NCBI RefSeq assembly: GCF_036320965.1 | Contig: NC_092287.1 | Location: 8,955,297 to 9,019,296, forward strand | Length of the DNA: 64,000 nucleotides | Direction: 5' to 3' | Source: Panulirus ornatus | Taxonomy: Eukaryota > Arthropoda > Malacostraca > Decapoda > Palinuridae | Part shown: positions 1 to 64,000 of the stretch, piece by piece | Position numbering within the stretch: the first letter of the stretch is position 1 | Layout: every line of letters begins with the position of its first letter | Made by a program: the position numbers and the translations under genes | Notes under the pieces: model-generated | The model's input: only the letters and a program-made list of their open reading frames with translations | Database searches by the model: none | Told to the model about the DNA's origin: nothing

Positions 1-1572
1 AGACGCTTCACATGCCTTGCTTCAATCCACTGACAGCACGTCAACCCCTGTATACCACATGACTCCAATTCACTCTATTTCTTGCCCTCCTTTCACCCTC
101 CTGCATGTTCAGGCCCCGATCACACAAAATCTTTTTCACTCCATCTTTCCACCTCCAATTTGGTCTCCCTCTTCTCCTCGTTCCCTCCACCTCCGACACA
201 TATATCCTCTTGGTCAATCTCTCCTCACTCATTCTCTCCATGTGCCCAAACCATTTCAAAACACCCTCTTCTGCTCTCTCAACCACGCTCTTTTTATTTC
301 CACACATCTCTCTTACCCTTACGTTACTTACTCGATCAAACCACCTCACACCACACATTGTCCTCAAACATCTCATTTCCAGCACATCCATCCTCCTGCG
401 CACATCTCTATCCATAGCCCACGCCTCGCAACCATACAACATTGTTGGAACCACTATTCCCTCAAACATACCCATTTTTGCTTTCCGAGATAATGTTCTC
501 GACTTCCACACATTTTTCAAGGCTCCCAAAATTTTCGCCCCCTACCCCACCCTATGATCCACTTCCGCTTCCATGGTTCCATCCGCTGACAGATCCACTC
601 CCAGATATCTAAAACACTTCACTTCCTCCAGTTTTTCTCCATTCAAACTCACCTCCCAATTGACTTGACCCTCACCCCTACTGTACCTAATAACCTTGCT
701 CTTATTCACATTTACTCTCAACTTTCTTCTTCCACACACTTTTCCAAACTCAGTCACCAGCTTCTGCAGTTTCTCACATGAATCAGCCACCAGCGCTGTA
801 TCATCAGCGAACAACAACTGACTCACTTCCCAAGCTCTCTCATCCCCAACAGACTTCATACTTGCCCCTCTTTCCAGGACTCTTGCATTTACCTCCCTTA
901 CAACCCCATCCATAAACAAATTAAACAACCATGGAGACATCACACACCCCTGCCGTAAACCTACATTCACTGAGAACCAATCACTTTCCTCTCTTCCTAC
1001 ACGTACACATGCCTTACATCCTCGATAAAAACTTTTCACTGCTTCTAACAACTTGCCTCCCACACCATATATTCTTAATACCTTCCACAGAGCATCTCTA
1101 TCAACTCTATCATATGCCTTCTCCAGATCCATAAATGCTACATACAAATCCATTTGCTTTTCTAAGTATTTCTCACATACATTCTTCAAAGCAAACACCT
1201 GATCCACACATCCTCTACCACTTCTGAAACCGCACTGCTCTTCCCCAATCTGATGCTCTGTACATGCCTTCACCCTCTCAATCAATACCCTCCCATATAA
1301 TTTACCAGGAATACTCAACAAACTTATACCTCTGTAATTTGAGCACTCACTCTTATCCCCTTTGCCTTTGTACAATGGCACTATGCACGCATTCCGCCAA
1401 TCCTCAGGCACCTCACCATGAGTCATACATACATTAAATAACCTTACCAACCAGTCAACAATACAGTCACCCCCTTTTTTAATAAATTCCACTGCAATAC
1501 CATCCAAACCTGCTGCCTTGCCGGCTTTCATCTTCCGCAAAGCTTTTACTACCTCTTCTCTGTTTACCATAA
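1..1572 (-). mobile_element. RTE-like LINE copy, RT plus C-terminal domain, 5'-truncated
   Basis: This is the right-hand part of an RTE-type non-LTR retrotransposon reading leftwards. Frame 1570-542 encodes the reverse transcriptase. Visible motifs are VAFMDLEKAYDRVD (palm motif A with its Asp), LRQGCVMSPWLFNLFMDG (motif B) and LLFADDTALVADS (FADD active site). Frame 529-41, in the same phase, carries the C-terminal domain (MLYGCEAW, WFGHMERMSEERLTKRIYV, GRPNWRWKDG, ending VNWSHVVYRG). The two are split only by one in-frame TAG at 542-544, where other copies have GAG (Glu) in HRVGEGAK. The copy begins abruptly at ~1572, with no endonuclease or linker, which is a 5' truncation. Its 3' UTR (1-40) runs off the window. 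Apart from that stop the frame is open for about 500 codons, so the copy is young compared with its neighbours. Confidence 0.92.
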
Positions 1573-1582
1573 ATGAAATTTA

Positions 1583-2100
1583 TGAGGACAATAAGTGATG
1601 TTAGGTGGTTTGACCTAGTGAGGAATGAAAGCGTAAGAAAGATGTGTGGTAGTAAAAAGAGTGTAGTTGAGATAGCGGAAGAGGGTATTCAAATGGTTTG
1701 GACATACAGAGGGAATGAATGAGGTGCTGTTTACAAAGAGAATATATGTGTCACAAGTGGAGGGAACAAGAACAGGGAGACCAATTTGGAGATGGATAAT
1801 GGAGTGAAAAAGGTTTTGAGCAACTGGAGCCTGAAGAGGCATAAGGGTGAAAGATGTGCATGGGACTGAGTGAATTGGAGCAATGTGGCATACTGGGGTC
1901 AATGTGCTATTAATGGACTGAACCAGGACGTGTGAAACATCTGGGGTAAACCATGGAAACCAGAAAGTTCTGTGGGGCCTGGATGTGGATAGGGAGCTGT
2001 ATTTTCAGTGCATTACACATGACAGCTCAAGAATGGATGAATAGATGTGACCTTTCTTCATCTGTTCCTGGTGCTATCTTGCTATCGCAGGAAACAGCAA
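1583..2100 (+). mobile_element. RTE-like LINE fragment, C-terminal domain and 3' UTR
   Basis: This opposite-strand fragment abuts the 5'-truncated end of the previous copy. It begins at the RTISDVRWFD region, equivalent to LRTMCGVRWFD elsewhere. It continues through the WFGHMERM-like and GRPNWRW-like segments and the 3' UTR landmark 'ggggtaaaccatgg', and ends near 2100. Several stops and indels break the frame (for example TGA near 1868), so it is not coding. The head-to-head arrangement with the copy at 1-1572 suggests insertion of one copy next to the other, or an inversion. Confidence 0.85.
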
Positions 2101-2105
2101 TCATG

Positions 2106-2200
2106 GGTTAGTTGAGGGTGTGAGTTTGAATGGAAAAAACTTGGAGGTAGTTGTGAGCTCTAAATACTTGCGAGAGAAGATGGCAGCAAATTGAACCATG
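2106..2200 (+). mobile_element. Short RTE LINE fragment (RT/C-terminal junction)
   Basis: About 95 bases match the VSLNGEKLEEVKCFRYLG segment of the RTE protein (here VSLNGKNLEVVVSSKYL), followed by the 'gcagcaaatggaacc' region. It is non-coding and joins directly to the flanking fragments. Confidence 0.65.
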
Positions 2201-2261
2201 CAAAGTGATGTTGGTGAAGGGGCTACCCTGACCCACAGGGAAACAGCATCATTACCTCTTG

Positions 2262-2540
2262 CTTCAGTGAGGTTGCACCAGGAAGACAGACTAAAAAGGC
2301 CACATTCCTTCACACAGTCTATAGCTGTTATGTGTAATGCACTGAAACCACATCAAGGCCCTACATACCTTTCCATGGTTTACCCCAGGTGTTTCAAATG
2401 CCCTGGTTCAGTCCACTGACAGCATGTTGACCCCATTATACCACATCATTCCAATTCACTCTATTCCTTGCACGCCTCTCACCCTCCTGAGAGGTATGCA
2501 AGGAGTAGAGTGAATTGGAACGATGTGGTATATCCTTGGG
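2262..2540 (-). mobile_element. RTE 3' UTR fragment ending in a palindrome
   Basis: Minus-strand RTE 3' UTR landmarks are visible: the 'tagctgttatgtgtaatgca' region, 'ccatggtttacccca' and the 'ccactgacagca' run. At about 2487 the sequence folds back. Positions ~2441-2487 and ~2490-2535 are inverted copies of the same ~45 bases around 'ccaattcactctattcc', with almost no spacer. The right arm is therefore RTE sequence on the plus strand. Confidence 0.8.
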
Positions 2541-2545
2541 GTTAG

Positions 2546-2645
2546 GATAGAAAGAATACTTCCCATGTATTCCCTGCATGTCGTGGAAGGCAACTGAAAG
2601 TCCTTCGTTCTTAATGCTACCTTACTAAAGCGGGAAATGGTGAAT
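2546..2645 (+). repeat. Putative SINE fragment sharing the RTE-like tail
   Basis: The segment ends in a motif around 'gctaccttactaaagcggg' followed by 'aaatggtgaata'. A near-complementary copy lies at 61997-62050. The core resembles the RTE 3' end ('gctacctcgctaacgcggga') but then diverges, as expected for a non-autonomous element that shares a 3' tail with its partner LINE. The internal part appears deleted. The family assignment is inference. Confidence 0.4.
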
Positions 2646-2669
2646 AGGCATGAAAATATATTATTTATT

Positions 2670-4990
2670 TATTATACTTTGTCGCTGTCTCCCGTGTTAG
2701 TGAGGAAGTGAAGAAAACAGATGAAAGAATGGTCCAACCCATCCACATACACATGTATATACATAAACGCCCACACATGCACATGTACATACCTATACAT
2801 TTCAACGTATACATACACAGACATATACATATATACACATGTACATATTCATATTCATACATGGCACCCCCCTCCCCCGCATGCGTACGAGGTAGCTCTA
2901 GGAAAAGAAAACAAAGGCCACATTTGTTCACGATCAGTCTCTAGCTGTCATGTGTAATGCACCGAAACCACAGCTCCCTTTTTTTTTTTTCCACATCCAG
3001 GCCCCATGAAACTTTCCATGGTTTACCCCAGACACTTCACATGCCCTGGTTCAATTCATTGACAGCACATCGACCCTGGTATACCACATCGTTCCAATTC
3101 ACTCTATTTCTTGCACGCCTTTCATTATCCTGTATGTTCAGGTCCCGATCGCTTAAAATGTTTTTCACTCCATCTTTCCACCTCCATTTTGGTCTCCCGC
3201 TTCTCATTCCCTCCACCTCTGACACATTTATCCTCTTTGTCAATCTTTCCTCACTCATTCTCTCCATGTGACCAAATCATTTCAATACAACCTCTTCTGC
3301 TCTCTCAACCACACTTTTTTTCATTACCACACATATCTCTAACCCTTTCATTACTTACTCGATCAAACCACCTTACACCACATATTGTCCTCAAACATCT
3401 CATTTCCAACACATCCACCCTCCTCTGCACAACTCTATCTATAGCCCATGCCTCACAACCATATAACATTGTTGGAACCACTATTCCTTCAAACATACCC
3501 ATTTTTGCTCTCTGAGATAATGTTCTCGCCTTCCACACATTCTTCAATGGTCCCAGAACCTTCGCACCCTCCCCCACCCTGTGATTCACTTACGCTTCCA
3601 TAGTTCCATCTGCTGCCAAATCCACTCCGTTATCTAAAACACTTCACTTCCTCCAGTTTTTCTCCATTCAAACTTACCTCCAAATTTACTTGTCCCTCAA
3701 CCCTACTGAACCTAATAACATTGCTCTTATTCACATTTACTCTCGGCTTTCTTCTTTCACAAACTTTACCAAATTCAGTCACCCCAACTTATGCAGTTTC
3801 TCAACCAATTCAGCCACCAGCACTGTATCATCAGCGAACAACAAATGACTCACTTCCCAAGCCCTCTCATCTGGAACAGGCTGCATACTTGCCCCTCTCT
3901 CCAAAACTCTTGCATTCACCTCCCTAACAACCCCATCCATAAACAAATTAAACAGCCATGGAGACATTATGCACCCCTGCCGCAAACTGACATTCACTGG
4001 GAACCAATCACTTTCCTCTCTTCCTACTTGTACACATGCCTTACATCCTTGATAAAAAATCTTTTAACTGCTTCTAGCAACTTACTTCCCACACCATATA
4101 CTCTTAATACCTTCCACAAAGCATCTCTATCAACTCTATCATATGCCTTCTCCAGATCCATAAATGCTACATAAAATTCCATCTGTTTTTCTAAGTATTT
4201 CTCGCATACATTCTTCAAAGCAAACACCTCATCCACACATCCTTTACCACTTCTGAAACCACACTGCTCTTCCCGAGTCTGATGCTCTGTACATGAATTA
4301 ACCCTTTCAATCAATACCCTCCCAAATAATTTCCCAGGAATATTCAACAGACTTATTGACATTCTGCCAATCCTCAGGCACTTCACCATGAACCATACAT
4401 ACATTGAATATCCTTACCAATCAGTCAACAACACAGTCACCCCCATTTGTAATAAATTACACATCAATACCATCCAAGCCCACCACCTTACTGGCCTTCA
4501 TCTTCCGCAAAGCTTTCACTACCTCTTCTCTGTTTACCAAATCATTCTCCCTGACCTCTCAATACACACACCACCTCGACCAAAATACCCTATATCTGCC
4601 ACTCTATCATCAAACACATTCAATAAACCTTCAAAATACTCACTCCATCTCCCTCTCACTTCACCACTACTTGTTATTACCACCCCATTTGCCCCCTTCA
4701 CCAATGTTCCCATTTGTTCTCTTGTGTTATGCACTTTATTTTCCTCCTTCCAAAACATCTTTTTATTCTCCCTAAAATTTAATGATACTCTCTCACCCCT
4801 TCTCTCATTTGCCCTCTTTTTCACATCTTGCACCTTTCTCTTAACCTCTTGCCTCTTTCTTTTATACGTCTCCCCGTCATTTGCACTATTTTCCTGCAAA
4901 AATCGTCCAAATGCCTCTCTATTCTCTTTCACTAACAATCTTGCTTCTTCGTCCTACCACTCACTACCATTTCTAATCTGTCCACCTCCC
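2670..4990 (-). mobile_element. RTE-like LINE copy, linker through 3' tail, decayed
   Basis: The 3' tail lies at 2670-2705 (a TTTATT-rich run, then 'ctttgtcgctgtctcccg'), followed leftwards-to-rightwards by a 3' UTR interrupted by ACAT-rich sequence. Coding remnants read leftwards. They are the endonuclease-RT linker (4938-4534, FGRFLQEN to WSEYFEGLLNVFDDRVADI), the RT fingers and palm (4404-4024, EEQCGFRSGKGCVDEVFAL and VAFMDLEKAYDRVDRDALW), the LFADDTVLVAE active site (3997-3779), and the C-terminal domain (3589-3305 and 3267-3037). Each junction between segments is a small frameshift. About 30 residues around the RT N-terminus (IVPLYKGKGDKSECSNYRG in other copies) are missing near 4350. 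The copy begins near 4990, inside the linker, so the endonuclease is missing. Confidence 0.9.
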
Positions 4991-5560
4991 ATGTACATGT
5001 ACATGAATATGGCTGAATTTATCAATGGCTTATCTATGGTTATAAAAGTACTTTAGAATATCAGCTATCATCATTACAGTGTACACTTCTAATTCATACC
5101 TGTAGTCCCATCTTTCACTTCATTTCTCCTCCTCTAATTCCTTTTTCTTTTCTTCTTTCTTCATGACCATGATATCTTTGTAGTTCATAGCCTTTAAAAA
5201 AGCAACAGTTTAGAGATTACATACAAAAAAAATAAGTCTTTCCATAGAGCAAAACTCACTTTGAAATGAAAATTTTACAGGAATCTTGTAACTCTGACAA
5301 TAGTTTTATCACCAGCAAAATTTCTATATACATATATAACATGACTGAAAAAGAATTCTAACTCTGTATACCATATGTGTTGTAGGAGATAAAGATGGGC
5401 AGAAGCAGGGAACTGGAAAGCCCCCCTACTTGTATTTCAACTTCTAAAAGATGGAACAGAAGGAGCCAAGTGAGGAAAGTTCATTCTCCTAGAAGTCTCA
5501 GGCTAAGTCGTCCAAATGTGTGTGCATGTAACTAACATAATAAGCAGATGGGTTGTACTG
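4991..5560. other. Unassigned AT-rich spacer
   Basis: No gene is seen. Positions 5392-5505 ('gggaactggaaagcccccc' onwards) look like a separate short repeat because their composition changes abruptly, but nothing else in the window matches them well enough to name a family. The rest is AT-rich. Confidence 0.5.
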
Positions 5561-5567
5561 TACGTTT

Positions 5568-7480
5568 GAGGAAAGGAACCTGGATGTTCTGGCTTAAAGT
5601 GAAACAAAGCTCAAGCATACAGGGGAAGAATGGTTTGAGAATGTCTTATGGGTAAAATTTGTGGTTGGTATGTGGGCAAGAGCTATGAAAGGGTTACCAC
5701 TACTGCTAAAACAGGAGTTGTGGGAAAGTGTGAAATAGTGTACCGGAAGTGAGCTCCAGACTGATGTGGGTAAAATGGAAAGTGGGTTGTGAGAGATGGG
5801 TGATAATTAGTGCTTATGCACCTGGCCAGGAGAAGAAAGATGATGAGAGGCAATTGTTTGATAGCAGATGAGTTAGTAGTTATGATGCAAGAGATCAGTG
5901 ATTTAAATGCTAGAGTGAGGAATGTGATAGTTGTGAGTTAAACTGGGGCTGTGAGGTATTCAGTGAAATGAAAAGGAATGGTGACCAGCTTGTGGAGTTA
6001 TGTGCTGAAAAATGACTAGTGATTGGGAAAACCTGGTTTAAAAAGAGGGCCATTATAAGAATATGTGAGTGAGTAGATAAGAGGGCATTACTGGAATACA
6101 TACTAATTGAAAGGCATGCAAAAGAGAGGCCCTTGGATGCAAATGTGTTGAGACGAGCAGCTGGTAGGATGTCTGATCATTATCTGGTGAAGGTTTGAGC
6201 AAAGATTTCAAAGGGTTTAGGAAAAGAGGAATTGATATGAACAAGAAGAGGGAAATGGAGGTAAGTGAGCTTTGAAAAGAGAAATGTGTGAAAAAATAAC
6301 ACAAGAGATTTGGTGAAAAACTGCAAAAGGTGAGAGTAAACAAGGCAAGGAGAGTGAATGACGAATAGGAGATACTCAGGGAAGCAGTCTTGGGATGTGC
6401 AAAAGAAGAGGTGGGAGGTAGGCTTGGTTCAATTTGTGTAGGGATGGGGTGACGAGGGAGGTAAATGGAAGGGTCTTGAAGCAAGTATGCAGTCTGTTGG
6501 CGGTGTGGCGGAACAGAGTGAGTTTTTTTTGCTAATGAAAAAAACATGGGTGGCAGATTCAAATGAAAAACTGCAAAAGTCAGTGTATGAGTTTGATAGA
6601 GTGTGTGGAAGGGGAAGTTGAGAGTAAATGTGAAGAAAAGTAGTTAGTAGGATCAGCAGGGCAGAGGGACAGGTTAGTTGGAAATTCAGTTTGAATGGAG
6701 AAAATTAGTAAGTTAGTCAGATAACTGGGAATAACCATGGCAGCAAATGGAACCACGAAAGTGAAAGAGAGTGATGAAGGCAAAGTGAGTGAAAAAGCAT
6801 TGGGGGGCAAAGGTTTTGGGTACATTGAAGAATGTAAGTGAAAAAAGGTTAGGGGGGAAAAGGTTTTGGGAGCATTGAAGAATGTGTGTAGAGAGAGGAC
6901 AATATTTAGGAGCATCAAAATGGGTATGTTTGAAGGTACAGTAGTCCTAACCTTGTTGTATTGATATGATGCACTGACTAAATGGGAATGTGTGGATACA
7001 GGTGAACGTGTTGGAAATGAAATGATGTGTTGATATGGTTTGACTGAGTAAGTAATAAAAGGATAAAAGAGAGGTGCAATAATAAGAAGTGTGATTCAAA
7101 GAGCTGATGAAGGTTTGCTGAAATGGTTTGGACATATGGAGAGAATGAGTGAGGAGAGGTTGAAGGGGATACATGAGTTAGAACAATGGAATGGAAAATA
7201 CTTTGAGTGGTCAGAGCTAAACAAGTAGGAGGATGAAAGGCATGCATGGGATAATGGGTGAACTGGAGTGATGTGGTATACATGGGACAATGTGTTGTCA
7301 ATGGCCTGAATGAAGATATGAAATAAATGAAGATAACTATGGAAAGGTATGTGAAGCTTGGTTGTGGTTAGGGAGCTGTGGTTTTTGGTGCATTACACAT
7401 GACAGCTAGAGAAAGGATATGAGTGAATGAGATCTTTTCTTCATCTGTTCCTGGTGGAACCTCGCTACTGTGTGTAACGG
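5568..7480 (+). mobile_element. RTE-like LINE copy with internal deletion
   Basis: The copy opens with the APE endonuclease start (ERNLDVLA-stop-SETKLK; a TAA replaces a Leu codon). It continues through the endonuclease (ISAYAPGQEKKDDER; SDHYLV with the catalytic His near 6173-6190) and the linker (to ~6425). It then jumps directly to the region upstream of the FADD motif near 6430-6500, so about 1 kb encoding the RT fingers and palm is deleted. The C-terminal domain and 3' UTR continue to about 7480. Stops and indels are numerous, so it is non-functional. Confidence 0.85.
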
Positions 7481-7659
7481 TGGACAAGTCTACACTACGA
7501 AGGCGAAAGTCACCTTTGGGGTGGTGGCTGTATTATCGTCATTAATGAAATATGGAGTATGGAGTCATCAAGAGGCTCACTCCAGAGGAGACCATCATTT
7601 CCATAATCCTGACTAAATTGCAATTAGGAAGCCTCAGGGGACCCTAGATGATAATGTAC
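7481..7659. other. Unassigned spacer between LINE copies
   Basis: About 180 bases of mixed composition between two plus-strand RTE copies. Nothing recognised. Confidence 0.4.
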
Positions 7660-8205
7660 AAATGAAATGAAATGTTTAAGAACAACAATTGATATGAGGA
7701 GAGCTGATTGAGTATGCAGTGATAGGGTAAAAAAAAAAAAGGTGTGGTAATAGACAAGCAAGACTGAGAGGTGAAAAGGATGTGATGAATGATTTGGACA
7801 TAAGAGACAATGAGTGAGAAGTTGACAAAAAGGGCATATCTTTCAGAAGTGGAGGAGAAAAGGAGTAAGGCAAGACTGAACTGGATTTGGAATTACAAAA
7901 TGGAAAAGGTTTTGAGTGCTTGAGACTTGAACATGCAAGAGAGTGTGCTGGACAGAGGGGAAAGACTGCACTGAAGCACTATGGTATACAGGGAGTGTCG
8001 TGGTGTCAATGAACTAAACTAGGGCATATGAAGGGGTTAGGGGAAACCATGGAAAGGTCTGTGGGGCCTGGTTGTAATTGTGTGTTGTGATATTGATGCA
8101 TTTATCCATGACAGCTACAAAATGGATGTGAGGAAATGGGGCCATTTCTCCGTCTATTCTTCATGATACCTCATTAACTTGCGTAATGGCGAACATGACA
8201 AATTT
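7660..8205 (+). mobile_element. Old RTE LINE fragment, C-terminal domain and 3' UTR
   Basis: A strongly diverged plus-strand fragment starts at the EMRCLRT-like site ('gaaatgaaatgtttaagaac'). It retains recognisable 'gacaatgagtgagaag' (ERMSEEKL), the WRW-like region and the 3' UTR landmark 'tgacagctacaaaatgg'. An A-run at 7730-7741 and many indels show age. Confidence 0.75.
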
Positions 8206-8214
8206 TTTTTTTTC

Positions 8215-9475
8215 ATAATTGTTCACCATTTCCCATGTTAGCCAGTAGCACCAGGATCAGAGGAGAAAAGGGTCTCATTTGTTAACATCCATTCACTACA
8301 CGTCATGTGTAATGCATTGAAACCAAAGCCTCCTATCTACAACCAGGCACTACAGACCCTTTCGAGACTTCATCTAGCTGCTTCATAAGTCCTGGTTCAG
8401 TCTAATGACAGCATATCACCCACTCTATACCACAATAGTCCAATTCACTTTATCCACTGCATACCTAACACCCATGTACTTCTTTAGGCCCATGCTCTCA
8501 AAACCTTTTCCACTAAGTAATTCCATCTCCAGTGCTGTGTTCTTTCTGCTCCCTCCAATTCTGATATACGAATACTATTTGAAAACCCCTCTATATGTCC
8601 AACCCATTTCAGTACACCTTCTTCAGCTCTCTCAATCATACTCTTCTTATCAATGCACCTCTCTTAACCTATCATTTCTTACTTGATTACCCTTCCTCAC
8701 ATCACATACTGTTCCTATACATTTCACATCTAACACATTCACCCTCTTCCATACAATACTCGGATCTATACAACACCGTAGGGACTACTATGCCTTCAAA
8801 CATGCTCATCTTTGCTCTCCTTATCTACCCTATGACTTACTTCAGTCCCCATGGTTTCAATCACTGCCATGTCCACTCCTACATACCTCTTCCTCCAAGT
8901 TTTCTCCATTCACACTCATACCCCCACTAACCCATCTCTCTCCAGTGCTAAACCAAATAACCTTGGTTTTATTCACATTTACTTTCAACTTCATCCTTTC
9001 AGACACTTCCATACCAAGAAACTATTTTATGCAGTTTCTCAAATATGCCATTAGTGCCCTGTCATCAGCAACTGATAACTGGTTCACCTCTCAAGCATCC
9101 CCAGGCTGTACATCTATCCCTTTCCCAAAAAACTCCTTACATTCATTTCCCTCAGTATCCTATCCATAAACCCTTTAAACAGCTATGGTGACATCACAAG
9201 CCAATGCTGCAGACCCACCTTCCCTTGGAATCAATTGCCCTCCTCTCTACTTGCCTACAAACACACCTTACTATCTTGATAAGAACTTCTCGTTTCTAAT
9301 AGCTTTCTTCCCACACATATTTGTAACAACTTCCAAATAGCTTGTCTAGCAACTCTTTATTATATGCTTTCTCCAGATCCATAAATGCCACAAACATATC
9401 CCTCTGTTTCTTGAGGTATTTCTCTCTCACATTCTTCAAAGCAAGCACCTGATACACAGACCCCCCTCTCAAACC
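8215..9475 (-). mobile_element. Old RTE LINE copy, RT to 3' UTR
   Basis: A diverged minus-strand copy begins with a 3' tail remnant ('caccatttcccatgttagcc'). It passes through the 3' UTR (~8290-8400), the C-terminal domain (~8430-8840), the FADD region ('ctgtcatcagcaactgataa' near 9058-9080) and the AFMDLEKAY equivalent ('ctttctccagatccataaat', ~9368), and ends near 9475 at the VCQVLALKN equivalent. Frames are heavily broken. It is one of the most diverged RTE copies here. Confidence 0.8.
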
Positions 9476-9479
9476 TCAG

Positions 9480-9635
9480 GCCCAGATCACTATCATTTTT
9501 TTCCTTGCCTATCCACATGTGGGTTGTAGGCACCCAACCTATCTTTATCTCATACATCACACTTATTGACAAATTACTCATACATCCTTTTCTATTTTCC
9601 TTTTAATACATCAAAATATGAGAGGGTATGAACAG
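9480..9635. other. Unassigned short spacer
   Basis: Unclassified sequence between the minus RTE copy and the plus jockey-like LINE. No gene or repeat is recognised. Confidence 0.4.
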
Positions 9636-9639
9636 ATTC

Positions 9640-12420
9640 CACGGCCCACTTGACTGCGAATGTGCAACTGGGATCCAACCCACCTCCACAGATACAGCTC
9701 TTAGACTTAGGGCTTCTTCTATCCATTTCTGCAATATCTGCAGTCGTAATTCTAACCTTCTGTTGAACATAACCTGCTTACCTCCTCCACTGATCTTTCT
9801 CACTCTGAAATCCAACCGTCCAAGGCTGCTTTTTTTTTTTCACTATCAGACCAACTGTAATTTCTAACATCATTCCACCCCAAAGGTGGACTTTGTTACT
9901 ACTGTAGTACAAAAACATGCCTTAGGGATCTTGAGTTTCCTAAATTTGATACCATCAGGCTCAAAATCTCTCTACCCTCTATTACTGGGGTCATGTGTTT
10001 TGTTTATCTCTCTTCTCTCTCTCTTCTGGTTCTTCCAACTAAGTACAACTCTTCAATTACTGTATCTGACTTCTTACCAAGAAGCTGTGCTCTCTTCAAG
10101 TCCATATGATGAAATCTACGCAAACAATTTTAATATACATTACAAGGATTGGTTAGGAAGATCCTGATGAAGCTGAGACCTTTTCTTTGTCTCTTCTTAA
10201 CTATCTGGAACAATTAATTAAACACCCTATCTGAGTTCCCAACCACCATAACCACTCTTCTAATGCACTTGACCCTCTCTTTAACTGCTGAATCCTCCCA
10301 CTATTCTTGCACCATTTCTGCACCCTTAGAGTCGTCTGACTATAATCTTATTTCTATTAATTCTAAAGGTGTCATGCCCATCCTCTATCCTAACATAATA
10401 TGCTAATTTTGACACTTTGGAAAAGCTAAGTGGTAATCCATGTGCAGCTTCTTTATCGACTTCTTTAGTGACTGGGAAGGAGTTGTACATCCCATCTTTT
10501 AAATCTTCTCTTCAGTCACTTCCGCTCCGATGCCTGTTGCATCAGGGATGGTACATATCATACCAGGAAACTTTCCTTGCCCTGAAACACACACTGCTTT
10601 CACTGCTGCTTGGAACCATAGCAAAGCTGTTGTTTGAGGGGCATAGTGCACTTTCATAAAAAGAATGTGCTGACTTGACTTCTACTGACAAATCTTTTTG
10701 GTTCTTAACCAAAAGCACCTCAGAGGACTTCTATAATTCATCCTTTCCTCCTTCTCTTCCAATCTAATCAATCTACGACTAACAAAGCCACTCTCTAAAT
10801 TCAGTGCCTTTTTACCCTCTTCCTCAACTCTGAATGATTTACCTTTTAATCCTCGACTCCCAGTGAACTTATGCCATCTCCTATGTTCCAGGTACTCTTC
10901 AAACCTCAGCTTGGTTGGTTGGTTGTTCAGGCTTTAGGACTATCAACTGCCAGGGTCATTAAGGCTGTCAACATCAAGCTACATCTACCAACTGAAAAAT
11001 TTTTAACACCTTCGGGTGTGAAAGATAATTCTAAGGCCACAAACACACTTTCAATATGCATGTGGCCCATGCACTTCAGGTGGTCATGGAATATGACTGA
11101 GAAGGCATATCTCCTCATTTTGTAAAGGAGTGTGCCTCTGAGGTGACATCAATCCCAGCCTGCTTATTTTGCCTTCGTTTGAGAACCCAGACTTTCCTTC
11201 TGCTTGGATGCATGCCTTGGTACAAATCATCCCTATGAAAGGAAACCATTGTAACCCCTCCAACCATTGCTCCATAACTCTCACTTGTTCTGTTCCAAAA
11301 GTACTTGAAGCTCTCCTACACTCTCAATATCTTTCAGATCATTAACATGGATTCTGCAAAGCTAGGTCTACATGATCTGTCCAATGTAATTCACTTAGAA
11401 TTCTTCTCGATGAAACTTTAGTTATAGCCCTTGACATCTCCAAAGAATATGACAAGATGTGGAGTAAATCTTTGCTTTCTAAACTCCCTTCCTTTTGGTT
11501 TTACAGCTTTTCATTGTTCTCTAATGCAAAGGTTCCTCTCTGGCTATTCCATTGCAACATTCATTGATGGACTGATGTCCCCTCCCATCCTATCATCAGT
11601 GGTGTTCTTCAGGGTTCTGTCCTATTGCCTACCCTCTTTCTTTTCACAATAAATGATCTCTATTTTACCTCTAACCTGAATGATTCCACTTTACATACTT
11701 CAACCCACTCCTACCCCCTCCTCTCCCTCTCTTTCATACTTATTCTCTCAATGCAGACCTGAGCAACATTTTACAGCAGAGAAACAGTAACCATGTAAAA
11801 TCTAATGGTACTAAAATACAAATTCTCAATTTCTAAGAATCAGTTCTTTGCCTCTTCAATTTCAAAACACCACAACTCAACCCTGTAATAACATAAATAT
11901 GCTGGGCATAACTATATTCTCCACTCTTTCCTGGAAATCTCACATAATCAACATCACAAAGTCTGCTTCCCAAAAGCTGGGAGTGTTGTTTAGTTGTAAT
12001 TATTGTTTTTGTGAACAACTGTTAAATATCTACGTAAGTTTTGTTTACTTATGTATAGAATACGGTTCACTCATCTGGGTTGGCTCATGTATCACCTCTT
12101 TTCAATCTTCCCTTTCCATATACTTTGATGCTGCTGCTGCTCTCTCTATTCCATAATTATCGTGCTGACCACTGTTCTTGTGAGTTGTCTCCCTGTGTCA
12201 CTATTCCCAGGGTTTGGATATGTGTTTGGCTACTGTATCCCATAGTTCCTGTGTGGAGTCTATTCACTCATGGACCAGCTGTTACGATACCTTCTTGTCT
12301 CATACCTTCTTGTCTCAAACAGTTAAGCTATGGAATTTTCTTTCTTCTTTTGTCTTTTCATCTTCATGTAATCTTTCTTCCTTTATGAGTCAGGTTTAGA
12401 GATGCTTGCAGAGAACCCTG
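9640..12420 (+). mobile_element. Decayed jockey-like non-LTR retrotransposon (second LINE family)
   Basis: This LINE differs from the RTE family. The endonuclease remnant has NNFNIHYKDWLGRS at about 10119-10167, equivalent to the GDFN-HH-DWLGS block of jockey/CR1-type elements. Just downstream is a segment reading ESSDYNLISI (SSDHNLIS, catalytic His lost). RT remnants are LDISKEYDKMWSKSLLSKLP (~11425-11490) and SGVLQGSVLLPTLFLF (~11600-11650, with frame changes). Connection-domain remnants follow: NMLGITIFSTLSWKSHI and ASQKLGVLF, then VKLWNFLSSFVF near the C-terminus (~12320-12400). Frames shift often and the RT active-site DD is lost, so it is a fossil. The part from 11499 onwards belongs to the large tandem duplication. 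The exact clade is uncertain. Confidence 0.7.
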
Positions 12421-12504
12421 ACAGATTTATTTTCTTTTCCTTTTACTTTTTTCGTTCACTTGAGATGGCTTTGATTGGGGTATGGTTTGCCTGTGCTATG
12501 TGGG

Positions 12505-13840
12505 TAACCAAAACAAAAAAATCCTCTAACACTCCTGAAAACATACTGTTCCTCTTCAATGTGATGCTCTGTGCAAGCCACTACCCTCTCAGTCACCTCT
12601 CTCCAATACAACTTACCAGGTACATTCAACAAACTCATAACTGTTAAAATATTCACTTTTCCCCCTTCCCTTTGTACAACAGCACTATATAGGAATTTTG
12701 CCAATCCTCAGACACTTCATCATGAGCTACAAATGCAAAGAAAATCCTAACTGACCAATCAACAATACAATCATCCCCTTTCTAAAGAAATTCAACTGCA
12801 ATCCAATTAACTCCAGCCACTTTATCACACTTCATCTTAAACAAGGTTTTCACTATCACTTTTCTTTTCGGCAGACCACTTGCCATGACTCTTATTTCGC
12901 ATACCTCCATGTCTAGACTTCTCCACATCTGCCATTCTATCAACAAACACATTTAACAATCCTTCAAAATACTTACTCCATCTCAAACATACCAAACTTT
13001 TGCATAAAACACTTTGGCCCAATTGCAGCTCAAGCACTTACATATATCTTCAACCACTCCTGGGCATTGAACAAAATATTAAACTACAAAAGCCCTCCAA
13101 ACCTCACTATTCCCCTTTTCCTACTGTCCTATATCATTTCTTTCTTCATTATTCAAACTCTGAAAAAATGATCTGCAACAGTATCAAACAAAATATCCTA
13201 ATCATACCCACACATCATATCTTAAGATGCAATCACTTCACCACCACCACACTACACACACAAAATGTACAACATATACTAGGTTTCAACCAACCACAAC
13301 CCCCATCCCACACATAACAAATGGCAATAGACATTAACAATCTAACACTGTCCTCTGACATATCCTCACACAGTAGATACTTGACATCACCCTCTACAGC
13401 AATCACTAACTGTATATCTGTTCGCTAAGGCAGAGTCACTCCTCTTGCACATATAAGCACTGCTTCCTTACATACCTCCCACTCCTCACTTAATCCTTAA
13501 TTTCATTTACTCTCAACGGCCACTGTTCACCCAAACCTAGTTTCATTTACTCTTAATTGCCATTGTTCACCCAATCCTTGCTGGTACCTCCTCACGCAAG
13601 TGTCTTTTCCAAACTCTTTCACTTTCACCAACGTATTCCCTTTCACGATTTCTTCTTTTCCCACAGCCTCTATGAACTTTCACCTTCATCAAAAAGTTAA
13701 CACATCCTAACAACTGCTTCTTTCACACCTTTACATCTAAGTCTCTCTTTGGCATGCCTATCAATCTGAACATAATCTAACATCAACCCAACTCATCCAT
13801 GTATACTTAGGTATGTTCCTCTTTAAACCCTTTAAAGCGT
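12505..13840 (-). mobile_element. Old RTE LINE copy (endonuclease end, linker, RT start)
   Basis: A minus-strand diverged RTE copy. Positions 12704-12456 encode an SLLNVPGKLYWREVTERV block and CTEHHIEEEQYVFRSVRG. Positions 13037-12837 hold the linker end (RWSKYFEGLLNVFVDRMADV). Positions ~13840-13560 match the endonuclease end and linker start (a degraded KERLLDVNVL region, then 'cttgcgtgaggaggtacca' on the minus strand). Between ~13050 and ~13500 the sequence is not clearly RTE and may be an insertion or extreme divergence. No intact frame remains. The copy recurs at 19881-21216 in duplication unit 2. Confidence 0.7.
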
Positions 13841-14650
13841 CCAGACAGATATTTATGAAAGTAGAGCGAGAGCTCTATCTGGCTTAAATTGCTTAAGCAA
13901 TGAGTTTTGTGCCTAAAATTCAAGGCTGCTCAATAAGCCTGGGAGGTGGCTGAGGTGGCAGTGCATGACAGTGTGTTCCTGCAGTAAATCATCCTCAACC
14001 CATGCCAATGAGATCACTTTTCAGAAGTTTTCTAAGAAGGAAACTGAGTGGCTTCATGATGGATTTAGAGGACCAGGTAGAATATCCTTAGTTATTTGAC
14101 AATGATAATCCATCATCAGACTGTGGAGAGTGATTTTATGGATGCTAACTCTTGTAGCCAGCATCAAAAGCTGACCAAGAGGAGCCAGAAAAACGTTTTC
14201 TAGCAAAAGCAGAGGCAGTTTTGAAGGCACCCCCTTGCCTTGAAAACACTATCTCACTAGTGTAGCTGGTGATTTTCACAAACTTTTATACTTTCAGGCA
14301 CCACATTACCTTGAAAACACTATCTCACTGGTGTAGCTGGTGATTTTACAAACTTGTATACTTTTCCTGTTATGAAAAAATTACCAAATGATCACACTGA
14401 CCACAGCAATACAAAATTCATGACAACAATGAAAGTGATAATAATCACTAATCACTATTTTGGTGTTGGTAAAATATAGAATTAAACATGCACTGTGGTA
14501 ACTTATATGACACTCAATCCTTACAGTCACACTTTTTAGCATGCTGTGATGTAATATTTATGAAATAGATCCATACATTCTCTGCCTCTCCTGATGTCAC
14601 ACTGATCCTCCTTAATCATATGATGTATTATTTTTACTATTATCACATAA
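13841..14650. other. Unassigned spacer with a 70-bp two-copy tandem repeat
   Basis: No gene is seen. Positions 14227-14296 and 14297-14366 are two copies of a ~70-bp unit containing 'aaaacactatctcact' and 'gtgtagctggtgatttt', differing by a few bases. The stretch is repeated at offset 7376 in unit 2. Confidence 0.7.
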
Positions 14651-14652
14651 TT

Positions 14653-14752
14653 CTAGGTCCCCTTTTGTGGGGCTCTAGGAGTTTCATTCAAAGCTGCACT
14701 CCAAAGATGCAAGGAAATGATGGATTCCTTTGGAGCAAAGAGGTTCTTGATG
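14653..14752 (+). repeat. Unassigned ~100-bp dispersed repeat, copy 1
   Basis: The core 'ggaaatgatggattccttt' with 'ggagcaaagaggttctt' after it, and a 'ggtccccttttgtggggctc' start, is shared with 32729-32834 (inverted), 33446-33548 and 35963-36057. I do not recognise the family. The minus-strand frame over it (14940-14653, 95 codons) shows no known domain and is not called a gene. Confidence 0.6.
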
Positions 14753-14759
14753 AGGGTGT

Positions 14760-15780
14760 ACTCCTTTCTGGCTTTTAAAGATAGTATACTGCCTTTCTGA
14801 AGGTGTCTTTTCTCTATGAAAAATAGAGAAAAGTAAGATACAGAACTGGCTTTACACATGTTGTTGGTCAAAAGCTTTATAAAAAAAAGTTCGTAAAGGA
14901 CAGCAATAAGGAAGACATTTTTCCACATGGCTATCTTCATGATGCAGCATTTATTTCTTTAATAATGCAATGACAGATTCAAAGCAGAAATGCCTATTAC
15001 AGTCGGGAGAGCTACAGACCATAAATAGCAAATTTCCAAGTCCTGATTAAACTATTTAAACACCAAAAAAATACAATCTCCACAATTACCTTGTTCTTAG
15101 GTGGTTTGGCTTCCAGTTTAATGGCCAATGCAACTCTGGCATCTTCTTTCTTCTCTTTATGAAATCCACTCATGACGAATTTGAAGACATCATACCTTTT
15201 TTTGTATCTTTTTGTCCAGAATTTCCTGTAAAAGTTCAAATATATTTTTGACAAAGCAGAAGTTTGTTTCTAATGTGCTAATACTGCCACTAACATATCC
15301 TGTACTCTGTACAGACACATCCAAAACTTCCTTAAATAAAAAAGAAAAAAAGAATTTGTTGACAGAGCTCTTGTGCGGGAGACTAACAAGTTAAAGTGCT
15401 CCTTATGCTACACCTAGCTCCATGATGCTTATGTTACTTCTCACTATGGCCTTAACAGTCCTTCTTCTTTCAGTTTATGAAATCAAAATGACTAACAAAA
15501 AACAGAGAAGTGGCTAGTTGGTTATCCTGAATCTTATTGCAAGGAAGTGGCCTCCACCTCACATCTCTCTTCTGGAGGAATGTATCTATAAAATACTGCT
15601 GTCTATTCAAAAATCTGGGAAGCATCACTCAAGTTTTGGTGGAAACATTACTCAAGCCTCCTGGCTTCATTGTTTCAGTATACAAGCTTTCCTCTACTTA
15701 CGACCTATGTGACTTGCGACCATCCATACATACGACCGGAAAAGAATATCAATCAAAAAATAAAATTATGAAATATGAAC
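14760..15780. other. Unassigned AT-rich spacer
   Basis: No gene or known repeat is recognised. Several short frames (60-83 codons) exist but show no domain and are consistent with chance. It is repeated in unit 2 (22136-23156). Confidence 0.5.
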
Positions 15781-15784
15781 CACG

Positions 15785-16873
15785 ATGAGAAGAAAGGAGA
15801 TATAGGTAGTATGATAGAGGAAAGAAACCTGGATGTTCTGGCTCTGAGTGAAACAAAGCTCAAGGGTAAAGGGGAAGAATGGTTTGGAAAAGTCTTGGGA
15901 GTAAAGTCAGGGGTTGGTGAAGGGACAAGAGCTTTGGAAGGAGTAGCACTACTCCTGAAGAAGGAGTTGTGGGAGCATGTGATATAGTGTAAGAAAATAA
16001 TGAGTGTGTCAGCAGCTTTGGTTCCCGAGACTGGGTATTTGTGATGGGTGATTTAAATACAAAAGTGAGGGTATGACGGGTGTACACGGGGTATTCAATG
16101 CTGTGAATGGAAATGCTTGTGGATTTGTGTGCTGAAAAAACATTGGTGATTGGAAATACCTGATTTAAAAAGATACACAAAAGTTACATTTGTGAATACG
16201 AAAGATGGTCAAAGAGCATTATTAGATTATGTCTTAATTGAAAGGCATGAAAAGAGAGACTTTTGGATGTAAATGTGCTGAGGAGGGCAGATTGTGGGAT
16301 GTCAAATCACTATTTTGTGGAGGCAAAGGTGAAGATCTGTAGAGGTTTTCAAAAAAGAAAGAGGAAAATGCTGGGGAGAAGATAGTTGTGCAAGTAAGTG
16401 TGCTTGCAAAGGAGATTTGTGTGAGGAAGTACCAGGAGAGATTGAGTGTAGAATGGCAAAAGGTGAGAGCAAATGACATGGGACGAGTGAGTGAGGAATG
16501 GGATGTATTTAGAGATGCAGTGACTGCATATGCAAAAGATGCATGTGGCATGAGAAAGGTGGGAAGTGGGTAGATTAGAAAGGGTAGAGAGTAGCGGGAT
16601 GAAGAAGTAAAGTTGTTAGTGAAAGAGAAAAGAGAGGCACTTGGATGATACTTACAAGGAAGAAGTGCAAATGACTGGGAGATGTATAAAAGAGAGGTCA
16701 AAAGGAAGATGCAAAGGCTGAAAAAGAGGGCAAATGGGAGTTGGGGTGAGAAAGTATCATTAAACTTTAGGGAGAATTAAAAGATGTTCTGGAAAGAGGT
16801 AAATAGTGTGCATTGACAAGAAAACAAATGGGAACATCGTTGAAGGGGTAAGGGGGGAAGTGATAACAAGTAG
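15785..16873 (+). mobile_element. RTE LINE fragment: endonuclease and linker
   Basis: The copy starts with the APE-type endonuclease (15775-15987), with LDVLALSETKLKGKGEEWF holding the catalytic Glu. About 100 residues that should follow, the WVIISAYAPG block, are missing near 15990-16030. The rest of the endonuclease follows (GDLNTKV, ALLDYVLIERHE), then MSNHYFVEAKVK; SDH has become SNH, so the catalytic Asp is lost. The linker (16388-16573; YQERLSVEWQKVRANDMG, AKDACGMRKVG) continues to VITSS at 16873, where it is cut off by another copy. Multiple stops are present. Confidence 0.85.
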
Positions 16874-17229
16874 TTTTCAGAAAAGAAGAGTGAATGTTGG
16901 GGTGAAGAGGGTGGTGAGAGTAAGTGAGCTTGGGAAGGAGACTTGTGTGAGGAAGTACCAGGAGAGAATGAGTACAGAATGGAAAAAGGTGAGAACAATG
17001 GAAGTAAGGGGAGTGGGGGGAGGAATGGGATGTATTTAGGGAATCAGTGATGGATTGTGCAAAAGATGCTTGTGGCATGAGAAGAGTGGGAGGTGGGTTG
17101 ATTAGAAAGGGTAGTGAGTGGTGGGATGAAGAAGTAAGATTATTAGTGAAAGAGAAGAGAGAGGCATTTGGACGATTTTTTGCAGGGAAAAAATGCAAAT
17201 GAGTGGGAGATGTATAAAAGAAAGAGACA
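16874..17229 (+). mobile_element. RTE LINE linker fragment, second copy in tandem
   Basis: Just after the previous fragment the linker starts again (FQKRRVNVGVKRVVRVSE, KYQERMSTEWKKVR, AKDACGMRRVGGG, FGRF...GKNANEWEMYKRKRQ) and stops at ~17229. Its first 49 bases are present in inverted orientation at 17243-17291. In duplication unit 2 the same stretch is one open frame of 199 codons (24181-24780). Here it is broken by extra G and T in two homopolymer runs. Confidence 0.85.
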
Positions 17230-17242
17230 GGATAAATTGATA

Positions 17243-17716
17243 ACTTACTCTCACCACCCTCTTCACCCCAACATTCACTCTTCTTTTCTGAAAACCCATA
17301 CAAATCTTCACCTTAGCCTCCACAAGATAATGATCAGACATCCCTCCAGTTGTACCTCTCAGCACATTAACATCCAAAAGTCTCTCTTTCGCGCGTCTGT
17401 CAATTAACACATAATCCAATAACGCTCTCTGGCCATCTCTCCTACTTACATAAGTATACTTATGTATATCTCGCTTTTTAAACCAGGTATTCCCAATCAT
17501 CAGTCCTTTTTCAGCACATAAATCTACAAGCTCTTCACCATTTCCATTTACAACACTGAACACCCCATGTATACCAATTATTCCCTCAACTGCCACATTA
17601 CTCACCTTTGCATTCAAATCACCCATCACTATAACCCGGTCTCGTGCATCAAAACCACTAACACACTCATTCAGCTGCTCCCAAAACACTTGCCTCTCAT
17701 GATCTTTCTTCTCATG
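17243..17716 (-). mobile_element. RTE LINE fragment: APE endonuclease, well preserved
   Basis: Reading leftwards, an uninterrupted endonuclease segment runs from EKKDHERQVFWEQLNECVSG through VIVMGDLNAKV (APE core motif GD-N), LCAEKGLMIGNTWFKK, YTYVSRRDGQRALLDYVLID and LLDVNVLRGTTGGMSDHYLV (catalytic SDH) to KVKICMGFQKRRVNVGVKR. There is no stop or frameshift over ~155 residues. The N-terminal catalytic Glu region lies outside the fragment. The frame reads on from the tail of the adjacent LINE copy (start near 17854), a chance fusion. Confidence 0.88.
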
Positions 17717-17719
17717 CCC

Positions 17720-18366
17720 ATGCTTTGTCGCTGTCTCCCGCGTTTGCGAGGTAGCGCAAGGAAACAGACGAAAGAAATGGCCCAACCCACCCCCATACAC
17801 ATGTATATACATACGTCCACACACGCAAATATACATATCTACACAGCTTTCCATGGTTTACCCCAGACGCTTCACATGCCCTGATGCAATCCACTGACAG
17901 CACCTCAACACCGGTATACCACATCGATCCAATTCACTCTATTCCTTGCCCTCCTTTCACCCTCCTGCATGTTCAGGCCCCGATCACACAAAATCTTTTT
18001 CACTCCATCTTTCCACCTCCAATTTGGTCTCCCACTTCTCCTCGTTCCCTCCACCTCCGACACATATATCCTCTTGGTCAATCTTTCCTCACTCATTCTC
18101 TCCATGTGCCCAAACCATTTCAAAACACCCTCTTCTGCTCTCTCAACCACGCTCTTTTTATTTCCACACATCTCTCTTACCCTTACGTTACTTACTCGAT
18201 CAAACCACCTCACACCACGCATTGTCCTCAAACATCTCATTTCCAGCATATCCATCCTCCTGCGCACAACTCTATCCATAGCCCACGCCTCGCAACCATA
18301 CAACATTGTTGGAACCACTATTCCTTCAAACATACCCATTTTTGCTATCCGAGATAATGTTCTTGA

Positions 18367-18368
<2 letters not shown>
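17720..18368 (-). mobile_element. RTE LINE copy: C-terminal domain and 3' UTR, cut at a TA tract
   Basis: The 3' end 'ctttgtcgctgtctcccgcg' at ~17725 is followed by the 3' UTR. An open frame at 18339-17905 covers the C-terminal domain (MGMFEGIVVPTMLYGCEAWA, CLRTMRGVRWFDRVSN, WFGHMERMSEERLTKRIYV, ending VNWIDVVYRC). The copy is truncated exactly where the TA microsatellite begins (18369). Its very short 3' UTR lacks the ~200 bases with the 'gaaccacagctccc' block found in longer copies, as does the copy at 43035-44120. The two share a subfamily. Confidence 0.9.

Positions 18369-18425
<57 letters not shown>
18369..18425. repeat. (TA)n microsatellite
   Basis: A nearly pure TA run of about 57 bases lies between the truncated 5' end of one RTE copy and the 3' tail of another. 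The matching tract in unit 2 is 25742-25800. Confidence 0.98.
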
Positions 18426-18435
<10 letters not shown>

Positions 18436-18449
18436 TTATTTATTTATTT

Positions 18450-18660
18450 TTGCTTTGTCGCTGTCTCCCGTGTTAGCGAGGTAGCGCAAGGAAACAGACG
18501 AAAGAATGGCCCAACCCGCCCACATACACATGTATATACATACATGTCCACCCATGCACAATATACATCTATGTATGCGGGTGGGTTGGGCCATTCTTTC
18601 ATCTGCTTCCTTGCGCTACCTCACTAACGCAGTAGACAGTGACAAAATATAATAGAAAAA
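18450..18660. mobile_element. Two RTE 3' tails in inverted orientation
   Basis: Positions 18451-18530 are an RTE 3' end on the minus strand ('ctttgtcgctgtctcccgtg' onwards). Positions ~18575-18650 are the same 3' end on the plus strand ('ttgggccattctttcatctg' to 'gacagtgacaaaatataata'), with ~40 bases of ACAT-type sequence between. The RNA of either strand could fold into a long hairpin. Confidence 0.85.
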
Positions 18661-18678
18661 AAAAATACATATTTTACA

Positions 18679-18825
18679 AAGGATGTAAGGCATGTGTATG
18701 AGTAGGAGGAGAGGAAAGTCACTGGTTCCCAGTGAATATTGGTTTGTGGCAGGGGTGTGTGATGTCTCCATGGTTGTTTAATTTGTTTATGGATATGGTG
18801 GTTAGGGAAGTGAATGCAAGAGTTT

Positions 18826-18875
<50 letters not shown>

Positions 18876-18877
18876 GA
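18679..18877 (+). mobile_element. RTE LINE RT fragment running into (GA)n, unit 1
   Basis: The segment encodes the RT block before the active site ('ggatgtaaggcatgtg', then LWQGCVMSPWLFNLFMDM and VVREVNARVLE). It runs into a GA microsatellite (18831-18877) that starts at the natural 'ttggagagaggggc' codons of the element. In unit 1 the LINE never resumes; duplication unit 2 begins immediately after the GA tract. Confidence 0.85.
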
Positions 18878-19800
18878 TTTTACGCTTTTCTTTTTTCTTA
18901 ATGCAAAGGTTTCCCTCTGGCTTTCCATTGCAACTTCTTATGGATGTGTCCCCCCCCCTCCTTCATCAGGGGTTTGTTTTCGGGTTCTGCCCCTATTGCC
19001 TACCCTCTTTCTTTTCCCAAATAAATTCTCTATTTTACCTTTTAACCTGAAATGATTCCACTTTAAAACTTCAACCCCACTCCTACCCCCTTCCCCCTTC
19101 CCTCTTTTCATCTTATTCTCTCAAAGACCTGAGCAACTTTTTACAGCAAAAGAAACAGTAACCTTTGTAAAATCTAATGGTACTAAAATAAAAATTTCTC
19201 AATTTCTAAGAATCAGTTTTTTTTGCCTCTTCATTTTCAAAACACCACAACTAAACCCCTGTAATAACATAAATATGCTGGGCATAACTATATTCTCCAC
19301 TCTTTCCTGGAAATCTCACATAATCAACATCACAAAGTCTGCTTCCCAAAAGCTGGGAGTGTTGTTTAGTTGTAATTATTGTTTTTGTGAACAACTGTTA
19401 AATATCTACGTAAGTTTTGTTTACTTATGTATAGAATACGGTTCACTCATCTGGGTTGGCTCATGTATCACCTCTTTTCAATCTTCCCTTTCCATATACT
19501 TTGATGCTGCTGCTGCTCTCTCTATTCCATAATTATCGTGCTGACCACTGTTCTTGTGAGTTGTCTCCCTGTGTCACTATTCCCAGGGTTTGGATATGTG
19601 TTTGGCTACTGTATCCCATAGTTCCTGTGTGGAGTCTATTCACTCATGGACCAGCTGTTACGATACCTTCTTGTCTCATACCTTCTTGTCTCAAACAGTT
19701 AAGCTATGGAATTTTCTTTCTTCTTTTGTCTTTTCATCTTCATGTAATCTTTCTTCCTTTATGAGTCAGGTTTAGAGATGCTTGCAGAGAACCCTGACAG
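18878..19800 (+). mobile_element. Jockey-like LINE remnant (unit 2)
   Basis: The RT and C-terminal part of the LINE at 9640-12420, with the same frameshifts from 19262 on (MLGITIFSTLSWKSHI at 19275; VKLWNFLSSFVF near 19700). The endonuclease half is absent because the duplication starts inside the RT. Confidence 0.75.
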
Positions 19801-19880
19801 ATTTATTTTCTTTTCCTTTTACTTTTTTCGTTCACTTGAGATGGCTTTGATTGGGGTATGGTTTGCCTGTGCTATGTGGG

Positions 19881-21216
19881 TAACCAAAACAAAAAAATCC
19901 TCTAACACTCCTGAAAACATACTGTTCCTCTTCAATGTGATGCTCTGTGCAAGCCACTACCCTCTCAGTCACCTCTCTCCAATACAACTTACCAGGTACA
20001 TTCAACAAACTCATAACTGTTAAAATATTCACTTTTCCCCCTTCCCTTTGTACAACAGCACTATATAGGAATTTTGCCAATCCTCAGACACTTCATCATG
20101 AGCTACAAATGCAAAGAAAATCCTAACTGACCAATCAACAATACAATCATCCCCTTTCTAAAGAAATTCAACTGCAATCCAATTAACTCCAGCCACTTTA
20201 TCACACTTCATCTTAAACAAGGTTTTCACTATCACTTTTCTTTTCGGCAGACCACTTGCCATGACTCTTATTTCGCATACCTCCATGTCTAGACTTCTCC
20301 ACATCTGCCATTCTATCAACAAACACATTTAACAATCCTTCAAAATACTTACTCCATCTCAAACATACCAAACTTTTGCATAAAACACTTTGGCCCAATT
20401 GCAGCTCAAGCACTTACATATATCTTCAACCACTCCTGGGCATTGAACAAAATATTAAACTACAAAAGCCCTCCAAACCTCACTATTCCCCTTTTCCTAC
20501 TGTCCTATATCATTTCTTTCTTCATTATTCAAACTCTGAAAAAATGATCTGCAACAGTATCAAACAAAATATCCTAATCATACCCACACATCATATCTTA
20601 AGATGCAATCACTTCACCACCACCACACTACACACACAAAATGTACAACATATACTAGGTTTCAACCAACCACAACCCCCATCCCACACATAACAAATGG
20701 CAATAGACATTAACAATCTAACACTGTCCTCTGACATATCCTCACACAGTAGATACTTGACATCACCCTCTACAGCAATCACTAACTGTATATCTGTTCG
20801 CTAAGGCAGAGTCACTCCTCTTGCACATATAAGCACTGCTTCCTTACATACCTCCCACTCCTCACTTAATCCTTAATTTCATTTACTCTCAACGGCCACT
20901 GTTCACCCAAACCTAGTTTCATTTACTCTTAATTGCCATTGTTCACCCAATCCTTGCTGGTACCTCCTCACGCAAGTGTCTTTTCCAAACTCTTTCACTT
21001 TCACCAACGTATTCCCTTTCACGATTTCTTCTTTTCCCACAGCCTCTATGAACTTTCACCTTCATCAAAAAGTTAACACATCCTAACAACTGCTTCTTTC
21101 ACACCTTTACATCTAAGTCTCTCTTTGGCATGCCTATCAATCTGAACATAATCTAACATCAACCCAACTCATCCATGTATACTTAGGTATGTTCCTCTTT
21201 AAACCCTTTAAAGCGT
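19881..21216 (-). mobile_element. Old RTE LINE copy (unit 2)
   Basis: The counterpart of 12505-13840, identical as far as can be read by eye, with the same broken frames (20080-19832 with CTEHHIEEEQYVFRSVRG; 20413-20213 with RWSKYFEGLLNVFVDRMADV). Confidence 0.75.
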
Positions 21217-23160
21217 CCAGACAGATATTTATGAAAGTAGAGCGAGAGCTCTATCTGGCTTAAATTGCTTAAGCAATGAGTTTTGTGCCTAAAATTCAAG
21301 GCTGCTCAATAAGCCTGGGAGGTGGCTGAGGTGGCAGTGCATGACAGTGTGTTCCTGCAGTAAATCATCCTCAACCCATGCCAATGAGATCACTTTTCAG
21401 AAGTTTTCTAAGAAGGAAACTGAGTGGCTTCATGATGGATTTAGAGGACCAGGTAGAATATCCTTAGTTATTTGACAATGATAATCCATCATCAGACTGT
21501 GGAGAGTGATTTTATGGATGCTAACTCTTGTAGCCAGCATCAAAAGCTGACCAAGAGGAGCCAGAAAAACGTTTTCTAGCAAAAGCAGAGGCAGTTTTGA
21601 AGGCACCCCCTTGCCTTGAAAACACTATCTCACTAGTGTAGCTGGTGATTTTCACAAACTTTTATACTTTCAGGCACCACATTACCTTGAAAACACTATC
21701 TCACTGGTGTAGCTGGTGATTTTACAAACTTGTATACTTTTCCTGTTATGAAAAAATTACCAAATGATCACACTGACCACAGCAATACAAAATTCATGAC
21801 AACAATGAAAGTGATAATAATCACTAATCACTATTTTGGTGTTGGTAAAATATAGAATTAAACATGCACTGTGGTAACTTATATGACACTCAATCCTTAC
21901 AGTCACACTTTTTAGCATGCTGTGATGTAATATTTATGAAATAGATCCATACATTCTCTGCCTCTCCTGATGTCACACTGATCCTCCTTAATCATATGAT
22001 GTATTATTTTTACTATTATCACATAATTCTAGGTCCCCTTTTGTGGGGCTCTAGGAGTTTCATTCAAAGCTGCACTCCAAAGATGCAAGGAAATGATGGA
22101 TTCCTTTGGAGCAAAGAGGTTCTTGATGAGGGTGTACTCCTTTCTGGCTTTTAAAGATAGTATACTGCCTTTCTGAAGGTGTCTTTTCTCTATGAAAAAT
22201 AGAGAAAAGTAAGATACAGAACTGGCTTTACACATGTTGTTGGTCAAAAGCTTTATAAAAAAAAGTTCGTAAAGGACAGCAATAAGGAAGACATTTTTCC
22301 ACATGGCTATCTTCATGATGCAGCATTTATTTCTTTAATAATGCAATGACAGATTCAAAGCAGAAATGCCTATTACAGTCGGGAGAGCTACAGACCATAA
22401 ATAGCAAATTTCCAAGTCCTGATTAAACTATTTAAACACCAAAAAAATACAATCTCCACAATTACCTTGTTCTTAGGTGGTTTGGCTTCCAGTTTAATGG
22501 CCAATGCAACTCTGGCATCTTCTTTCTTCTCTTTATGAAATCCACTCATGACGAATTTGAAGACATCATACCTTTTTTTGTATCTTTTTGTCCAGAATTT
22601 CCTGTAAAAGTTCAAATATATTTTTGACAAAGCAGAAGTTTGTTTCTAATGTGCTAATACTGCCACTAACATATCCTGTACTCTGTACAGACACATCCAA
22701 AACTTCCTTAAATAAAAAAGAAAAAAAGAATTTGTTGACAGAGCTCTTGTGCGGGAGACTAACAAGTTAAAGTGCTCCTTATGCTACACCTAGCTCCATG
22801 ATGCTTATGTTACTTCTCACTATGGCCTTAACAGTCCTTCTTCTTTCAGTTTATGAAATCAAAATGACTAACAAAAAACAGAGAAGTGGCTAGTTGGTTA
22901 TCCTGAATCTTATTGCAAGGAAGTGGCCTCCACCTCACATCTCTCTTCTGGAGGAATGTATCTATAAAATACTGCTGTCTATTCAAAAATCTGGGAAGCA
23001 TCACTCAAGTTTTGGTGGAAACATTACTCAAGCCTCCTGGCTTCATTGTTTCAGTATACAAGCTTTCCTCTACTTACGACCTATGTGACTTGCGACCATC
23101 CATACATACGACCGGAAAAGAATATCAATCAAAAAATAAAATTATGAAATATGAACCACG
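21217..23160. other. Unassigned spacer (unit 2 copy) with dispersed repeat
   Basis: The counterpart of 13841-15784. It includes the two-copy 70-bp tandem repeat (~21603-21742) and the dispersed repeat (22029-22128). No gene is recognised. Confidence 0.6.
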
Positions 23161-24602
23161 ATGAGAAGAAAGGAGATATAGGTAGTATGATAGAGGAAAG
23201 AAACCTGGATGTTCTGGCTCTGAGTGAAACAAAGCTCAAGGGTAAAGGGGAAGAATGGTTTGGAAAAGTCTTGGGAGTAAAGTCAGGGGTTGGTGAAGGG
23301 ACAAGAGCTTTGGAAGGAGTAGCACTACTCCTGAAGAAGGAGTTGTGGGAGCATGTGATATAGTGTAAGAAAATAATGAGTGTGTCAGCAGCTTTGGTTC
23401 CCGAGACTGGGTATTTGTGATGGGTGATTTAAATACAAAAGTGAGGGTATGACGGGTGTACACGGGGTATTCAATGCTGTGAATGGAAATGCTTGTGGAT
23501 TTGTGTGCTGAAAAAACATTGGTGATTGGAAATACCTGATTTAAAAAGATACACAAAAGTTACATTTGTGAATACGAAAGATGGTCAAAGAGCATTATTA
23601 GATTATGTCTTAATTGAAAGGCATGAAAAGAGAGACTTTTGGATGTAAATGTGCTGAGGAGGGCAGATTGTGGGATGTCAAATCACTATTTTGTGGAGGC
23701 AAAGGTGAAGATCTGTAGAGGTTTTCAAAAAAGAAAGAGAAAATGCTGGGGAGAAGATAGTTGTGCAAGTAAGTGTGCTTGCAAAGGAGATTTGTGTGAG
23801 GAAGTACCAGGAGAGATTGAGTGTAGAATGGCAAAAGGTGAGAGCAAATGACATGGGACGAGTGAGTGAGGAATGGGATGTATTTAGAGATGCAGTGACT
23901 GCATATGCAAAAGATGCATGTGGCATGAGAAAGGTGGGAAGTGGGTAGATTAGAAAGGGTAGAGAGTAGCGGGATGAAGAAGTAAAGTTGTTAGTGAAAG
24001 AGAAAAGAGAGGCACTTGGATGATACTTACAAGGAAGAAGTGCAAATGACTGGGAGATGTATAAAAGAGAGGTCAAAAGGAAGATGCAAAGGCTGAAAAA
24101 GAGGGCAAATGGGAGTTGGGGTGAGAAAGTATCATTAAACTTTAGGGAGAATTAAAAGATGTTCTGGAAAGAGGTAAATAGTGTGCATTGACAAGAAAAC
24201 AAATGGGAACATCGTTGAAGGGGTAAGGGGGGAAGTGATAACAAGTAGTTTTCAGAAAAGAAGAGTGAATGTTGGGGTGAAGAGGGTGGTGAGAGTAAGT
24301 GAGCTTGGGAAGGAGACTTGTGTGAGGAAGTACCAGGAGAGAATGAGTACAGAATGGAAAAAGGTGAGAACAATGGAAGTAAGGGGAGTGGGGGAGGAAT
24401 GGGATGTATTTAGGGAATCAGTGATGGATTGTGCAAAAGATGCTTGTGGCATGAGAAGAGTGGGAGGTGGGTTGATTAGAAAGGGTAGTGAGTGGTGGGA
24501 TGAAGAAGTAAGATTATTAGTGAAAGAGAAGAGAGAGGCATTTGGACGATTTTTGCAGGGAAAAAATGCAAATGAGTGGGAGATGTATAAAAGAAAGAGA
24601 CA
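23161..24602 (+). mobile_element. RTE endonuclease/linker fragments in tandem (unit 2)
   Basis: The counterpart of 15785-17229. The endonuclease and first linker (23161-24248) are followed by a restarted linker (24249-24602). Here the second linker lies in one open frame, 24181-24780 (199 codons), running from the end of the first fragment (VRGEVITSS) through YQERMSTEWKKVR, EEWDVFRESVMDCAKDACGM and WWDEEVRLLVKEKREAFGRF, then out of the element into antisense endonuclease sequence. Unit 1 has the frame broken by single-base homopolymer changes. Confidence 0.85.
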
Positions 24603-24616
24603 GGATAAATTGATAA

Positions 24617-25739
24617 CTTACTCTCACCACCCTCTTCACCCCAACATTCACTCTTCTTTTCTGAAAACCCATACAAATCTTCACCTTAGCCTCCACAAGA
24701 TAATGATCAGACATCCCTCCAGTTGTACCTCTCAGCACATTAACATCCAAAAGTCTCTCTTTCGCGCGTCTGTCAATTAACACATAATCCAATAACGCTC
24801 TCTGGCCATCTCTCCTACTTACATAAGTATACTTATGTATATCTCGCTTTTTAAACCAGGTATTCCCAATCATCAGTCCTTTTTCAGCACATAAATCTAC
24901 AAGCTCTTCACCATTTCCATTTACAACACTGAACACCCCATGTATACCAATTATTCCCTCAACTGCCACATTACTCACCTTTGCATTCAAATCACCCATC
25001 ACTATAACCCGGTCTCGTGCATCAAAACCACTAACACACTCATTCAGCTGCTCCCAAAACACTTGCCTCTCATGATCTTTCTTCTCATGCCCATGCTTTG
25101 TCGCTGTCTCCCGCGTTTGCGAGGTAGCGCAAGGAAACAGACGAAAGAAATGGCCCAACCCACCCCCATACACATGTATATACATACGTCCACACACGCA
25201 AATATACATATCTACACAGCTTTCCATGGTTTACCCCAGACGCTTCACATGCCCTGATGCAATCCACTGACAGCACCTCAACACCGGTATACCACATCGA
25301 TCCAATTCACTCTATTCCTTGCCCTCCTTTCACCCTCCTGCATGTTCAGGCCCCGATCACACAAAATCTTTTTCACTCCATCTTTCCACCTCCAATTTGG
25401 TCTCCCACTTCTCCTCGTTCCCTCCACCTCCGACACATATATCCTCTTGGTCAATCTTTCCTCACTCATTCTCTCCATGTGCCCAAACCATTTCAAAACA
25501 CCCTCTTCTGCTCTCTCAACCACGCTCTTTTTATTTCCACACATCTCTCTTACCCTTACGTTACTTACTCGATCAAACCACCTCACACCACGCATTGTCC
25601 TCAAACATCTCATTTCCAGCATATCCATCCTCCTGCGCACAACTCTATCCATAGCCCACGCCTCGCAACCATACAACATTGTTGGAACCACTATTCCTTC
25701 AAACATACCCATTTTTGCTATCCGAGATAATGTTCTTGA

Positions 25740-25741
<2 letters not shown>
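24617..25741 (-). mobile_element. RTE endonuclease fragment and C-terminal copy (unit 2)
   Basis: The counterpart of 17243-18368. The endonuclease is open from EKKDHERQVFWEQLNECV to KVKICMGFQKRRVNVGVKR (GDLNAKV and SDHYLV present). It is followed to the right by the LINE 3' end (~25098) and the C-terminal domain (25712-25278), which is cut at the TA tract at 25742. Confidence 0.88.
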
Positions 25742-25810
<69 letters not shown>

Positions 25811-26033
25811 TTATTTATTTATTTTTGCTTTGTCGCTGTCTCCCGTGTTAGCGAGGTAGCGCAAGGAAACAGACGAAAGAATGGCCCAACCCGCCCACAT
25901 ACACATGTATATACATACATGTCCACCCATGCACAATATACATCTATGTATGCGGGTGGGTTGGGCCATTCTTTCATCTGCTTCCTTGCGCTACCTCACT
26001 AACGCAGTAGACAGTGACAAAATATAATAGAAA
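25742..26033. repeat. (TA)n tract and paired inverted RTE tails (unit 2)
   Basis: A TA run at 25742-25800, then RTE 3' tails on the minus (~25824-25903) and plus (~25948-26025) strands, as in unit 1. Confidence 0.88.
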
Positions 26034-26053
26034 AAAAAAATACATATTTTACA

Positions 26054-26200
26054 AAGGATGTAAGGCATGTGTATGAGTAGGAGGAGAGGAAAGTCACTGG
26101 TTCCCAGTGAATATTGGTTTGTGGCAGGGGTGTGTGATGTCTCCATGGTTGTTTAATTTGTTTATGGATATGGTGGTTAGGGAAGTGAATGCAAGAGTTT

Positions 26201-26261
<61 letters not shown>

Positions 26262-26437
26262 GGGGGGGGGGGGGAAGCATGCAGTATGTTGTGGATGAGA
26301 GGGCTTGGGAAGTGAGTCAGTTATTGTTCGCTGATGATACGGTGCTGGTGGCTGATTCGGGAGAGAAACTGCAGAGGTTGGTGACGAGTTTGATAAAATG
26401 CGTGAAAGGATAAAGTTGAAGGTAAATGTGAATAACA
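26054..26437 (+). mobile_element. RTE RT fragment with an internal (GA)n(G)n expansion
   Basis: The RT fragment runs LWQGCVMSPWLFNLFMDM, then a GA microsatellite (26203-26260) and a run of about 14 G (26261-26274), then resumes with RAWEVSQLLFADDTVLVADS (FADD active site). Frame 26189-26413 stays open through the microsatellite as an (Arg-Glu)n tract. The normal element has only 'ttggagagaggggcaag' here, so the repeat grew inside coding sequence. The copy ends at ~26437 at VNVNKSK and unique DNA follows. This is the true right flank of the duplicated block. Confidence 0.88.
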
Positions 26438-26915
26438 GCACCGGCCATAAAACATCTTGATCCTTCAGCACAAATGTATCTTTTCTGTTTTCTTTTCCTG
26501 TCTGTCAAAGTGCAGATATTAATTTCTCCTGACAAAAATCAGTTTCTTACTTTAAACAGAGAATATAAGGCATATCCTTCACCTGATGGAAGTGTGATTG
26601 TAAACAATGAAAGGTTAATGCCACTCCTTACACTAGATTCTTGAGGTATCCTTGATACCTCAAGTCAAATGAGTTACCATTTACAAATCAGGAACAAAAA
26701 ACTCTAAATGGGCTTTTTTTCCAACCCTGGTTTATTGATGAGACTGAAGAGAGTTGTTACTGGGCAAATATTCTGCATGCTGAGAAGAGAACGAGCTATG
26801 ATCGGTTTAAGGGGCTAGAATTTCTAACTTAGCACTATCTGACTTGGTGCTCATGCTTAGCAGATCTAAGGCTAATAGAAAATAATGATGGTCTACTGAA
26901 GGAGGAACATCTCTA
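26438..26915. other. Unassigned spacer
   Basis: AT-rich sequence with no recognised gene. A 13-bp inverted pair around 26639-26664 ('cttgaggtatcc' / 'ttgatacctcaag') is the only small structure seen. Confidence 0.5.
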
Positions 26916-26919
26916 CTAT

Positions 26920-28800
26920 GGAATGAGTGGAGAAGGTGGAAAACTAGGATATAACATGAATGTTGGAGCAGTATTAAAGAATAAGAGGTGAAAAAGTAAA
27001 TAATACAACTTCTTAAATTTATGTATACTGTCAGCATTAACCATGTCCTCAGTTATTCTGTTCCATGCATCCACCATTTGTATACTATAAAAGTATTTCT
27101 TAACATCCTTACCATTATTTGATTTCGTTATGACCTGTGGTTGCTGTATTCCTACATCTCTTGATGAATTGTTCTCTGTCCACATTGCCAATACCTTTTA
27201 AAAACTCCTCTCTTTCAAACTGAGTGAATTAAAAGTTCCCAGCCTTTCCCTGTAGCTTAGTTCTGGTACCATTTTAGATGCTCTCCTCTAAAGTTCTCTA
27301 TGAGCTGTTTGTCCTTCTTCAGGTGTGGTAACCAAACCTGAGAAGCATATCTTAATTTTGGCAATAAATAGGATGTGAATAGCTTGCTGAATATTTCCTG
27401 ATCCATATACTTGAAAAGTATCCTGATGTTTCACAACAGACAGTTGCCTTCTAAACTATTCTCCTATATGGGAATTTGACAACAAATTTATGACAATGTT
27501 GATTCTCAAGTCCTTCTCACACATAGAATCCTGAAGCTTATTTCCTGCCAGGTAATAATCATACTGAGGCTATCTTTCCCTTTGTACCATCCCTATTACT
27601 TTACATTTGCTTGGGATGGTTTCATTTCCCATATTTCAGACCAACTGTGGAGTCTCTTTAGGTCCCCTTGGAAGCTGAAGTCCTTGCTTTTCACTTCCCT
27701 TATGACCTTTGTATTATCTGCAGACATGTTTGGGTAGGATTCCATACCTTCAGGCAAGCCATTAACATAGCTGAAGAGGAGAAATGGTCCCAGAACTGAA
27801 CCCTATGGCACTCTACATTTGGAAAAAGCTTCTGTTATCATGTCCTTCGTTCCCTCTCGCTGAGATAATGTCCATCATAGGAGTTTCCATCTTATTCCTA
27901 CCTGCTGATATTCATAATCAGCTTCCCATGCTTTCTGGCAGACAAGATACAAACAGTCCACCCTGCCTATCCTTTTGCCCAGGACTGAGCTCACTCTCTT
28001 GTAGGACTCTGACAGGCTAGTTAAACGTGAACCTCCTTTTCTTAAAACCATGCTGTCTCTCACTTTGGAAATTTCTCCTCCACAGAAAGTCATCCATTTG
28101 CTTCCTAATAATCCTTTCCAAAACATTACAATCTACACTTGTTAATAAGACTGATCTGTATTTCATCATTTGTTTCTGGTCTTGTTTCACAAATATAGGC
28201 CTGATGTTTGCCCTTTCTCATTCCCTTGGCACTTTGCAAAGACACCTTGAACAGTGATTCAATTGGTTTATCTGAGTACCTGCACAAACCTTCAACACAA
28301 ATGGTCAAATTTTATCAGGAACATAAGACTTGTATTAGTAGAGTCCTTTTAGTATTCTGTTAACATCTTTTCAAGATATCTTAATTATTTCCAAAACCTT
28401 TACATTCCATTTCATGGTGGTGAGGCTATAGTGTCTTCCATCATCAAAACACTTTTGAACTTGTTATTCAGTTCCTCACATATCTTACATTATTTTCTAA
28501 AGTCTTTAATTTAAATTCCTTACTCTGATTAGCTGCTCCTTAAATGACAAATGGCTCCTGATGAATTTACAATAAAGTTTTTGACATTCACCAACCTTAT
28601 TCACAATATTCTTTTCGTAGTTTCTTTGTTCCTTCTTTCTTATCCTATCATACTTATTTCATACTCTCTTATGTCTTGCAAATGCTGGCTAGCTGAGATG
28701 CTGTCTACACCTGGAAGTTCCTTTACTTTCATACATCTTTTATTAAGCAATTTCTTCCTCTTTCTTACTGTTCCTTACGTACTTGAGGCTTGAGGTAACA
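26920..28800 (-). mobile_element. Decayed CR1-like non-LTR retrotransposon (third LINE family)
   Basis: Reading leftwards, an endonuclease-RT linker remnant (~28780-28560) precedes a degraded RT. Recognisable pieces are ISLINKCRL (28126-28308 frame), RKGGSRLTSLSESYKRVSS with the VDCLYLVCQKAWEADYEYQ block (28126-27875; motif A, Asp lost), a broken VQFWDHFSS(LFS)...ADNTK region (~27820-27710, one DD position changed), LAGNKLQDSMCEKDL, SGLVTTPEE-like (Y)ASQVW, and a C-terminal KDVKKYFYS-QMVDAWNRIT (27191-26916). The YFYS-VDAWN signature is typical of CR1/L2-type and related LINEs. Frameshifts are frequent and no functional ORF remains. The exact clade is uncertain. Confidence 0.7.
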
Positions 28801-30325
28801 ATTCTCCTTCACTGTGAAATTCACATAACCTTTCACCACAGAGCCCTGGTTCCAGGTTACTGAACTCCATTTCCCAATTTATGTTTACACAGAAATTATA
28901 AAGGAATCGGAAAAAGAAATCAGTCAGAAATTCAGGGTTATAGCTAAATAAGATAAAATTGATAGGTGTTATATCTTCACGATGGTTGAAAAGTTTTACA
29001 GATGCAGATGCAATGGAAATTCTGACAAACGATGAAAGCACAGAAGTAACAATGGAAATTTAAGTTTGAGGATGGATGCCGTTTTAATAGGGAAGATACT
29101 GGGTTTCTGGATAAATCAGGAGAGCTACAGGATGTCATATGGGGATTTAGTGTATGAAAACCAATCTGGTATCAAATGAGTATAGAGAGAAGGGATATAA
29201 AATATGGTCAAATGGTGAGAAGATGGAGATCTTTCACAACTTTAAACCAACTGAAGATATTTTGAATAGGTTGAAGAATGGATATGAACATATCACTGAG
29301 TGCTCCAAGGAAAATCATGATGGACAAGAAATGTCAGCCAAACATGTAGTAAGAGCTAATTACAGAGCATATTTCTATCAACTATGATTAATAAGTTATG
29401 ATATAACACAATGACAGGATGACTAAACAGCAAAAACATATGAGATTTGGAATGAAGAAAGGAGAGTGGAAAGAGTGAAATATAAAATGAAGAATGAAAT
29501 TTTCAATTTTCAAAGTGAATATTCAGAAGAGAAGGATGTGTAAAGAATGACTCAGAGTGCATAATAAAGTATGCATTAAAGAGAAAAGAAGTAAAGCTAA
29601 GGAGAGACCAAGAGAGAGGATGAAGCAGGGATGTGACAAAATACACTGCTAAAAGGAGGGTCAATGTAAGGGCATGAACAAAATGATATTTTTAAACATC
29701 TCTGTGCACAATGAAAAAATCAGATACAAATGTGATGTAGTTTCTTCCATAAGTTAAAGTTCACTGGGGATCCCTCCCCACCTTCTTAAATAATCCCACT
29801 AAAAACACTATAAAAGTCGCGTACTCCTCCATATTTCTCATCTTATTCTTCATTTTCCCAGGCAACTCATGTATATTTTTTAAGAGGTCACTGTACATGC
29901 ATACATGCACAACCTTCAGGTAACTGACCATGCACACATAATGATGGCAGTACATTTTCTGTGCCTTATTAAGAACGAAAATGATCTCAACAGGCCACCA
30001 GTAGTATAACAAGTTGCTGGGCATTCAAAAAGAGGTGGGAAAAGTTAAAATATCAATTGCTGTTGGCCATCGTTTTGTAACATAACATCAACTGATGTTC
30101 ATAGTTGTTTAAGGTTTAAATAGGCAAACTAGTCCAAGGAGCAACAGGTGAGTGACGTTCAAGACAATATAAGGAGTTAGATGAGTCTCTGAAACTGTCA
30201 TAAGGTATACGTGTGCTTGCTTGGCTCTCAGAAAGCAAATACTACATGCTTGCACTAAAAATTTATGTGTATGAAAAGAACGAGGAGAAAAAGCAAGAGT
30301 ACTGAAGCAAAAAGAAAAAACAGCA
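28801..30325. other. Unassigned AT-rich spacer
   Basis: No gene or element is recognised. The longest frames (28775-29041 minus, 29154-29387 plus, 29761-30024 minus; 77-88 codons) show no domain. Purine-rich plus-strand sequence at 29050-29650 could be another eroded element, but I cannot name it. Confidence 0.5.
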
Positions 30326-30329
30326 ACGT

Positions 30330-31912
30330 CAAGGAAAAATATATGGATTTGTATGTAGCATTTATGGATCTGGAGAAGGCATATAATAGAGTTGATAGAG
30401 GTGCTCTGTGGAAGGTATTAAGAATATATGGTGCGGGAGGTAAGTTGTTAGAAGCAGTGAAAAGTTTTTATCGAGGATGTAAGGCATGTATGTGTACGTG
30501 TAGGAAGAGAGGAAAGTGACTGGTTCTCAGTGAATGTTCATTTGGGGCAGGGATGTGTGATGTCTCCATGGTTATTTAATTTGTTTATGGATGGGGTTGT
30601 TAGGGAGGTGAATGCAAGAGTTTTGGAAAGAGGGGCAAGTATGCAGTCTGTTGTGGATGAGAGAGCTTGGGAAGTGAGTCAGTTGTTGTTCGCTGATGAT
30701 ACAGCGCTGGTAGCTGATTCGGGTGAGAAACTGCAGAAGCTGGTGAATGAGTTTGGTAAAGTGTGTGAAAGAAGAAAGCTGAGAGGAAATGTGAACAAGA
30801 GTAAGGTTGTTAGGTACAGTAGGGTTGAGGGACAAGTTAATTGGGAGGCAAGTTTGAATGAAGACAAACTGGAGGAAGTGAAGTGTTTTAGATATCTGGG
30901 AGTGGATTTGGCAGTGGATGGAACCATGGAAGTGGAAAGGAATCATAGGGTGGGGGAGGGAGCGAAAGTTCTGGGAGCATTGAAAAATGTGTGGAAGTCG
31001 AGAACGTTATCTTGGAAAGCAAAAATGGGTATGTTTGAAGGAACAGTAGTTTCAACAATGTTATATGGTTGCGTGGCATGGGCTATAGATAGAATTGTGC
31101 GGAGGAGGGTGGATGTGCTGGAAATGAGATGTTTGAGGGCAATATTTGGTGTGAGGTGGTTTGATCGAGTAAGTAATGAAAGGGTAAGAGAGAAGTGTGG
31201 TAATAAAAAAGTGTGCTTGAGAGAGCAGAAGAGGGTGTTTTGAAATGTTTTGGTCACATGGAGAGAATGAGTGAGGGAAGATTGACAAAGAGGATATATG
31301 TGTCAGAGGTGGAGGGAACAAGAAGTGGGAGACCAAATTGGAGGTGGAAAGATGGAGCGAAAAAGATCTTGAGTGATCGGGGTTTGAACATGCAGGAGGG
31401 TGAAAGGCGTGCAAGAAATAGAGTGAATTGGAACAATGTGGTATACCGGGGTCGAAGTGCTGTCAATGGATTGAACCAGAGCATGTGAAGCGTCTGGGGT
31501 ACACCATGGAAAGTTTTGTGGGGCCTGGATGTGGAAAGGGAGCTGTGGTTTCAGTGCATTATACATGACAGCTAGAGACTGAGTGAGAACGAATGTGGCC
31601 TTTGTTGTCTTTTCCTAGCGCTACCTCGCGCACATGTGGGGGGAGGAGGCTGTCATTTCATGTGTGGCGGGTTGGCGACGGGAATGAATAAGGGCAGACA
31701 GTATGAATTATGTACATGTGTATATATGTATATGTCTGAGTGTGTATATACATATGTATACGTAGAGATGTACAGGTATGTATACATGCGTGTGTCGACA
31801 CGTATGTAAATACATGTGTATGTGGGTGGGTGGGTTGCGCCATTCTTTCGTCTGTTTCCTTGCGCTACCTCGCTAACGTGGGAGACAGCGACAAAGTATA
31901 ATAAAAAAAAAT
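30330..31912 (+). mobile_element. RTE-like LINE copy, RT palm to 3' tail, well preserved
   Basis: 5'-truncated at the KYMDLYVAFMDLEKAYNRVD block (30330; motif A). A 4-base 'tgta' duplication near 30488-30496 shifts the frame. The main frame 30530-31243 then covers LGQGCVMSPWLFNLFMDG, LLFADDTALVADS (active site), the thumb, and the C-terminal domain to FDRVSNERVREKCGNKK. A 1-base loss near 31209 shifts the rest into 31213-31488 (CFGHMERMSEGRLTKRIYV, GRPNWRWKDG, NNVVYRG, SAVNGLNQ). The 3' UTR continues to the terminal 'gacagcgacaaagtataata' and A-rich tail at ~31912. Only two small indels break ~390 codons, so it is a recent copy. Confidence 0.93.
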
Positions 31913-32642
31913 TAAGGTAAAATTCGAATGAAGTGGTTAGAAAAATAGTATATATATAATACCATGCATAAGTTAAATAACCATGTACCCAGTCTAAGAT
32001 AATGTTTCATTCATTAGTACTACAATACTGTAACTTCCACCAAAGAACACTAGTAATATCATAATTACATAAAGTTACGGGACTACATGAAATTCATAAA
32101 GTGCCACTTGTTGAAAAAAAAGATCAACACAAAATCAGATACTGTACTTACAGTACAAGCCCATTTCAAAACTCCTGGAGTGCTTTACTTGTGATTAAGT
32201 AACAAACAGGATCCCAGTAGATGTATAATGATGTCTGCTCTCTCGATTTGCTTTTCCTTCCATAGATTTTGTTCCAAAAGTTTTAGATGTCTTGTAACAA
32301 AATTTCTATTCTTTTACTGTAAATTATAGATTCCACAAATTTAGGAGGGCCTCATATTCTTATTCGCTCACAGTATAGGAGGTTGCTTGAGCAGGATAAT
32401 TCACAGTTCATTTTATATATATATATGTATATATAAAGTTTACATATGCAGGAAGTCACTTTTGGGTGCCAATCATCCCTTGAATTCTCTGAAAGTATAG
32501 AGAGAAAATTAGATATATTTTCAACTATAAAGAAATAATGATAAAAAAATCAACACCATTCACATACACATTTCAAAACACTGGGCCCCAAAAGGGTAAA
32601 AATCTTTCCTCTACAACATAAATAATTATTTACCAATAGGTA

Positions 32643-32686
<44 letters not shown>

Positions 32687-32728
32687 AAAAAAAAAAAAGT
32701 CATCTTCAGTGAGGTTACATCTTCAGAG
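31913..32728. other. Unassigned AT-rich spacer with (CA)n
   Basis: No gene is seen. A (CA)n tract lies at 32645-32684 and is followed by an A-run. A short TA/GTA tract lies at 32414-32436. Confidence 0.6.
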
Positions 32729-32834
32729 TACCATTTTGTTGAAGAACTTCTCACTCCAAAAGTCCATCATTTCCCTGCTTCTGATTGTAGCGCAGCCTTT
32801 GACCTGCAGAAGCCCCCAGAGGAGGGGTCCTCGA
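32729..32834 (-). repeat. Unassigned ~100-bp dispersed repeat, inverted copy
   Basis: The reverse complement reads 'ggacccctcctctgggggct', then 'ggctgcgctacaatc', then 'gggaaatgatggacttttgg' and 'agtgagaagttcttc'. It is collinear with 14653-14752 and 33446-33548. Confidence 0.6.
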
Positions 32835-33445
32835 ATAACGATAGAATAACAAAAATAGGAATGATAATATATACTGTATGTGCATACACAACTAGATCTT
32901 CCCCCAAGCCATTTCATAAACAATCACCAATCTCTAAGCAGAAATAAAATTCTTATCCCTGCCTTACACCTCAGCAACCTCAACTCAAGAGATCACCCCT
33001 AACTCCAAAAAAAATGCACACAAAGGAATGACCCACAAAGAAATAAACAACCACCCTCCCAAACGACATACACTCATATGAGACCACACTCCCCAATTAT
33101 ACATGAGACACTCTCATGTCTAACACTCAGACATCAACCATCCCTAAAACACTACAGTGTCAACATATTCTGAGACCTTCATGTCCATGATGCAACTATC
33201 ACAATGAGACCATTGAAAACTTGCTACTCAATTGCCTTGCACTTTCCCCACACATAGGTGCTCAATATCCCTATGCTTTATGACCAACAGTTCCATCTGC
33301 TGGAGATGACCTGCTTCCTAAGCACCACAGGAACCATGTAAAGATATGAGACTCATAAGTCAGGAAGAAAGTACTATATAATGTAAGTATGCATAGCACT
33401 AGTATATGTTCTGCATGTACATTATTCATCCATCGTTAACTTTCT
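32835..33445. other. Unassigned AT- and CA-rich spacer
   Basis: No gene or known element is recognised. Confidence 0.5.
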
Positions 33446-33548
33446 CAGGATCCCTTTTCCAGGAGCTCCTGAAGCTCAAAGGAAGCATTACTTTCAGTAA
33501 TAGTGAAATGATGTATTCCTTTGGAATAAGTTCTTCGACAACATTTAA
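33446..33548 (+). repeat. Unassigned ~100-bp dispersed repeat, copy
   Basis: It contains 'ggatcccttttccaggagct', 'gctcaaaggaagcat' and 'gtgaaatgatgtattccttt', matching the copies at 14653, 32729 (inverted) and 35963 in order and spacing. Confidence 0.6.
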
Positions 33549-33635
33549 CTCTCTTTCATCAACAGACATTGATACAGTCTCATCGAAGATAACTTTTCAG
33601 TTACAATGTAACCACAGGCAGATGGAGTCTGCTTA

Positions 33636-33638
<3 letters not shown>

Positions 33639-33670
<32 letters not shown>
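33639..33670. repeat. (CA)n microsatellite
   Basis: A CA run of ~32 bases beside an old RTE 3' UTR fragment. Confidence 0.95.
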
Positions 33671-33676
<6 letters not shown>

Positions 33677-33684
33677 TATTTTCT

Positions 33685-33912
33685 TTCACACTTGCTTTCT
33701 ATTTCCTGCATTTGAGGCAGTGCTGGGAACAAATGAAGAAAAGGCCTCAATTACTTACATCCATTCACAGGCTGTCATGTGTAACAACAGGCCCTTATTC
33801 ACAACCAGACTCAGATTTTTCCATGGTTTCCCTCCCGGCTGTTTCATACTCCCTGGTTCAGTCTGTAGACAGCACGTCGCCCCCTGTATACCAGATCGCT
33901 ACAATTTACCCT
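33685..33912 (-). mobile_element. Old RTE 3' UTR fragment
   Basis: Diverged 3' UTR landmarks in minus orientation: 'ggctgtcatgtgtaac', 'ttttccatggtttccctcc', 'ctggttcagtctgtagacag' and 'cccctgtatacca'. The coding part is absent. Confidence 0.75.
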
Positions 33913-35962
33913 TATAGACAAGGGCATGCCAACCATGGAACATTTCATAATCTTTATCCCACGATACTACAGGTGATAGTGGGGAGGCATATGATTACAA
34001 TATCAAGGAAAATGTGAGGGTAATAGGGAAACACTTTAATAGTGACTACAACCTATGGAAACCTCATTCTAATTATGAAAACCTCACCAAATGTATCCTA
34101 TTTAAAACTGACCTCATTTTCGATAGTTTGAAAAGCACAGTTACTGGAAGGTATGTTTACAGAGTTAGCTCGGTTTGATATGTGTGTACTTACTCCCACC
34201 GTATGCTAGATGTGTTGGAAGGAAGATGACACCACTGCCATCGATATCTATTGAAAATATAAAGATTCAAAGTAAAATTCGGTTCGAGGGCGAGGTGAGA
34301 TCATCGTTATGGCTCCCGTAGACTTTTAATATTTTCAAGTAGTTCAGCTCGAGGTTTTCTTTATCATAACCAATCACTAATCTCATAATTTGCAAAAGTA
34401 ATGACTCTACGAGACACGTTCCTCCAGTGTTTCATTTCTATTACGTGGGAGGAGTCCACAGATACGAGTTTCTTACAAATCCACATGTTATTTCAGTGGT
34501 ACCTCTAAACTGCGTACAGTTTTCTTCTGTCCACATGAATCAGATTCGTAGTGTCCTTAAACTACAAATTTATCATGTAAAGAATTACCTAATGCGCTTT
34601 CTTTACAATTTCTGGCGCTAAATTCTCTCAACTCAGAAGAAGAATACAATGTTAACTTTCTTACCGTGTGCACAAGTCAGCCAATATTTGTTTACTAAGT
34701 GGCAGTTCCAAAACGAGACGGAGCGTTCTTGTAAACGTTCTTTTAAAATAATCAATGACGACTTTCGTTTACTGCATTCATCAATCAGCTAATTACTATG
34801 GTCCATTTAGTTCTAATCATACATAAAAACTTTTAATTAAAAAAATGCTTTCAATTTCAATCTTTCTTAGTTTAGAAATTTTTCCTACGTAATCATGAAA
34901 GATATGTCGAAGTCGCCATTAGAATCCGGATATAAAGATGGCTGATTACATCTTTCTGATTACCAGTTGGTCAAGGGGCGTAAGCTGTGAATATGTATAT
35001 CGTCATAGAATCACCTTCAACACCTGATAAGGGTATTAATGACTTTTCGACTGGCAGTCATATACTGACGATAACTACAATTTAATGACCCGGAGGACCA
35101 AATAACTAGTATTCTTCATTGAATTTTCAACGACCAAAGGAGAGAAGCTATCATAGACCACGTGGTCTCTTTAATTGCCATTAATGCAGTATTACTGATA
35201 TATCCTATAATTAACAATTATATATATCCTATAATTAGCAATTCCCAGTATGGAGGGTTTAGGTAACGAGTACTCATTGTTGTGCACAAGAGTGGGGATT
35301 AAATACATTAGGTGCAGTGGTCCCTTTTCTACAAATCTGTTTAGACTAAATATATTGGTACAGTGGTCCCTTTTCTACAAATCTGTTTAGACTTACTTTT
35401 ACAGAACTGCAGAATGCAGTACGTTGTGAAAGCTTTTGCTCCAGTGAGCCCACCCTCTTTATACAAGTTACCGACGCCCCTGATAAATCATTTCCATGAA
35501 TATCAAGAGTAATTTGAGGACATTAATGATCATATTACGCTTCTGGAGACGCAGCAATATGGCTTAAGCCTCACCTACAACCTTACTGTCCGACATTATG
35601 CATTTGGGTAAATAGGCAACGCAAATTCATTCTTTCATTAGCCAAATTCATACAATAGCACCGAAGGGACGTTAACGGAGACAATACAAACCTTTTTAGT
35701 GCACTTTTGGTCCACCAATTTTCGCTTTTGGACATGCCTATATGGCCGATGAAATCAAATGCCTGATATCGTCTTTTTTACAGTTTTAGAGGAGAGAGCG
35801 GGTGGAAGAATGAAAGAATGGGAGGAGACGGGGAGACTGTACCCCTACAACTTTGAGCTATATAATACACATTAAATGATCGCTATGAATGAGTGATATT
35901 TTCTTTTATAGTTACCCCCAAATCATTTTCTATGAAAGACCTTAAGGACCATTTTCTATATG
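33913..35962. other. Unassigned AT-rich DNA, with small tandem duplications
   Basis: No exon-like frame or known element is recognised. Positions 35315-35347 and 35361-35393 are an exact 33-base duplication around 'cagtggtcccttttctac' (period 46). Positions 35200-35243 hold a second short duplication ('tatatcctataatta'). This is one of the least repeat-disturbed stretches and could be intronic or intergenic. Confidence 0.5.
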
Positions 35963-36057
35963 AGACCTGTTGCTCTCCAGTTCTAAAGGCTCTTTGCAGC
36001 ACATTTCCAGGAGGAGGGAAATGTAGACTCCTTTAGAGCGACAAGTTCTCTGTAAAC
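35963..36057 (+). repeat. Unassigned dispersed repeat, most diverged copy
   Basis: 'gacctgttgctctccag', 'ggctctttgcagcac', 'gggaaatgtagactccttt' and 'agagcgacaagttct' follow the same order as the better copies at 14653 and 32729. Confidence 0.5.
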
Positions 36058-36405
36058 CCCAACACTGTGCTCTCAGTCATACAGCCTGGCGAAAGGGAAG
36101 TTTCCACTTGCAGGAATGTTCCACAATGCCATCAAAACACCACATCTCAATCATCAATTCATCACATGCCAGCCAGAGAGAGCTTAGCACATTTGTATTT
36201 TATGTAATCCAATATTTACCCATATATATACTTCTCAAAAACAAATTTGTCACTCGATGATACAATGTAATCGTTTGTTCAACACATTTCCAAGACATCA
36301 ACGCTGGGACATCACTCCTCATCCAATCAACGTACAACTGGCAGGGGAATGTTCACTGAGCAGATCACTCATTATAACTGGCATGGGAGTGAAACTTCCA
36401 TTTTA
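36058..36405. other. Unassigned spacer
   Basis: No gene or element is recognised. Confidence 0.4.
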
Positions 36406-36407
36406 CA

Positions 36408-36800
36408 TCCAGTTATACTGCACTGATAGTTATGCTCTGTAGTCAGTTATATTGTAAAACCCATTAGATTGTACAGCCAGTTACATTGTACAGTTAGTTA
36501 TATTGTACGATTATACTGTACAGCCACTTACATTGTACGGCAGTTATACTGTACAATCAGTTATACTATGTACAACCAGTTTTATTGTACAGCCAGTTAT
36601 AATGTACAGCAGTAATACTATACAATCAGTTATATCATACAATGTACAGCCAGTTATATTATACAAAGTACTGCAAGTTATATTGTACAGTAAGTTATAT
36701 TGTACAGTTACCCTGCACATCCAGTCATATTGTACAGCCAGTTATACTGTAAAGCCAATTATACTGTACAGTTATACTATACAACCAGTTACATTGTACT
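36408..36800 (+). repeat. 17-bp minisatellite
   Basis: About 20 degenerate units of 'agttatattgtacagcc', with variants (actgtac, attgtacgg) and short gaps. It leads directly into CA- and CT-rich simple repeats. The open frame through it (36503-36997) encodes only the repeat translation. Confidence 0.92.
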
Positions 36801-36807
36801 GGAACGC

Positions 36808-36867
36808 ACACACACACAAACACAATTACACACATACGCACGTACACACAAAACATACACAATCACA

Positions 36868-36906
<39 letters not shown>
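36808..36906. repeat. CA-rich tract followed by (CT)n
   Basis: ACAC/CATAC-rich DNA, then a pure CT run at 36869-36906. Confidence 0.95.
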
Positions 36907-36909
<3 letters not shown>

Positions 36910-37349
36910 ATCAGTAAGGCTGGAAAACAGGCTCAGTTGCGCTGAAAAGTCGCCCAAACTTACAAAAGCCATTAGTGGAGTAGACCACATTAAGTAATGA
37001 TGACCCTCCTTACAGGAAGAGGGGTAGGTGGGTAAATGGCCCTGGGAGGTCATTATACCCCCCACCCCCCTTTCAGTCTATCACATGAGGTACCCCTTAT
37101 CTATCTCCCCTGGGCAGACTTAGAGGAAAAAAAAAAGTACGGAATATATATACAAAAAAAAAAATGAATGTTTTTCTTTGATTCATTTAGTCATAATCGT
37201 GCACTATGTTGTTTTCATTCTCAAATTCGTCATAATCATTCACGACACATGTATTTCGTCTCTCAATCGCTTCCATCGCATTTTTCAGTCACATCTACAT
37301 ACATCAGTCCTTGATACAGGGACGTGGGTTCGAACCCCTTCATCCACCC
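36907..37349. other. Unassigned spacer
   Basis: No gene is recognised. A 12-base palindrome 'gggttcgaaccc' at about 37327-37338 resembles a tRNA T-arm or Pol III B-box and stands right before the minisatellite, but no A-box is visible. Confidence 0.45.
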
Positions 37350-39624
37350 TGGACTCACCCACTCTGGCCAGAGGGCCAAGAACACCACTCACCCACCCTG
37401 GCCAGAGGGCCAAGAGTAACCACTCACCTAGCCTGGCAGGAGGGCCAAGAGTAACCACTCACCCAGCCTGGCCAGAAGGCCAAGAGCACCACTCACCACC
37501 CTTGCCAGAGGGCCAAGAGTAACCACTCACCCAGACTGGCCAGAGGGCCAAGAGTAACCACTCACCCAGCCTGGCCAGAGGGCCAAGAGTAACCACTCAC
37601 CCAGCCTGGCCAGAGGGCCAAGAGTAACCACTCACCCACTCTGGCTGGAGGGCCAAGAGCACCACTCACCACCCTTGCCAGAGGGCCAAGAGTAACCACT
37701 CACCCAGCCTGGCCAGAGGGCCAAGAGTAATCACTCACCCACTCTGGCCGGAGGGCCAAGAGAACCACTCACCCACCCTGGCCAGAGGGCCAAGAGTAAC
37801 CACTCACCCACCTTGGCCAGAGGGCCAAGAGTAACCACTCACCCAGCCTGGCCAGAGGGCCAAGAGTAATCACTCACCCACTCTGGCCGGAGGGCCAAGA
37901 GTAACCACTCACCACCCTTGCCAGAGGGCCAAGAGTAACCACTCACCCACCCTGGCCAGGGAGCCAAGAACACCACTCACCCAGCCTGGCCGGAGGGTCA
38001 AGAGTTACCACTCACCCACCCTGGCCAGAGGGCCAAGAGTAACCACTCACTCAGCCTGGCCAGAGGGCCAAGAGTAACCACTCACCCACTCTGGCTGGAG
38101 GGCCAAGAGCACCACTCACCCACCCTAGCCAGAGGGCCAAGAGTAACCACTCACCTAGTCTGGCAGGAGGGCCAAGAGTAACCACTCACCCAGCCTGGCC
38201 AGAGGGCCAAGAGTAACCACTCACCCAGCCTGGCCAGAAGGCCAAGAGTAACCACTCACCCAGCCTGGCCAGAAGGCCAAGAGCACCACTCACCATCCTT
38301 GCCAGAGGGCCAAGAGCACCACTCACCCACCCTGGCCAGAGGGCCAAGAGTAACCATTCACCTAGCCTGGCAGGAGGGCCAAGAGTAACCACTCACCCAG
38401 CCTGGCCAGAAGGCCAAGAGCACCACTCAACTCACCACCCTTGCCAGAGGGCCAAGAGTAACCACTCATCCAGCCTGGCCAGAGGGCCAAGAGTAACCAC
38501 TCACCTAGCCTGGCCAGAAGGCCAAGAGTTACCACTCACCCACCCTAGCCAGAGGGCCAAGAGCACCACTCAGCACCCTTGCCAGAGGGCCAAGTGTAAC
38601 CACTCATCCAGCCTGGCCAGAGGGCCAAGAGTAACCACTCATCCACCCTGGCCGGAGGGCCAAGAGCACCACTCACCAACTTGGAAAGGGGGCCAAGAGT
38701 AACCACTCACCCACCCTGGCCAGGGGGCCAAGAGTAACCACTCACCCACCCTGGCCAGGGGGCCAAGAGTAACCACTCACCCACCCTGGCCAAGAGGGCC
38801 AAGAGTAATCCCTCACCTAGCCTGGCCAGAGGGCCAAGAGTAACCACTTACCCACCCTGGCCAGAGGGCCAAGAGTAACCACTCACCCAGCCTGGCCAGA
38901 GGGCCAAGAGTAACCACTCACCCAGCCTGGCCGGAGGGCCAAGAGTAACCACTCACCCAGCCTGGCCGGAGGGCCAAGAACACCACTCACCACCCTTGCC
39001 AGAGGGCCAAGAGTAACCACTCACCCAGCTTGGCCAGAGGGCCAAGAGTAACCACTCACCCAGCCTGGCCAGAGGGCCAAGAGTTACCACTCACCCACCC
39101 TGGCCAGAGGGCCAAGAGTAACCACTCACCCACTCTGGCCGGAGGGCCAAGAGCACCACTCATCACCTTTGCCAGAGGGCCAAGAGTATCCACTCACCCA
39201 GCCCTGGCCAGAGGGCCAAGAGTAACCACTCACCCACTCTGGCCAGAGGGCCAAGAGTAACCACTCGCCCACCCTGGCAGGAAGGTCAAGAGTTACCACT
39301 CACTCAGCCTGGCCGGAGGGCCAAGAGCACCACTCACCACCCTGGCCAGGGGGCCAAGAGTAACCACTCACCCACCCTGGCCAGGGGGCCAAGAGTAACC
39401 ACTCACCCACCCTGGCCAGAGGGCCAAGAGTAACCACTCACCCACCCTGGCCAGAGGGCCAAGAGTTACCACTCACCCACTCTGGCCAGAGGGCCAAGAG
39501 CACCACTCACCCACTCTGGCCGGAAGGCCAAGAGTTACCACTCATTCACTATGGCCAGAGGGCCAAGAGCATCACTCACCCACCCTGGCCAGAGGGCCAA
39601 GAGTAACCACTCACCCACCCTGGT
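37350..39624 (+). repeat. 35-bp GC-rich minisatellite, ~65 units
   Basis: About 2.27 kb of tandem units with consensus 'accactcacccagcctgg' plus 'ccagagggccaagagta' (35 bp). Shorter 33-bp variants contain 'caccacccttgccagag'. Most units hold the dyad TGGCC-AGAG-GGCCA. Variants (gg for ag, 'cctagcctggcagg') are interspersed, suggesting turnover by unequal exchange. The frames reading through it (for example 39030-39260) only translate the repeat. Confidence 0.97.
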
Positions 39625-40028
39625 CATAAATGCTTGCTATCGATCCAATAGATATGTCTTTTGCCCACTTGAAACCCGAGGATGAAAGAATAACCTCGAG
39701 TCACTGGAGCGTGGCGGATCCACCTTGTTTACCCTCTTCAGTGTTGAGCCAATATCTCTCCTTGAAAGGTGTCAGACGCCGGGGGTTGAGTGAGGTTAGG
39801 GCCGGCTGGCCGTGGGGGTTGGGGGTGGTTTGGAGTGCTGAGGTTGAGATGGTGTGTCGGCCAGAGAGATGGGGTTTATGGTCGAGGCGGACCTTCAAAT
39901 ATGAGATCCGTTTATGAAGGTGGCGAAGGTGACATCTAGGTCTCCCTGGGTGTCGAAGCCCCGGGCCAAGATATGAGAGGAAATCAGTTCGCTCTCACTC
40001 GAGGACGAATGCCACTACCAGGACAGTT

Positions 40029-40094
<66 letters not shown>

Positions 40095-40289
40095 TCCCTC
40101 TCTTCACGCTACCCTCACGCTTACACTCACATCGTGTTATACTCTGAAAATGTTTGAAAATGTTTCCTATCTTTTGTGCACGGTTTCATTTGTGTTGCCT
40201 TTGAGATGGATTGCTCTTTGGACCCTTTTCCTTGGCCTCAGCTGGTGTTGGGGGAGGGGGGGGGTGTCTGTCGGGTGTAGTCGCGGGGG
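39625..40289. other. GC-richer spacer with (GT)n
   Basis: Less AT-rich than most of the window (39770-39970 is GC- and G-rich). A (GT)n tract occupies 40030-40088. Frame 39630-39917 (95 codons) has no recognisable domain. No gene can be supported. Confidence 0.5.
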
Positions 40290-40458
40290 GATTGTGTCTC
40301 GCCTCTCTTAGTGGCCCCCCCACTGCAAGGCTGAGAGAGGGACCTGGTGACGATTGTGTCTCGCCTCTCTCAGTGCCCCCCACTGCAAGGCTGAGAGAGA
40401 GACTTGGTGATGATTGTGTCTCGCCTCTCTCAGTGCCCCCCACTGCAAGGCTGAGGAA
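40290..40458 (+). repeat. ~60-bp tandem triplication
   Basis: Three near-identical units start at 40290, 40352 and 40412, each with 'gattgtgtctcgcctctct', a C-run and 'cactgcaaggctgag'. The periods are 62 and 60 bp. Confidence 0.93.
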
Positions 40459-40859
40459 TGACATCATGTCTCATCCATCCTAAGAACACCTTGTGGAGTC
40501 AGAAGCTGAGGACGTCCTCAGGACCCACTCCCAGCCTCGTCCTCAGCGCGAAGAGGGTCGCATAAGCTTAAATCTGAGGACGAACACAATGGCGAAAGAA
40601 ACACTAAAACAATATCTCTCTCGGAGAGCCATCGTCATGATTGAACACACCAACAAAAAACGAGACGAAGAGACTTGTTATATAGCCTAAGTTCTTTGAC
40701 CCCTAACTTTATAAATTCCTTTTAAAATCCTAACTGAAAAATTCTGACGTTGTGTGTAACGGACTGGGCCATGATAGACTGGACTGGTGACCGGTTTAAG
40801 TAAGGGACTGAGGCAAGATAGACTGGACTGGTGACTGGTTTAAGTAAGGAACTGGTGCA
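40459..40859. other. Unassigned spacer
   Basis: No gene is recognised. A short duplication around 'gatagactggactggtgac' occurs at ~40773-40795 and ~40817-40838, just before the next satellite. Confidence 0.5.
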
Positions 40860-41775
40860 AGATGAGGCAAAGTGCCAAATTGAAGTTTTACTTTAAAGCC
40901 CCATTGGTGGCGCCAAAGGCCGTCAGAGGGGCGGGGCGGCAACCAGAGGCAAAGTGCAAAATTGAAGGATTTCTTGAAAGCCCCTTTGGCGGAGGCAAAG
41001 GCCATTAGAGATTCGTAGCGGCAGCCAGAGACAAAGAACCGAATTCAAGGTTTAATCTAAAGCCCCTTTGGCGGCGCCAAAGGCCATTATAGTGGCTTTG
41101 TGGCATCCAGAACCAAAGAAGCAAATTGAAGGTTGAATTTAACGCCACTTTAGCGACACCAAAGGCCATTGTTAGGGAGTGGCGATATCCAGAGGCAAAG
41201 TGCCTAATTGAAGGTTTAATCTAAAGCCCCTTTGGCGGTGCCAAAGGTCATGAAAGAGTCGTGAAGGCATCCAGAACCAAAGCGGAAAATTAGAGGTTTG
41301 AAATAAGCCCCTTTGGCGGCGCCAAAGCCATTACAGTGGCGTGGCGGCATCCAGAACCAAAGTGGGAAATGGAAAGTTTAATATTAAGCCCCTTTGAAGG
41401 TGCCAAAGGCCAATAGTGGTGTGGCGGCATCCAGAACCAAAGAGGAAAATTGAAGGTTTAATCTAAAGCACCTTTGGCGGCGACAAATCCCATTAGAGTG
41501 GCGTGGTGGCATCCAGAACCAAAGAGGAAAATTGAAGGTTTAAATAAAAGCCCCTTTAGCGGCGCCAAAGGCCATGAAATAGGCAGGCGTAAAGCCATCC
41601 AGAACCAAAGAGAAAAATTGAAGGTTTAAATTAAAGCCCGTTTGGCGGCGCCAAAGTCCATTAGAGTGGCGTGGTGGCATCCAGAACCAAAGAGGCAAAT
41701 TTAAGGGTTTAATTCAAAGCCCCTTTGGCAGAGCCAAAGGCAGTTATAATAGCGTAGCGGCTTCCAGAGGAATAG
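40860..41775 (+). repeat. ~82-bp satellite, ~11 units, with a hairpin core
   Basis: Units of about 80-84 bp start near 40893, 40976, 41059, 41139, 41222, 41305, 41388, 41464, 41545, 41632 and 41717. Each carries 'aaagcccctttggcggcgcc' followed by 'aaaggccatta', then 'gcatccagaaccaaag' and 'aattgaaggttta'. The core CCTTTGGC-GGC-GCCAAAGG is a perfect inverted repeat in the best units. Confidence 0.95.
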
Positions 41776-43015
41776 ATTAGTGTGAACTGTAAAATGACCA
41801 AATCTTCGTACAGTTCTGTGCTCACATCAAACCATTTTAAATGTGTCAATTAGGAGACCTATCTTGGAACAGGAAGGGTAACATCAGATGTCAAACAAAT
41901 ATAGATACAACGTGTAAAAGTTGACGTGTAAAAGTTGGAATCCAAGAGGCGTGTTAATACTCTCAGGTCTGAGGCCGTGTGACTCCCACCCGCTCAGGGT
42001 TTCGGGGTCTCCCACTTTGCTACTAACAAACACATTTACATCTTTTCTGATAATAGACGATCTATCTCAGGTAATACTATTTCATCATCAAAATGATCCC
42101 GAAAACCTTATCTAGAGTTTCTTTTAAATAAACGTACATGAAAAAATAAATATCTCGATACGTAATCACGTGATGAAAGTATATTCCTAACGTTCAAATG
42201 CAAAGATGTACAGCTTGTACGTAATATATAGATAACATAATTATTCACTAATATCGTCTATAAATTTCACCAGAAGTAAAGCATGATAAGGATTTGACGA
42301 TAAATCATACGGGAACAACTCCACCCACTTTGCGTCCTGCGTTTCGTTCACTGATTCACCGCTAGCGTCAAAAAAAAAAAAAAAAAAAACCTATGATTTT
42401 AACGAAAACATGCTTACCTCGTCAAGGTCATGCAATATCCTCAGTACGACTTTATCCAAATGTATAGCAGTTTAATACTTTGACTTCCATTTGGCTGCCT
42501 CTTGTGACGAACGCTTGTGTGTGTGTGTGATCTTCATGGCATCGACAACTGAATGTTTACACTCTCTGAATGTCTGTACACCACATGAAGACGCTTTAGG
42601 ATCATTAGCCATTGTTCTTATATCCACTGATAAGTCAACAGTTCTCACACCGTAACACTGTCTAAAAAATAAAAAAGGTATAAAACCATGATACAAACAC
42701 GGACATACACTGGATACATCCTTACGCCACCAGTGGTCCGGGATAACTGACATAAACATCTGACGTCACATATATGAACCAGGGAGAATGTGTTTAAGAA
42801 GGGTAACTACCCTAGATTACCAATGGTTTCAAGACGTCAAATATTGTCACCACTAACGCCATTTTATGGATAAGCTCATAACTTATAAAGGAGAACGTGT
42901 AGAGAACGGTTAGGGTAACCTGAACCTTTTCATAAGTGACACATTAGGTATAATGTGCTTAATAGTAAAGCGATCTTATCCTGATAATGAAGTGCTTTGA
43001 TTTTGATCATTGTAT
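41776..43015. other. Unassigned DNA
   Basis: No supported gene. An A-run lies at 42369-42388. Minus frame 42759-42472 (95 codons) has four Cys and no homopolymer bias, so an exon is possible, but no domain is recognised and no splice sites were confirmed. Confidence 0.45.
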
Positions 43016-43034
43016 TAATATATATATATATATT

Positions 43035-44118
43035 TTTTCCGCTGTCTCCCGCGTTTGCGAGGTAGCACAAGGAAACAGACGAAAGAAATGGCCCAACCCA
43101 CCCCCATACACATGTATATACATACGTCCACACACGCAAATATACATACCTACACAGCTTTCCATGGTTTACCCCAGACGCTTCAGATGCCCTGATTCAA
43201 TCCACTGACAGCACGTCAACCCCGGTATACCACATCGATCCAATTCACTCTATTCCTTGCCCTCCTTTCACCCTCCTGCATGTTCAGGCCCCGATCACAC
43301 AAAATCTTTTTCACTCCATCTTTCCACCTCCAATTTGGTCTCCCACTTCTCCTCGTTCCCTCCACCTCCGACACATATATCCTCTTGGTCAATCTTTCCT
43401 CACTCATTCTCTCCATGTGCCCAAACCATTTCAAAACATCCTCTTCTGCTCTCTCAACCACGCACTTTTTATTTCCACACATCTCTCTTACTTTTACGTT
43501 ACTTACTCGATCAAACCACCCCACACCACACATTGTCCTCAAACATCTCATTTCCAGCACATCCATCCTCCTGCGCACAACTCTATCCATAGCCCACGCC
43601 TCGCAACCATACAACATTGTTGGAACCACTATTCCTTCAAACATACCCATTTTTGCTTTCCGAGATAATGTTCTCGACTTCCACACATTCTTCAAGGCTC
43701 CCAGGATTTTCGCCACCTCCCCCACCCTATGATCCACTTCCGCTGCCAGATCCACTCCCAGATATCTAAAACACTTTACTTCCTCCAGTTTTTCTCCATT
43801 CAAACTTACCTCCCAATTGACTTGACCCTCAACCCTACTGTACCTAATAACCTTGCTCTTATTCACATTTACTCTTAACTTTCTTCTTTCACACACTTTA
43901 CCAAACTCAGTCACCAGCTTCTGCAGTTTCTCACATGAATCAGCCACCAGCGCTGTATCATCAGCGAACAACAACTGACTCACTTCCCAAGCTCTCTCAT
44001 CCCCAACAGACTTCATACTTGCCCCTCTTTCCAAAACTCTTGCATTCACCTCCCTAACAACCCCATCCATAAACAAATTAAACAACCATGGAGACATCAC
44101 ACACCCTTGCCGCAAACC

Positions 44119-44120
<2 letters not shown>
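43035..44120 (-). mobile_element. RTE-like LINE copy with an open RT/C-terminal frame, between TA tracts
   Basis: Frame 44115-43216 (299 codons) is uninterrupted. It runs LRQGCVMSPWLFNLFMDG, LLFADDTALVADS (active site), CFRYLGVDLA, AKMGMFEGIVVPTMLYGCE, WFGHMERMSEERLTKRIYV and GRPNWRWKDG, ending VNWIDVVYRG at a TAG. Five residues (DGTME-like) are deleted between VDLA and EVDHRVG. The apparent TTG start is only the truncation point; the element is cut inside motif B at the TA tract (44121-44195). Its 3' tail (43035) abuts a shorter TA/T run (43017-43036). It is young but lacks the endonuclease and most of the RT. Confidence 0.93.

Positions 44121-44195
<75 letters not shown>
44121..44195. repeat. 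(TA)n microsatellite at a LINE 5' truncation
   Basis: A pure TA run of ~75 bases directly joined to the truncated RTE copy. Confidence 0.98.
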
Positions 44196-44197
<2 letters not shown>

Positions 44198-44830
44198 GAT
44201 CTTTTATGGTGTTATCATGACCATTAACACCACCTTTTGGAATCTTTCAAATTTCGGTGGACTTACCATTTCTTCTTTGCCGAAACTATCAAAACAAAAT
44301 GTCATCAGAGGAGATGTCAGACACAGAACAGGTGATTATTGTGACGCTATCTGATCGCTGAGGTACAGTACCGTAACACACTTTCGTGATAGACTGGCAT
44401 CACACTAGTCTGGGAGAGTAGTATTTCTCAAACAGATCTTCCTTGATTGGACGGATATGCCCGCCGTATGATCACAGGGCCATCCTCTAGAGACGCAGAT
44501 AACACATATGAAAGCCAACGATACAAAATAAACCAGAAATGAGCTTATGCACAATACTTCGTACGTATGTTTCGTTCGTGTGATAACCCTGTGAGGGTTT
44601 AGCTACCTTGGGGCTCCAGGCACTATATTAAAACCATCAGTTCCTTACACTTGAAAATAAGCATGAAATTATAACACTGTATACACAAATCTTAAAGAAT
44701 CTGCTCACGGAGTCGATAGCATGCTGGGTTAACATTCAGTAATGCTCATGTGGAATCTATGTTCTAAATATTTTATACCTCGATCCCATCCAGCATTTGA
44801 CGCCATAATAGTCACATGAATATTCAAAGC
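44196..44830. other. Unassigned DNA
   Basis: No gene or known repeat is recognised. Confidence 0.5.
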
Positions 44831-44833
44831 AAC

Positions 44834-45079
44834 TCATCTATTGGGCAAAAGCATATCCAGTTGTGAAGTGTCTAGTTTACGAAGGGTCTTCTCATCATAT
44901 GACTTGCCCTTTGTGCACGGAACATAATGAAGGAATTCATCAGGAAAGCAGTCCTCCAGGTCCTCTGGATATGCCTGTTGCAACCTTGCAGCCATTTCAC
45001 GTAATTTAGCGGTATTATTTCCATCAATAATGTTCACGTCAGTCAGTTCACCGACACTGGTATTGACAGCTTCATACAA
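44834..45079 (-). pseudogene. Possible ZMYM1/hAT-like transposase C-terminal fragment
   Basis: The frame (81 codons from ATG; open upstream to at least TWTQEKALYEAVNTSVGEL) contains LREMAARLQQAYPEDLEDCF followed by FPDEFLHYVP and ends LDMLLPNR-stop. The L...YP.DLE..F..EF..F pattern resembles the C-terminal part of ZMYM1-like and hAT-derived proteins found widely in animal genomes. That is recognition of a pattern, not a search result. No zinc finger, catalytic region or inverted repeats are visible nearby. Further minus-strand sequence at ~45340-45200 (LLQAKDCTLMTCTKVYDIAC) may belong to it in another frame. It could also be the last exon of a host gene. Confidence 0.4.
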
Positions 45080-46889
45080 AGCCTTTTCCTGGGTCCAAGT
45101 CTACAGTCGATGGTGTAAAAGACACTGATATGAAATTGGCCTCTTGCTGACTGTGGTCGAGTCGTGAATATATTTTCCTTAATGCACCTTATCTTCCACT
45201 AACAACTCACCTTCCGGTTCGTAGCCGCAACAGTGAGAACGAATCTCTCTTATGCAAGCAATGTCATACACTTTGGTACAGGTCATGAGTGTACAATCCT
45301 TCGCTTGCAACAGCTTCCTGTCATCAGTGGCGTATTAAAGACTGTAGGACCCTGAGGCCAGAATATTCTTGCTCACCTTCCACTCACCTTCCTTGGGTTC
45401 TTTGAAGGATATAATGAGACTATGTCTAATGTACACAGTATTTATTTCTAAATGTAACTACACAAGCTTGGAACATTTCCAAATACCTGGTATGTTTAAC
45501 AATCATGAAATCATAAAGGAATGATAATCAAAGGAAAGTAGGATCATCTCATTTTCAGAGCCGCCCAGGATATTAGGCTCTTGGATAATCTACAGAAAAT
45601 CAAATTCTCTTACAGAGACGAGTACATCCTGACTTACTGATTTACCTGTTTATTTACCTAGAAATAAATACTGATATTTATCTAAAGTACAATCACCACA
45701 GTGTATTATGACAATATTTCTCCCAACAGTAGAATGGTGTGCTTTATATCAAACTAAAGTGAACTGAACAAAGTGGCCTTCACTTAGAGTGACAGTCGGA
45801 GTGGTCAAGGGGAATCACTGTCTGTGTTGTGGTTAATCCACTCATGCTTGTGTACTGACCAGCCTATCCTCACCTGTGTAGAGGATGACCCACTACTCTC
45901 TGTATACTGACCAGCCCACCTTAACCAGTGTATAGGGGAACAAACCCATGTTAGTGTACTAGCCAAGTTCCTCATCTCTGTGGCTTGGTCTGCCCACCCA
46001 CCATTCATCACAGCTTCTTAACTTACAGTGGTACTCCAGTGCCTTTCTGTGTCTGCCATTATGATATCCTACACACCAACCTTAGTTAAATTTTCATGGT
46101 CATACTGATTCTATTAAAACCTTCTTAAGCATATACATAGTTGACTTAAACATTAAAATATAGAACACTAGAATAATCAAGTATAACTACTGTACGCCTA
46201 ATTCTATAAGATTAGACTGCAAAATGTGCTGTAGTTGATTCACATATATTTTCTCAAGATTATAATCTGCAGTTGTTTATTATACTGACTGCTGAAAGTT
46301 GTAACTCGTGCCGGAATGTCCTAACAGTATGGAAATCCTGACTTCAAACAAAAGGACCAGGACACTGTAACACACGTGTGGACCGACATACGAGTGTTTT
46401 GTGCTGATTGATAATTGATTATAACTAAGTCCAGGATATGTGACCTACCACCAGAGTCCTATATTTCCAGGTGGTCAGTAGAGGAAAATGTTTGATACGC
46501 CAAGCATAAAAGCAGTGGTGTGTAAGCAGTGAATAGTGCTTGGTATATGAGAGTAATAGTGCCTTAAATATCGGAGAAGTGCGAATGTCTTAACAGGATA
46601 ATGCTCGAGTTAGCTGGGGTACTGGGAGGGGCCAATACACTACCATCCGAGCCCTCCCTCTCACCGGTGGCAGTCACATATTAAAATATAGTCAGAGTAG
46701 TACGCCTTCAATTTGCAGGGGGGTCATGGGAGGGGCCATTACTCTACTACCTAAGCCCTCCCTCTCGCTGGTGGCAGAGGTAAGAGCACTGGTACCTGAG
46801 CAACCCCACCAGTGATGGACAGCTGACGATGAGAGGAATATGACCTAAACACTTTTAATAGTGTGAGGATCCTATCAGCACTGGTGCTG
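45080..46889. other. Unassigned DNA with imperfect duplications
   Basis: No gene is supported. Positions 45850-45975 hold imperfect repeats around 'tgtatactgaccagccca'. Positions 46610-46675 and 46728-46795 are two copies of a ~65-bp segment with 'gggaggggcca' and 'gagccctccctctc', about 118 bp apart. Confidence 0.6.
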
Positions 46890-47205
46890 GCTGGTACAGT
46901 ATTGCCTGCCTTCTACGGTAAGAGCAGCGATGCCTAAGCAACACTACCAGTGTCTGGCTCTTAGCATCAATACAACTATGCCATAGCAGCTCCAGCAGTG
47001 CCTGGCTCTTAGTGGCGAGAGCAGCGGTGCCTGAGAAGCTCCAGCAGTGCCTGGCTCTTAGCGGTGAGAGCAGCGGTGCCTGAGCAGCTCCAGCAGTGCC
47101 TGGCTCTTAGTGGCGAGAGCAGCAGTGCCTGAGCAGCTCCAGCAGTGCCTGGCTCTTAGCGGCGAGAACAGCAGTGTCTGGGCAGTTCCAGCAGGAACAT
47201 AGCGA
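46890..47205 (+). repeat. 49-bp minisatellite
   Basis: About six units with a period of 49 bp (unit starts at 46990, 47039, 47088, 47137, with more divergent ones to the left). Each holds 'ctccagcagtgcctggctct' and 'gagagcagcggtgcctgag'. A minus-strand frame through it (47356-47058 region) has no domain. Confidence 0.93.
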
Positions 47206-48756
47206 TGTTGGCGGCCCAGGCGAGGATGAGGATGGTGTGCTCCTTTGTCGTGCAAAATTCGCCTGCCGCTAAACGGGGAGACGTCTTAAGACCATCACGT
47301 TCGCTGGAGGGGGTTTGCCTCTGTCGCTCAAGTTCTCTCTGCCAACAATGAAACATAACCTAAATTGAAAAATTCAATTTCAATTATCATATTTAGATAG
47401 TAATAAGCCTAATTTCATAGCTTTTACATGATATACATATCTTTAATATGAAAATGTAGTTACAATAATGATTACTATATTTCTAGATATATTGCCTACT
47501 TCATTGTCATCAAAACTTAGCCAAACCCTTATATAGTTACCCGCAAACAGAGACGTTGGATTTGGCTGCTAATAAACTCTGATGCAGGTATCTCATTCTC
47601 TATGCAGCCTTCACCATTAATACCATGTCCCACTCCTTTTCACAGACACTTATAACTTACATTAAGTCGTTAAGGTTAACGCTCTCCACCCACCCTCTAT
47701 TCCACAAATGTTACTGTGTCTGGACGGACAGATAATTTCTTCCTAAATATACATGTCATTGATATGTTCTTCTATTGTCATTTTGTCATTCCATATAGTT
47801 TTTGTACTGAAGTGAAAAGTCTGGTCTCTCTACAATGTTGATGTTAAAATCTTGATATAGTGGTTTAAATCCAAGCATCCTGTCTCTATATCGCATGAGT
47901 AATTGATGACCTCTGTATACAGCCAATGATTCATGTTAGCATCTAATGTCTACATATGATTAACTGATGTTAACCTGTTATCATCTGATACTCTTATTTC
48001 TACATAGTTTTCAACATCATACATTAAAGATCAGAGCTTTCTCAGTTATCAGAATTTGATGTTTACTTTCTCATTTTGGTTTAGTTAACATGTAAGACCT
48101 GAACTTTATATTATTTGTATTACCTTAAAGTAATGGTCTTCTTTTTATCACTGGCAGCTCTTGATGTGTAGCAGATGAATATGAAGTGTGCCTCCAAGCT
48201 TCCTGACCAACAAGCTGTCAAAAGAACAAAATATGAACAAAGTAGCAAGAAACGCTTTTCAGCAACAACATATATAAGAGTGATACAATGAAATAAAAAA
48301 GGAGAACCAACCACAAGAACAAAATTGAAACAGCTTGGGAGGGACTGATGTTAGTCTCGAGTACAATTACAGTTTTCATATTCATTAGAATAAAGTTAAC
48401 ATTAGCCACATTTCTGTGTGTTGCGGATGGTTAGTACTTAGTGCAAAGAAATTATTGGCAACATTTATTACAATCATGCATCTATTAGCTATATATTATA
48501 AATGACATGGACACTATTCATTTCTAAGTATTATTGTACTTTTTATAATGTATATATTAAAAAAATGATACAAAGACATGTTTTGTAATTCTTCTGTTTT
48601 CCAAGAGCTTCCCAACACATGGCAAAGTCAGTGCCACATTAATCTTTTGCTAAAAGTACTAGCATGAACTGTAAAGTACTACAGAGTAAACAGAAAAACT
48701 GATCTATAAATACTCATCTCCCAAAGGTGTTAGTAGAATGCCAGTATAAAGTGTTC
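47206..48756. other. Unassigned AT-rich DNA
   Basis: No gene or known element is recognised. Short minus frames at 48120-48409 are hydrophobic but have no supporting features. Confidence 0.5.
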
Positions 48757-49122
48757 CTCAAAATGAAATGTTTGAGGACAATATGTTGTGTGCTGGTTTC
48801 ATCGAGGAAGTAATAAAAAGAAATGTGCTTGAGAGAGCAGAAGAGGGTGTATTGAAATGGTATGGACATATGGAGACTGAGTGAGGAAAGGTTGACAAAG
48901 GGGATGTGTGTCAGATGTGGAGGGAACAAGAAGTGGGAGACCAAACTGGAGGTGAAAGGATGGAGTGAAAAAGATTTTCAGTGATCGGGGCCTGAACATA
49001 CAGGAGGGTGAAAGGCATGCATGGAACAGAGTGAATTGGAAACATGTGGTATACTGGGGTCGATGTGCTGTCAATGAACTGAGCCAGTGCATGTGAAACG
49101 TCTGGGGTAAACCATGGAAAGA
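48757..49122 (+). mobile_element. RTE LINE fragment, C-terminal domain and 3' UTR start
   Basis: It begins at 'aaatgaaatgtttgaggac' (EMRCLRT). It continues through 'gagagcagaagagggtgta' (RAEEGVL), the GRPNW-RW region and 'gtcaatgaactgagcca', and stops within the 3' UTR ('ggggtaaaccatgg'). Small deletions break the frame. Confidence 0.88.
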
Positions 49123-49620
49123 TCTTGCATTGTACTACAAAAGTATTGATTAATCATCAGTGCTTTATGAAGTGATGAGGTGAAAGATAATCATTACCAT
49201 TACTCCAGAACATGTTAACCAAATGGAATATTAACAAGTGAAATATGCAAACATACAAATTACCTCATCTCAGAGAAAAATGATATAGAGTCAGGACAGT
49301 ATCCTTCCACAACTCCCCAAAGGTTATATATTTTCTTGTGAGATATGTGGATGTATTCAATCTTGCTTGATGAGTTACTGTTCCTTCCTTAAAAATATCA
49401 ATGTCTTCCATCTGAATCTAGATGGGAGACTGAAAGATGACCTCTAGCCATTTCTGGACACTGGTCCACATCATAGTGATGAATTCTGCATCTATATCAA
49501 CTTTGTGTTTCACTCCTTCAGAACTACAAGTTTTCTCCGCCTTCAAGTGGTTCTCGGATGAATGCTGGCAGGACACCATCTTGTTACACTGACTCTTAAG
49601 TCTGACAGAACATGTAGTGG
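49123..49620. other. Unassigned DNA downstream of the zinc-finger remnant
   Basis: No feature is recognised. For the minus-strand zinc-finger gene this would be 3' flanking sequence. Confidence 0.4.
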
Positions 49621-49626
49621 GTTTGC

Positions 49627-50681
49627 TCAGTCTTGATTATGTTGGTCCCAGATGAAGGGCTCCTCTTCAGTGGGAATATTCGTGTAGTGCATTAGACAAT
49701 TCCTTTGGGAGAGGATCCTTCGATACTGTAAACATTCAAAAGCATTCTTTCCTTTATGATTCTCCACATGTCTCAGTAAATGGTACCTGCAGGAGAAAGT
49801 CTTTTGGCAATGAACATTCATATGGCTTCTTTCCTGTATGAATAGTCATATCCTGTGATAAGGTAAGTTTTCCTAAAGAAGGTCCTATGGCACTGCAAAC
49901 ATTCATATGGTTTCTTCCCTGTATGAGCAGTCATGTGCTGCACTAAAAGACTTCTCCGAGAGAAGGATTATACGAAACATGAACATTCATATAACCTCTC
50001 TCCTGTGTGAAAAGTCATGTGATCCACTAACTTACTTTTCTGGGAGTTCTTATGACAACGAGAACATTCATGTGTCTTCTTTCTCGGTTGATTGGACATG
50101 TGCCTCATAAAAGCTCTTCTATGGCAGAAGGTCTTTTGGCACTGTGAACATTTGTATGTTCTCTCTCTTATGTGAATATTCAAGTGTTCCACTAAAGTAC
50201 TCCTCTGGTAGAATATCTTTTGGCAATGGGAGCATTCATATCCCTTCTTTTCTGTATGAATAGTCATGTGCTGCACTACATCACTCCTCCAAGAGAAGGT
50301 CTTTTGGTAATGTGAACATTCATATGGTTCTTCTCCTGTATGAATATTCATGTGCCTCACTAAAACATTCTTCCAGAAGAAGGTCTTTTGACAATGTGAA
50401 CATTCATATGGTTCTTCTCCTGTATAAATATTCATGTGCCTCACTAAAAAATTCTTCCAGAAGGTCTTTTGGCAATGTGAACATTCATATGGTTCTTCTC
50501 CTGTATGAATATTCGTGTGCCTCACTAAAACATTCTTCCAGAAGAAGGTCTTCTGGCAATGTGAACGTTTAAACTGCTTCTTTCTTCGGTGAACTTCCAT
50601 ATGATGTACAAGTTCATGATGTTTCAGAAAGCATTCATTGCACTTACAACACTTGTTAAAGCTACTTACATGTGTGAGCAT
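49627..50681 (-). pseudogene. C2H2 zinc-finger gene, decayed (about eleven fingers or remnants)
   Basis: The main frame 50681-49968 (237 codons) has eight tandem finger positions joined by HTGEEPYEC-type linkers. Fingers 1, 4 and 6 keep the full C-x2-C-x12-H-x3-H pattern (finger 1 as CCKC...HMEVH). Finger 2 has lost its first Cys (RSHC), finger 5 its second (CSHY), finger 3 its last His (NIY) and one residue, finger 7 its last His (SNQ), and finger 8 is one residue short. Finger 9 is hit by an in-frame TAA at 49968-49970. Reading through, finger 9-10 remnants (RRSLLVQHMTAHTGKKPYEC, then HRTFFRKTYL) continue. After two small indels, 49821-49627 holds CQKTFSCRYHLLRH and a last degenerate finger. 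Family role: sequence-specific DNA binding in the nucleus. Given so many lost ligands a pseudogene is likely, though a truncated protein is possible. Confidence 0.8.
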
Positions 50682-50689
50682 GACTTTCC

Positions 50690-52009
50690 ATGGTAGAATC
50701 TAAAAAATGATTTGTCATATGGTGAACATGCTGTTTGTTTACCCTCCATTGTGCACTCTTGTTCACAAATACTTCCCATAACACCCTCAGGCATTTAGAG
50801 ACTGAAATGGAGAAGCAGAGTGAATGATTCCCACTGAGGTATGGGAAGTGCATGACGAAATCTGTTCTTGGTGCATTACTCTTGACACGGGTGAAACTGC
50901 AGCAAGTTGAACAGCTCAGCAGTATCTGAGTGTGATATACTGTAACAGTTTTTGGTCTGATGTTGGTCTCCTTAAGATTTGCCACATAAGGTTCGGCATT
51001 GTACTTCCTTCCATCTCCCTTGTCACCCACACCACGAAACACTACAACCACAGTTCCAATAAAGTATGATGGCCAAGGCATTTCCCATGGGATACAACCA
51101 CACATCAATTATTTCTGCCCAACATCTCTTACTTGTGAATATATAGTGATCTGCCTGCACATCTCAATGCACTGCATATTTACACCAAGTCTTTTCTACT
51201 TATCATCTCTTACTCACTGTTGATGATAATCAACATGTCCTTTAGGCTTATTTCCAAAAGGATTTTTTTTTTCACAACCCAACAATCATCCTGATGAGGT
51301 AATAATGTATATTTACATTTCAGGCTCTATTCTTGTTATACCATTTGAGGCATTGTACTTTTATAATAACATTTATGATGAAATGATGATGTACATCTTA
51401 CATACTTTTTAAACTTAACTTACCACACTATGGAAAGTCGAGTTCTGGGAAAGCATATTAATTTTGAAATGCACAGAACCATAATTTCAAAGAAATATCT
51501 AATCTGTATGTGCTTGGCATTAATCATGCCATTAATTATGGCTAATAACAACCATTCTAATCTACATAATTGATACTTTGACTGTCCTATACATTAAGAA
51601 CAAACTATATCACAAAGAAACATGTCTAAAGGTAATTCAACTCAAACATGAATAAAAAACAAATCAGTTTTCTAAATATTACCATGACTCTTTCATATCA
51701 ATAAAAGAATTTCTGTTCTTAGATCGTTTTCATTTCATTCAAGTAGATATCTCTCCCTTTAAAACTAAAGCCACTTCACTGCATTTATGAATGCTACTCC
51801 TGCAGTTACTGTTGTCATTGAGTAACTTAATAATAATTGTCCATGATCTTCCAATGCTTTTACTGTTGATGCTGTGTTTGTTTCAGTGTGGTTCATCTTC
51901 AACTGCTTTCATTGTTGATGTTGTGTTTGTTTCAATGTAGTTCATTCTATTACTTGCATGTTGTTGTTCTTAGGCTCTTCCAGTAATCATAATTTCTCTA
52001 TCTTCATGG
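50690..52009. other. Unassigned DNA; includes a 148-codon minus frame
   Basis: Minus frame 51108-50662 overlaps the start of the zinc-finger frame by 20 bases in another phase and has no known domain; it could be a 5' exon of that gene or chance. The minus strand has a donor-like 'catgtaagtag' at ~50670. Positions 51855-51950 hold a two-copy ~49-bp repeat ('tgctgtgtttgtttcagtgt'). Confidence 0.4.
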
Positions 52010-52135
52010 TAGTCTGTGGATAAGGAGACATGGTTTTGGTGCATCACAAGTGATAGCTAGAAAATGGATGTGAGTGAAAAAAGACCTTTTCATTGTCTGT
52101 TCCTGGCAATGCCTTGCTAAAGTGGGATATGGAAA
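52010..52135 (+). mobile_element. RTE 3' UTR fragment
   Basis: 'ttttggtgcatcacaagtga' followed by 'tagctagaaaatggatgtga' and 'cattgtctgttcctggc' parallels the 3' UTR end of the plus copy at 7365-7480. Only the UTR is present. Confidence 0.75.
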
Positions 52136-55100
52136 ACAAGTACGAAACAAAGAAAATGACTTGTTATTATCACTATTATCATTTTCATTAGTACCATCAT
52201 TAAGACTACCACTACTCATTACTCATTATTATTGCATGTATGGTCTTTTATTATAGTACTTGCTATTTTACACGCAAGATTTATGCTAATATTCCTATTT
52301 CTCACGAGTTAATTGCCCTTGTTGCGTGTCTGTAAATGGTGTCTACTAACACGGCGTTGTTAGCTGAATTCCACCAAAATACATAAAATAAATCACATAT
52401 CAAAAAATCTCAAAACACAAAAGCTATGGTTTCTATCTAAATCTGCCAAAAAAAAAAATTTGTGTGAAATGACCAGGTAATTAAAATTCTAACACACTTT
52501 AACCAATATTACCATTAATTGTCGGCTGATCATGCCTATATTTTTTTTTCTACTGGGGTCAAATTCACTTGTTTCTTTACTTTCAGAAAAGCTTATCTTC
52601 ATTATATTACAATAACATCAGATATTTGAAATTCCTAATTGCTTATGTCATCTCCCTCAACTAAACGAACATTCACTTTCTAATCAGCATATTATACAAT
52701 CTTCCAATCAATGAAACATGACAACCAGATTATAATGATATAATGTGTATAACAAGTCCTACAACACAACCCTAAGGGTAATTTGCATTAATAGTAGTAA
52801 TAGCTGATAAAGAAGTCCCCAAGTCGTACTCGCTGTATTCTATTAGATCAAGAGTATTGAATACAAGAATAAACTACTGGCGAGAAAGATAACTTTATTA
52901 GTATGTTGATTAAATATGGTAGGCTTCATAGCATTAAATAATGCTCTAACACAGGTGAGAATACTATTGAAGAACTCAAATATAGAATTCCCTGGAAATG
53001 ACATCCACAGCAGACTTTCCTGATCTATAAGCAAACTGAAAATTATTAACTCTATACTCTACTTCAATCTCTATACATTTCTATAGTAATCATTTTGGAC
53101 AAATGAAAGATACAGCTATCACTTTACAATCTGTAATCTTTCAAGACTTCAGAAGGGTCCTTCTGAAGCAGAGATACAAATGTGGCTGTTTTCTATAACA
53201 ATCACATAAGATCATTTATATAGTCATAACAAACTGTACACCAAATGCTTGTGTTACAAAGAGACTTAAGTAACAGAAGTGATATACATCATCAGGAACT
53301 GCTGATTTACTGGATATGAGATTTCATTAAATGTTTCTCTAAGGTTAAATGCACACATTACAAGCATCTATGATGAGCTCCACTCAAGTTATCCTGTACA
53401 TTAATAATTTGTCTTGCTGCATCACCACTGTCCAAGCCTGATCAAAATGTGTTGAGATTCTCATCAAATTAATCCTATTCAGGGAGAGCAACACAATATT
53501 TTGCCTTCTGACCTGTGACTGCACTATGTCTTCTCCAGGTTTTTTGTGCATTCTTGCTTAACAAGCTTCGTTTAGTTTTACTTTTGTGGTTCTTTTGCAT
53601 ACTCCTACTTCTTTATCGTTTGTTCTACAATACTTTCAGTATCAGTTTGCTGTAAAAAGCTAATACATTTTCTTCTGAACCAGTTTCTTATTTACTGCCA
53701 CTATTATCAAGGGTTTATTGTTTGATAAAATTGTGATAGTTTTCTGTCGGATTACATTACTTTCACATTTTTCATGTTTTCAGAGACAGTCAGTCAAAAG
53801 GCTCATCTTGAGAGGCACAAGAAATTTCAAACACACCTTAGTCTATCCATTCACAGCAGGCTTTTAAAACTTTTCAACTTCGGTTTATAACAACACCTTT
53901 CATGATAGGTTTTTCACTAAAGCATCTTGACATATATGATGATTGTAAACATAGTTACGATCTGATAATCTAAATGATTTTTTTCTGATAACACCTGAAT
54001 ACATTCTACCTATTGGAAAAATACAAATCTCATTTTCTATCACCTCTTGTATTACATGTCACATGTCAATGAAAACTTTGTACCTTACATCATCTTGATA
54101 AATGGTACGAAGTACAGAAAAAGTAATGATCAGCTTTCTTTCTCATATATTAGCAATGAGATCCTTAATATACTGCTGAGAAGTGGGGCCCTGGACCAGA
54201 CGGGTCTATCTCTAATACCATATAGACTACTAGGTGAGGATTTTATGGATTGAAGTAATATGTACTACAAGTGTATAACCTACTTTTATGTTAATCATCC
54301 AATCTCCTTAACATAACCAACCCTTACCATCTTCTTGAATATTTTCAATACACTGCTCCTATTCACAAAACACAACTGTTCCTGATTTATTTCCTGTAGT
54401 TTGTAAAGTGGTAAATACTTCACTGGCATTTATGTGCACAGTCAACAAGGAACTAATAAAAATACTGAGCTAGAATTAGATGATTGCTCATAATATATAT
54501 CATTATATATGACATTCACTAACAATACACAAAATAATAAGCTTGTCATCCACTCATACTATACACAATGATTATACATCCCACTCCACTATACGGATCC
54601 TACTCCACTGTACACAATGTTAATGCATCCCACTCCACTGTACACAATATCTATACATCACATTCTACTTGAATCTTACCTCTCACCTGACCACATAGTA
54701 GAGATGTGCCCCATAGGTTTCATCTGAGGAATTCACATCATAATTCCCCTGCTGGATCTTGATACACCCACTTTAAACTCTGCGACCACCATAATGACAG
54801 TTGTAGAAGACAGTGCCACTTGGTCCTTGGGTAGGGGTCTGTTATTGTCGGTTAATTACACTAGCTGCCGCCAGGTGGTGAGCATTCCTGCTGTTGCATA
54901 TGGTAATGATTCACCATTTTCTGTTATACATGTGGTCTACAAAAACCAATAAAGGTGTATAGAGAAGTTTTAGAACTCTCCTTCTTAACACTTTACCAGC
55001 TGAGGAAGGTGTTGATTTTTAATGGGTGGATGTAGTTTGACAATGAAGACCTTTCTGATCCTGGAAAGCTGATTGGCCTGACAGACCAATCAACGAACCT

Positions 55101-55144
55101 ATACTGTGCCCAACCGTTGTCCATGTAGCTTATATATATACATA
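52136..55144. other. Unassigned AT-rich DNA (3 kb)
   Basis: No gene, LINE or long satellite is recognised. Positions 54545-54665 hold a loose repetition of 'catcccactccactgtacac'. Frame 54047-54253 (68 codons) has no domain. An (AT/CATA)n stretch lies at 55131-55148, next to the twin-primed LINE. Confidence 0.5.
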
Positions 55145-58040
55145 TATATGATCAGACAACCCTCCAGTTGCCCCTCTCAGCACATTAACATCCAAAAGTC
55201 TCTCTTTCACGTGCCTATCAATCAATACGTAATCCAATAACGCTCTCTGGCCATCTCTCTTACTTACATATGTATACTTATCAAGCCAGGTATTCCCAAT
55301 CACCAGTCCTTTTTCATCACACAAATCTACAAGCCCTTCACCATTTCCATTTACAACACTGAAAACCCCATGTACACCAATGTCTGATCATTATCTTGTG
55401 GAGGTGAAGATGAAGATATGTAAAGGTTTTAGAAAAGAGGAGAGAATGTTGGGGTGAAGAGAGTGGTGAGAGTAAGTGAGCTGGAAAGGAGACTTGTGTG
55501 AGGAAGTACCAGGAGAGATTGAGTGCAGAATGAAAAATGGTGAGAGCAAATGACATAAGGGAAGTGGGGGAGGAACGAAATGTATTTAGGGAAGCAGTGC
55601 TGGCTTGCGCAAAAGATGCCTGTGGCATGAGAAAAGTGGTAGGTGGGCAGACTAGACAAGGTAGCGAGTGATGTAATGAAGAAGTATGATTGTTAGTGAA
55701 AGAGAAGAGAGAGGCGTTTGGACGATTTTTGCAGGGAAATAGGGCAAATGACTGGGAGATGTGTAAAAGAAAGAGGTAAGAGGTCAAGAGAAAGGTGCAA
55801 GAGGGGAAAAAGAGGGCAAAGGAGAGTTGGGGTAAGAGAGCATCATTAAATTTTAGGGAGAATAAAAAGACGTTTTGGAAGGAGGTAAATAAAGTGCATA
55901 AGACAAGAGAACAAATGGGAACATCAGTGAAGGGGGCTACTGGAGAGGTAATGACAAGTAGTGGTGAAGTGAGAGGGAGATGGAGTGAGTATTTTGAAGG
56001 TTTGTTGAACGTGTTTGATGATAGAGTGGCAGATATAGGGTGTTTTGGTTGAGGTGGTGTGTGAAGTGAGAGGGTCAGGGAGAATGATTTGGTAAAGAGA
56101 AAAGAGTTAGTGAAAGCTTTGCGGATGATGAAAGCCGGCAAGGCGGTGGGTTTGAATGGTATTGCTGTGGAATTTTTTAAAAAAGGGTGATGACTGTGTT
56201 GTTGACTGGTTGGTGAGGATATTTAATGTATGTTTGGTTCATGGTGAAGTGCCTGAGGACTGGCGGAATGCGTGCATAGTACTACTGTACAAATGCAAAG
56301 GGGATAAAGGTGTGTGTTCAAAATACAGAGGTATAAGTTTGAGTACTCCTGGGAAATGACATGGGAGGATATAACTGAGAGGATGAAGGCATGTACAGAG
56401 CATCGGATTGGGGAAGAGCAGTGTGGTTTCAGAAGTGGTAGAGGATGCATGGATCAGGTGTTTGCTTTGAAGAATGTATGTGAGAAATACTTAGAAAAAC
56501 AAACGGATTTGTATGTAGTCTGGGTCTGGAGAAAGCATATGACAGAGTTGATGGAGATGCTCTGTGGAAGGTATTAAGAGTATATGGTGTGGGAGGTAAG
56601 TTGCTAGTAGCAGTGAGAAGTTCTTATCAAGGATATAAGGCATGTGTGCGAGTAGGAAGAGAGGAAAATGATTGGTTCCCAGTGAATGTCGGTTTGCGGT
56701 AGGAGTGTGTGATGTCTCCAAGGTTGTTTAATTTGTTTATGGATGGTATTGTTAGGGAGGTGAATGCAAGAGTTTTGGAGAGAGGGGCAAGTATGCAGTC
56801 TGTTGTGGATGAGAGGGCTTAGGAAGTGTCAGTTGTTGTTCGCTGATTATACAGCGCTGGTGGCTGATTCGGGTGAGAAACTGCAGAAGTTGGTGACTGA
56901 GTTTGGTAAAGTGAGTGAAAGAAGAAAGCTGACAGTAAATGTGAATAAAAGCAAGGTTCAGTAGGGTTGAGGGACAAGTAAATTGGGAGGTAAGTTTGAA
57001 TGGAGAAAAACTGGAGAAAGTGAAGTGGTTTAGATATCTGGGAGTGGATTTGGCAGCGGATGGAACCATGGGAGCGGAAGTGAGTCACACAGTAAGGGAG
57101 GGGGCAAAGGTTCTGGAGGCGTTGAAGAATGTGTGAAAGGCGAGAACGTTATCTCGGAGAGCAAAAATGGGTATTTCTGAAGGAACAGTGCTTCCAACAA
57201 TGTTATATGGTTGTGAGGCATGGGCTATAGCATAGACAGGGTTGTGCGGAGGAGAGTGGATGTGTTGGAAATGAGATGTTTGAGGACAATATGTGGTGAG
57301 GTGGTTTGATCGAGTAAGTAATGGAAGGGTAAGAGATGTGTGGTAATAAAAAGAGTGTTGTTGAGAGAAGAAGAGGGTGTGTTGAAATGGTTTGGTCACA
57401 TGGAGAGAATAAGAGAGGAAAGATTGACAAAGAGGATATATATGTCAGAGGTGGAGGGAACGAGAAGTGGGAGACCAAATTGGAGGTGGAAGGAAGGAAT
57501 GAAAAAGATTTTGAGCGTTCGAAGCCTGAACATATAGGAGGGTGAAAGGCGTGCAAGGAATAGAGTGAATTGGAACGATGTGGTATACTGGGCTCGACGT
57601 GCTGTCAGTGGATTGAACCAGGGCATGTGAAGCGTCTGGGGTAACCCATGGAAAGTTTTGTGGGGCCTAGATTAGGAAAGGGAGCTGTGGTTTCGTTGCA
57701 TTACATATGACAGCTAGAGACTGAGTGTGAACGAATGTGGCCTTTGTTGTCTTTTCCTAGCGCTACTTCGCGCGCAGGAGAGGGAATGGGGGGTGCCATT
57801 TCATGTGTGGCGGGGTGGCGGAGAGAATGGATGAAAGCAACATGTATGAATATGTACATGTGTATATATGTATATGTGTATGTATGTATATGTGTGTATA
57901 CGTTGAAATGTATAGGTATGTAAATGTGCGTGTGTGGGCGTTTATGTATATACATGTGTATGTGGGTGGGTTGGGCCATTCTTTCGTCTGTTTCCTTGCG
58001 CTACCTCGCTAACGCGGGAGACAGCGACAAAGTCTAATGA
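55145..58040 (+). mobile_element. RTE-like LINE copy with inverted 5' segment (twin-priming structure)
   Basis: Positions 55145-55381 are endonuclease sequence on the minus strand (LVIGNTWLDK, YTYVSKRDGQRALLDYVLID, LLDVNVLRGATGGLSDH). At 55382 the sequence turns to the plus strand and continues from the same point (SDHYLVEVKMKICKGF). The linker follows (55400-56090, WSEYFEGLLNVFDDRVADI), then RT (56100-57000: EFFKKG, CSKYRGISL, EEQCGFRSGRGCMDQVFAL, QLLFADYTALVADS) and the C-terminal domain (57060-57545). FADD has become FADY, so the second catalytic Asp is lost. The 3' UTR runs to 'gacagcgacaaagtctaat' (~58036), followed by (TA)n. Stops and small indels are scattered. Confidence 0.9.
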
Positions 58041-58046
58041 ATAAAC

Positions 58047-58050
<4 letters not shown>

Positions 58051-58084
<34 letters not shown>
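58051..58084. repeat. (TA)n microsatellite at a LINE 3' end
   Basis: A TA run directly after the RTE tail 'taatgaataaacat'. Confidence 0.95.
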
Positions 58085-58091
<7 letters not shown>

Positions 58092-59000
58092 TGTGTGTAT
58101 GTGTTACCGGACTACACCTGCTCAGGGTACAGTGAAATATTACCTTTGTCTCGTCAGAGAACTTAAGATGAATCGACCACATTACCCTGCTACTGGAAGT
58201 AAAGCAGCCTTAGATCGCAGGAGTTCTAGAAAGGTTTCTGGGGGGAGAAAAAACAGTCAAATTTCCGTATTAGTCATCAAAGGTTGTGCTGATAAAACTG
58301 CGTTTAGATCGGTAAACCAGACTTGACAGTTTACCAAAATCTTATGTACGGGAAAAACGAGACGTTATCTCTTTCATCCTTACCCTGCATGATGAAAAGA
58401 ATGACATATGGCAACGGTGAGGAACATGATTCTACTACATCCAGAACCATTCTCTATGCCACAGGTTTGTGTACTTACCTCCACAAACGTTCGTGTCTGC
58501 GGGGAAAATGACGAGACAATTATATCAGCGTTATTGTTATCAACACCAAGGATCTCTTATCTCTCCATTGATGTCTCTCTCATACGTATGAGGAAGGTAA
58601 TAGTATCTTGTGATGAGACCCCGACGTTAAACAAGACGTATCCAAAATCATGAATCATATGTGGTTTGCGTGATGTAAAGACGATTCCTCCCCCCATGCA
58701 ACCCTATGTCAATATTGGCACCTCGTATACCCTCGTAATATTATGACTGACTACGCACTGTTTTTTTTTTTATATATATTATTCTTGCGTCAAAAATGGG
58801 AAATTCAGAGTGCAGTTCTGTCCAGCTTGTGATCACGTTGAATATATATATTTTTTTTTTTGTGTGTGTTCTTTTTTGAATGGTGGTATTTAGGGTTATC
58901 GTAAGGTAGACCTTGGGTTTTATGGAAGAACTCCATCGTGGCTCTTAACGGGCCGTCTTCGCGCGACACGGGTGTTTCTTTCTGTATGTGGTGCGCGCGC
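58085..59000. other. Unassigned DNA
   Basis: No gene is supported; small frames (62-81 codons) show no domain. T-runs lie at 58761-58770 and 58850-58861. Confidence 0.5.
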
Positions 59001-59006
59001 GTGTGT

Positions 59007-59169
59007 GGTGTGTGTGTGTGTGTGTGTGTGTGTTGGGGAGGGGGGAGTGTTACGGCACTTCTGAGTTTGAATGATGATCTGTATTGCCCGCCGCTTAATG
59101 GTGCTACAGCAGCAATATCATTTGCCCGTGTGTGCGATGGTCAGTTCCGCTCAACAACGAGAGAGAGCT

Positions 59170-59251
<82 letters not shown>
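59007..59251. repeat. (GT)n and (GA)n microsatellites
   Basis: (GT)n at 59007-59033 and (GA)n at 59172-59251 with ~130 bases of other sequence between. Frame 59071-59280 is only an (Arg-Glu)n translation. Confidence 0.96.
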
Positions 59252-59253
<2 letters not shown>

Positions 59254-59519
59254 GTTGCATTCGAAGGGACTTACAGCTGACCAATGGAATTATTATTCTT
59301 CCCTGGTATGATCAAACACACAGACAGCTGGTGCAAGCACACTGTGGGGGGTGGATGGGGTTCATAACCTCGCACATACACCACCTGCCACACATACACC
59401 ATCTGCCACACTCCCTCATGTAATGCACACACAATCTTCCTAAGTAAACATTTGCGGGTGGAAACAAACTGCCCTGTTAGTGAACTGATTTATTTTGAAT
59501 AAATTAAACACACTGTGAA
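59252..59519. other. Unassigned DNA
   Basis: A short doublet 'cacatacaccacctgccaca' / 'cacatacaccatctgccaca' lies near 59372-59408. No gene is seen. On the minus strand an AATAAA hexamer lies at 59494-59489, a possible but distant poly(A) signal for the Ig-domain gene. Confidence 0.4.
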
Positions 59520-59757
59520 TATAGAAAAATTAAATGAGATTCACTTTTCAGTTCAGAAACGTTAATACAAAGATATACAAGTAAAAAAAAGAATGGAATT
59601 AGATTCACTTTTGAGTTTAGAAACGATAATAAACTGTGTTGAATATCAAAAATGGAACGAGATTCACTTTTGAGTTTGCAAAACTATAATACACTGAGAA
59701 AAAAAATAATTGAATGAGATTCACTTTTGATTTTACATACGATAATACACTGAAAAG
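59520..59757 (+). repeat. ~60-bp tandem repeat, four units
   Basis: Units around 'gagattcacttttgagttt' start at 59536, 59599, 59660 and 59717 (periods 63, 61, 57). They share 'aaacgataatacactg'. Confidence 0.9.
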
Positions 59758-59774
59758 AACCAATGTCTTTAGTG

Positions 59775-59915
59775 TTAGGTCAGCTGGGCCCCTGCGGATG
59801 ACGTCAGCGTCATGACCTCTGAGGTCAGCTGCAACCCTACGGCTGTTGTTAGCGTCATGACCTCTGAGGACACCTGGGCCTCTGTGGATTGCCGTCATGT
59901 TGCCTCTGAGGGACA
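59775..59915 (+). repeat. ~50-bp tandem repeat with a CRE-like octamer
   Basis: Three imperfect units of 'gtcatgacctctgaggtcag' with 'ctgggcccctgcgga'-type sequence. Unit 1 contains the palindrome TGACGTCA (~59799-59806), the cAMP-response-element consensus. It lies just downstream of the Ig-domain frame, so a regulatory role is only a possibility. Confidence 0.7.
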
Positions 59916-59945
59916 GCTGGATCACACTGCTCCTGTCGATCGTCA

Positions 59946-60485
59946 CTAGGACGATGAGACGACCCGAATCGTCGACCAGTGAACCTCACTGTTTTTGAAG
60001 AGCAGCCTGCAGGTGTAGTCCCCGGCCAACCTGCTCAGGAAGTTGTGGAAGACGAGGTAAGAGTGAGGCGAGTGGCCGCCAGAGCCCAGCGAAGAGACGA
60101 AGGAACCGCCTCCCCTGGAGTGTCTGGCGACGACGCCACCCGAGGAAGTGCTCCACTGTAGTTCGTAGTGGCGGCTGGCCGTCGATAACTCGGCCTTGCA
60201 GAATACGAAGGCCTCCTCCAGGTAGCCCACCTTGGCCTCCGTGCCGTTGACAATGACTGCTTGACCCGACGACGACCCGTGGTGGTGGTGGGGCAACGAG
60301 GACGACCCGTGTTGGTGGTGGGGCAGCAACGAGGACGACCCGTGTTGGTGGTGGGGCAGCAACGACGACGACCCGTGTTGGTGGTGGGGCAACGAGACCG
60401 AGATGGAAGCTAAAGACAAGACGATCAGTACCGAAGTTCGGGCCGACCTCGCCACCACGATGGTGTACACCTGGTCGATCCTCAT
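59946..60485 (-). CDS. Secreted single Ig-like domain protein with His-rich repeats
   Basis: A 179-codon uninterrupted frame, unlike the repeat-derived frames around it. Residues 1-17 are polar and basic, and 18-31 (SVLIVLSLASISVS) form a hydrophobic core, so a signal peptide or anchor is likely. Residues 32-73 are four tandem units of LPHHQHGSSS type (the last LPHHHHGSSS). Residues 75-176 look like one Ig domain: Cys96 in FVFCKAE, Trp111 in ELQW, and Cys159 in AGDYTC, the classic D-x-Y-x-C strand F motif, 63 residues after the first Cys. NGT at 80-82 is a possible N-glycosylation site. The ATG at 60485 has A at -3. A serine run and TAG end it. Inferred role: extracellular recognition or adhesion; the partner is unknown. 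It may be one exon of a longer gene. It is the best host-gene candidate in the window. Confidence 0.65.
   Translation of the reverse strand: MRIDQVYTIVVARSARTSVLIVLSLASISVSLPHHQHGSSSLLPHHQHGSSSLLPHHQHGSSSLPHHHHGSSSGQAVIVNGTEAKVGYLEEAFVFCKAELSTASRHYELQWSTSSGGVVARHSRGGGSFVSSLGSGGHSPHSYLVFHNFLSRLAGDYTCRLLFKNSEVHWSTIRVVSSS
60265..60395 (-). repeat. 33-36-bp tandem repeat coding for the His-rich segment
   Basis: Four units of 'caacgaggacgacccgtg' plus 'ttggtggtgggg' (plus-strand view). Length changes of 3 bases keep the frame, consistent with selection for an open frame or with recent growth. Confidence 0.9.
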
Positions 60486-60990
60486 CCTGTGTGGCGGAAT
60501 CCTTCGCGTCCAGTGGAGATAGAGGGGAGGAGGGTCACTTGAGCCGTTGCCGAGAGAGCTGCCAACTCGTGTGGGAGGGAGGGAGTTCGTGAGCGGGTGT
60601 GATCCCTACTAGAGAATCCCCTGGCTGTATGAGTGAAATGTGCCAACGAATAGAGTCGCTGGTAACGTGGACATATGTTCGTTTCGGAGTTACGTCAGTG
60701 CATCCCTCGAGAATCGTTTTAGTGAGGGTTGGGTGAGTAGGCGGCAGGTTTTCATCACCCACCCCCCCTACGTACTACCATGAGACTCAAGAACGTATAA
60801 ACTCCCATACCTCATATACGAATTTTCCACCCACGTACATAAGCAGCTTCTGTTCACATTTGGTCGACCTGGTTACCTTTGCACTGAGCATGAAGAATTG
60901 GGGATACTGATATCTTAATAGTATGGACAGGAATATATATTTGATAGGTTCATGGTGTAAGATGACGCCGGATGACAAGTTGGTGGTGGT
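60486..60990. other. Upstream region of the Ig-domain frame
   Basis: This is where a promoter or 5' exon of the minus-strand gene would lie. No TATA box or clear splice site could be singled out by eye. The frames present have no domain. Confidence 0.4.
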
Positions 60991-60994
60991 GGAA

Positions 60995-61275
60995 GTGAAC
61001 TGTGGTATAGGGGAATTGGGGAAAAAATCGGGTGAACTGAGGTACAGAGAGAGAGAGCGAATCGGGAAGAACTGTGGTACAGAGGAGAAGGGGGAGTGAA
61101 CTAGGGTGGACTGTGGTACAGAGAAGAGGAGTAAATTAGCTCTGAACTGTGGTATGTTTAATGGGAGTTAATCATGATGAACCTAGTATAGAGTAGAAGG
61201 GAAGTTGTGTACTGTGGTACAGAGGAGAAGCATATACGTGACCTGTGGGTGAACTGAGGTACGGAGGAGAGAGGT
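60995..61275 (+). repeat. Degenerate ~35-50-bp tandem repeat
   Basis: About six to seven irregular units around 'gaactgtggtacagaggaga' with variable spacers. Confidence 0.8.
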
Positions 61276-61374
61276 TAGGGGAGGGATTTTATATCAAATC
61301 ACAACTTTCTCCTCTAACAGTACACCATATGTTGCCTTACTATAACCATTTTACAGAGAAACAGTCCATTACCG

Positions 61375-61465
61375 TTACTAGTGGTGGACGCCTAAGGGAG
61401 GATGAACAGCTGGGATGACTGTGGACCGACTGCCGCAGCCACGAGTCGAACCTATGTCAGACATC
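61375..61465 (-). repeat. Possible tRNA-derived SINE fragment
   Basis: On the minus strand 'ataggttcgactcgtggct' contains a Pol III B-box-like GGTTCGACTC. It is followed by 'gcggcagtcggtccacagtc' and 'cagctgttcatcctccc', which resembles the 3' body of invertebrate tRNA-SINEs. No A-box is visible because upstream sequence is not SINE-like. This is a weak call. Confidence 0.35.
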
Positions 61466-61494
61466 CTTCCCTGGGAATAGTGCCAACGTGTACG

Positions 61495-61497
<3 letters not shown>

Positions 61498-61577
<80 letters not shown>
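61498..61577. repeat. (GA)n microsatellite
   Basis: A pure GA run of ~80 bases. A G-run of about 17 follows at 61619-61635. Confidence 0.98.
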
Positions 61578-61581
<4 letters not shown>

Positions 61582-61815
61582 TAATAATGTGTCTTTAAAC
61601 ACGTTATCAATATCCTGTAGGGGGGGGGGGGGGGGAAAGGGAAGAGTGGCTGTGATGATAAAACTATCAGCTGTGATGACCTTTCCCACATCAGAGGAGA
61701 TAAGAGATAAGATCTTTCTTTTTTTTTTTAACCTGAGTCGAAAACGTTGTAGTAACGTATTTACACCAGCCTAGTGTGACACCACGTTCCGTCCACAACA
61801 AACAAATTATACTTA
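61578..61815. other. Unassigned spacer
   Basis: It contains the G-run at 61619-61635 and a T-run at ~61719-61729. No gene is seen. Confidence 0.45.
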
Positions 61816-61817
61816 TA

Positions 61818-61883
61818 CCTAATCGCTGTTTCCCACGTCAGCGAAGTAGCGCCAGGAAACAGACGAAGAATGGCCCATCCACT

Positions 61884-61980
<97 letters not shown>

Positions 61981-62057
61981 TTTCTTTCTTCCATACTACT
62001 CGCCATTTCCCGCACTAGCGAGGTAGCGTTAAGAACAGAGGACTGGGCCTTAGAGGG

Positions 62058-62147
<90 letters not shown>

Positions 62148-62445
62148 TAAACGTCCATACACGCACATATACATACATAGACATATACATACATACACCT
62201 GTACATATTCATACTTGCTTGCCTTCATCCATTCCTCTCGCTACACCGCCACACAGTAAATAGCATCACCACCCCCTGCTTCAGCGAGGTAGCACTAGGA
62301 AAACAAACAAAAAAAAAAAGGGCCACATTCGTTCACACTTAGTCTCTAGCTGTCATGTGTAATGCACCGAAACCACAGCTCCCTATCCACATCCAGACCC
62401 CCACAGACCTTTCCATGGTTTACCCCAGACGATTTCACATTAACC
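61818..62445 (-). mobile_element. RTE 3' end broken up by microsatellites and a nested short element
   Basis: The RTE tail lies at 61822-61890 ('aatcgctgtttcccacgtca'), then (AC)n (61886-61919) and (AT)n (61920-61971). A short inserted element follows at 61990-62055. A second TA tract (62060-62150) then precedes the remaining RTE 3' UTR (62150-62445, with 'tctctagctgtcatgtgtaa' and 'tttccatggtttacccca'). The UTR's normal 'cacatgtatatacata' section has expanded into the microsatellites. Confidence 0.85.
61990..62055 (-). repeat. Putative SINE tail nested in the RTE 3' UTR
   Basis: 'ctcgccatttcccgcactag' followed by 'cgaggtagcgttaagaacag' is the reverse complement of the 2602-2645 segment with modest divergence. 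It is unlike the surrounding UTR except for the shared 'tagcgaggtagcg' block. Confidence 0.5.
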
Positions 62446-63360
62446 TCTTGTACCAAGAAGGGGCAACACTCAGTAAAAAAAAAAAAAAAAAAATCATCTA
62501 CTCTGTACTGTAGTTCTGACCAAAGCATCCTGCAATGTAGGCACTAATTTTCAGTCGTTTAAACCATGGGTCCCACCACGTCATGATCACGTTTATGAAA
62601 AAAAAAAAAAAATGTACATAGAACCAAAGATGCGAATGATTCTCGAGCTGTCATTCACTACATATATTCAACGAGTAAATACGTCACGGTTAATGCAGAT
62701 GGATGCGTTCGTTCATCGGCAGATATGGCGATAAACAAACACCACATACACACATTACCAAAACACACAGAGAGAGAACATACCATGACAAGGAGGTGGC
62801 CTCTTACCTTAAGGGTTAACCATGTTTCCTTCTCTCAGTAGCGAGGGATGATCAGCCACTTACTTGCCCTGGAATCTTAGAGGAGTCTCGGATACATTCA
62901 AGTCAGAAGGAAGCATGGTGGCTCCATCTATGGGGTTGTGGAAGTGGGGTTCTGGAAGCACCACGTAAGTCTTCGTGGTGGCAGCGACGTATCCGGGTAC
63001 AAAATGGATATAACACAGTGTGGTAACTCGTTGATATTACAGTACTTCAAAGCATCGGTATCTACACTAGGCAGCCTTTGTGAAGATTAATGTAAACAAG
63101 TTTGAATAGGTTTCCATTCGACATATAGTGCCACATTAGAATATCATATTGGTGTGACTCCGTAATGGTAAGTAATGAAAGCCATGAATTTGTGCCTCGT
63201 GGGGTAATGGAAATATTCTAATGGTCTTCATTCATCGTCATGGAGGGAGCGTGTGACAACTGGAATAGCCAGCCAGATATGTGGGATCCAATTCTGTTCT
63301 ACAAACATTTTCTTTTACGTGTCAGCTGAGATGGCACAGACCATCTGCATGGCTTACTCA
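62446..63360. other. Unassigned DNA
   Basis: A-runs lie at 62476-62493 and 62599-62613. No exon-like frame, tRNA or known repeat is recognised. Confidence 0.5.
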
Positions 63361-63362
63361 AT

Positions 63363-64000
63363 TCCATCTCATCTCATTAACCTCAAGAGACATCTCACAT
63401 CTCATTAACCTTGAGACATCTCACATCTCATTAACCCCAAGAGACATCTCACATCTCATTAACCCCAAGAGACATCTCACATCTCATTAACCCCAAGAGA
63501 CATCTCACATCTCATTAACCTTGAGACATCTCACATCTCATTAACCCCAAGAGACATCTCACATCTCATTAACCTTGAGACATCTCACATCTCATTAACC
63601 TTGAGACATCTCACATCTCATTAACCTTGAGACATCTCACATCTCATTAACCTTGAGACATCTCACATCTCATTAACCCCAAGAGACATCTCACATCTCA
63701 TTAACCTTGAGACATCTCACATCTCATTAACCCCAAGAGACATCTCACATCTCATTAACCTTGAGACATCTCACATCTCATTAACCCCAAGAGACATCTC
63801 ACATCTCATTAACCTTGAGACATCTCACATCTCATTAACCCCAAGAGACATCTCACATCTCATTAACCTTGAGACATCTCACATCTCATTAACCCCAAGA
63901 GACATCTCACATCTCATTAACCTTGAGACATCTCACATCTCATTAACCTCAAGAGACATCTCACATCTCATTAACCTTGAGACATCTCACATCTCATTAA
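63363..64000 (+). repeat. 26/28-bp two-variant satellite, running off the window
   Basis: About 23 units of 'catctcacatctcattaacc' ending either 'ttgaga' (A, 26 bp) or 'ccaagaga' / 'tcaagaga' (B/C, 28 bp). The order read is C A B B B A B A A A A B A B A B A B A B A C A. Units are otherwise nearly identical, so the array is young. Confidence 0.98.

What the first reader, a model, noticed from the sequence alone, without database searches (positions are those of the whole stretch)
11499..26252. Near-identical 7.37-kb head-to-tail duplication made of nested transposons
Two adjacent units match almost perfectly over ~7 kb. The offset changes only by three single-base homopolymer differences, although the content includes old, heavily decayed elements. 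So the duplication happened recently or does not exist (for example unmerged haplotypes or an overlap join). The left breakpoint lies in a jockey-like LINE and the right breakpoint in a GA microsatellite inside an RTE copy.
Basis: seen in the sequence. Interest (0 to 1): 0.75.

Follow-up and report, generated by a model that had tools for sequence, protein, structure and literature searches.

The report
False tandem duplication from assembly join
The two almost identical 7.4-kb neighbours are most likely one piece of DNA written twice by the genome assembly, because the second copy starts with nearly 400 bases of error-like sequence right at the join.

Summary
The direct repeat is in the letters: 11499-18877 matches 18878-26252 over 7,395 columns. 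The finding missed its most telling feature: 55 of 60 differing columns fall in the first ~380 bases of unit 2, from the join on (86% identity). The other 6,987 bases have no substitution and four small indels.

The patch does not look like natural divergence. All 18 substitutions copy a neighbouring base, all 17 inserted bases extend a run, none of 20 deleted bases came from a run. Its run structure is the most extreme of 2,121 sliding windows and was reached in 0 of 20,000 simulations under each of two mutation models. 28 of 28 reverse-transcriptase homologs match unit 1 there, none unit 2. The join's other side is a GA array; GA-rich sequence is a documented site of HiFi dropout.

Best reading: overlapping contig ends of one haplotype joined without collapsing, a 'homotype' false duplication as the Vertebrate Genomes Project describes it. 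Without reads a real recent duplication is not excluded, but is unlikely. Known kind of artefact; low interest.

The parts
11499..18877 (.). Unit 1 of the apparent duplication. The LINE frame continues from the left flank into it; its right end is cut inside the GA array.
18878..26252 (.). Unit 2 of the apparent duplication. Its right flank continues through the GA array, G14 and the rest of the RT element.
18878..19265 (.). Smeared patch: isolated bases lost and neighbouring runs lengthened, overall length nearly kept; first difference after six matching bases, last at 19256 (global alignment) or 19259 (BLAST). Read as the unpolished start of a contig or read.
11499..11890 (+). Clean counterpart of the patch in unit 1. 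Frame still recognisable as reverse transcriptase (LINE), though decayed, with stops.
18877..18878 (.). Join between the units: GA array ending ...TAGAGAGA directly followed by TTTTAC. No microhomology.
18828..18877 (.). GA array at the end of unit 1 (25 copies), truncated relative to unit 2
26203..26274 (.). Full GA array (29.5 copies) plus a run of 14 G in unit 2. Five other copies of the element in the window have only GGA(A/G)AGAGGGG here.
19267..26252 (.). Rest of unit 2, identical to 11891-18877 except for four indel events (five columns) and no substitution

Best explanation
The locus holds one unit, not two. One assembled piece, running from the left, ended inside a GA array at 18877. 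A second piece started about 7.37 kb upstream of that point. Its first ~380 bases rest on poor sequence: one or few low-quality reads, left unpolished. The two ends overlapped, but the noisy start and the GA/G array kept the overlap from being recognised, so the pieces were placed end to end without trimming. The letters then show a head-to-tail duplication. Shown: the repeat, the clustering and character of the differences, the GA/G14 context, the absence of substitutions elsewhere. Inferred: the contig ends, the missed overlap, the sequencing technology.
For: (1) 55 of 60 differing columns lie in the first 399 columns and begin after six matching bases from the join; 0 substitutions in the other 6,987 bp. 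(2) Error-like spectrum: 18 of 18 substitutions copy a neighbour (8.0 expected for random bases), 17 of 17 inserted bases extend a run, 0 of 20 deleted bases were in a run. (3) Run-compressed fraction 0.566 in the patch against 0.702 in unit 1 and a window mean of 0.726 (s.d. 0.036); none of 2,121 sliding 390-bp windows is as low. 0 of 20,000 simulations under random mutation and 0 of 20,000 under slippage-type indels reach it. (4) 28 of 28 homologous RT proteins match unit 1 and none matches unit 2 over the patch at E up to 10; 27 of the 28 in one frame, P0028 in another. (5) Blunt join at a GA array. Lack of HiFi coverage across GA-rich sequence is reported in PMC9186530, and dropout at long A/G- or T/C-rich sequence in PMC7545148. 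(6) VGP: homotype duplications often lie at contig boundaries and are about as long as the reads (PMC8081667).
Against: There are no Ns in the window, whereas scaffold joins usually leave some (recalled). No reads, depth or assembly graph could be examined, and the window's own genome could not be reached. The sequencing method is unknown, so the dropout argument is conditional; the reported dropouts of PMC7545148 concern long tracts, and these arrays are only 50 and 72 bp. The three other GA/CT arrays (36870, 59159, 61498), two of them longer, are assembled with unremarkable run-compressed fractions in both 390-bp flanks, although one flank (right of 36870) has a highish 13 runs of four or more; so GA alone does not break this assembly. 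The 28 homologs were found with a unit-1 query, which favours unit 1. The counts of substitutions and indels depend on the alignment; the run-compressed fraction does not.
Confidence: 0.92

Rival explanations
1. A real, very recent tandem duplication by end joining, with a poorly sequenced stretch just after the junction.
For: Clear repeat with native flanks on both outer sides. No Ns. Zero substitutions outside the patch fit a young event.
Against: The noisy stretch would have to begin at the junction by coincidence. The junction's GA array is shorter than the one that was crossed at 26203-26274. A real junction should have normal read support (inference).
Confidence: 0.06
2. Two haplotypes of one locus (heterotype false duplication) placed in tandem.
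For: Would also give two adjacent near-copies in one assembly, and is the commoner source overall in PMC9516828.
Against: 0 substitutions in 6,987 bp; only run-length and TA-unit differences. The patch has an error-like, not an allelic, spectrum.
Confidence: 0.015
3. A real duplication whose junction-proximal ~380 bp were rewritten by error-prone repair synthesis.
For: Differences begin at the join and stop abruptly.
Against: The loss of single bases into neighbouring runs at nearly constant length fits no repair spectrum that I can recall (recalled, not tested).
Confidence: 0.005

Closest known systems
Homotype false duplication (Vertebrate Genomes Project, PMC8081667; also PMC9516828; passages seen)
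   Same: Sequence repeated without haplotype variants, kilobase scale, locally differing consensus quality
   Different: No gap (N) between the copies here; contig boundary, depth and k-mer copy number could not be examined
Heterotype false duplication (same papers)
   Same: Two near-copies placed in tandem in one assembly
   Different: Needs haplotype differences; no substitution in 6,987 bp
Natural tandem segmental duplication
   Same: Head-to-tail layout with native outer flanks
   Different: Substitutions are confined to one junction-proximal patch with an error-like spectrum

Membership tests
Homotype false duplication | Repeated sequence without haplotype-specific variants | tested here: met
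   0 substitutions in 6,987 bp outside the patch; tested on the assembly letters only, not on reads
Homotype false duplication | Sequence-error signature in one copy | tested here: met
Homotype false duplication | Lies at a contig boundary | tested here: inconclusive
   Indirect only: GA array on one side, smear on the other; no Ns, no assembly graph
Homotype false duplication | k-mer copy number above expectation, low read depth | not testable with these tools
   No reads available
Heterotype false duplication | Haplotype differences between the copies | tested here: not met
   0 substitutions outside the patch; patch spectrum is not allelic
Natural recent tandem duplication | Differences, if any, spread along the unit with a mutational spectrum | tested here: not met
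   55 of 60 differing columns in the first 399, with a smear spectrum
Natural recent tandem duplication | Reads spanning the junction at normal depth | not testable with these tools
   No reads available; own genome not reached

The most novel reading that the evidence does not exclude
A real tandem duplication made by a repair event that copied the first ~380 bases with a polymerase that collapses single bases into neighbouring runs while nearly keeping length, leaving a hypermutated patch exactly at the breakpoint.
Probability: 0.005. Interest if true: 0.7.

Novelty: not a real feature. Interest (0 to 1): 0.08.

Why it matters
It most likely describes no biological event. It is useful as a worked example: a homopolymer smear confined to one side of a tandem junction can expose a probable false duplication from the assembly letters alone, without reads. 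Such joins would inflate repeat content and counts of recent segmental duplications in repeat-rich genomes (inference).

Tried and rejected
Sequencing trouble caused simply by a GA array: rejected as the whole cause, because the 390-bp flanks of three other GA/CT arrays, and the flanks of the unit-2 GA array, have unremarkable run-compressed fractions (0.687 to 0.836; one flank, right of 36870, has 13 runs of four or more against a window mean of 6.7, s.d. 3.2).

Natural microsatellite or homopolymer slippage in the patch: rejected by simulation (0 of 20,000) and because single bases, not run members, are lost. Reverse polarity (unit 2 ancestral, unit 1 derived): 0 of 20,000 simulations reach unit 1's compressed fraction, although 4 of 20,000 reach its count of long runs.

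Unmerged haplotypes: no substitutions outside the patch.

Identifying the species: four 15-base words from the window's repeat found no paper, and one paper search on decapod repeats was seen as a listing only. I recall this repeat type from decapod crustaceans; no call tests that.

Pfam on short LINE pieces: 3 of 3 pieces of the left LINE gave no family; of the other 7 pieces, 3 gave weak matches, all below Pfam's cut-offs, and 4 gave none.

Papers: PMC8081667 and PMC9516828, passages; PMC9186530 and PMC7545148, passages; all others only as search listings with starts of abstracts. The 48 papers counted (10 listed) were not opened.

Full report
Observation. A self-comparison of the window gives one outstanding direct repeat, 11499-18877 against 18878-26252, 7,395 columns, 99.16% identity. 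The base-by-base list shows that the differences are not scattered. BLAST places 57 of 62 differing columns between 11505 and 11884 (18884-19259 in unit 2), including all 26 mismatches. A global affine alignment of that stretch gives 18 substitutions, 17 inserted and 20 deleted bases, all within the first 399 columns, where identity is 86%. The remaining 6,987 bases have no substitution and four indel events: a G at 16363, a G at 17015, a T at 17176, and one TA unit at 18369; the longest perfect run is 4,472 bases.

Character of the patch. In 18878-19265 all 18 substituted bases equal a neighbouring base, against 8.0 expected if the new base were random. All 17 inserted bases extend a run, and none of the 20 deleted bases had been part of a run. 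Single bases vanish into lengthened neighbouring runs while the total length stays almost the same (452 against 449 bases in the aligned stretch). This does not rest on the alignment alone: the fraction of bases left after collapsing runs is 0.566 in the patch, 0.702 in its counterpart and 0.726 (s.d. 0.036) over the window. None of 2,121 sliding 390-bp windows is as low, and the patch has 24 runs of four or more against 10. Mutating unit 1 with the same number of changes never gives such values: 0 of 20,000 with random changes and 0 of 20,000 with slippage-type indels. With unit 2 as ancestor, 0 of 20,000 reach unit 1's compressed fraction, although 4 of 20,000 reach its count of long runs.

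Polarity. The counterpart in unit 1 lies in a decayed LINE reverse transcriptase. A search with unit 1's frame, extended into the left flank, returned 28 proteins, all with the RVT_1 domain. Aligned back to the two stretches, 28 of 28 match unit 1 (27 in one frame, P0028 in another) and none matches unit 2 at E up to 10. The query came from unit 1, so the test is not neutral, but the absence of any unit-2 match in any frame agrees with the run statistics: unit 2 holds the spoiled letters.

Junction. The join is blunt...GATAGAGAGA directly followed by TTTTAC, without microhomology to 11498 or 26253. On its left is the GA array of unit 1 (18828-18877). In unit 2 the array is longer and is followed by 14 G, then by the rest of the RT element; five other copies of that element in the window have only GGA(A/G)AGAGGGG at this point. 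So the outer flanks, left of 11499 and right of 26252, both look native, and only the inner join is foreign. Three other GA/CT arrays in the window have unremarkable flanks by run-compressed fraction, so the smear does not follow from a GA array as such.

Interpretation. A contig end inside a GA/G array and a contig start made of poor sequence would lie exactly where the two sides of the join lie, if two overlapping contig ends were set end to end. The Vertebrate Genomes Project describes this kind: homotype duplications, near contig boundaries or from under-collapsed sequence caused by sequencing errors, about as long as the reads, told from heterotype ones by differing consensus quality among other signs; it also notes that a duplicated sequence acts as an attractor for reads during polishing (PMC8081667, passages; classification used in PMC9516828, passages, where heterotype is the main source and sequencing error a minor one). 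Lack of HiFi coverage in GA-rich sequence is reported in PMC9186530 (passages), and dropout at long A/G- or T/C-rich sequence in PMC7545148 (passages); the arrays here are only 50 and 72 bp, and that this assembly used HiFi reads is not known. So the GA part of the argument is the weaker one; the smear carries the case. A natural duplication would need a second, independent failure that begins at its junction. Two haplotypes would be expected to show allelic differences, which are absent outside the patch.

Limits. No reads, depth or assembly graph were at hand, and the window's own genome did not answer. There are no Ns, so the joining step is inferred. I put the artefact reading at 0.92.

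Noticed in passing
17729-18369, 25102-25742 and 43040-43680: A 641-bp stretch shared at 97.7% identity and without gaps, closer than most other in-window matches of this RT element listed; perhaps a younger copy.
   Followed up: no
6788-6885: A 50-base unit repeated twice, rich in short runs, inside an old RT-element copy, largely as an insert relative to the copy near 30700-31300; among the lowest run-compressed fractions in 120-bp windows.
   Followed up: partly
37353-39623: Minisatellite of about 65 copies of a 35-base unit, also reported with a 173-base period.
   Followed up: no
63365-64000: Tandem array of a 54-base unit, 96% matches, running to the window end.
   Followed up: no
25803-26047 (counterpart from 18428 in unit 1): Inverted pair: 25829-26047 matches the reverse complement of 25803-26021 at 79%, next to RT-element pieces.
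   Followed up: no
49790-50566: Tandem repeats of 84 bases; the unit length suggests a C2H2 zinc-finger array (recalled, not tested).
   Followed up: no
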